Positions 1-34,552 of a stretch of DNA of 34,552 bases are shown here, piece after piece. The position numbers and the translations under genes were made by a program. The notes under the pieces are model-generated. The model worked only from the letters and a program-made list of their open reading frames with translations, was not told the DNA's origin and ran no database searches. This DNA comes from Bacteroidota bacterium (lineage in GTDB: Bacteria > Bacteroidota > Bacteroidia > 2-12-FULL-35-15): positions 1 through 34,552 of the forward strand of contig CANJPX010000034.1 in assembly GCA_947476185.1 (NCBI GenBank). Direction: 5' to 3'. Positions within the stretch are counted from its first letter, which is position 1, and the number at the start of each line of letters is the position of its first letter.

Positions 1-3000
1 AATTAATTCCATTTACACTTAATTCTTCTATTCCAATAAATGTGGCAGACGTTGAATAACAACCTGTAACACTATCAATTTGCCGCAAAGTGATTGTTAG
101 TCCGAACCAGGGTAATACGTAATATGGACCCGAGGCTCCCGGAATAATAACACCGCTATTGATCCATTGATTTCCTGTTGGAAAATTAGAGAACAAAGTA
201 TCATTACTCAATGTAATAGTTGGAATTGCCGGTAAAGGAGCTACAAAAATAGTTGTCGTATCTGATGACACGGCACATCCAAAAAAGTCGGTTACTGTAA
301 CACAATGTGAACTTGAAACAGCTACACTAATAGATGATAATGTTTGGAGTGTAGGATACCATGAATATGAATTTCCAGTGCTCGAAGCTAATATCACAGA
401 TTGCCCCTGACAAATCGTATCGTTCTTATTTAATGTGATAGAGGGTTTAGATTGCGGACTTACAGCGATGTAGCTATATTTTGTTACAGAATCAACTCCA
501 AATGCGTTCGTAACAATTAATTTTACATTATTATATACTCCAGGAACATTATATGTTATTATCGGATCTTGCAATGTAGAAGTTAAAGGTGTTCCGCCCG
601 GGAAGGTCCAGTTCCATGCGATAGGTGCATTTGTTGTGCTATCAGAAAATTGAACATTAAATCCGGGACAACCACTCAATGTATCACCTGCAAAATTTGC
701 AAAAGGTTTTAAAGATAAAGGATCATGAATAGTTGTTTGCCACAAACCGCGTCCAAAACTTGCAGCACGCAGTTTGTTCGTGCCATAATGAATTTCAAGT
801 TCATCAACCACAACATTCGGCAAACCATTAGAAAAGGGCATCCAGGAACTAAGATCATTGTCTAAATAATAAACACCTAAATCGGTACCTACATAAATTC
901 CATCGTTTGTTCCTGTTTGATTGACTACACAATTAATAGGAATGTTTGGTAAACTACCGGATAAATTTGTCCAATTAGCCCCACCATCAATCGATTTGTA
1001 AACTTTATTAGTTGAGATATATCCCGATCGTGTAATCCAAATTTTATTTGGATCTGTTGTAGAAATTTCTAAAGCAGTTATCGCTTCACCACCGGCAGAA
1101 GGATAAATAACTGTAGCCCATGTTGAACCACCATCAATTGTTTTATAGATTGCAGCAGAAGTCGCAGCATAAATATAAAGAGGGTTTGATTTTGAAACTT
1201 CCAATATCGTTAATCCACTGGAATTAAATGTTGATATTTTTGTCCATATACCACCTCTGTTTGTAGACTTCCAAACATTTTGAAAACCTGCATAAATTGT
1301 TGCAGGATCAATAGGATCTTGCATCCATGGAGTGACCCATTGTCCTGGTTCTGTGATATTATTTACAATATCATTAAAACTTCCTCCACCATCTGAAGAG
1401 CCTTGCAAAGCTCCATTTTGATATTCACCATACATGTAATTCGGATTACTCCAATCAATAAAACATTCCATCCCATCACCACCAAGCACTCTGTTAAAGA
1501 CGCCTGTGTTAAATAGATTGCAACCATTATCTTGCCATCCTTGAATCACCAAATTGGAATTTGTAACAGAGTTTCCTAAACGATACAATTCACCAATTTG
1601 CATTTGATTACTTATATCTTGCCACGAACCACCAAGATCTGATGTGACAAAAATTCCTCCATCACAAACAGCGAATGTCTTTGTTCCATCCGGACAATAT
1701 TCCAAATTATGGATATCTGCATGCACGTATGGCAATCCGCCATCACCCCACCAGTGAGTCATACAGGTCCAATTTGTTCCGGCATCATTTGATTTCCAGA
1801 TATTCACGCCACCTACTACTATTTCACTCGCATCAAACGGTGAAGCGTCAAGAGAAAGTGTATACCAACCATTTCCACCTGCATCACCTCCGGTATAATC
1901 ATAACCTAATAGGTTGGGAGAATTGCTTTGTAAAAAAAAGGATGTTGCAGAATTTGTTGAGAGGTATAAACCTTTAAAACCACTATCGGAATTTGCCGAA
2001 CATAAAACATATACAAAAGATGGATCAGCCGGAGTTACAGCAATTGCCATTCTGTTTACGGAGGAACTGGAAGGAAGACCGGCCGATACACCAATCAAAG
2101 AAAATGATGTACCTGTATTAATTGATCTGTAAAAAGCTCCGGATGCAGCAGCATAAACGACTGTCGGATCTCCCGGCTTAAATTCCATATCTTTTACATT
2201 ACCACTTGTTAAAACTTTCGTCCAAGTTATTCCAGCATCCAACGATTTATAAACACCGTAAGTTGTCGCAGCAAAGACCATATTATGATCATTAGGATTT
2301 ATTAAAATCTTTCCAATACTTCTTCCTAAACTTGTTATCCAATTTAAACCGGTGATATTCCATGTTAACCCACCATTTATAGATTTCAAAACCCCTACAC
2401 CGTATGAATCGCCAGCGTCCTGATCACCGGTACCGATATACATTATATTTGTATTAGTGGGGTCAATAGCGATAGAACTCACACCAAGCGTTGGTAATGC
2501 ATCTGTATTTGTAATCCATGTGGCACCGGCATCTGTTGTTTTCCATAAACCTCCGGCAGGTGCACCTACCCAAATAATATTGGGATTGGCAGGATGAAAT
2601 GCGATAAAATTCAATCTACCTGCTCCTCCACCGTTTCCCGGAACACCAAATGCTCCCATCGGAGACCAATTCCCTCCCACCATCATCGAACCTTTATACG
2701 TATGACTTTCAATCAATTTCTCTAATTCAGCACTTCCATTATTTAGTAAGCTTCTGTCTCCACTCGGTGCAACACGGGGTTCAATAAATTGTTCCCATCT
2801 TTTATACATTACATATCCTTCATTCTCCTTTTCTGTTTCATGTCTAAAAGTAAAAAAGCTTTTGAACTTTTCTATTTTCTCCTCTTTTGCCCAATAGTTG
2901 TTAAAGGACTTTTGAACATCATAAAAATTCACATTAGGGTCTTGCATTTTCTTGATCCATTCTTGTGAAAAAGAAGAAATAGACATGGAAGAAATAATAA

Positions 3001-3028
3001 TAAAAAAAGCAAAAAATTTACGATTCAT
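1..3028 (-). CDS. Secreted Asp-box (VPS10/sortilin-like) beta-propeller protein with PKD domain, C-terminus cut by window edge
   Basis: The frame is open from an ATG at 3028 to base 1, about 1009 codons with no stop. It begins with a signal peptide (MNRKFFAFFIIISSMSISSF). The body carries many Asp-box repeats of the S-x-D-x-G-x-x-W type (for example TTDAGATW, SLDAGITW, TIDGGSTW, SIDGGANW), the mark of BNR/sortilin-like propellers. A PKD domain follows (FPGGTPLTS ... YNVPGVYNNVKL), then an Ig-like region. The last visible residues, GIEELSVNGIN, look like the linker just before a type A T9SS sorting tail, so probably fewer than 100 residues are missing. An extracellular or cell-surface protein is inferred; the substrate is unknown and no sialidase catalytic set was identified. 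The gene diverges from the secreted protein at 3268. Confidence 0.85.
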   Translation of the reverse strand, partial: MNRKFFAFFIIISSMSISSFSQEWIKKMQDPNVNFYDVQKSFNNYWAKEEKIEKFKSFFTFRHETEKENEGYVMYKRWEQFIEPRVAPSGDRSLLNNGSAELEKLIESHTYKGSMMVGGNWSPMGAFGVPGNGGGAGRLNFIAFHPANPNIIWVGAPAGGLWKTTDAGATWITNTDALPTLGVSSIAIDPTNTNIMYIGTGDQDAGDSYGVGVLKSINGGLTWNITGLNWITSLGRSIGKILINPNDHNMVFAATTYGVYKSLDAGITWTKVLTSGNVKDMEFKPGDPTVVYAAASGAFYRSINTGTSFSLIGVSAGLPSSSSVNRMAIAVTPADPSFVYVLCSANSDSGFKGLYLSTNSATSFFLQSNSPNLLGYDYTGGDAGGNGWYTLSLDASPFDASEIVVGGVNIWKSNDAGTNWTCMTHWWGDGGLPYVHADIHNLEYCPDGTKTFAVCDGGIFVTSDLGGSWQDISNQMQIGELYRLGNSVTNSNLVIQGWQDNGCNLFNTGVFNRVLGGDGMECFIDWSNPNYMYGEYQNGALQGSSDGGGSFNDIVNNITEPGQWVTPWMQDPIDPATIYAGFQNVWKSTNRGGIWTKISTFNSSGLTILEVSKSNPLYIYAATSAAIYKTIDGGSTWATVIYPSAGGEAITALEISTTDPNKIWITRSGYISTNKVYKSIDGGANWTNLSGSLPNIPINCVVNQTGTNDGIYVGTDLGVYYLDNDLSSWMPFSNGLPNVVVDELEIHYGTNKLRAASFGRGLWQTTIHDPLSLKPFANFAGDTLSGCPGFNVQFSDSTTNAPIAWNWTFPGGTPLTSTLQDPIITYNVPGVYNNVKLIVTNAFGVDSVTKYSYIAVSPQSKPSITLNKNDTICQGQSVILASSTGNSYSWYPTLQTLSSISVAVSSSHCVTVTDFFGCAVSSDTTTIFVAPLPAIPTITLSNDTLFSNFPTGNQWINSGVIIPGASGPYYVLPWFGLTITLRQIDSVTGCYSTSATFIGIEELSVNGIN

Positions 3029-3048
3029 TTTTCAGGAAATTTAAAGCA

Positions 3049-3079
3049 ACAAGGTACGGGTTAATGAACTTTTATCAAA
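3049..3079 (-). promoter_or_regulatory. Possible promoter of the propeller gene
   Basis: Read on the minus strand: TTTG (3079-3076), a 19-base spacer, then TACCTTGT (3056-3049). The second box is an imperfect match to the Bacteroidota -7 element TAnnTTTG. It lies about 20 bases before the ATG at 3028. The spacing is right, but the weak -7 box keeps confidence low. Confidence 0.35.
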
Positions 3080-3128
3080 TTAAAAATCAGTTATAATTAG
3101 TATTCCATCGACCAATTAACAATAATAA

Positions 3129-3159
3129 TTGCGCAATAACTTATGTGTAAATATTTTTG
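3129..3159 (+). promoter_or_regulatory. Bacteroidota-type promoter for the SBBP-repeat gene
   Basis: TTG (3129-3131), a 20-base spacer and TATTTTTG (3152-3159) match the TTG / TAnnTTTG consensus exactly. Transcription would start near 3166, leaving a leader of about 100 bases before the ATG at 3268. A second TAAATTTG box lies at 3203-3210 but has no TTG at the right distance. Confidence 0.5.
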
Positions 3160-3267
3160 GGACATGAAAATAAAAAATTACGACAGCAAAATAATTGCGC
3201 TTTAAATTTGAAAAATGGAAAAATCTCATTAAATTCGTTATTAGAAATTTCCGAAACATCTCTCATT

Positions 3268-4989
3268 ATGAAAAAGATTTTCATTTTTCTTTTTTTTCTT
3301 TTATTTGGGAATATATCCTTTTCACAAAGTTTTGATTGGCTAACTCCTGGCGGAGGTCCAAAAAGCGACAAGGCAACAGGGATTGCTATTGACTCTGCAG
3401 GAAACACATATATTACCGGCTATTTTAATGAAGAAGCGACTTTTGGCCCTTTCTATCATCCATTGATCGACCTGCACAGCAAAGAAGTTTTTGTTTCTAA
3501 GATTGACCCTATGGGGAATTATGTATGGTCCAAAAGGGGATCCAATCATTATGATGATCGCGGATTAGGAATTTGCTTAGATCCAGCCGGGAATGTATAT
3601 GTTACAGGAACATGTTGGGGAGGACTCATTTTCGGATCGCTAAATGTATATAACAGCTCCTCTTATACAGATCAAATATTTGTCTTGAAATTAGATAATA
3701 ATGGAAACGAGATCTGGTTAAAAAATGCAGGTGTTGATGAAGCCGGATATCCTTATAATGATGACCAAGGATTTGATCTTACTTCTGACAGTAACGGAGA
3801 TATTTATGTAACAGGATTTCTGTCGAACCATGACCCGATTTCTCATTATGCAAACTTTGATGCCATTCAGGTATTGGTTTCTCCTGATGATTCATTAGCA
3901 TTTGTTGCAAAACTTTCTAACGCAGGTGTTTGGCAATGGGTGCAAACCAACGGAGGTTTAGATGATGCACGCGACAACCGGATAACGACAGACGATGAAA
4001 ATAATGTATATGTGACCGGAGGTTTTAATGAAACACAAACATTCGGTCCTACCACTCTAGTTAGCCATGGAGGTTCGGATGTTTATGTGGTAAAATATGA
4101 TCAACTTGGAAATTTTATTTATGCTGTTAACGCAGGTAGCCCATTAGATGACAGAGGAAATGACATCGCTTTCGACCATAGCAACCATTTGTATATAACC
4201 GGGGAATTTAAAGATAAGGCCGTTTTTGGAACGGATACCATTAACAATAATGGAAGCGGCGGGGATCGAGATATCTTTGTTACGCGCATGACAAAAACGG
4301 GTGTATTTGAATGGGTTAAAAAAGCCGGATCAAATAGCGGTGGTGACAGAGGAAATGGGATCGTAGTGAATAATACCGGTAATATTTTTGTGACAGGTCA
4401 ATTTAAAGATTCAGCGAAATTTGGAGGAACACTTCAAGCATTCACAACTCCCGGGGATATTCAAGTTTTTATTGCTGCAATAGATTCATTGGGTAAATGG
4501 AGATGGGTTTTAGATGGTGGAAGCGCAAGTGATGATAGAGGAAATGGGATTTGCTGTGATAAATATTGCAATGTTTTTGTGGATGGGTTTTATGAAAACA
4601 CGTTAAATTTCAATACAAACACTATCAGTTCTGCAGGTTTGAAAGATATGTTCACAGTGAAAGTTAAAGAGGCTTGCTTTGGTTATGGCTTCGTTGCTCC
4701 TCCCGAGCCTGTTAGTTCGTTTTTTGCTCCAAATGTTTTTAGTCCAAATGGTGATGCTATAAATGATGTATTTAAATTTTCAACAAAAAATATGGCAAAG
4801 CTTAATTGTAAAATATTTAACCGTTGGGGTAATTTGATATACGAATTAACCACTGTAGATGCTGTCTGGAACGGACGAACAAAGTCAGGTTCAGAGTGTT
4901 CTCCTGGAGTTTATTACTATGTTGTGACTGCAGAAGGTGATGAAGGTAAAAAATACAACGAAAAAGGTTTTGTGCAATTACTCAGATAA
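3268..4989 (+). CDS. Secreted SBBP-repeat propeller protein with type B T9SS (gliding-motility C-terminal) domain
   Basis: 573 aa. The open frame extends upstream to 3157, but the ATG at 3268 is chosen because it starts a clean signal peptide (MKKIFIFLFFLLFGNISFSQ). About seven SBBP-type repeats follow, each built around D-D-R-G-x-G-I ... G-N-x-Y-V-T-G-x-F with a later F-G (for example DDRGNDIAFDHSNHLYITG). The last ~90 residues form a CHU_C/gliding-motility-associated C-terminal domain: FAPNVFSPNGDAINDVFKF, then CKIFNRWGNLIYE, W-N-G and SPGVYYYVV. This is the type B T9SS signal, used for export across the outer membrane to the surface or medium. No enzymatic motif is visible; repeats of this kind are usually structural or binding. 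It appears monocistronic. Confidence 0.9.
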   Translation: MKKIFIFLFFLLFGNISFSQSFDWLTPGGGPKSDKATGIAIDSAGNTYITGYFNEEATFGPFYHPLIDLHSKEVFVSKIDPMGNYVWSKRGSNHYDDRGLGICLDPAGNVYVTGTCWGGLIFGSLNVYNSSSYTDQIFVLKLDNNGNEIWLKNAGVDEAGYPYNDDQGFDLTSDSNGDIYVTGFLSNHDPISHYANFDAIQVLVSPDDSLAFVAKLSNAGVWQWVQTNGGLDDARDNRITTDDENNVYVTGGFNETQTFGPTTLVSHGGSDVYVVKYDQLGNFIYAVNAGSPLDDRGNDIAFDHSNHLYITGEFKDKAVFGTDTINNNGSGGDRDIFVTRMTKTGVFEWVKKAGSNSGGDRGNGIVVNNTGNIFVTGQFKDSAKFGGTLQAFTTPGDIQVFIAAIDSLGKWRWVLDGGSASDDRGNGICCDKYCNVFVDGFYENTLNFNTNTISSAGLKDMFTVKVKEACFGYGFVAPPEPVSSFFAPNVFSPNGDAINDVFKFSTKNMAKLNCKIFNRWGNLIYELTTVDAVWNGRTKSGSECSPGVYYYVVTAEGDEGKKYNEKGFVQLLR

Positions 4990-5184
4990 AAAATAATTGT
5001 TTTTATACATCGTTTGCTAACCATCGCATAAACACGGACATTAAATTTTAAATTAATTAATTTAATTCCTCATGTTAATAAAATCGCACTACTCAGAAAC
5101 TCTCCACCATCAATAATTCAAACACTTTCCACTTCAGCTATATTCAGTTGCACTTTCAAAAAAAATTCATTTTAAATTTGCAAT

Positions 5185-5712
5185 CTATTCTATAATATTA
5201 AAATCCAGCGACCTTTCATTGGATTTTATTCGTTTAACCATTACAAAATCATTCATAAAAAATCCATTTCCGATATCAAAGTCGGCAACTTCTTTAATGA
5301 CAAATCCATTTTTGAAATAAAAATTGATTGCTTTATAATTCTGTCGATTAACAGTTAATTCAATTGTTTCGGCAAGCGGGATACTATTTAAAATATAATT
5401 GAACAATAATGATCCGACACCTTTTCTATGATCAGCTGTTTCTATATAAAATTTATTCAGCTGAAAATTCTTTTTATCTTTTGTACTCAAAGAAATATAT
5501 CCGATAGGATTATCCTTGTTGTAAACTAAAGTGAATTTATGACCTTCCTTCATCTGTTTCTTTAAACTTTCACTTGAATACATCGTATGAATCATAAAAT
5601 CAATTTGTTCAATCGAGATGAAAGTGATATAATATTTCCGCCAAATACTTTCCGCCAATTTTGCAATAAGTTCAACGTCTTTTTGTGTTGCTATCCTATA
5701 ATTCAATTTCAT
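5185..5712 (-). CDS. GNAT-family N-acetyltransferase
   Basis: 175 aa. Residues 5-150 show the GNAT fold pattern. The strand GYISLSTKD (71-79) and NKFYI (86-90) lead into H95-R-K-G-V-G100, the Q/R-x-x-G-x-G/A loop that holds the acetyl-CoA pyrophosphate. ELTVNRQNYKAINFYFKNGF is the usual C-terminal N-x-x-A-x-x-x-Y-x-K-x-G-F motif. It should move an acetyl group from acetyl-CoA to an amine; the substrate cannot be told from sequence. It lies 92 bases downstream of the pabA/trpG-like gene on the same strand and may be co-transcribed, without an evident functional link. Confidence 0.88.
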   Translation of the reverse strand: MKLNYRIATQKDVELIAKLAESIWRKYYITFISIEQIDFMIHTMYSSESLKKQMKEGHKFTLVYNKDNPIGYISLSTKDKKNFQLNKFYIETADHRKGVGSLLFNYILNSIPLAETIELTVNRQNYKAINFYFKNGFVIKEVADFDIGNGFFMNDFVMVKRIKSNERSLDFNIIE

Positions 5713-5804
5713 ATCAAAAGGCTATTAACTATTTCTTAATGATTAAAGGGTGTATAAAATATTTCTATAAATATCTCTGAACCAGAATATTATTCCAAGT
5801 TTAT

Positions 5805-6371
5805 TTATCTTACTATCCAATTTTTGATCATTTTTAAACCATACTCGGTTAAAATACTTTCCGGATGAAATTGAACTCCTCTAAGGTCATATTCCTCATG
5901 TTTTATTGCCATTATTATTCCCTGATCATCAATTGCAGTTATATTCAATACCCGCGGCATGTCACTTTTATTTACCGCCCAGGAATGATAGCGACCAACA
6001 TTTATTCTTTTAGGAATATTTTTAAATAAAATATCTTCGTCAATAATTTCAATCGGAGTTGCTACACCATGAAACACTTCGTTTAAATTATTAATAGAAC
6101 CCCCAAATGCTTCCACGATAGCTTGTTGTCCAAGGCAAACTCCTAAAATACTTTTTTTTGCGGCATACATTTTTATAACATCCAACAAAATTCCGGCTTC
6201 AGAAGGAATCCCAGGGCCTGGAGAAAGAACGATCTTATCAAAACGATCCACATCATTAATAGGAATCTTATCATTACGATGCACTTCAATTTCTGCATCG
6301 CTTACTTTTTCAAGGTAATGCACGAGATTATATGTAAAACTGTCGTAATTATCTAGCACTAATATTTTCAT
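5805..6371 (-). CDS. pabA: Glutamine amidotransferase subunit of aminodeoxychorismate/anthranilate synthase (PabA/TrpG)
   Basis: 188 aa, the usual length of a free-standing class I amidotransferase subunit. It has the hallmark start MKILVLDNYDSFTYNLVHYL, the oxyanion stretch SPGPGIPSEAG (50-60), the nucleophile in GVCLGQQ (Cys79), and His169/Glu171 in FHPES. It would hydrolyse glutamine and pass ammonia to a TrpE- or PabB-type chorismate-binding subunit, for tryptophan or folate synthesis. No trpE, pabB or other trp gene is nearby. Lack of a trp operon favours PabA, but the two cannot be separated by sequence here. In many bacteria one protein serves both pathways. Confidence 0.85.
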   Translation of the reverse strand: MKILVLDNYDSFTYNLVHYLEKVSDAEIEVHRNDKIPINDVDRFDKIVLSPGPGIPSEAGILLDVIKMYAAKKSILGVCLGQQAIVEAFGGSINNLNEVFHGVATPIEIIDEDILFKNIPKRINVGRYHSWAVNKSDMPRVLNITAIDDQGIIMAIKHEEYDLRGVQFHPESILTEYGLKMIKNWIVR

Positions 6372-6489
6372 AAATAAATATCCTTTATTATTTCAATAGC
6401 ACTTTCCTATGCTTCCAGAGTCAAAATAAAACAATTTATATTTCATTAGCGATACTCGAAGAATCTTTAAATATCAATCCAAAAGAGGG

Positions 6490-7656
6490 CTATTTCCCTG
6501 AAATTAAATTTTCTAAAATGGCGGTCGTACTTTGCCAATTGAACTTATTGATAACAAATTGATAGCCATTCATAGCAATTTGTTTTGCCTTTGTTTCATT
6601 TTGCAAAAGATCGATGATATGCCGGGCATATTGTTCGGGTGTGTCAGCAACTAAAATTTGTTCATTCGGTTTTGCTCCTAATGCATTGTTTGCTAAAGAG
6701 GATGTGATGCACGGTAACTGCATTGCCATTGCTTCCAATAATTTATTCTGCAAACCAATACTAATTTGCATTGGAGCCACTAAGATTTTCGATTTAGCGA
6801 AATTTATTCTGATATCATCTACCCAACCTGACACGACGACATTTTTGGAAGCAAGCTCCAACACAGATTTGTGAGGCGACGCCCCAGAGATCAGCAAACG
6901 TGTATTCGGTAATTTATTCCAGACAAACGGCATTACTTTTTCTACCAAATATTCAACACTTTCAATATTTGGAGGATAGTTCATATTTCCATTGAATAAT
7001 AATTCAAATTCCTTTTTATGAACTATCGGTTTAAAATAAGAAGTATCAACGCCATTTGGGACGACAACAATATCTTTTTTCATTGGATGGGGAATGAAAT
7101 TCTTATCCTGCTCGGTAATTATAGTTTTAGTTGTAAAATAGCCGAACACTTTGTTTTCATATTTCAGTAATCGCCTATATTCAAAAGCCAAAAAAGGTTT
7201 CATATAAAATGGATCGCTTAATTTTCTTCGTTCCATCCCCTTTGAGAATACATCCATATAATCCAATGTTTTCGGGATATGCGGATATTTTTTTACATAT
7301 TCTGCTGTACGTATCAATTGGCAATAGATATGATCGGGCTTATGTTTAGCAATAAGATCATCAATTTTTTTCTGGGCCTTCGAAAAATAAAAATAACCCA
7401 CCTGCATTGGTTTACCATTAAAAAAAGCTCTAAGTAAATTAAAGAAGATTGTGAATTTCGAAAATTTAATAACAGAAATGGCTACACAATATTTTTTCAA
7501 TTCAACAACAGCTTTTTCATCTAATGTTGTATCGTTTAACGCGAATAAAATAATTTGATGTTTTTTTGACAACTCTTTAATCTGGTTGAATGCACGCAGC
7601 TTATCCCCTTTTTCCAGAGGATATGGCACACGCGATAAAATCACAAATAGTTTCAT
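6490..7656 (-). CDS. Glycosyltransferase, GT4/GT1-like (GT-B fold)
   Basis: 388 aa. The N-terminal acceptor-side domain begins MKLFVILSRVPYPLEKGDK, typical of GT-B enzymes of the stp1-like group. The C-terminal half has VVPNGVDTSYF (about 200-210), LFNGNMNYPPN, SGWVDDI and the donor-binding stretch GLQNKLLEAMAMQLPCITS. It should be cytoplasmic or membrane-associated and transfer a sugar from an activated donor onto a glycan or lipid carrier. Its ATG overlaps the stop of the upstream glycosyltransferase (ATGA at 7656-7653), which indicates translational coupling. Donor and acceptor are unknown. A role in surface polysaccharide synthesis is inferred from its partner and the nearby epimerase. 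Confidence 0.87.
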   Translation of the reverse strand: MKLFVILSRVPYPLEKGDKLRAFNQIKELSKKHQIILFALNDTTLDEKAVVELKKYCVAISVIKFSKFTIFFNLLRAFFNGKPMQVGYFYFSKAQKKIDDLIAKHKPDHIYCQLIRTAEYVKKYPHIPKTLDYMDVFSKGMERRKLSDPFYMKPFLAFEYRRLLKYENKVFGYFTTKTIITEQDKNFIPHPMKKDIVVVPNGVDTSYFKPIVHKKEFELLFNGNMNYPPNIESVEYLVEKVMPFVWNKLPNTRLLISGASPHKSVLELASKNVVVSGWVDDIRINFAKSKILVAPMQISIGLQNKLLEAMAMQLPCITSSLANNALGAKPNEQILVADTPEQYARHIIDLLQNETKAKQIAMNGYQFVINKFNWQSTTAILENLISGK

Positions 7657-8855
7657 TTATTTAATAGATTCTTATAAAAATCAGAAAGTTTATCACAGAT
7701 TAGTTGATTATCATATTTTGCCTCGACCAATTCACGAGCCTTTTTCCCTACCCCATCAGAGAAATCGGTATCTACCAAACATTTGTGAATTGCCTGGGTA
7801 AATTCATTTTCTGTATTCGCTATCAGAATATTTTCTCCATTTACATATTCAATTCCTTCCGCACCAACAGTTGTGGAAACAATAGTTTTTCCAAATGCCA
7901 TCCCTTCAATAATTTTCACCCGCATTCCGCCTCCTGAAGTCAAAGGTACGATCATAATGGACTTCGAATTTATGAACAGATGAGAATCGGCTACTTCACC
8001 TTCAATAACAACATTGTCCATCTTCAACTCATTCATCCACCCAGGCATATTTCTACCGGCTAAATACAATTTCACTGAAGGATGTTTTGCGATCACATTC
8101 ATCCATACATTTTTCAGGAACCAATTTATCCCATCCGCATTCGGCCGCCAATCCATCGCCCCAATATGAAATACAGAGGGCTTCTCAAGGTTGGAAGTAT
8201 CTATCTTATATTTTTTCAGATCAATTCCAAATGGAATATGAATAATAGGAATTTTGCAACCTAAATTTATAAATGTTTTAGAATCTAATTCAGTGATCGT
8301 TGCAATGGCATCGTATTTATTCAACATACCCAATTCATACTTCTTTAAACGCTTTGCAAGTATTTTTAGGTATATTTTTTTTAACTGATTGCCAGTATCT
8401 TCTGCCAATCGTTCCCATATCATGAACTCAACGTTTTGGGATCTTAATACAATCTTCGCTTTTGAATTATTCCTGATCACATCCACATAAGGAGCTACCC
8501 ATAGGGTTTCCAAATGGATAACATCATAATCCTCCGAAAGCAGCCTTTCTACCAACACTTTTTCGAAATCTTTAGAGTAAAAACGAACTATATTATACGA
8601 TTCCGATGTAAATAAATTCAATATTGCATCCAACGGGTTAATCGAAGTATCAATAAATACAGAGCGATAGGATGTCAACTTTTTATAATTCACATCGATC
8701 TCCTCTTCATTTATAAATTGTTTAGGAGTATTTATCGCCAATACATGAACTGTATTGCCTGCATTAATTAATCCGCTGGTAAGTATATTCATTGCAATAC
8801 TACCACCGTCCTTAGGAGGAGATGGTATCTTACTGCAAATCTGTAATATCTTCAT
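7653..8855 (-). CDS. Glycosyltransferase family 4-like protein (GT-B fold)
   Basis: 400 aa. The start MKILQICSKIPSPPKDGGS is a common opening of GT4 enzymes, with the glycine-rich acceptor loop KDGGSIAMN. The mid-region VLRSQNVEFMIWERLA is typical of this sub-group. In the C-terminal Rossmann half, FHIGAMDWRPNADGINWF, LYLAGRNMP and VPLTSGGGMRVKIIEGMA form the nucleotide-sugar site; the final E lies in the expected position of the E-x7-E motif. It is the first gene of a two-gene operon with the glycosyltransferase at 6490-7656 and diverges from an epimerase gene that may supply its sugar donor. The specific sugar is not predictable. Confidence 0.88.
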   Translation of the reverse strand: MKILQICSKIPSPPKDGGSIAMNILTSGLINAGNTVHVLAINTPKQFINEEEIDVNYKKLTSYRSVFIDTSINPLDAILNLFTSESYNIVRFYSKDFEKVLVERLLSEDYDVIHLETLWVAPYVDVIRNNSKAKIVLRSQNVEFMIWERLAEDTGNQLKKIYLKILAKRLKKYELGMLNKYDAIATITELDSKTFINLGCKIPIIHIPFGIDLKKYKIDTSNLEKPSVFHIGAMDWRPNADGINWFLKNVWMNVIAKHPSVKLYLAGRNMPGWMNELKMDNVVIEGEVADSHLFINSKSIMIVPLTSGGGMRVKIIEGMAFGKTIVSTTVGAEGIEYVNGENILIANTENEFTQAIHKCLVDTDFSDGVGKKARELVEAKYDNQLICDKLSDFYKNLLNK

Positions 8856-8903
8856 AAATCAGATCGTTTTCAATTATTTCGCTTCAATTGCTAGTCCTTG
8901 CAA

Positions 8904-8911
8904 CAAATATA
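8904..8911 (-). promoter_or_regulatory. -7 element of the glycosyltransferase operon promoter
   Basis: The minus strand reads TATATTTG, an exact TAnnTTTG, 48 bases before the ATG at 8855. No TTG lies at the preferred 17-23-base distance, so the -33 part is weak. Confidence 0.42.
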
Positions 8912-8961
8912 GCAAATAGAACAACCTAAAAATTGAAGTTTTATATTTAATACCGAATGCT

Positions 8962-8969
8962 TACTTTTG
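8962..8969 (+). promoter_or_regulatory. -7 element of the epimerase promoter; decides the start codon
   Basis: TACTTTTG at 8962-8969 matches TAnnTTTG exactly. The nearest upstream TTG (8933-8935) is 26 bases away, slightly long. Transcription would begin near 8976, downstream of the alternative TTG codon at 8967, which supports the ATG at 8985 as the real start with a very short leader. Confidence 0.45.
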
Positions 8970-8984
8970 GCATATATTATTGAA

Positions 8985-9956
8985 ATGGACAACGTGGACA
9001 AATTTTTGATTACCGGTTATTCCGGATTTGTAAGCAAACATTTTATTGATTTTCTTGAAAACAATAAAATAAATTCAGAAGTTTTGGGTGTTGATATTCA
9101 CGAACCTGATTTCGATTTTTCTCAATATTCATTTGTAAAAGGAAACTTTGAAAAAGCCGACCTTTTGAACAAATCGTCAGTAGAACAGATCATTGCACGG
9201 TTCAAGCCAAATTACATACTCCATCTTGCTTCCTACAGCAGTGTTGCCTTAAGCTGGAGGATGCCTGTTGAGAGTTTTGCTAATAATACAAATATCTTCT
9301 TAAATTTAATTGAAACAGTCAGATTATCAGGAATAAACTGCAGGATTTTATCTATTGGTTCATCGGAAGAATATGGTAATGCAGTAGATGGAAGTCTTCA
9401 CCTTACTGAAGAACATATCTTAAATCCTATAAGTCCATATGCTGTAGCGCGTGTCTCTCAAGAAATGTTATCAAAGGTTTATACCGATAGCTATGGTATG
9501 AATATAATTATGACACGGTCGTTCAATCACATTGGAACGCACCAGAAGGACATTTTTGTTATTCCTTCGTTTGCTAAACAATTGATCTCCTTGAAAGAAA
9601 ACAAGTCAGCAATAAAAGAATTATCTACAGGGGATACCACAATTATCAGAGATTTTGTTGATGTCCGAGCAGTTGTTGAAGCATATTATCTTTTATTTAA
9701 AAAAGGGAAAAAAGGAGAGATCTATAATATTTGTAACGGCAAAGGGACCTCATTGAATGAGGTGATACAAAAAATGGCTGCCATTTTAGAAATCGAGGTA
9801 TTACAAAAGACAGATCCTGGTTTAGTTCGCCCGAATGACAACAAAGTAATTATTGGCTCTAACGAAAAAATAAAAAGGGATACAGGTTGGGAAAATAAAT
9901 ATTCCTTAGAAACAAGTTTGAAAGATATTTTGGAATATTATCAAGGAAAGGTTTAA
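8985..9956 (+). CDS. NAD(P)-dependent SDR epimerase/dehydratase, GDP-mannose 4,6-dehydratase/Rmd-like
   Basis: 323 aa from the ATG at 8985. The frame opens at a TTG at 8967, but that codon overlaps a promoter-like box. The Rossmann loop is TGYSGFVSKH (10-19, G-x-x-G-x-x-S). Other marks are SIGSSEEYGNA (123-133, as in GDP-mannose dehydratases), SPYAVARVSQEML (150-162), RSFNHIGTHQ, IRDFVDVRAVV (221-231) and RPNDNKVIIGSN near the end. These tail motifs resemble GDP-mannose 4,6-dehydratase and GDP-6-deoxymannose reductase more than UDP-glucose 4-epimerase. The catalytic pair is Tyr152...Arg156 instead of Tyr-x3-Lys. It probably makes a deoxy-sugar nucleotide for the divergent glycosyltransferases. 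Exact reaction unknown. Confidence 0.85.
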   Translation: MDNVDKFLITGYSGFVSKHFIDFLENNKINSEVLGVDIHEPDFDFSQYSFVKGNFEKADLLNKSSVEQIIARFKPNYILHLASYSSVALSWRMPVESFANNTNIFLNLIETVRLSGINCRILSIGSSEEYGNAVDGSLHLTEEHILNPISPYAVARVSQEMLSKVYTDSYGMNIIMTRSFNHIGTHQKDIFVIPSFAKQLISLKENKSAIKELSTGDTTIIRDFVDVRAVVEAYYLLFKKGKKGEIYNICNGKGTSLNEVIQKMAAILEIEVLQKTDPGLVRPNDNKVIIGSNEKIKRDTGWENKYSLETSLKDILEYYQGKV

Positions 9957-10296
9957 TATTTCTGTTTTTGTGTGAATAAAAATCATCTAATTATTATAAT
10001 AATAATTGCCATTTTGCACTAAAATAAATTGGATGCGCCTTATCTATAAACTCACAAATCTCTAAATTCGATTTGTCAAAAACTTAAGGTTGTTTTTTAT
10101 AAACAGCAAGATTCCATTTTATCGACAATAAAAGCCACTTTGTAGGACAATTGCAATACTCAGTCTAATTTATTGTAAGTTGCTAACAACCAATAAGTTC
10201 CATTTGTTATTTTAAGATGTAATAATTGCATTTATTAGAACGTTATAGACTACCTTTGTACTCGAATAGAATGAACAATTAACACCAAAATAGTAA
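9957..10296. other. 340-base gene-free region upstream of rpoD
   Basis: No open frame of note, no tRNA-like sequence and no strong hairpin were found on either strand. It is AT-rich. The only clear signal is the promoter at 10226-10258. A single DnaA-box-like 9-mer (TGTGAATAA, 9971-9979) stands alone. The epimerase gene has no evident hairpin terminator here. Confidence 0.6.
10226..10258 (+). promoter_or_regulatory. rpoD promoter (TTG-N22-TAnnTTTG)
   Basis: TTG (10226-10228), a 22-base spacer and TACCTTTG (10251-10258), an exact match to the Bacteroidota consensus. Transcription would start near 10265, about 30 bases before the ATG at 10297. The product is the sigma factor that reads this class of promoter, so autoregulation is likely. 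Confidence 0.65.
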
Positions 10297-11160
10297 ATGA
10301 GACAACTCAAAATAACCAAATCGATTACTAATCGTGAAAGTGCTTCTTTGGATAAATATCTTCAGGAAATTGGACGCGAGGAATTGATTACTGCTGATGA
10401 AGAAGTAATTTTAGCAAAGAAAATAAGGGATGGTGATCAAGCTGCACTTGAGAAATTAACGAAATCTAATTTGCGTTTCGTTGTTTCTGTTGCGAAACAA
10501 TATCAAAATCAGGGATTAAGTTTACCGGATCTTATTAATGAAGGAAATTTAGGATTAATTAAAGCTGCAAAACGTTTTGATGAGACAAGAGGTTTTAAAT
10601 TCATTTCATATGCTGTATGGTGGATCCGTCAGTCAATTCTTCAGGCTTTAGCTGAACAATCTCGTATTGTTCGTTTGCCATTGAACCAGGTTGGTTCTTT
10701 GAATAAGATCAATAAGGCTTATTCTCGTCTGGAGCAACAATTTGAACGCGAACCAAGTGCAGAAGAACTATCCGAAATTTTGGAGCTTCCTCAAGATAAG
10801 GTTGCTGATACAATGCGTGTTTCCGGTCGTCACGTATCAATGGACGCTCCATTTGTTAATGGAGAAGAAAATAGTTTATTAGATGTATTGATAAATCATG
10901 ATTCTCCACGTGCTGATAATGAATTGATGAATGAATCTTTACAGCGTGAAATTGAGCGCTCACTTTCTACATTAACAGAAAGAGAACGCGATGTTGTAAG
11001 ACTGTTCTTCGGTATTGGAATAAATCACGGATTAACATTAGAAGAAATCGGAGCAAAATTCGATCTGACCCGTGAACGCGTTCGTCAGATAAAAGAGAAA
11101 GCTATCCGCAGATTGCGTCATAATTCAAGAAGCAAATTACTCAAAACATATCTAGGGTAA
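10297..11160 (+). CDS. rpoD: Primary sigma factor RpoD/SigA (short Bacteroidota form)
   Basis: 287 aa, the short form typical of Bacteroidota, lacking region 1.1 and the long spacer of the enterobacterial protein. Region 1.2 is [20 protein letters not shown]. Region 2 includes [32 protein letters not shown] and [17 protein letters not shown] (core binding, -7 recognition and melting). Region 3 is around [11 protein letters not shown]. Region 4 has the helix-turn-helix [19 protein letters not shown] and RRLRHNS for the -33 element. It directs RNA polymerase to housekeeping promoters, several of which appear in this window. The ATG at 10297 fits family N-termini ([15 protein letters not shown]). 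It stands alone, between a consensus promoter and a hairpin terminator. Confidence 0.97.
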
Positions 11161-11180
11161 AATTTCCGAAAAGGCTATGA

Positions 11181-11250
11181 AACCGCACAAATTTCAGTTG
11201 AAAACTAAGAATAAGTTTAGCTGAAGTTTGTGCGGTTATTATTTTACTTT
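11181..11250 (+). terminator. Rho-independent terminator of rpoD
   Basis: Arms at 11181-11197 and 11221-11237 form a 17-bp stem with one mismatch (AACCGCACAAATTTCAG against CTGAAGTTTGTGCGGTT). An inner stem AAACT/AGTTT (11202-11206, 11214-11218) folds within the loop. A T-rich but interrupted tail follows (ATTATTTTACTTTT). Confidence 0.75.
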
Positions 11251-11313
11251 TATGCCGAAAAAAAAAACACACCACCCAAAACATAATCCGTTTAAACTAT
11301 AAAACTTGACACA

Positions 11314-12777
11314 ATGGAGAAAACTGAAGGAAAAAAAGCAGGAACGTATGAATCAGAATTAAATGACTGGATCAATCACGAAAAAGCTGCAATCGATTTA
11401 ATTGGAATAACAGGAAAACTTTGGTTTGAAAAATCAATTGAGTTGATTCTTTTCAGAAATCAACTGGTTGACAGAAGTACCAGCGAAATAATGAATTTAC
11501 ATCATTATGCAAAAAATATTGTAAAAAAAGTAATTACTGTTGAAGATACATTAGCCATTGCAACAGAAATTTCAAAAATGGATATCTGTCCTTCCCGTTT
11601 AGATATAGGAAAATTAGCTTATGAACGACTTCAGGAAGGTCCTAAATTTATATCTGTTGGAGATTTTCTAAAAAACAAACTAGCTGATTTCATTGGAGCA
11701 AAACAAAATATAACTCCAAAAGATGTTGTATTGTTCGGTTTTGGACGTATCGGGCGATTAGCTGCACGCGAATTAATTGCACAAGCCGGTAAAGGAGAGC
11801 AACTGCGTTTAAAAGCGATTGTTACTCGCGGTAATAGCAGCGAAGAAATAACTAAACGTGCCGACTTATTAAGAACAGATTCTGTGCACGGAGTTTTCCC
11901 TGGAACGATCATTGAAGACCTAGAGAAAAAAGCTTTGATCATTAACGGACATACCGTTTTTATGATCGATGCAAAAAATCCGGAAGATGCTGATTATACA
12001 AAATACGGAATAAACAACGCATTATTAATTGATAACACCGGTGTTTATAGAGATAAGGCTGAATTAAGTAGACACTTGAAATCAAAAGGTGTTTCAAAAG
12101 TTTTATTAACTGCTCCTGCTAAAGACATACCGAATGTGGTTCACGGAGTTAATCATCAAACAATTGATATTCAGGCAGACGATATTTTTTCCGCTGCATC
12201 TTGTACCACTAACGCTATAATGCCTGTTTTACAGGTGGTTCATTCAAAATTAGGAATTGCCCGAGGACATATTGAAACGGTTCACTCCTACACCAACGAC
12301 CAAAATTTATTGGACAACTATCACAAGAAATACCGAAGAGGTCGCTCTGCAGCTTTAAATATGGTTATTACAGAAACAGGTGCAGAAAGTGCATTAAAGA
12401 AAGTATTGCCACAATTGTCCGGAAAATTTACGGCTAACTCTGTTCGTGTTCCGACCCCTAATGTTTCTTTGGCAATATTAAGTATGACCATCGATAAAGA
12501 GGTTACTAAAGACGAAGTAAATGAGATTTTAAAAGATGCTGCATTGAACGGAGCTTTGGTAGAACAAATACAATACATGAATTCTAACGAATTAGTTTCT
12601 ACTGATGTGATCGGCAATCCTTGCTCTTCTGTGTTCGACAGTCAAGCTACGATCGTGGGGCCTGATAAAAAGAATATTGTATTATATGTTTGGTATGATA
12701 ACGAATATGGTTATACCCGCCAGGTAATTCGTTTCTCGAAATTCATCGCAGACGTAAGAAGAATGGTTTATTATTAG
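11314..12777 (+). CDS. gap: Glyceraldehyde-3-phosphate dehydrogenase, long form with N-terminal extension
   Basis: 487 aa against about 335 for classical GAPDH. The first ~135 residues are an added helical domain (LNDWINHEKAAIDLIG..., LFRNQLVDRSTSEIMNLHHY). The NAD-binding domain starts at VVLFGFGRIGRLAARELI (138-155). The active site is SAASCTTNAIMP with Cys297, and His324 lies in ETVHSYTND. NSVRVPTPNVSLAILS and WYDNEYGYTRQV complete the family signature. It oxidises glyceraldehyde 3-phosphate to 1,3-bisphosphoglycerate with NAD(P) and phosphate, or runs in reverse. Long-form GAPDHs are known in Bacteroidota and some Proteobacteria, so the extension is real and not a start error. It is monocistronic between two hairpin terminators. 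Confidence 0.95.
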   Translation: MEKTEGKKAGTYESELNDWINHEKAAIDLIGITGKLWFEKSIELILFRNQLVDRSTSEIMNLHHYAKNIVKKVITVEDTLAIATEISKMDICPSRLDIGKLAYERLQEGPKFISVGDFLKNKLADFIGAKQNITPKDVVLFGFGRIGRLAARELIAQAGKGEQLRLKAIVTRGNSSEEITKRADLLRTDSVHGVFPGTIIEDLEKKALIINGHTVFMIDAKNPEDADYTKYGINNALLIDNTGVYRDKAELSRHLKSKGVSKVLLTAPAKDIPNVVHGVNHQTIDIQADDIFSAASCTTNAIMPVLQVVHSKLGIARGHIETVHSYTNDQNLLDNYHKKYRRGRSAALNMVITETGAESALKKVLPQLSGKFTANSVRVPTPNVSLAILSMTIDKEVTKDEVNEILKDAALNGALVEQIQYMNSNELVSTDVIGNPCSSVFDSQATIVGPDKKNIVLYVWYDNEYGYTRQVIRFSKFIADVRRMVYY

Positions 12778-12795
12778 AATTGAAAAAAAAGTTAT

Positions 12796-12833
12796 AAAAA
12801 AAGCGCTTAGCATTTTTGCTAAGCGCTTTTTTT
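12796..12833. terminator. Bidirectional terminator between gap and dapA
   Basis: A perfect hairpin: the arm A7-GCGCTTAGCA (12796-12812), a TTTT loop, and TGCTAAGCGC-T7 (12817-12833). The A-run before and T-run after make it work on both strands, serving the convergent gap (+) and dapA (-) genes. Confidence 0.93.
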
Positions 12834-12848
12834 ATGATTGAATTTATC

Positions 12849-13739
12849 TTATTTATACATCTCTACCAATTCTGTCAATGCATTTTGAGTAGCCTTATTG
12901 ATTTTTACCAAAGGCAAACGAACAGTAGAAGAACATATCTTCATCATTTCCAAAACGGCCTTTACCCCTGCCGGATTTCCATCTGCAAATAATTGTTCTA
13001 TAATATCCGTTAATTTATAATGAAGCTTTTGAGATTCCTTCACATTCCCGGCTAAAATCTGGCGGGTCATTTCTGAATAATCTCTTGGAAATGCATTTGC
13101 GACAACTGAAATTACACCATCTGCACCGCTAGCAATCATTGGCAATGTAAGCATATCATCACCGGAGATGACAAGAAAATCTTTTGGTTTATTTTTGATG
13201 ATCTTCATACATTGTTCCAAATTGCCTGAAGCTTCTTTTATTGCAATTATATTTTTAAACTCTTCAGCTAATTTTAAAGTTGTTTCTGCTGTAATATTGG
13301 AAGCGGTTCTTCCGGGAACATTATATAAAATTATCGGCAGAGGCGAAACTTCAGCGATGGCTTTATAATGCTGATAAATTCCACGCTGATTCGGTTTATT
13401 ATAATATGGCGAAACAGAAAGTAATGCATCAATATTATTAAAGTCAGACGATTTTTTTAAGCTGCTTATTATTTCTTGCGTATTGTTGCCACCTAATCCT
13501 AAGACGAGTGGAACACGTTTGTTTACGTTTTCAATAACATGTGTAACCACAGATTGTTTTTCTTCCTTACTCAATGTCACTGACTCGCCTGTAGTCCCTA
13601 AAACAACAATATATTCTACGCCTCCTTTAATAATATGATCTACGAGTTTCCCGAGCGACTTATAATCTATACTGCTATCTTTGCTGAAAGGGGTAACAAT
13701 TGCAACCCCTGTACCTTTAAATTTATTGTTTTTGCTCAT
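12849..13739 (-). CDS. dapA: 4-hydroxy-tetrahydrodipicolinate synthase
   Basis: 296 aa, normal length. It is a (beta/alpha)8 class I aldolase. GTGVAIVTPF lies at 9-18; LGTTGESVTL (47-56) carries the phosphate/pyruvate-contacting threonines; SPYYNKPNQRG (110-120), LYNVPGRT (138-145, Tyr139 and Arg144) and IIAIKEASGN (164-173, Schiff-base Lys168) follow. It condenses pyruvate with aspartate semialdehyde, the first committed step to diaminopimelate and lysine, in the cytosol. It stands alone and shares the terminator with gap. A TATCTTTA box on the minus strand (13778-13771), one base off the -7 consensus, may be its promoter. Confidence 0.96.
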   Translation of the reverse strand: MSKNNKFKGTGVAIVTPFSKDSSIDYKSLGKLVDHIIKGGVEYIVVLGTTGESVTLSKEEKQSVVTHVIENVNKRVPLVLGLGGNNTQEIISSLKKSSDFNNIDALLSVSPYYNKPNQRGIYQHYKAIAEVSPLPIILYNVPGRTASNITAETTLKLAEEFKNIIAIKEASGNLEQCMKIIKNKPKDFLVISGDDMLTLPMIASGADGVISVVANAFPRDYSEMTRQILAGNVKESQKLHYKLTDIIEQLFADGNPAGVKAVLEMMKICSSTVRLPLVKINKATQNALTELVEMYK

Positions 13740-13901
13740 GATCTATTTTGACTCAATTTGTAGTTTTTTGTAAAGATAATTTGATTTTTGAAAGAACCTT
13801 AAAAAATTAAAAAAGAAAACAAAATTGTTATTTTTAGCAAAATAAAGGTTTCCAAAAAAGTTAAAAACCGTTAAAACTACCGAATAACCTTCTGTAAAAT
13901 T

Positions 13902-13909
13902 TACATTTG
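13902..13909 (+). promoter_or_regulatory. -7 element upstream of the DUF5916 gene
   Basis: TACATTTG is an exact TAnnTTTG match, 33 bases before the ATG at 13943. No TTG at the right distance was found, so only the -7 half is supported. Confidence 0.4.
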
Positions 13910-13942
13910 ATACATCCAATTTAAAATTACTTTTACATTCAT

Positions 13943-16405
13943 ATGAAGAACTACTTATTTTTCACTTTTGCATTACTTTTTTTTACCACTTGTGTTGTAT
14001 CTCAAAACGACACATCTATGATAAGAAAAGAATATTTTGCTACCCGAGCGGAAAAAAGTCCAAAGATCGATGGAGTACTAGACGATGATTCATGGAAGAA
14101 TGTGACTTCCACAAACAGCTTCACACAAGCAAGTCCTGTTTCAGGGGTGCCTGTTGCCAACAAAACGGAGGTCAAAATCATTTATGATAATACAGCAATT
14201 TACGTTAGTGCCATGTTGTATGATTCTTCATGCGACAGCATTTGCCGGCAACTAGGAAATCGGGATGAAGGTGTAAATGCTGATGAATTCAGAATAGTAT
14301 TTGATACCTATAATACAGAACAAGATGCTTTTGTTTTTATAGTTACAGCTTCCGGGTTGCAAGGAGACAGTAAATTTTCAGACAACCTATACAATGCCGT
14401 TTGGGAAAGTGCTGTAAAAACGAATGAAAAAGGTTGGAGTGTTGAAATGAAGATCCCCTTTTCAGCTATAAGATTTGCAAATATTGATGAACAGATCTGG
14501 GGTCTTCAAATAACCAGAAATACTGTGAGAAACGGCAAGTTTGATCAATGGGCATTGACAAAAAAAGGAGATACTAATTTTATGAAATATTTTGGATATT
14601 TAAAAGGTATTAAAAATATCAAAGCCCCGATTAGATTATCGCTTACTCCATATATTACTGCTTATACCTCCCATTACCCTTCAAATATTGAAGGTGAAAG
14701 TAATTTTTCAAGTAATGTAACAGGAGGTCTGGATCTGAAGTATGGAATAAATGAAAGTTTTACAGTGGATGCAACTTTACTTCCGGATTTTACTCAAGTC
14801 CAAAGTGATAATGTTGTAAAAAATTTAAGTGCTTTTGAAGTTCAGTATGATGAGCAACGACCATTTTTCCAGGAAAGCACCGAGCTTTTTCAGAAGGGAG
14901 ATCTATTTTATTCAAGAAGGATCGGAAGGCGACCAAGCAAATATTACGATGTTTACAACCAAACAAATGACAACGAGATCATTACTAAAAATCCTGATCA
15001 GGCAAAATTATTAAATGCCACTAAGGTTTCAGGAAGAACAGCGGATGGTCTTGGTGTCGGGTTATTAAATGCCGTAATGGATAATACTTATGCGATTGCA
15101 AGGGATAGTTCCGGAAATGAAAGAAAGATTCTGACCGAACCATTTTCAGATTACAATATTTTAGTTTTTGACAAACAATTGAAAAACAGCTCAAGTGTTT
15201 ATATCATTAATACCAACGTTTCAAGAAACATGGATGCCGGAAATAATAATGTTACAGGAGGAGGGGCTGATCTTAAAAATAAAAAAGGCACATATGGTAT
15301 TAATACCTCCCTTGCATTAAGTAACGTGTTTACAAAAACTGATACTGTTGCAAATCAGTATACAGATCTGTTTGGTTATAAATATCACTTAAGCTTGAGC
15401 AAAATAAGCGGACCATTTCAATTTGATGTGTATAGGAATGTAATGAACCCTACGTTCAATAATAATGGTATGGGAATCACAAACGAAACGAATTATATCA
15501 ATAATGGAATCGGAATAAATCTTTTTCAATTTGAACCAAATCGTTTATTTTTAAATTCCCATCTGGGTATATCCGTTGATGAGAATGAAAATTTTACCAC
15601 CCATAAAAGAAATAATATAAATATTCACCTTGGTGCTGATGCAGCTTTTAAAAATTACTACAGTACATATCTAGGAATTGAATCTGAACCGGTTGATGGA
15701 ATTGATTATTATGAGGCCCGTACCCCAGGACGGATTTTTGTTCGCACAAAGAATTTCTTCAGTTATGTTGGTTTGAATACGGATTGGCGAAAACGATTGA
15801 GTTTTAATTTTCATGTTCATGGGGGCTCAACCGGACTCGTTTCTCCAACCATTGGTTATAACCCATTTTACGGTGCAAATGAATCAACAAACTTCAGGGC
15901 AAACGATAAACTATCCTTTAGTCTTTACCTTGCTTTTCATATTGATGATGGTGACAGAGGTTGGGTAAATTTTGATGAGAATGATAATATTATTTTTGGA
16001 GTCAGAAAAATCACTTCTGTTGAAAATATTTTATCCGCTAAGTATTTATTCAGAAACAATTTATCCTTGAGCCTAAGAGCTCGCCATTATTGGTCAAAAG
16101 CTCACTATAAGAGTTTTTACAATTTAACGGATGATGGCCACTTAATTGACAATATCAGTTATGATGGGAATCACGATTTTAATTTCAACGCATTTAATGT
16201 GGATATGGTTTTTCAGTGGCAATTTGCACCAGGCAGTTCTTTGAATTTAGTTTGGAAAAATTCAATCTATGAAGAGCAAGATAAAACAGTTGAAGGATAT
16301 TTTAACGATCTTAATATGACTTTTGAGGCGAAACAGTTGAATACTATTTCTCTGAAAGTTTTATATTATTTCGATTATCTTTACCTCAGAAAAAAAAGAG
16401 GTTAA
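13943..16405 (+). CDS. DUF5916 protein: CBM9/DOMON-like domain plus outer-membrane beta-barrel
   Basis: 820 aa. Signal peptide [24 protein letters not shown]9/DOMON-like sugar- or ligand-binding domain begins at [15 protein letters not shown] (about 35-50) and runs to about residue 220, including [20 protein letters not shown] and [15 protein letters not shown]. The remaining ~600 residues are alternating beta strands rich in aromatic residues and N/D turns, ending [17 protein letters not shown], as expected of an outer-membrane barrel (DUF5916). DFTQVQSDN and [11 protein letters not shown] are typical of the family. The function is not known; carbohydrate binding or uptake is often proposed. 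The lolD-like gene follows after one base, so the two are probably co-transcribed. Confidence 0.86.
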
Positions 16406-16406
16406 T

Positions 16407-17057
16407 ATGATAATAGCATCGGACATTCATAAATCATATGGAGCATTACAAGTGCTTAAAGGTGTTTCTCTTCATATCAATAAAGGAGAGATCATTTCTA
16501 TTGTAGGAGCTTCCGGTGCCGGAAAAACTACCCTCTTGCATATTTTGGGTACCCTTGACAAACCAAATAAAGGATCTTTGGTCATTAACAATTCAACAAT
16601 TTCAGGATTTAACGATAAAAAATTAGCTGAATTTAGAAATAAAAATATCGGTTTTGTTTTTCAATTTCATCATTTACTCCCTGAATTTACGGCCATTGAA
16701 AATGTATGCATTCCTGCTTTTATTGCAGGGACATCAAAATCTCAAGCGGAAGAAAAAGCTATTGAACTTTTAACATTTTTAGGTTTGAAAGAAAGGATGC
16801 ATCACAAGCCAAGTGAACTTTCAGGTGGTGAGCAACAACGTGTTGCCGTTGCAAGAGCATTGATCAACAATCCAGCTGTTGTTTTGGCGGATGAGCCTTC
16901 TGGTAATCTAGACTCAAGTTCTGCAAAAGAATTACACAAATTGTTTTTCACTTTGCGCGAAAAATTTAATCAAACTTTTGTCATCGTTACACATAACGAA
17001 GAATTGGCTAATATGGCCGATAGGAAATTAGTGATGAAAGATGGGAATATTATCTAA
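16407..17057 (+). CDS. lolD: LolD-like ABC transporter ATP-binding protein
   Basis: 216 aa, a single ABC ATPase domain. Walker A is GASGAGKT (34-41), the Q-loop lies around [12 protein letters not shown] (83-94), the signature is LSGGEQQ (138-144), Walker B is VVLADE (158-163) and the switch histidine is His196 in [18 protein letters not shown] is characteristic of LolD, the ATPase of the LolCDE complex that releases outer-membrane lipoproteins from the inner membrane; MacB-type ATPases are close relatives. No LolC/E permease is adjacent, which is common in Bacteroidota. The ATG lies one base after the DUF5916 stop. The stop abuts the end of the convergent arsC with no spacer. Confidence 0.85.
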
Positions 17058-17444
17058 TTATAACTTTTCTATCAGCTCTTTCACTCTTCGCTCGATCTCA
17101 TCTCTTACTTTATTGAAATCAACAGCATTCATATGTTTTGGATCGTCTAATTTCCAGTCTTCACGATGTTCCGCAACAACAAAAGGACATTCGTCTCCAC
17201 AGCCCATTGTGATTGCGTAATCGTATTTTATTTGAGGGATCTGTTCGAGTGATTTTGAATCATGTGTAGTAAGATCGTACCCAACTTCTTTCATCGCAGC
17301 TATCGCTTTTGGATTTATTATTCCTGAAGGACGGGAACCGGAACTGTATACATTTATTTTTCCTTTCCCATGTATTTTCGCGAAAGCTTCTGCCATTTGA
17401 CTCCGATTTGAATTTTCGACACAAACGAATAATATGTTTTTCAT
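17058..17444 (-). CDS. arsC: Arsenate reductase ArsC, LMW-phosphatase fold
   Basis: 128 aa. The P-loop is C8-VENSNR14 (C-x5-R), the nucleophile of the LMW-PTPase-like, thioredoxin-linked arsenate reductases. The redox cysteines lie in MGCGDECPF (Cys82 and Cys86), and EDWKLDDPKH matches the family's W-x-x-D-D-P loop. It reduces arsenate to arsenite in the cytosol for export by the Acr3 pump encoded 9 bases upstream. It is the last gene of the arsR operon and ends directly against the convergent lolD-like gene. Confidence 0.93.
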   Translation of the reverse strand: MKNILFVCVENSNRSQMAEAFAKIHGKGKINVYSSGSRPSGIINPKAIAAMKEVGYDLTTHDSKSLEQIPQIKYDYAITMGCGDECPFVVAEHREDWKLDDPKHMNAVDFNKVRDEIERRVKELIEKL

Positions 17445-17453
17445 TTTAAATTT

Positions 17454-18518
17454 TTAGTTTGTATAATATTTTTTTCTGAACCAAAAGGCTAATTTAACCA
17501 ATGCAATTAAGGCAGGGACTTCTACCAATGGTCCGATCACTCCTGCAAATGCTTCTCCTGAATTAATTCCAAAAACACCAATCGCTACAGCGATAGCCAA
17601 TTCAAAATTGTTTCCTGTAGCTGTGAAGGATAATGCAGTATTCGTCGAATAATCTGCTCCCAGTTTTTTTGCCATAAAAAAAGTAATAATAAACATTACA
17701 GTAAAATATATTACCAATGGTATCGCTATTCTAACAACATCTAAAGGGATCTGAACAATCAATTCACCTTTTAAACTAAACATTAAAATAATGGTAAATA
17801 AAAGTGCGACAAGTGTGATAGGAGAAATAAAAGGAACGAATTTTTGTTGATACCACTCCTCCCCTTTTAATTTAATTAAAGAATACCTGCTAATTATTCC
17901 TGCTAAAAAAGGAATACCTAAATAAATAAATACACTTTCAGCAATTTGTGAAATAGATATTGAAACTTCGAAACTTTTCATTCCTACTATTTTTGGAACA
18001 TATGTCAGGTAGAAATACGAATATCCAGAATACAATAAAACCTGAAGAATGCTGTTTAGACCAACCAACCCAGCAATGTATTCCCGGTTACCTTCAGCTA
18101 ATTCATTCCATACAATTACCATTGCAATACAAGGTGCAATACCGATCAGAATTAATCCTGTCATATATTCCGGATGATCTTTTAAAAAAATATAGGAAAG
18201 TATGAACATAAATAATGGTGCAATTACCCAGGTTATGAATATTGACATCAGCACAAGTTTTACATTTTTAAAAAGTTGAGGGATCTTTTCGTAACGAACT
18301 TTTGCAAGTGGTGGGTACATCATTAATATCAATCCGATCGCGAGCGGTATATTGGTTGTTCCACTAGACATGGAATTTATTAAAGTTGCTGTTGATGGAA
18401 TAAAAAAGCCGACTGCAACACCAATTGCCATAGCAGAGAATATCCACAAGGTTAAATATCGGTCGAGAAATCCAAGGCGTTTGCGTTCGTAGGCTGGAGT
18501 ACAATTGTTTGCTGACAT
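17454..18518 (-). CDS. acr3: Arsenite efflux transporter, Acr3 family
   Basis: 354 aa integral membrane protein with about ten hydrophobic segments, the Acr3 topology. Family marks are [13 protein letters not shown] (15-27), [19 protein letters not shown] (122-140, with the essential-type Cys130), [19 protein letters not shown] and [13 protein letters not shown] (charged residue in a late membrane segment). It exports arsenite and perhaps antimonite using the proton gradient. It starts 3 bases after the methyltransferase stop and is followed after 9 bases by arsC, so the three are one transcript. Sometimes annotated arsB, but it belongs to Acr3 and not to the E. coli ArsB family. Confidence 0.94.
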
Positions 18519-18521
18519 AAT

Positions 18522-19133
18522 TTATTTTTTTTTGAAACTACAATAAGTGAAATTTTGATTTGTGTTAAATGGGGTAATATGTGTTTCATCAACACATTTT
18601 ATTTTAGTATAGAATTGAGAAAATTTATTATTCAATTCATCCTTGGAATATTGTTTGATATTTAAGCCGCTACACTTTAAAGGACCCGAATCAGAAAATG
18701 TAGCAACCATCATTTTCCCATTGGTTGAAATGTAGTCCTTCGTAATTGATATATATTTATTTACATCATCCGGATCTGATAAAAAGTGGAAGGCCGCTCT
18801 GTCATGCCAGTAATCAAATTGGACATTTGCACTTAGATCCAATACATCAGAAACGATCCAGTTTACTTTATCTGATTTTGAACCTAATCTATTTTTTAAT
18901 CTCAATAATGCATTCTCTGATATGTCTAAAGAATATATATTTTCATATCCGTTTTCTACAAGATAATCAATGAAGAAAGAATCACCGGAACCGACATCAA
19001 TAATATTTGATTTCTTTGATATATTGTATGATTCCAGAAATTCGATACTTGAATTTGGAACAGGTTGAAACCAACTTACCTCATTTTGCTGTTTGCTGGC
19101 AAACACTGTTTCCCAATGTTGTTTCTTATCCAT
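18522..19133 (-). CDS. Class I SAM-dependent methyltransferase within the arsenic operon
   Basis: 203 aa, one Rossmann methyltransferase domain. The N-terminus KQHWETVFASKQQNEVSWF is typical of a bacterial family with an H-W-E ... V-S-W-F/Y opening. Motif I is IIDVGSGDS (44-52), the ribose-binding acid is Asp70 (SLDISENAL), and FDYWHDRAAFHFL (106-118) is the motif IV/V region. Cysteines lie at 154, 180 and 198. This differs from canonical ArsM, which is longer and has a DVGCGTG motif and spaced arsenic-binding cysteines. Its location between arsR and acr3, 3 bases from acr3, suggests a role in arsenic handling. The substrate is unknown; a small thiol or metalloid compound is possible. Confidence 0.82.
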   Translation of the reverse strand: MDKKQHWETVFASKQQNEVSWFQPVPNSSIEFLESYNISKKSNIIDVGSGDSFFIDYLVENGYENIYSLDISENALLRLKNRLGSKSDKVNWIVSDVLDLSANVQFDYWHDRAAFHFLSDPDDVNKYISITKDYISTNGKMMVATFSDSGPLKCSGLNIKQYSKDELNNKFSQFYTKIKCVDETHITPFNTNQNFTYCSFKKK

Positions 19134-19176
19134 TTGAAATTATTTGAATTATAGTAATTATTATTTTCATAAATAT

Positions 19177-19192
19177 TATATTTTAAAATATA
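19177..19192. repeat. 16-bp perfect AT-only palindrome in the arsR-methyltransferase gap
   Basis: TATATTTTAAAATATA is its own reverse complement. It occupies the middle of the 69-base gap between arsR and the methyltransferase gene. It may be a second operator or an RNA structure; chance is possible in such AT-rich DNA. Confidence 0.4.
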
Positions 19193-19202
19193 GATCAAAG
19201 CA

Positions 19203-19538
19203 TTAACAACATTTATTTTTCATGGCTTCAAATTTCATACTGAATAATTCATTAAATATAGCTTTTGCTTTTTTCCAATTTGCTTTATCGATACAATAAC
19301 AAACCCTTGGTCCGTCAATTTCCCCTGTGATCAATCCTGCATTTTTAAGCTCCTTCAGATGCTGAGAAACGGTAGATTGAGATAAAGGAAGGTGCTCAAC
19401 AATATCATTGCATATGCATGATTTTTGTGCAGAAAGGAATTTGATGATCGCCACACGGGCAGGATGAGAAAGAGCTTTAGCAATTTCACTCGCCATGATC
19501 TCATCATTTTTAAATTCTTTTTTTTTGCTGTAAGCCAT
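19203..19538 (-). CDS. arsR: ArsR/SmtB-family arsenical-responsive repressor
   Basis: 111 aa winged-helix regulator. The core is EIAKALSHPARVAIIKFLS (18-36), then the metal-site helix with Cys41-Ile-Cys43, the recognition helix LSQSTVSQHLKELKNAGLI (52-70) and a wing with Cys80/Cys82 (GPRVCYCI). The protein ends KNKCC (Cys110/111). The C-x-C echoes the ELCVCDLC site of E. coli ArsR, but the third cysteine of that site is replaced, so the extra cysteines may complete an As(III) site. It would repress its own operon until arsenite binds. A promoter and a palindrome lie directly upstream. It is the first gene of arsR-methyltransferase-acr3-arsC. Confidence 0.93.
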   Translation of the reverse strand: MAYSKKKEFKNDEIMASEIAKALSHPARVAIIKFLSAQKSCICNDIVEHLPLSQSTVSQHLKELKNAGLITGEIDGPRVCYCIDKANWKKAKAIFNELFSMKFEAMKNKCC

Positions 19539-19540
19539 CT

Positions 19541-19590
19541 TATATAATTATATATCGCAAATATACGATTAAATTATTTACAAATACAAA
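19541..19590 (-). promoter_or_regulatory. arsR promoter with overlapping candidate operator
   Basis: On the minus strand: TTTG (19590-19587), a 21-base spacer and TATATTTG (19565-19558), an exact -7 match. A perfect 14-bp palindrome, TATATAATTATATA (19541-19554), lies at the expected transcription start, between the -7 box and the arsR ATG at 19538. Repressor binding there would block initiation. Confidence 0.6.
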
Positions 19591-19610
19591 TATCACTAAA
19601 GAACTGTTGA

Positions 19611-20015
19611 TCAGAAATACGCTTTCAGTTTATTTATTATTGAGTCGGGGGCTACTCTGGGCTTATTTGTTTTTGAATCTATAAAAACAAGAGTTGTAGT
19701 ACCAATATTTATCAATTCATCTTTTTGATTATATATTTCATAATCGAAAACAATCCTGGCAGTAGGCAATGCTTTTATGGTTGTTTTTATTACGAGCAGA
19801 TCATCGTATAAAGCTGGTTTCAAATATTTCAAATTACAAGTATAAACCGGCATCATAATACCGGCATCTTCCATTTCCTTATAACTCGTCCCTAGTTGAC
19901 GCAATGCTTCTACCCTTCCTACTTCATAATAATGTGTGTAATTACCATAATACACATAACTCATTTTATCGGTTTCGGCATACCTAACCCTAACAGTTGT
20001 TTCAGAAATATACAT
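19611..20015 (-). CDS. YbgC-like acyl-CoA thioesterase (hotdog fold)
   Basis: 134 aa, standard single-hotdog length. The opening VRVRYAETDKMSYVYYGNYTHYYEVGR (8-34) is the 4-hydroxybenzoyl-CoA thioesterase/YbgC signature, with the catalytic-type Asp16 and Y-Y-G-N-Y. Strands LKYLKPALYDDLLVIKT, ARIVFDYEIYN and GTTTLVFID follow the fold. It hydrolyses acyl-CoA or acyl-ACP thioesters in the cytosol. Bacterial YbgC proteins are often near tol-pal genes, but none is seen here. The gene runs parallel to arsR and ends 72 bases before its start; the arsR promoter lies in that gap, so it is a separate unit. Confidence 0.88.
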   Translation of the reverse strand: MYISETTVRVRYAETDKMSYVYYGNYTHYYEVGRVEALRQLGTSYKEMEDAGIMMPVYTCNLKYLKPALYDDLLVIKTTIKALPTARIVFDYEIYNQKDELINIGTTTLVFIDSKTNKPRVAPDSIINKLKAYF

Positions 20016-20170
20016 AGATCACATATAATATTTAACTCCTTGAAAATACGTTAATTTTTAATAGAAAGCACATAAAATAAAAAATATTTTTATTATTATT
20101 TCCGCCTATAATTCTTCTTTAATTCTTATTATTGTATGACTTTTTATTGAAACAAAAAAGTTCCCTTTTC

Positions 20171-20938
20171 ATGAAATCATCCCTACTCCACTCCATAAAT
20201 ACAGTAATTGTATTCTGCATTCTTTCGGCTTGTTCCGGCACACCCAAATTAAAGAAGGTAGAAACCTCGATGCTGGAATTAAATTCCAAAACTGTTGCTT
20301 CTGACGATTCCTCTTTTATAAAAACGGTACTTCCATATAAGTTAAAAATGGATTCAATCATGAATGAAGTATTAGGAGTTTCTGACCAGGCACTTATAAA
20401 AGGATCTCCTGAAGGAACATTAGGTGATTTTTCTGCCGATGCTGTTCTTAAAAAGACAAATGAATATTATCAACCACGCGATAAAATAAATGCTGATATA
20501 TGTTTATTAAATAACGGAGGATTAAGAAATGCACTTCCAAAAGGGAAAATTACATTGGGAAACGTTTTTGAATTAATGCCTTTTGAAAATGCGATTGTCG
20601 TCCTTACAATAAGTGGTGAAAAAATGAAACTTCTTTTTGATGGTCTGGTCGAAAATAATGGAGCACCCTTTTCCGGAGCTACTGTAAAAGCAAAAGGAAA
20701 AAAAATTACTGAATTAAAGATTGGTGGAAAAGATTTCGATGTCTCCAAAAGTTATAAGGTTGTTACTTCTGATTATTTAGCTGCCGGAGGAGATAAATAT
20801 AATTTTTTTTCATCTCCTATTAAGGTAGATACCTTGAATTATAAATTACGGGATGCAATAATTGATTATATAAAGGATGAAACTAAAAAAGGCAAAACGA
20901 TAAAAGTTGAATTAGATGAAAGGATCAAATATGAATAG
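20171..20938 (+). CDS. 5'-nucleotidase C-terminal domain protein, lipoprotein
   Basis: 255 aa. The frame begins at a TTG (20132), but the ATG at 20171 gives a proper lipoprotein signal peptide, MKSSLLHSINTVIVFCILSAC, with lipobox L-S-A-C21. The mature part is the 5'-nucleotidase C-terminal (substrate-binding) domain of UshA-like enzymes: CLLNNGGLRNALPKGKITLG, FELMPFENAIVVL and SDYLAAGGDKYNFF. No acidic surface-export signal follows Cys21, so a periplasm-facing anchor is more likely. It lacks the metallophosphatase half, which the next gene encodes with an 8-base overlap. Together they probably form a two-part periplasmic nucleotidase that releases nucleosides and phosphate. Confidence 0.88.
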   Translation: MKSSLLHSINTVIVFCILSACSGTPKLKKVETSMLELNSKTVASDDSSFIKTVLPYKLKMDSIMNEVLGVSDQALIKGSPEGTLGDFSADAVLKKTNEYYQPRDKINADICLLNNGGLRNALPKGKITLGNVFELMPFENAIVVLTISGEKMKLLFDGLVENNGAPFSGATVKAKGKKITELKIGGKDFDVSKSYKVVTSDYLAAGGDKYNFFSSPIKVDTLNYKLRDAIIDYIKDETKKGKTIKVELDERIKYE

Positions 20939-21869
20939 CAGAAGAGAGTTTCTAAAAAAGACAGCATTTGCCGGTGCCGGAATTATTGCATTTAATTCTA
21001 TCCCAAATGAAGTTCTTGCAAAAACGGAAATGGTAAAAATTACCATTCTCCATACAAATGATGTCCATAGTCATATTGACCCTTTTCCTGATAATGATCC
21101 TAAATATGCCGGATTAGGAGGAGTTGTGAGAAGAGCTGCTTTGATAAAAAAGATCAGGAACGAAGAAAAAAATGTTTTGCTTTTTGATGTAGGAGATGTT
21201 TTTCAAGGCACACCCTACTTTAATATGTATGGTGGTGAATTAGAATTAAAGTTAATGAGTATGATGCAATATGATGCTTCTACAATAGGAAATCATGATT
21301 TTGATAATGGTCTTGATGGTCTGTTAAAACAATTGCCTAATGCCAGTTTCCCGTTCATTAATTGCAATTATGATTTTTCGGACACTCCGATTGCTGGCAA
21401 GACCATACCTCATAAGATCTATGAAAAAGGTGGAATTAAGATTGGTGTTTTTGGCTTAGGTATTGAGTTAGAAGGGTTGGTAGATAAACGTATGTCCGGA
21501 AATACAAAATACCTCGATCCTTTGGAAAAGGCTGCAGAAGCCTCCCATTACCTGAAAAACGATCAAAAATGTGACCTTGTAATTTGTTTGTCTCATCTTG
21601 GATACAAGTATGAAAGTAAAAAGATCAGTGATATGGAACTTGCTAAACGGTCGAAAAATATTAATGTGATCCTAGGGGCTCATACTCACACATTCCTTGA
21701 TACACCAGTATCTTGCAAGAATAGTGATGACAAAGAAGTGCTGGTTGCACAAGTTGGATGGGCCGGAATTAAACTTGGCAGAATTGATTATATTTTCGAG
21801 CGAAAAAGAAAAAAAATGGTTGCGGAAGGGTACTCTATAAAAATTTCGAATAAGTCAATAGAAATCTGA
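20931..21869 (+). CDS. Tat-exported metallophosphatase (5'-nucleotidase N-terminal half)
   Basis: 312 aa from the ATG at 20931. An in-frame ATG at 20916 exists, but the later start puts the twin-arginine motif S-R-R-E-F-L-K-K at residues 3-10, followed by TAFAGAGIIAFNSIP. The calcineurin-like metal site is complete: ILHTNDVHSH (first Asp and His), FDVGDVFQGTP, IGNHDFDNG (Asn-His), CLSHLG and LGAHTHTFLD. It hydrolyses phosphate esters, probably nucleotides, in the periplasm. It ends after the catalytic domain and lacks the C-terminal domain encoded just upstream. Folding in the cytosol before Tat export fits a metal-loaded enzyme. Confidence 0.92.
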   Translation: MNSRREFLKKTAFAGAGIIAFNSIPNEVLAKTEMVKITILHTNDVHSHIDPFPDNDPKYAGLGGVVRRAALIKKIRNEEKNVLLFDVGDVFQGTPYFNMYGGELELKLMSMMQYDASTIGNHDFDNGLDGLLKQLPNASFPFINCNYDFSDTPIAGKTIPHKIYEKGGIKIGVFGLGIELEGLVDKRMSGNTKYLDPLEKAAEASHYLKNDQKCDLVICLSHLGYKYESKKISDMELAKRSKNINVILGAHTHTFLDTPVSCKNSDDKEVLVAQVGWAGIKLGRIDYIFERKRKKMVAEGYSIKISNKSIEI

Positions 21870-21903
21870 AAATATTTTAACTTTTTTTTCATAATAAATG
21901 AGG

Positions 21904-21930
21904 TAACTTAGGTAAAGTTATATATATTTA
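21904..21930 (+). promoter_or_regulatory. Candidate dnaA control region
   Basis: An inverted repeat TAACTT-N5-AAGTTA (21904-21920) is followed at once by TATATTTA (21923-21930), one base off the -7 consensus, with no TTG at -33. Further on, CCTA-GAAA-TAGG (21941-21952) could form a small leader hairpin. No clear DnaA box was found here. Confidence 0.35.
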
Positions 21931-22004
21931 CACCGCAATACCTAGAAATAGGGGATTTAAGCGAGACTACACATAAAATCAACATATATAATTACGGATT
22001 TATA

Positions 22005-23435
22005 ATGGAGAAAGCATTTACAAAAGTATGGGAGAGTTGTCTGGGGATAATAAAAGACAATGTAAGTTCACAAAGTTTTAAAACATGGTTCGAACCAATT
22101 AAACCAATTAAGTTAAGCTCTAACGTTTTAACAATTCAAGTTCCAAGTCAGTTTTTCTACGAATGGTTAGAAGAACATTATATAACCTTATTAAAGAAAA
22201 CGATCAAAAAAGAATTAGGTGTTGAAGGGCGCCTGGAGTATAGTATTATTATGGAGAACAGCTATAATAATTCAAAACCATATACAGTAAAAATTCCAAC
22301 TAATAATAAAAAAGAGCTTAAAAATCCTTCAGTTTCTATGCCTATTGATTTGAATCAAAACAGCATTCGGAATCCGTTTATTATTCCGGGATTGAAAAAG
22401 GTGAATGTTGAATCTCAATTAAATTCTAATTATTCATTTGAAAATTTGGTTGAAGGAGATTGCAACAGATTAGCTCGCTCTGCGGGATTTGCAGTTGCCA
22501 ACAAACCAGGAGGAACAGCATTTAATCCATTATTGATCTATGGTGGTGTTGGTTTAGGAAAAACACATTTAGCGCATGCAATTGGAATTCAGATCAAAAA
22601 TGAATTTCCGAATAAAACTGTTCTGTACGTATCTTCTGAAAAATTCACGCAACAATATATCGACTCGGTTAGAAATAATAATCAAAATGATTTTATTCAT
22701 TTCTATCAAATGATCGATGTTTTGATCATTGATGATGTTCAATATTTTGCAGGAAAAGAAAAAACGCAAGATGTATTCTTTCACATTTTCAATCACTTAC
22801 ACCAAACAGGTAAACAATTAGTTTTAACAGCTGATAAAGCACCTGTTGAATTACAAGGGTTTGAACAACGATTATTATCCCGTTTCAAATGGGGCTTAGC
22901 TGCAGATCTTCAAACGCCTGGTTTAGAGACCCGTATTGCTATCCTTGAGAAAAAAGTATATGCTGACGGCTTAGATCTTCCGAAAGAAGTAATTGAATAT
23001 TTAGCATATAGTATCACAACTAACGTTCGTGAACTTGAGGGTGCACTTATTTCTTTGTTGGCTCAGTCGTCAATGAATAAAAAAGCGATTACATTAGAGC
23101 TTGCAAAACAAATGATCGACAAATTCGTGAAGAATACTGCTCGCGAAGTATCGATAGATTATATACAAAAAGTTGTTTGCGATTATTTTGACCTTCCTAT
23201 CGAGTTATTGAAATCAAAAACCCGTAAACGTGAAGTTGTACAAGCTCGTCAAATAGCAATGTATTTTGCAAAAAGTATGACAAAATCATCACTTGCAACA
23301 ATTGGATTACATTGTGGCGGGAAAGACCATGCTACAGTTTTGCATGCTTGCCGAACAGTAAACAACCTGATGGATACCGACAAACGATTTAAAAACTATA
23401 TTGACGAACTTAACAAGAAAATAAGCATTCAATAA
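22005..23435 (+). CDS. dnaA: Chromosomal replication initiator DnaA
   Basis: 476 aa, full length. Domain I is KVWESCLGIIKDNVSSQSFKTWFEPI-like (7-32), domain II a short variable linker (about 90-130). AAA+ domain III has Walker A GGVGLGKTH (about 180-188), Walker B VLIIDDVQYFAGKEKTQ and sensor/arginine-finger regions (QRLLSRFKWGLAADL). Domain IV ends with the DnaA-box-binding signature CGGKDHATVLHAC. ATP-bound DnaA opens the origin and loads the helicase. dnaN and recF do not follow; the gene stands alone between the nucleotidase pair and a sensor kinase, and a strong terminator closes it. Confidence 0.97.
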   Translation: MEKAFTKVWESCLGIIKDNVSSQSFKTWFEPIKPIKLSSNVLTIQVPSQFFYEWLEEHYITLLKKTIKKELGVEGRLEYSIIMENSYNNSKPYTVKIPTNNKKELKNPSVSMPIDLNQNSIRNPFIIPGLKKVNVESQLNSNYSFENLVEGDCNRLARSAGFAVANKPGGTAFNPLLIYGGVGLGKTHLAHAIGIQIKNEFPNKTVLYVSSEKFTQQYIDSVRNNNQNDFIHFYQMIDVLIIDDVQYFAGKEKTQDVFFHIFNHLHQTGKQLVLTADKAPVELQGFEQRLLSRFKWGLAADLQTPGLETRIAILEKKVYADGLDLPKEVIEYLAYSITTNVRELEGALISLLAQSSMNKKAITLELAKQMIDKFVKNTAREVSIDYIQKVVCDYFDLPIELLKSKTRKREVVQARQIAMYFAKSMTKSSLATIGLHCGGKDHATVLHACRTVNNLMDTDKRFKNYIDELNKKISIQ

Positions 23436-23456
23436 AAGTTCAAAACTCACTAATTA

Positions 23457-23491
23457 AAAAATAGGAATCAGGTAAACTGATTCCTATTTTT
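23457..23491 (+). terminator. Rho-independent terminator of dnaA
   Basis: Perfect 15-bp hairpin: AAAAATAGGAATCAG (23457-23471), loop GTAAA, CTGATTCCTATTTTT (23477-23491), with the T-tract in the descending arm. Confidence 0.92.
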
Positions 23492-23492
23492 G
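23485..23492 (+). promoter_or_regulatory. Possible -7 element inside the dnaA terminator
   Basis: TATTTTTG matches TAnnTTTG and sits in the descending arm and T-tract of the terminator, 18 bases before the kinase ATG at 23511. No TTG at -33 was seen. The T-tract makes chance matches easier. Confidence 0.35.
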
Positions 23493-23510
23493 TTTTAAAC
23501 ATTTTGAAAT

Positions 23511-26500
23511 ATGAAAATCGCACGACTTCATAAATATCATTATTTTTATTTGCTCGCTTTTTTCTCTTTATTATTTTCTCTTCAGACTAATGCCCAATTA
23601 TTTAATTTCAGAAACTATTCATTGGATGACGGATTATCTCAGTCTGAGATCAATTGCATTTATGAGGATAGCAGAGGTTATTTGTGGATAGGAACATCCG
23701 GTGGTGGATTATGTCGATTTGATGGGAAAGAATTTAAAACATATGAAGAGAAAGACGGATTATGCGGTCAGATTATTTCATCCGTATCTGAAAATAATGA
23801 TCATGAAATAATGATCGGAAACCAAAACGGAGCTTTATGTAAATTTAATGGTCTGCAATTTTCACAAATTGAATCTGGAAATAAACAGTTTTCAACAAGT
23901 CGCATAAAGTTCATTGCAACGGATGATAACAACAACACTATCATTGGCAAGGACAATCAGATCGTAAAGTATTCGGAAAAGAAATTTGAAACTTTTCCAA
24001 TCAAAGGCGATACTACTAAATATTTTATTGTCAACTGTTTTAAAAAAGATAGCAGAAATATTATTTGGATCGGAACCAATAGAGGCTTATTGGTTTTAAA
24101 AAATGAAACATTGCTTAGGGTAAATGATATGGAGTATATCAGCAATTCAGATATTACTGCCTTGACCGAAGATATTGATGGAAATATCTGGGCTGTAGAA
24201 AATGAATTTAATATTTATAAAATCAAAATAGTGGGTCCCTCCCACTATCAGGTTAAAGCGAATAAAATCGATTCAATTCCAATTCCATTTGACACTAAAA
24301 TAAACTCCATTCATTTTGACCATAAAAATCAATTTTGGGTTGCTACACAAAACAAAGGTGTTTATAAATTTTCGGCAAACCAGTTGACGAATTTCAATCA
24401 AACAAATGGAATGCCAGTTGATAACGCAAGTAATATTTTTGAAGATCGATCAGGCAATATATGGTTTGGAACCAGTGGTGGTGGCTTGGTGAAATTCACA
24501 AATCAGGCCTTCACTTATTTTGATAACCTTGAAGGATTTCGCGAAAAAGATATTTTCACTATTTGTGCCGATAAAAAAGGGAACATATGGATAGGAACTA
24601 GTTTGCATGGTATCTATAAGTACAACGGAAATTCTGTAGAAAATATTTCAAAATCCAGCAAGATCGGAGAAGTCGAAGCAAGAAGTATTTTTTGTGATTC
24701 TAAAGGAAATGTTTGGATAGGAACAACAAAAGGGCTGACAAAGTATGATGGATCTTTTCATCCGATAAATATTCCGGGATGCAAAAATATCCGCGCAATA
24801 TTTGAAGATAAAATTGGAAATATCTGGATCGGAACAAGAGGCCATTATGCATTTATTTATAATGGTAAGGAAGTCAAGCTGCTTGATACAAAAGAAGGAT
24901 TAGGAAATGAAAATGTGTATTCATTTATCCAAGACAAAAGCGGAAAGATATGGATCGGTACTGGAGGAGGCATTTTCGTTTACAGTGATGAAAAAATAAC
25001 TAAACGTTATACTACTAGTGACGGATTATGTAATTCATATGCAGGTAGTATGGTCGTGGATAAATTTGGCACAATTTGGGTCGGTACAGACAATTGTGTT
25101 GCACGATTCGATGGCAATAAATTTATTAGCTACAGTACAAAAGAAGGATTGGCATCAGGTACGGTATATTTAATTAATACAGATAACTATGGAAATATTT
25201 GGGTTGGTACTAATAAAGGATTGGATAAAATTTCTTTGAATGAAAAGGGTGAAATTGAATCTATTCTTAACTATGGTAAGGACGAAGGATTTAAAGGTAT
25301 CGAATGTAATTCGAGAGCGACTTGCATTGATCAAAATGGATGTTTGTGGTTTGGAACAATAAAGGGGGCAATTAAATTTGACCCTAAAGAGGAGCTGATA
25401 AGGAAACCTGAAATTCCATCACTTAATATTACTAAAATTAAATTATTTTACGATGATGTTGATTGGAAAAAATATTCAGACACTTTATCACAATGGTATA
25501 ATTTACCTCTAAAACTTAAATTAGCGCACGATGAAAATCATTTAACATTTGATTTTGTTGGTATCAGTAAAACATTTCCTGAGAATATAAAATATAGTTT
25601 TAAGTTGGAAGGATTCGATAAAGAATGGAGTCCCTATGATAAATTAAGTTCTACCACCTACTCTAACTTACCTCCCGGGAAATATCGGTTTTTGGTCAAA
25701 GCCCTTAGCAAAGCCGGAATAGAAACGTTGAAACCTGAAGAGTTTTCATTTGAAATAAAAGCACCATTTTGGACAAGCTGGTGGTTCATGTCTCTTTGCT
25801 TTGTAGTAATTTGTTGTGGAATATACTGGTACAATAAATTCAGAAAGGTCAAACAGGAACTTTATCTCGAACGATTAGAAAAGATCATAAAACAACGGAC
25901 GGCAGAAATAATCAAAAAAAGAGATGAAAATGAAATTCTATTGAAAGAGGTTCATCATCGTGTGAAAAATAATTTGCAAATTATCAATAGCTTAATTAAT
26001 ATTCAATCTGATTATGTGAACGATCCAAAGGTCTCTGAATTCTTTAGTGAGATCAGGAACCGGATCAGAACGATCTCACTTGTCCACGAAAAGCTATATA
26101 AATCAACTGATTATGGCAATATCAATGTGAAAGAATACATTCATATGCTTGTAGAAAATTTGATAGAAACATACAGCATTAATAAAGAAATAAATTTAAA
26201 GCTAGATTTGGAGGTTCAGCATTTTAATTTGAATACCATCATACCTTTGGGTTTATTATTGAATGAAATTATCTCCAATGCATTTAAATATGCTTTTCAT
26301 AATGTTGAAAATGGTCAGATTGAAATTGAATTGCATAAATCAAATCTGTCGGATGAATATACAATCATCATTGGCGACAACGGTGTGGGATATGACCAAA
26401 AATTGCTTGATTCTGATAATTCAACCTTAGGTTTAGAACTAATTAAAATTTTGTCCAGCCAGCTAAATGGAAGTATTGAGAGAATTGAAAAGCCGGGGAC

Positions 26501-26537
26501 GTATTATATTCTAAAATTTAAACCGCTAAAAGATTAA
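23511..26537 (+). CDS. Reg_prop/Y_Y_Y sensor histidine kinase of the HisKA_2 type
   Basis: 1008 aa. Signal peptide to about residue 29 (FSLLFSLQTNAQ). A periplasmic region of repeated ligand-biogenesis (reg_prop) blades follows, each with a D-x-x-G-x-x-W-I-G-T core (EDSRGYLWIGTSGGG and many more), to about 620, then a Y_Y_Y domain (FKLEGFDKEWSPYD ... LPPGKYRFLVKA). One membrane helix lies around WWFMSLCFVVICCGIYW, then a coiled linker. The kinase core has EVHHRVKNNLQIINSLINIQ (about 813-832, phospho-acceptor His near 815/816), LLNEIISNAFKYAF, GDNGVGYD and STLGLELIKIL. There is no receiver or AraC domain, unlike Bacteroides hybrid regulators. Ligand and response regulator are unknown. An LMW phosphatase gene follows after 7 bases. 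Confidence 0.93.
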   Translation: MKIARLHKYHYFYLLAFFSLLFSLQTNAQLFNFRNYSLDDGLSQSEINCIYEDSRGYLWIGTSGGGLCRFDGKEFKTYEEKDGLCGQIISSVSENNDHEIMIGNQNGALCKFNGLQFSQIESGNKQFSTSRIKFIATDDNNNTIIGKDNQIVKYSEKKFETFPIKGDTTKYFIVNCFKKDSRNIIWIGTNRGLLVLKNETLLRVNDMEYISNSDITALTEDIDGNIWAVENEFNIYKIKIVGPSHYQVKANKIDSIPIPFDTKINSIHFDHKNQFWVATQNKGVYKFSANQLTNFNQTNGMPVDNASNIFEDRSGNIWFGTSGGGLVKFTNQAFTYFDNLEGFREKDIFTICADKKGNIWIGTSLHGIYKYNGNSVENISKSSKIGEVEARSIFCDSKGNVWIGTTKGLTKYDGSFHPINIPGCKNIRAIFEDKIGNIWIGTRGHYAFIYNGKEVKLLDTKEGLGNENVYSFIQDKSGKIWIGTGGGIFVYSDEKITKRYTTSDGLCNSYAGSMVVDKFGTIWVGTDNCVARFDGNKFISYSTKEGLASGTVYLINTDNYGNIWVGTNKGLDKISLNEKGEIESILNYGKDEGFKGIECNSRATCIDQNGCLWFGTIKGAIKFDPKEELIRKPEIPSLNITKIKLFYDDVDWKKYSDTLSQWYNLPLKLKLAHDENHLTFDFVGISKTFPENIKYSFKLEGFDKEWSPYDKLSSTTYSNLPPGKYRFLVKALSKAGIETLKPEEFSFEIKAPFWTSWWFMSLCFVVICCGIYWYNKFRKVKQELYLERLEKIIKQRTAEIIKKRDENEILLKEVHHRVKNNLQIINSLINIQSDYVNDPKVSEFFSEIRNRIRTISLVHEKLYKSTDYGNINVKEYIHMLVENLIETYSINKEINLKLDLEVQHFNLNTIIPLGLLLNEIISNAFKYAFHNVENGQIEIELHKSNLSDEYTIIIGDNGVGYDQKLLDSDNSTLGLELIKILSSQLNGSIERIEKPGTYYILKFKPLKD
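24228..24248 (+). repeat. Intragenic perfect inverted repeat in the sensor kinase gene
   Basis: ATAGTGGG (24228-24235), loop TCCCT, CCCACTAT (24241-24248). This 8-bp stem with four G/C pairs beside the loop is notable in such AT-rich coding DNA. It encodes part of a propeller blade (IVGPSHY). It may be chance. Confidence 0.4.
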
Positions 26538-26544
26538 TTGTTCC

Positions 26545-27000
26545 ATGACTAAAATTTTAATGGTTTGCCTGGGTAATATTTGTCGCTCACCTCTTGCTGA
26601 AGGTATTTTGAGAGAAAAGTCGGAGAAGAAGAATCTATCTATTTATATTGATTCTGCAGGCACTTCAAATTACCACATTGGTGATCATCCCGACAGACGA
26701 ACTGTTTCCAATGCCTTGGCGCATGGTGTTGATATTTCACAACTGAAAGCTAGGCAATTTTCAAGTGGAGACTATGATAATTTCGATCGTATTTTTGTTA
26801 TGGATAGTTCAAATTATTCGGATGTTATTTCCCTGGCAAGAAATGAAGGAGATAAAAAAAAAGTGGAACTCATTTTAAATTGCGTTTATCCGAATTCTAA
26901 TATGTCTGTACCCGACCCCTATTTCGGTGGTGAACAAGGATTTGAAAATGTATTTATATTGCTCGATAAAGCATGTGATGAAATTATAAGATCTATTTGA
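26545..27000 (+). CDS. Low-molecular-weight protein-tyrosine phosphatase
   Basis: 151 aa, standard length. The P-loop is MVCLGNICRSPLAEG with nucleophile Cys8 and Arg14 (C-x5-R-S). IDSAGTSNYHIGDHPDRR and DRIFVMDSSNY are family motifs, and the general acid lies in VPDPYFGG. It dephosphorylates tyrosine residues in the cytosol; relatives next to Wzc-type kinases regulate polysaccharide export, but no BY-kinase is present here. It begins 7 bases after the sensor kinase stop, so the two are probably one operon. ArsC at 17058-17444 shares the fold, but this protein lacks the arsenate-reductase cysteines. Confidence 0.92.
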   Translation: MTKILMVCLGNICRSPLAEGILREKSEKKNLSIYIDSAGTSNYHIGDHPDRRTVSNALAHGVDISQLKARQFSSGDYDNFDRIFVMDSSNYSDVISLARNEGDKKKVELILNCVYPNSNMSVPDPYFGGEQGFENVFILLDKACDEIIRSI

Positions 27001-27030
27001 TCTGAAAAATGTTAAATTATATATATTACT

Positions 27031-27744
27031 ATGAACCCTAAAGGAATACTTTATTTAATACCAACAACACTTGGCGAAACTGCCGAAACGGCTGATGTAA
27101 TTCCAATTAAGATCAATCAGATCATCAATACTATTGATGAATATATAGTTGAGAATGAGAAAACAGCAAGACATTACCTAAAAAAAATAGGAATAGTTAA
27201 ACCGCTGCAGGAAATTATATTACATCCACTAAACCAGCACACTGGTTCTGTTGATCTTTCGAGTTATCTGAAATCGATCTCCTTGGGAAAAAATATTGGT
27301 GTTATATCTGAAGCTGGTTGTCCGGGTGTAGCTGATCCCGGCTCCGAAGTTGTTAGGTTAGCACATGCGAATAATATTAAGGTTGTACCATTGGTTGGCC
27401 CTTCTTCTATTTTATTGGCCTTGATGGCTTCAGGCTTTAACGGTCAAAGTTTTACTTTTAATGGATATCTTCCTAAAGAAAGAGGCGAACGAATAAAAAA
27501 AATAAAAGAGTTAGAAAAAACGGCACACCAAAAAAGTCAAACACAATTGTTTATTGAGACGCCTTACCGAAATATGCATATCCTGGATGATGTATTGTCG
27601 AATTGTGATAGCAAAACAAGACTATGTATTGCCTGTGATATTACACTTGCTACAGAATTTATTAAAACAAAAAGTATTGGTGAGTGGAAAAAGCAAATAC
27701 CTGATATTGCGAAACGTCCTACAATTTTCCTGATCTATAAATAA
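27031..27744 (+). CDS. RsmI-like SAM-dependent methyltransferase (tetrapyrrole methylase fold), short paralogue
   Basis: 237 aa, shorter than RsmI (about 280), with the opening KGILYLIPTTLGETAETADV instead of RsmI's L-Y-L-V-x-T-P-I-G-N. The core motif ISEAGCPGVADPGSEVVRLAH matches RsmI, which methylates the 2'-O of C1402 of 16S rRNA. VVPLVGPSSILLALMASGFN and NGYLPKERGER also fit. The later part (QLFIETPYRN, ACDITLATEFI) completes the fold. Such short forms are common in Bacteroidota beside a true RsmI, so rRNA methylation is possible but not certain. It lies 30 bases after the phosphatase gene and converges with the CotH gene, whose end is one base away. Confidence 0.85.
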   Translation: MNPKGILYLIPTTLGETAETADVIPIKINQIINTIDEYIVENEKTARHYLKKIGIVKPLQEIILHPLNQHTGSVDLSSYLKSISLGKNIGVISEAGCPGVADPGSEVVRLAHANNIKVVPLVGPSSILLALMASGFNGQSFTFNGYLPKERGERIKKIKELEKTAHQKSQTQLFIETPYRNMHILDDVLSNCDSKTRLCIACDITLATEFIKTKSIGEWKKQIPDIAKRPTIFLIYK

Positions 27745-27745
27745 A

Positions 27746-30385
27746 TTACAATCTAACCCACTTCACGGTCTCACCGATGCAGGTTTTTATAATATAAACT
27801 CCGGGCTGAAGAGTTGCAGTTTCAATAAACATAGCTTTTTCTACAGTCATAATTTTTTGACCAAGCGAATTATATAGATTAAATGAAATAGGTTTATTAA
27901 AATATAATTTGTCAAAATTCTTTGCAGGATTCGGATATACGCTTAAGGGTTGAGACTCGTCAATAACAGTTGTTTCATGATTTGATCTTCCAGGAGTAGG
28001 AAAATTAAAAAATATCCAGGTTGAATCCCCATCTTTTTGTCTACCCCATGAATGATTTGGATTTTGTGAAGAATAAACAATTGAGTCTACTGTTGTTTTT
28101 CCATCAGGTAATATTAATGCGAGTGCTTCACCCGAGGATGATAATTTAAAATCAACATGATTAATACCTTGCTCCAATTGCTGATCCGCCCAAAGTAATA
28201 AAAAACCTTTTGCCGGAATGATTGTTTTTGTCTTTCCGCTTGCAAAACGATATTTTATTTTGTTAGACAAAGAATCTGTTACGTAATATCCGTCAATATC
28301 TACTTGAAAATTATTTGGATTATAGATCTCAAACCAATCATCTTTTTCACCGTATTCATCAGCATAGTTTGTGTTTCGGGCCACTAATTCATTCAGATAT
28401 AAATAATGAATAGGTTTAAATGTTGTGTCGACAGAAAATACCGCAGTAAAAGAAGTGTCGCTATTTAAGTAAACAACAGTATCGGGATTTGTGATCAAAG
28501 TGTTAAGCCAATTCATAAACCTGTAACCCGGACGGGCTATGGCCTTTAAAGGAACAGGTATCGAGGTAAAATATTTCCCTTTCCAAGGATAAGGCGAGCC
28601 AGTTATCCCGATTGTGTTATTATCTATGATAAGCGTGCTCAACTTAACTCTTCCGGCCAATGTGTCTGATACGTTGACAATAACATCGATTGTATCAGCC
28701 AAAATAAAATTATTCATGTAATGTTTAAGGATCTTTGCCGGACGTTTATTTATAAAATCCAAGAGATCAGTATTTATCGTATTCCATTTTGTTAGTGAGG
28801 GTACTTCCGATGCTCTTGACGCAAGCGTTGTTGAAACAGAAGGGTACCTCCATCTGTTCACATGGTCAGGCATTTCTAAACTTAATTCTGCATCCAGATT
28901 ATTTGCAATAGCAGAGATCCTTGACGGTAAAAATTCAGTATTCAACAGATCTGCACACCTGTTTATAAATTGATACTTAAAATCAGCATTGACCATCAAA
29001 GCTCTTAAAAGAAGAGTTGAATTCCCTCCAGTTGTCGAAATTGCAACGCTCAATGAATTGTAATTCGGATAAACGCCACTACAATCACCACCAAACCCGG
29101 CATCCAGATCATACATCATCCATCGCCAACGACCATCACGATTTACTCCAGCATTTGGATCGTAATACGGGGTTTTATACCTCCAGAATTTTATATTATT
29201 ATTTGGCCAGTCTCCATTCCCAAAATAAATTTCTGATGTTTCATAATCGATATAATTATCAACATCTATCAATGTTTTGATATAGTTAAAATTTGATGGA
29301 TTTGTCATATCATTGTTTACGGCAAAATCCCGCATATTTAAATAGTGAATATTATCCGAAGGTGCTCCATCATCTAAAGCTCCACTCAATTCCAAAACAA
29401 CCACATCTGAAGTGTTACAATGATATTTATTTGCGATATAATTTTCATCGAATATATCTTTGATAGTTTGAATCCCCCAATATTCCCCGTTAATAAAAAC
29501 AATTACTTGCGATGAATGCTGCACTTCAAAGTCCATGTTTTGTACCATTTGTCCAGCAAGGTCGTCTCTTGGAAAACAATCAGGACGGTGACCGCTGTTT
29601 CGCAATAAAAAACTCTTAAAGACATTGGTGTTCTTGTCATAAAAAAATTGATATCCGAAGGAATCTTTATCTATCGATCTCCGAGAGATAAACATCAATG
29701 ATTTTTGCGGAGCATGTCTTCCTCCTCCTCCATGCTCTCTGACCCCGCAATATTGAGATAATTTTAAGCTTCCATCCGTTCCGAACAATTGAATGTTTAC
29801 AATCCGCTCTTCAGCATCAACAGAATAGTTTCCTTCATTAACTGTATCGATCCCATAAACATAAATTCCTGTGGTATCTGAAAAGAAATTTGCACTGTCG
29901 GTACTTATTGAAACAACGGGCATGGAATATTTAGTGCTTAATAAAGCATCGATAAAATAATTTGCAACAATTGTTTTGCTTGAAAGGTAACCTGTTTTGA
30001 ATGCTTTTGCTTTCAGCACAGTAGATTTATTAACTTCTGCATAAGGAGCAAGCCATCCCCTTGTATTTGCACGAGCAGAATCGTAACCATTTATAGGATA
30101 TGTAAATGAGGGGTTTGTTGGGATCATTGAAAATGAATTTGCCTGACCTGTCCTATTCTTTATTAAGATTGGAGTGGAATAAACGGCTGAAGAAATTGTC
30201 GGTTCATTTCCGTTTAATGTATAATGAATTGTTACACCAGCATCGGGAGATGAAATGGTCACAAAAATTGAATCTGAATAATAGCCAGCAGGATGTGAAA
30301 ATGATGGTGCAGAAAGAGTTTGTGCTTGATTGAAAAAAGGCAAGAACAAAAGAATAATCAGAAAAATCTTTTTTCGCACAAACAT
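27746..30385 (-). CDS. Secreted CotH-kinase-like protein with chitobiase-like, lamin-tail and type A T9SS domains
   Basis: 879 aa from the ATG at 30385; a TTG at 30397 is possible but less likely. Signal peptide MFVRKKIFLIILLFLPFFN-QAQ. Residues ~30-150 form a chitobiase/HEX C-terminal-like beta domain (YYSDSIFVTISS, IHYTLNGNEPT). A CotH domain follows: HAPQKSLMF, FINGEYWGIQTIKDIFDE (about 297-314), NGDWPNNNIKFWR (about 390-402) and MMYDLDAGFGG (about 424-434). Then come an InlB-B-repeat-like stretch (PGYRFMNWLNT), a lamin-tail domain (YLYLNELVARN ... DDWFEIYNPN) and a type A T9SS tail (SVYPNPAKN ... LQPGVYIIK). CotH proteins are atypical kinases in spore coats. A secreted surface role is inferred here; substrate unknown. 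It lies 98 bases after the GT2 gene. Confidence 0.9.
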   Translation of the reverse strand: MFVRKKIFLIILLFLPFFNQAQTLSAPSFSHPAGYYSDSIFVTISSPDAGVTIHYTLNGNEPTISSAVYSTPILIKNRTGQANSFSMIPTNPSFTYPINGYDSARANTRGWLAPYAEVNKSTVLKAKAFKTGYLSSKTIVANYFIDALLSTKYSMPVVSISTDSANFFSDTTGIYVYGIDTVNEGNYSVDAEERIVNIQLFGTDGSLKLSQYCGVREHGGGGRHAPQKSLMFISRRSIDKDSFGYQFFYDKNTNVFKSFLLRNSGHRPDCFPRDDLAGQMVQNMDFEVQHSSQVIVFINGEYWGIQTIKDIFDENYIANKYHCNTSDVVVLELSGALDDGAPSDNIHYLNMRDFAVNNDMTNPSNFNYIKTLIDVDNYIDYETSEIYFGNGDWPNNNIKFWRYKTPYYDPNAGVNRDGRWRWMMYDLDAGFGGDCSGVYPNYNSLSVAISTTGGNSTLLLRALMVNADFKYQFINRCADLLNTEFLPSRISAIANNLDAELSLEMPDHVNRWRYPSVSTTLASRASEVPSLTKWNTINTDLLDFINKRPAKILKHYMNNFILADTIDVIVNVSDTLAGRVKLSTLIIDNNTIGITGSPYPWKGKYFTSIPVPLKAIARPGYRFMNWLNTLITNPDTVVYLNSDTSFTAVFSVDTTFKPIHYLYLNELVARNTNYADEYGEKDDWFEIYNPNNFQVDIDGYYVTDSLSNKIKYRFASGKTKTIIPAKGFLLLWADQQLEQGINHVDFKLSSSGEALALILPDGKTTVDSIVYSSQNPNHSWGRQKDGDSTWIFFNFPTPGRSNHETTVIDESQPLSVYPNPAKNFDKLYFNKPISFNLYNSLGQKIMTVEKAMFIETATLQPGVYIIKTCIGETVKWVRL

Positions 30386-30483
30386 AATTAGTATCAACTC
30401 TGTAATGATAGTTATAATATTAAAAATACAATATTTTTTTATCTTAAAAAATACAAAAACAAGATCGCTAATTTTATTGAAAA

Positions 30484-31791
30484 TTATAGTTTCAAGGCTT
30501 TTGCATGCCGCGAAGATTTAGCGGGATTCCAATTATCCTTATAAGATGTTTTAAAGAAAAGTTCTTGTATATATGCAGTAGTTCTTACAATACGGAGGAA
30601 GTAGCCAAAGTAAAATACCATCAAGGGTAAATAAATTAAAAAGTAGGTAACAGATTCATTTTTACGATCTCGGAAAGGAGAGAATACAAGAAACTTGAAA
30701 ACATTATTTGCCGTGTAAAGCATAATGTTCATTGGAACAATGAAAAACAATTGTGATCCGAAATTTATGATCATGTCGGCCAAATAGAAATACCATTTGA
30801 TATTCAAAATTAAATTATAGGTGATATTCTCAACAAAAGAAATAAAGTTTGACCAGCGGAATGAATCATTTGGGAAAAATACATCGCGGTGTTTACGTAA
30901 ACGGAAACGGATGAGTGATTTATCCCAACGCAATCGTTGTTTTATAAGTTTCTTGAATGTGTTAGGAACACTTGTTTGGCAAACTGCTGAAGGTTCAAAA
31001 TGGATCTTATATCCTAGTTTTCTGATCTTTACAGTAATGTCTCCATCCAATCCAGGACCAATATCCCAACCGCCTAGCCTGTCGAGTGCTTCTTTTTTAA
31101 ATGCTCCGAAAGCACCCGAAATAACGCGATAAATCCCCAATTCACTGGATGCGATCCTCCCGACTGAAATTGTATCCATATATTCGATTGCTTGCAGTGT
31201 CGCACATAAACTTTCCTTATAATTTCTTACTTGCACATTCCCGCCAATTGCTCCGATATTTAAATCGTAATAAAATGGCACAAGAATATTTTCGATCGCA
31301 TCTCTGTCGTAGGAACAATCTGCATCCAAATGAATAACAAATTGACCGCGAGAATAACGTAATCCCAGGTTTGCGGCAGAAGCTTTTCCACCCCGAACTT
31401 CATTCCTTAAATAAGTATCAATGAATCCGCTCTTTTTTAAGCTTCTGCATATTTCCGGGGTCGCATCATCTGAACCATCATCTATAACAATCAATTCAAA
31501 ATTTTGATAGGTTTGTTCTTTTAAAGAGTTTGCTAATTTATAAATATTCTGACCTTCATTTTTCCCGGGGACAATGATAGAAATGAAAGGTTGTTTTTCC
31601 CACAATGTCAAGCGGGCATCAGCTATTCTTTTTTTGCGAAAAAAGCCGGTGAATTTCCATAAAACAAGAGTCGTGATCTCGATAAGAAAGAAACGGAAAA
31701 ATTCAAAGACGAAAAAAAACCAGAACATGCGGAAGAACTTTGCAGCATCAACAGCAGTTGCGTAGTTATAAAGCTCATCAATATAACGCAT
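30484..31791 (-). CDS. Membrane glycosyltransferase family 2, processive polysaccharide-synthase type
   Basis: 435 aa. An N-terminal membrane segment (FFRMFWFFFVFEFFRFFLIE, 19-38) precedes a GT-A domain: ISIIVPGKNEGQ (70-81), IVIDDGSDDATPEI (101-114), HLDADCSYD (154-162, metal-binding DAD 156-158), GGWDIGPGLDGDITVKI (240-256, acid residues Asp249/251) and Q285-R-L-R-W289 (QxxRW). C-terminal hydrophobic segments (326-400) would form the translocation path. The QxxRW motif places it with cellulose, hyaluronan and poly-GlcNAc synthases and Alg8, which polymerise a sugar nucleotide and push the chain across the inner membrane. Its ATG overlaps the stop of the TackOD1 gene by one base (TAATG), so the two are translationally coupled. 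The polymer is unknown. Confidence 0.9.
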   Translation of the reverse strand: MRYIDELYNYATAVDAAKFFRMFWFFFVFEFFRFFLIEITTLVLWKFTGFFRKKRIADARLTLWEKQPFISIIVPGKNEGQNIYKLANSLKEQTYQNFELIVIDDGSDDATPEICRSLKKSGFIDTYLRNEVRGGKASAANLGLRYSRGQFVIHLDADCSYDRDAIENILVPFYYDLNIGAIGGNVQVRNYKESLCATLQAIEYMDTISVGRIASSELGIYRVISGAFGAFKKEALDRLGGWDIGPGLDGDITVKIRKLGYKIHFEPSAVCQTSVPNTFKKLIKQRLRWDKSLIRFRLRKHRDVFFPNDSFRWSNFISFVENITYNLILNIKWYFYLADMIINFGSQLFFIVPMNIMLYTANNVFKFLVFSPFRDRKNESVTYFLIYLPLMVFYFGYFLRIVRTTAYIQELFFKTSYKDNWNPAKSSRHAKALKL

Positions 31792-33212
31792 TAATCAAAT
31801 AGATCTTTGGTTAATTCTTGTAACTGGATCTCGGCTTTTGTGTGTGAATGCAATATCTTTCCTTTAGAAAGCACTTTTACATCAAAGCCATCAAAATTGT
31901 TTTTTATAACCTTCTCGATGAGGATACTCAAGCTCATGAGCTGTTGTTCAGCTTTCATTGTATCAGAATTTATCAACCCTAAATATAATGTTGAAGAATT
32001 TTCAAAAGCAATAAAATCTGCAGGATGAATGTTTTCGCGGATCATATGCACAAGGTCTTCTAATAATTTCTTCTCTGCTTTTTTACCGATCTTATTATAG
32101 AGTTCAAAAATGTTCTCTAAATTAATTATCGCAATACTTGTCTTTTGCGATGAATTTGCTTTTATACGCTCCAATTCATAATGCAACATTATCTTAAATG
32201 TTGCCATATTTATTGTGCCGAAAATATCTTCTATCTCTTGTCCTGACGATAAAAAACCATTGGTAGCAGCTGCTCTCCCCTTTTTAGTCAGTTTGTAAAT
32301 GTTTATTGATTTTGGAATCAAATATTGCACTTCAACATCCTGTGAGCAGGAAATACATTTTGCTTTCACAAAGAAATCCTGGAAATTATTATCACAACTA
32401 TTGCAATGATGGATAATGGAAGGCTTATCATAATCAACACCAATATGACGTAGGCCTTTGTTACATTTTGGGCATGTTAAAGTATTATCAATTGAATTTT
32501 TATAATCCGAAAGTGGTCCGATATAAGCACATGGAAAATGATGTACTAGATCTTCTGATTTAGAATTGGATGAATTACAATGCGGACAAACCTCGCGATA
32601 ACTCAGGAATCCGCTACTGCAAAGATTACATAAATAAATGCGTTCCATGAAATCAGGCCATATCAAACCTTCCCTTTCAGCCCATTCAAAAATTTCCAGC
32701 ACTTGCGATTCTTCAGCATCGTCAAAATGAACCGATATTTCAGGATATGTATATCCGATAATTGAGCTTACATCGACATGAGGCTTTAGTGTTTTGAGGT
32801 CACGTGTGAACATAAAATTCAACACCTTTTTCATTGTCTGTGCTTCAAATGAGGATATGATCTGATAATCGAGCTGTGTTGTTTTGAAAAATATTTGCTT
32901 TACAACTTCTGAGATCTCTTTTATCTGATCGTATGAATAGACAATACCATCATGCAAATAATTTAAAAATGGATCTTTGGATTCTTTATGATTGATCAAA
33001 AAGATCGGTTTCAGATAAAATTCAGGATTGTAATGAGTGCGTATTCTTTTGATAATAAATCGTGCAAACTCAGCATCTCTGGCATCCACGATAATAGCAT
33101 CGTAACCCATCAAATGTTCAATTTTCAGGCTGGAGTTACTGTCGATCGTATAAAACAATAAGTTTTCGTATTCAATCTTATTGTCTTTTATTTCTATGTT
33201 ATCGAATTTCAT
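31791..33212 (-). CDS. TackOD1-like zinc-ribbon protein with receiver-like and degenerate GGDEF-like ends
   Basis: 473 aa, soluble. Residues 1-115 look like a receiver fold (YDAIIVDARD with Asp43; PIFLINHK). The centre (about 190-300) has five CxxC pairs: Cys195/198, 209/212, 247/250, 270/273, 286/289, plus HHFPCAYIGP (His224/225, Cys228) and LRHIGVDYDKP. This pattern matches the TackOD1 output domain first named from thaumarchaeal signalling proteins, as far as I can judge by eye. Residues ~340-470 resemble a nucleotide-cyclase/GGDEF fold (TSIAIINLENIFELYNKIG; ADFIAFENSSTLYLGL) but lack the G-G-D/E-E-F loop, so no cyclase activity is expected. It probably senses or relays a signal to the GT2 synthase encoded directly downstream. 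Confidence 0.78.
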   Translation of the reverse strand: MKFDNIEIKDNKIEYENLLFYTIDSNSSLKIEHLMGYDAIIVDARDAEFARFIIKRIRTHYNPEFYLKPIFLINHKESKDPFLNYLHDGIVYSYDQIKEISEVVKQIFFKTTQLDYQIISSFEAQTMKKVLNFMFTRDLKTLKPHVDVSSIIGYTYPEISVHFDDAEESQVLEIFEWAEREGLIWPDFMERIYLCNLCSSGFLSYREVCPHCNSSNSKSEDLVHHFPCAYIGPLSDYKNSIDNTLTCPKCNKGLRHIGVDYDKPSIIHHCNSCDNNFQDFFVKAKCISCSQDVEVQYLIPKSINIYKLTKKGRAAATNGFLSSGQEIEDIFGTINMATFKIMLHYELERIKANSSQKTSIAIINLENIFELYNKIGKKAEKKLLEDLVHMIRENIHPADFIAFENSSTLYLGLINSDTMKAEQQLMSLSILIEKVIKNNFDGFDVKVLSKGKILHSHTKAEIQLQELTKDLFD

Positions 33213-33226
33213 TGCAAAATTTTATT

Positions 33227-34309
33227 TTAGTACTTAAACTTTGTAACAGTAACGCTCATCTTATAAAACGCTCTCCAATGTGAATATTCTTGTTCCGAAA
33301 CCGGATAAATGTCAGCCGCAATTGTTCTTGTTGTTGGTTCATAGCGTTTTTGAAATTCATCAGGAAGCGGATAAGTAGCATAATAGAATCGTTTGATTAT
33401 ACCTTTACTGTCTGTTCCATCGGGGAATTCAATATTTACCATATCTCCTTCTTTAAAATAATTCAAGTCTTCTTGCTCAAAAAATCCTTTCACATACATC
33501 GGAGTGTTTTTGTGAATGGCCATAATTTGTTCTGATTTTAAAGCCACTTCATACTGATGTGTATAAATGCGGGTAACCGTTCCATCGATTGGGGAATAAA
33601 AAATCTTTACAGCATTTTCATCATTATTGCCATTACCTCCTCCACCAATAGAGCCACTCTTTATACTTTTAACACGAGGAGCTTTGATCATACTATTCAA
33701 TTGTTTTAACAAACCATACAACTGATTATTCTCACTTGTCAATTTAGAAATAGCAGTATTTAATCGTAAAATTTCGTTCTGAACATATTCCAATCTGTTT
33801 TTAGGTAATACATCTAAAACTACTTCATTTTGCAAACGTTGGATCTCTGTCTTGTAGCTGGCGATTAGCGCACCGGATTCTGTAATATCAATTTTGTTTA
33901 ATGCTACCTTTTTCATCAAGGCATATTTTTCTTTTTCGATCCAATCCCACTCATTGTCGTAGCTGGTAGCAGTGATTCCACCAGATAATGAAAGGTTACC
34001 CCATAAATTATCTTTATCCAAAGTATAAGTGAATAAAGAATCGCCCACTTTAACAGTATCTCCTTCTTCTTTTTGAAATCCTATGATCCTGCAATCATCT
34101 GTTAAACGAATACTAACGTTTTCAAACAGAACTTGTCCATCCGCTTTAATAAAAAATGTTTTATTGATGGCATAATACCCTAAAAAAAGGAAAACAAGCG
34201 ACAAAAAAACAATATAAATCACTCTATCCCAATTGCGTTTAGGCCTTTTGGCATCTTCGTTAACTACACGGATAACTGAATCTTTACGTTTAAAATCTAT
34301 ACTTTTCAA
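33227..34309 (-). CDS. HlyD-like membrane adaptor (Alg44-like co-polymerase candidate)
   Basis: 360 aa. A short basic cytoplasmic tail (to ~29), one membrane helix (IYIVFLSLVFLFLGYYAI, 31-48), then the first half of a lipoyl/barrel-sandwich domain (RIIGFQKEEGDTVKVGDSLF). A coiled coil (about 125-215) is followed by a glycine/asparagine-rich insert (SIGGGGNGNNDEN), the second lipoyl half (KIFYSPIDGTVTRIYTHQYEVA) and a beta-barrel part (VKGFFEQEDLNYF). This is the HlyD/membrane-fusion layout; the periplasmic part of Alg44 in alginate synthesis is of the same type. The only usable start is TTG at 34309: a stop lies two codons upstream and no ATG occurs for over 100 residues. It lies 14 bases from each neighbour, in an operon with the TackOD1 and GT2 genes. 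Confidence 0.87.
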   Translation of the reverse strand: MKSIDFKRKDSVIRVVNEDAKRPKRNWDRVIYIVFLSLVFLFLGYYAINKTFFIKADGQVLFENVSIRLTDDCRIIGFQKEEGDTVKVGDSLFTYTLDKDNLWGNLSLSGGITATSYDNEWDWIEKEKYALMKKVALNKIDITESGALIASYKTEIQRLQNEVVLDVLPKNRLEYVQNEILRLNTAISKLTSENNQLYGLLKQLNSMIKAPRVKSIKSGSIGGGGNGNNDENAVKIFYSPIDGTVTRIYTHQYEVALKSEQIMAIHKNTPMYVKGFFEQEDLNYFKEGDMVNIEFPDGTDSKGIIKRFYYATYPLPDEFQKRYEPTTRTIAADIYPVSEQEYSHWRAFYKMSVTVTKFKY

Positions 34310-34323
34310 AACTTATTATTTTA

Positions 34324-34552
34324 TTATTTTTCTTGCATTACACTTAACTCATCCAGCTTTACAAATGTTTCAAGATCATGTAAAGCAAATTTTGTGGCGT
34401 TAAGAGTTGTGCTTAATTCTTTGATCAATTGTTCGCATTCCATTCTGTTTTTAAAATCTTTTGCCCGAAGCGCTATTATAGTTTTATTCGCATCAACAGC
34501 AAATTCCTCTTTCACTTTTTTTATAATGAAATCAGCTTTCGGATGCTCATAT
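34324..34552 (-). CDS. Partial gene, C-terminal 75 residues; unrecognised helical protein
   Basis: The frame is open from the right edge to a TAA at 34324. Visible residues begin YEHPKADFIIKKVKEE and end KLDELSVMQEK. The stretch is polar and probably alpha-helical (KDFKNRMECEQLIKELSTTL), with no signal, membrane segment or motif I recognise. It ends 14 bases before the HlyD-like start and so is probably the upstream member of the same operon. A TolC-like outer-membrane protein tail would fit the position, but the sequence alone does not show it. Confidence 0.6.
   Translation of the reverse strand, partial: YEHPKADFIIKKVKEEFAVDANKTIIALRAKDFKNRMECEQLIKELSTTLNATKFALHDLETFVKLDELSVMQEK

Follow-up and report, generated by a model that had tools for sequence, protein, structure and literature searches.

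A TackOD1 zinc-ribbon protein as the constant partner of a synthase-like glycosyltransferase in a probable exopolysaccharide secretion family

The window (34,552 nucleotides, the whole of contig CANJPX010000034.1) ends in an operon that probably belongs to a family of synthase-dependent exopolysaccharide secretion systems, in which a soluble TackOD1 protein would regulate or assemble a GT2 glycosyltransferase. In the genomes sampled, TackOD1 keeps constant company with polymer-export genes, and this suggests, from sequence, a role as a synthase switch or assembly factor. The domain was reported mainly from Thaumarchaeota, and its function was called obscure in 2018 (PMC5847659); it now gains a partner and a likely role. 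In Bacteroidota with no GGDEF domain outside the TackOD1 gene, the operon is a named candidate for polymer switching.

Organization of the operon

All three genes of the unit are intact and lie on the minus strand, as first described (Table 1). The initial annotation placed them in one tight operon, which the ORF coordinates confirm. The HlyD and TackOD1 genes are separated by 14 bases, and the TackOD1 and GT2 genes overlap at position 31791 in the sequence TAATG. Upstream of the HlyD gene the contig continues for only 243 bases and stops inside a fourth gene (OEP-GH), which is truncated by the contig end and is separated from the HlyD start by another 14 bases. The 75-aa remnant groups with proteins of ~700 aa encoded upstream of HlyD in relatives. 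The unit, originally described as three genes, thus contains all three and also a fusion of a TolC-like protein with a hydrolase-like domain.

Two further genes were considered as core parts and rejected. A same-strand relative of the CotH gene follows GT2 in only 16 of the 68 loci with enough flank. A small GT2 upstream of OEP is present in 10 of 12 loci of the first relatives and in none of the 12 phylum-sample loci.

Table 1. Positions of the operon genes, protein domains and neighbouring gene in the window
Feature	Positions	Strand	Description
OEP-GH gene (TolC-like/GH18-like fusion), last 75 codons and stop	34324..34552	-	Reading frame; grouping with relatives
HlyD-like periplasmic adaptor	33227..34309	-	360 aa, TTG start, one membrane segment; HlyD_3, hydropathy
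TackOD1 protein	31791..33212	-	473 aa, no membrane segment predicted
N-domain of TackOD1 protein	32859..33212	-	aa 1-118; separate ~110-aa gene in six Balneolaceae loci
TackOD1 zinc-ribbon domain	32289..32846	-	Five CxxC, one HxxC
Degenerate GGDEF domain	31911..32249	-	About aa 322-434, approximate limits from profile positions
GT2 synthase-like glycosyltransferase	30484..31791	-	435 aa, QRLRW
CotH/LTD/Por_Secre_tail protein, possible accessory gene	27746..30397	-	86 bases downstream of GT2

Conservation and genomic context

Gene content and order, two-way co-occurrence and domain make-up were all established computationally. In Bacteroidota the unit has the order OEP-GH, HlyD, TackOD1 protein, GT2. 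Among the best 80 of 320 relatives' loci, which lean to Bacteroidota near the window and include several of the same records as loci L016-L027, GT2 lies downstream in 78, HlyD upstream in 77 and OEP upstream in 74. All four genes stand in this order in 72 of these loci; contig ends cut the other eight. The same order occurs in all 12 phylum-sample loci, four of which carry one or two genes between HlyD and TackOD1. Conserved order had been proposed as a check on the unit, and it is found to be fixed across many Bacteroidota genera. Conservation is highest in TackOD1 and GT2, whose median identities are 0.58 and 0.64, versus 0.30-0.44 for the others.

Genomes with a TackOD1 match over the cut-off and genomes with this GT2 (E up to 1e-60) form identical sets in three samples (13/59, 12/392 and 24/396), where the large GT2 scans scored four candidates per genome and the 59-genome scan nearly all. 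These counts are not independent events, because the samples share genomes and the genomes are related. TackOD1 matches below the cut-off are present in genomes without this GT2, six in one sample and eight in another.

The three families also occur together beyond Bacteroidota, in Proteobacteria, in another gene order. In a plasmid set of 21 records, one of them left out of the listing, the TackOD1/GT2 pairing is seen in all 15 listed bacterial records (Alpha- and Gammaproteobacteria), and the best 14 plasmid rows for GT2 all come from TackOD1-bearing records. HlyD accompanies the pair in 12/12 Proteobacterial plasmid records examined in detail, and a TolC gene adjoins only two of these 12 units. 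The operon system is sometimes plasmid-borne. The record annotations of these genes read hypothetical protein, diguanylate cyclase, response regulator or glycosyltransferase. A proposed identification of the Sinorhizobium unit (L156) with the known arabinose polysaccharide cluster was dropped; by eye, the neighbouring frames appear unlike that cluster.

Among the five haloarchaeal plasmid records listed, TackOD1 lies beside GT2 in one. Because the other four have no GT2 neighbour and type IV pilus loci are reported to contain thaumarchaeal TackOD1 (PMC5847659, PMC4858521), the domain is not only a GT2 partner. A possible Halorubrum fusion, in which a zinc ribbon precedes a membrane segment and DUF2334, scores 20.6 bits (cut-off 32), lies partly upstream of the annotated start, and is taken as a hint only.

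The glycosyltransferase and its export partners

The GT2 protein matches PF00535 with an E-value of 6.3e-30. Its assignment to the QxxRW type holds, as the synthase signature QRLRW is present, and QRxRW is found in all 71 full-length GT2s. Simple hydropathy places hydrophobic segments at both ends of the protein (about aa 19-44, 340-358 and 381-402), flanking the signature, and the enzyme is putatively processive. The nearest curated family is PgaC/IcaA, at 178 bits versus an NCBIfam equivalog cut-off of 422, and none of the curated synthase cut-offs is reached. In a quick tree with a midpoint root, flagged long branches and only six GT2s lacking TackOD1, a single clade (SH-aLRT 97) unites 39 TackOD1-linked bacterial GT2s, and PgaC/IcaA is separate.

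The adaptor shows one hydrophobic segment, at about aa 30-48 (simple hydropathy), and matches HlyD_3 at 22.4 bits versus a cut-off of 22.2; HlyD_2 is below its cut-off. Both HlyD_D23 and HlyD_3 are over their cut-offs in a relative (L027). The fourth gene, whole in relatives, encodes a TolC-like protein that continues into a GH18-like domain. PF02321 (OEP) gives weak matches, below its cut-off, to three Bacteroidota proteins, and exceeds the cut-off in Aeromonas (L144; 37 bits versus 22). PF00704 (GH18) matches 5 of 14 members (best E 1.5e-6) in a region largely outside the window, and the D and E of HLDVEP are invariant in 88 rows.

Domains of the TackOD1 protein

The five CxxC pairs first noticed in the middle protein are present together with one HxxC (aa 195, 209, 225, 247, 270 and 286), and PF18551 (TackOD1) matches aa 123-308 with an E-value of 4.4e-50 (170 bits versus a Pfam cut-off of 32). 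Exactly five CxxC are found in 98 of 105 TackOD1 proteins of relatives. Two further regions accompany the zinc ribbons: a domain at the N-terminus and a degenerate GGDEF. The N-domain seemed by eye a likely degenerate receiver, a reading given no support by hhalign against six Balneolaceae receivers (probability 0.1), and no Pfam receiver domain matches the window protein at E up to 1. Receiver-bearing TackOD1 proteins occur in Balneolaceae and Alphaproteobacteria; the domain is present in 5 of 14 members of one set of relatives (A1) and in 112 of the 120 listed (of 156) relatives of the Roseibium protein. No TackOD1-GT2 fusion protein appears in the Pfam columns for the relatives listed (120 of 730 and 120 of 156). 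A second TackOD1 match in the window's own genome (C1, 20.4 bits) contains four internal stops and was set aside.

The GGDEF region matches profiles of solved GGDEF domains (best E 9.3e-8). An intact GG(D/E)EF motif is found in none of 102 aligned TackOD1 members, the window included. At the I-site position the window protein reads HPAD, so that RxxD is absent. RxxD is kept in 36 of the 102 members (30/82 Bacteroidia/Flavobacteriia rows, 1/9 Balneolaceae-type and 5/11 Proteobacterial), leaving 66 without the pair, and the aspartate is kept in 93. PilZ has no match in the three operon proteins at E up to 1 and was not found in the window's own genome, where the one GGDEF lies on a contig that differs in G+C. 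Only two GGDEF matches occur in 22 operon-bearing Bacteroidota genomes, both inside the TackOD1 gene by coordinates, and none lies outside it. The earlier suggestion that TackOD1 stands in place of c-di-GMP control therefore fits the Bacteroidota tested, in which such control has likely been lost judging from these sequences, but such a loss is not likely for the Gammaproteobacterial members that keep RxxD.

Proposed function and alternatives

For binding, the direction of control and the identity of the polymer, we infer the following. The membrane GT2 would polymerise a sugar chain and pass it through the inner membrane. Since the GT2 sequence is PgaC-like, the chain would most likely be of hexosamine type. 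The HlyD-like adaptor and TolC-like protein may carry it over the periplasm and outer membrane, and the GH18-like domain on the TolC-like protein could trim or free it. The soluble TackOD1 protein would sit on the cytoplasmic face of GT2, switching it on or assembling it, with the zinc ribbons facing GT2 and the degenerate GGDEF and, where present, the receiver acting as exchangeable inputs.

The TackOD1 protein could instead still be a nucleotide sensor, its GGDEF binding c-di-GMP or another nucleotide at RxxD and controlling GT2 as in PelD and BcsE, with part of the Bacteroidota having lost the arginine. The retained RxxD and the widely kept aspartate agree with this, and PelD and BcsE are precedents (PMC8461298, PMC7439463). 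However, the HPAD of the window, the larger number of members without the RxxD pair, the absence of PilZ from a genome whose one GGDEF is on a contig of other G+C, and the confinement of GGDEF matches to the TackOD1 gene in the 22 genomes make it unlikely. That the protein regulates genes or senses metal, being co-transcribed with the synthase but without contact, is quite improbable. Regulators often contain zinc ribbons and receivers, and the first description of TackOD1 was as an output domain of archaeal response regulators (PMC5847659), but co-occurrence is obligate in both directions, the GT2s share a clade despite differing gene orders, and no DNA-binding family exceeds its cut-off in a Pfam search of the window protein.

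The remaining alternative concerns the enzyme, which might transfer a single sugar or a few onto a lipid or a component of the envelope, with HlyD and TolC exporting a small product. The scores below every curated synthase cut-off are compatible with this; against it are QRxRW, the membrane segments at both ends, PgaC/IcaA as nearest curated family and the fact that the TolC-like partner carries a GH18-like domain, and we consider it very unlikely. Beyond control or assembly of the synthase in this operon family, a broader reading, to which we give somewhat less than an even chance, is that in bacteria and some archaea one class of GT2 polymer synthases may share TackOD1 as a general cytoplasmic switch, which can be driven by two-component phosphorylation and has replaced c-di-GMP where that messenger is absent. 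If true, a domain called obscure would acquire a function, and a new exopolysaccharide secretion family with a TolC-hydrolase exit would be defined.

Comparison with known systems

Synthesis of cellulose, alginate, Pel and PNAG is in each case described as dependent on c-di-GMP binding (PMC8461298). The initial annotation compared the unit with alginate Alg8/Alg44, which likewise combines a GT2 with a single-pass membrane-fusion protein (PMC8461298). That part of the comparison stands. However, Alg44 is described as carrying a PilZ domain that senses c-di-GMP, whereas the present unit has no PilZ match, its TackOD1 protein is separate and soluble, and its exit is TolC-like. Because it carries a degenerate GGDEF domain, the TackOD1 protein resembles BcsE and PelD more than Alg44. 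Both are described as proteins with a degenerate GGDEF, soluble or cytoplasmic, that serve an exopolysaccharide synthase; PelD is the Pel regulator, and BcsE, a cellulose secretion regulator, is described as joining its GGDEF to a receiver that is likewise degenerate (PMC7439463, PMC8461298). They differ from the present protein in that here the N-terminal part and GGDEF are separated by zinc ribbons, the GT2 partner is PgaC-like and RxxD is often lost.

PNAG synthesis by PgaABCD/IcaADBC offers the nearest curated GT2 family, but the score is under its cut-off, the GT2 belongs to another clade, and HlyD, OEP-GH and TackOD1 are found instead of a PgaD-type partner. In the cyanobacterial XcsA/XcsB/TolC cellulose model, a GT2, an HlyD-like adaptor and TolC are similarly proposed to form a tripartite exporter; there, however, the GT2 itself carries PilZ, TolC is encoded away from the other genes, and the model is described as unproven (PMC12430437), while here a four-gene operon includes TackOD1. 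The rhizobial mixed-linkage beta-glucan synthase BgsBA, encoded by a two-gene operon, also has an HlyD-domain protein as the partner of its GT2 (PMC9495663), but the C-terminus of this GT2 itself is reported to bind c-di-GMP (PMC5567048), and the descriptions of BgsBA consulted mention no TackOD1 protein. The archaeal TackOD1 response regulators share the Pfam domain, the five CxxC and one HxxC, and the receiver fusions (PMC5847659). Unlike those reported from type IV pilus loci (PMC5847659, PMC4858521), the TackOD1 protein described here is a fixed neighbour of a GT2.

Operon layout and conservation in Bacteroidota

The unit consists of genes for an HlyD-like periplasmic adaptor, a protein with the TackOD1 zinc-ribbon domain (PF18551) and a putative polysaccharide synthase (GT2). 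The window is one entire contig of 34,552 bases, and the 243 bases between the 5' side of the HlyD gene and the contig end contain the final 75 codons of a fourth gene, OEP-GH. The gene coordinates bear out the compact layout described in the initial annotation, with a 14-base gap between the HlyD and TackOD1 genes and a TAATG overlap between TackOD1 and GT2. Downstream of GT2, after 86 bases, the same strand carries a CotH-kinase gene; a same-strand relative follows GT2 in 16 of the 68 loci with enough flank. The contig also carries two phosphatase genes.

Coordinates of features in the window and in other fetched loci (L numbers)
Feature	Source	Position	Strand	Remarks
HlyD-like protein	window	33227-34309	minus	Pfam HlyD_3, 22.4 bits (cut-off 22.2)
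TackOD1 protein	window	31791-33212	minus	Pfam TackOD1, 170 bits (cut-off 32)
GT2	window	30484-31791	minus	Pfam GT2, 105 bits (cut-off 23)
CotH-kinase protein	window	27746-30397	minus	Fn3-associated, LTD, weak type IX sorting domains
Low-molecular-weight phosphotyrosine phosphatase family	window	17058-17444	minus	
Low-molecular-weight phosphotyrosine phosphatase family	window	26545-27000	plus	
Canonical GGDEF match	own genome, L138, contig C175	2188-2661		inside 1164-aa frame
870-aa gene between HlyD and TackOD1	L105	1088-3700		only such locus among the 80
TackOD1 gene in two annotated pieces	L151, Alisedimentitalea scapharcae	6920-8205		
TackOD1, GT2, TolC, HlyD genes	L144, Aeromonas caviae pKAM329_3	7650-13481		29 kb, typed as mobilizable
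Zinc ribbon, membrane segment, DUF2334 frame ahead of a GT2	L160, Halorubrum lacusprofundi pHLAC01	2253-5125		

TackOD1 occurs in 13 of 59 relatives (own genome counted), and the 12 loci fetched besides the window keep the order OEP-HlyD-TackOD1-GT2 as far as each contig reaches. In the phylum sample the domain exceeds the cut-off in 12 of 392 genomes, with six more below the cut-off only; all 12 loci besides the window's (two in one genome) agree in gene order, and in four of these one or two extra genes stand between HlyD and TackOD1. A scan of named genomes found 320 relatives, the best 80 of which were kept for neighbourhood counts. GT2 lies downstream of TackOD1 in 78 of these loci (within 60 bases in 76), HlyD upstream in 77 (within 60 bases in 74), and OEP is present in 74 (within 60 bases of HlyD in 70), with median intergenic gaps of -1, 2 and 2 bases. 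All four genes are found in 72, and in each of the remaining eight the contig stops on the side where the absent part would lie. In L046-L049 a nucleotide-sugar dehydrogenase-like gene (455-457 aa; Pfam checked in L047 only) separates HlyD from TackOD1, preceded in L047-L049 by another gene of ~650 aa.

The same genome samples were searched with GT2 (E up to 1e-60), and the genome lists were compared entry by entry. This GT2 and above-cut-off TackOD1 mark exactly the same genomes (13 of 59, 12 of 392 and 24 of 396, in overlapping samples); at these thresholds neither occurs without the other in any sample. Sub-cut-off TackOD1 matches are present in genomes lacking this GT2, six in the 392-genome sample and eight in the 396-genome sample. 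The identical genome sets and the 72 complete loci show these families recurring together in conserved order, the check named in the initial annotation.

Domains of the TackOD1 and OEP-GH proteins

The TackOD1 domain spans residues 123-308 of the window protein and contains five CxxC and one HxxC. The protein has no predicted membrane segment. No receiver is detectable in the preceding N-domain (residues 1-118). Among 156 relatives of a Roseibium protein, 120 were listed and 112 of these match the Pfam receiver, as do 5 of 14 scanned members. In six loci, assigned to Balneolaceae from the protein names of relatives, a homologue of the N-domain (~110 aa) is encoded by its own gene just upstream of TackOD1, and the TackOD1 protein starts with receiver-like sequence. 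Family profile positions 322-434 match GGDEF domains of solved structure, with a best E of 9.3e-8. Pfam GGDEF (cut-off 23.8) is exceeded in Plesiomonas (41.6 bits) and Aeromonas (34.9 bits), is matched below the cut-off in two scanned relatives, and has no match in the window's protein at E up to 1. An intact GG(D/E)EF motif is found in none of 102 aligned members (of 105 proteins, three being omitted because the C-terminus after the TackOD1 match is too short). At the I-site position, where the window reads HPAD, RxxD is kept in 36 of the 102 and D in 93. One member (L057) stops after the TackOD1 domain.

The initial annotation proposed that this protein stands in place of c-di-GMP control. 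No PilZ was found in the own genome. Its one canonical GGDEF match is surrounded by sequence of 0.442 G+C, versus 0.341 for the window, and C175 is suspected to be a foreign contig in the assembly. Among 22 genomes chosen to spread over the list of 80 there are only two GGDEF matches, both inside the TackOD1 gene by coordinates and frame lengths. Because PilZ is missing from the own genome and the 22 genomes hold no GGDEF outside the TackOD1 gene, a response of the GGDEF-like domain to c-di-GMP from GGDEF enzymes is unlikely in these Bacteroidota. The proposal fits the Bacteroidota tested, but may not extend to Gammaproteobacteria that keep RDTD, where the domain may answer to c-di-GMP.

In relatives the full-length fourth gene encodes a protein of ~700 aa. 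Towards the N-terminus, three of these proteins weakly match PF02321, the outer-membrane efflux family (E 5.8e-4 to 0.01, all below the cut-off), and the Aeromonas OEP protein exceeds the cut-off. The last 230 aa form a separate domain that matches glycoside hydrolase family 18 in 5 of 14 members (best E 1.5e-6). Matches to the profile of this domain include a solved putative glycosidase (E 5.7e-4) and, after unrelated matches that look like chance, chitotriosidase (E 0.26). Across 88 aligned rows, some of them near-duplicates, there is no variation in the HLDVEP D and E, the MAYE M and Y, or two D residues further on. From sequence, OEP-GH is read as a putative fusion of a TolC-like channel with a hydrolase-like barrel. 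In five Bacteroidota loci (L046-L049 and L053) the OEP protein is shorter, without a recognisable barrel.

Occurrence on plasmids

Queried with the TackOD1 protein, a set of 72,556 plasmids yielded 21 matching records, 20 of them listed. GT2 lies beside TackOD1 in all 15 listed bacterial records (12 by fetched region, the Photobacterium record being unannotated, and three by match coordinates), and the 12 fetched records all include an HlyD-like gene. The order is TackOD1-GT2-HlyD; a TolC gene adjoins the unit in two of the 12 (Aeromonas and Methylocystis), sitting between GT2 and HlyD in Aeromonas. In Alisedimentitalea a second small TackOD1 gene piece lies between TackOD1 and GT2. Since the gene is annotated as two pieces in L151 versus a single frame in a close relative (L140), it may be broken in L151.

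TackOD1, DUF2334 and GT2 occur in a row in one of five listed haloarchaeal records (Halorussus), and the other four have a TackOD1 protein without an adjoining GT2. Another context of the domain is seen in L147, L149, L153 and L155, where haloarchaeal proteins of ~330 aa carry TackOD1 at the N-terminus and have no neighbouring GT2. The zinc ribbon of pHLAC01 falls below the Pfam cut-off and lies partly upstream of the annotated start.

The reverse search with GT2 gave 136 records (40 listed), and among the matches listed the best 14 rows are all TackOD1-bearing records, followed by a Levilactobacillus enzyme (row 15) and a PgaC-annotated one. A further row, from Sinorhizobium, has GT2, HlyD and a TackOD1-like protein of 109 aa. 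A quick tree with 47 rows places the 39 TackOD1-linked bacterial GT2s in one clade (SH-aLRT 97), apart from six GT2s without TackOD1 and two haloarchaeal enzymes.

Proposed function and comparison with known systems

A polymer would pass from cytoplasm to outside by way of GT2, the HlyD-like adaptor, the TolC-like channel and the hydrolase-like barrel. Median identities over 68 loci are 0.64 for GT2, 0.58 for TackOD1, 0.44 for HlyD, 0.34 for the GGDEF-like domain, 0.33 for the N-domain and 0.30 for OEP. Because GT2 and TackOD1 are the best conserved parts and the two common to Halorussus, TackOD1 is placed at the cytoplasmic face of GT2, where it could act as a switch or assembly subunit; the receiver and GGDEF-like domains would be exchangeable inputs. 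Among curated GT2 families PgaC/IcaA comes nearest (178 bits versus a required 422), from which a hexosamine polymer may be guessed. Nucleotide-sugar dehydrogenases in L046-L049 and the deacetylase-like DUF2334 adjoining haloarchaeal GT2s suggest that polymers may differ between loci.

The function of TackOD1 has been termed obscure (PMC5847659), and arCOG06883 is reported from thaumarchaeal type IV pilus loci (PMC4858521). As a prediction from gene neighbourhood, the unit is strongly supported and gives TackOD1 a partner. Literature searches for polysaccharide systems that combine HlyD, TolC and GT2, or for a regulator of this kind, listed no title or abstract opening describing this operon, in a collection with few subscription papers. 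Published parallels to the TackOD1 protein are BcsE, a degenerate receiver-GGDEF pair in service of cellulose secretion (PMC7439463), and PelD (PMC8461298); those for GT2 with HlyD are BgsBA (PMC9495663, PMC5567048) and the XcsAB-TolC model (PMC12430437). The system is known in its class and new in its regulator, with a putative function, polymer and contact.
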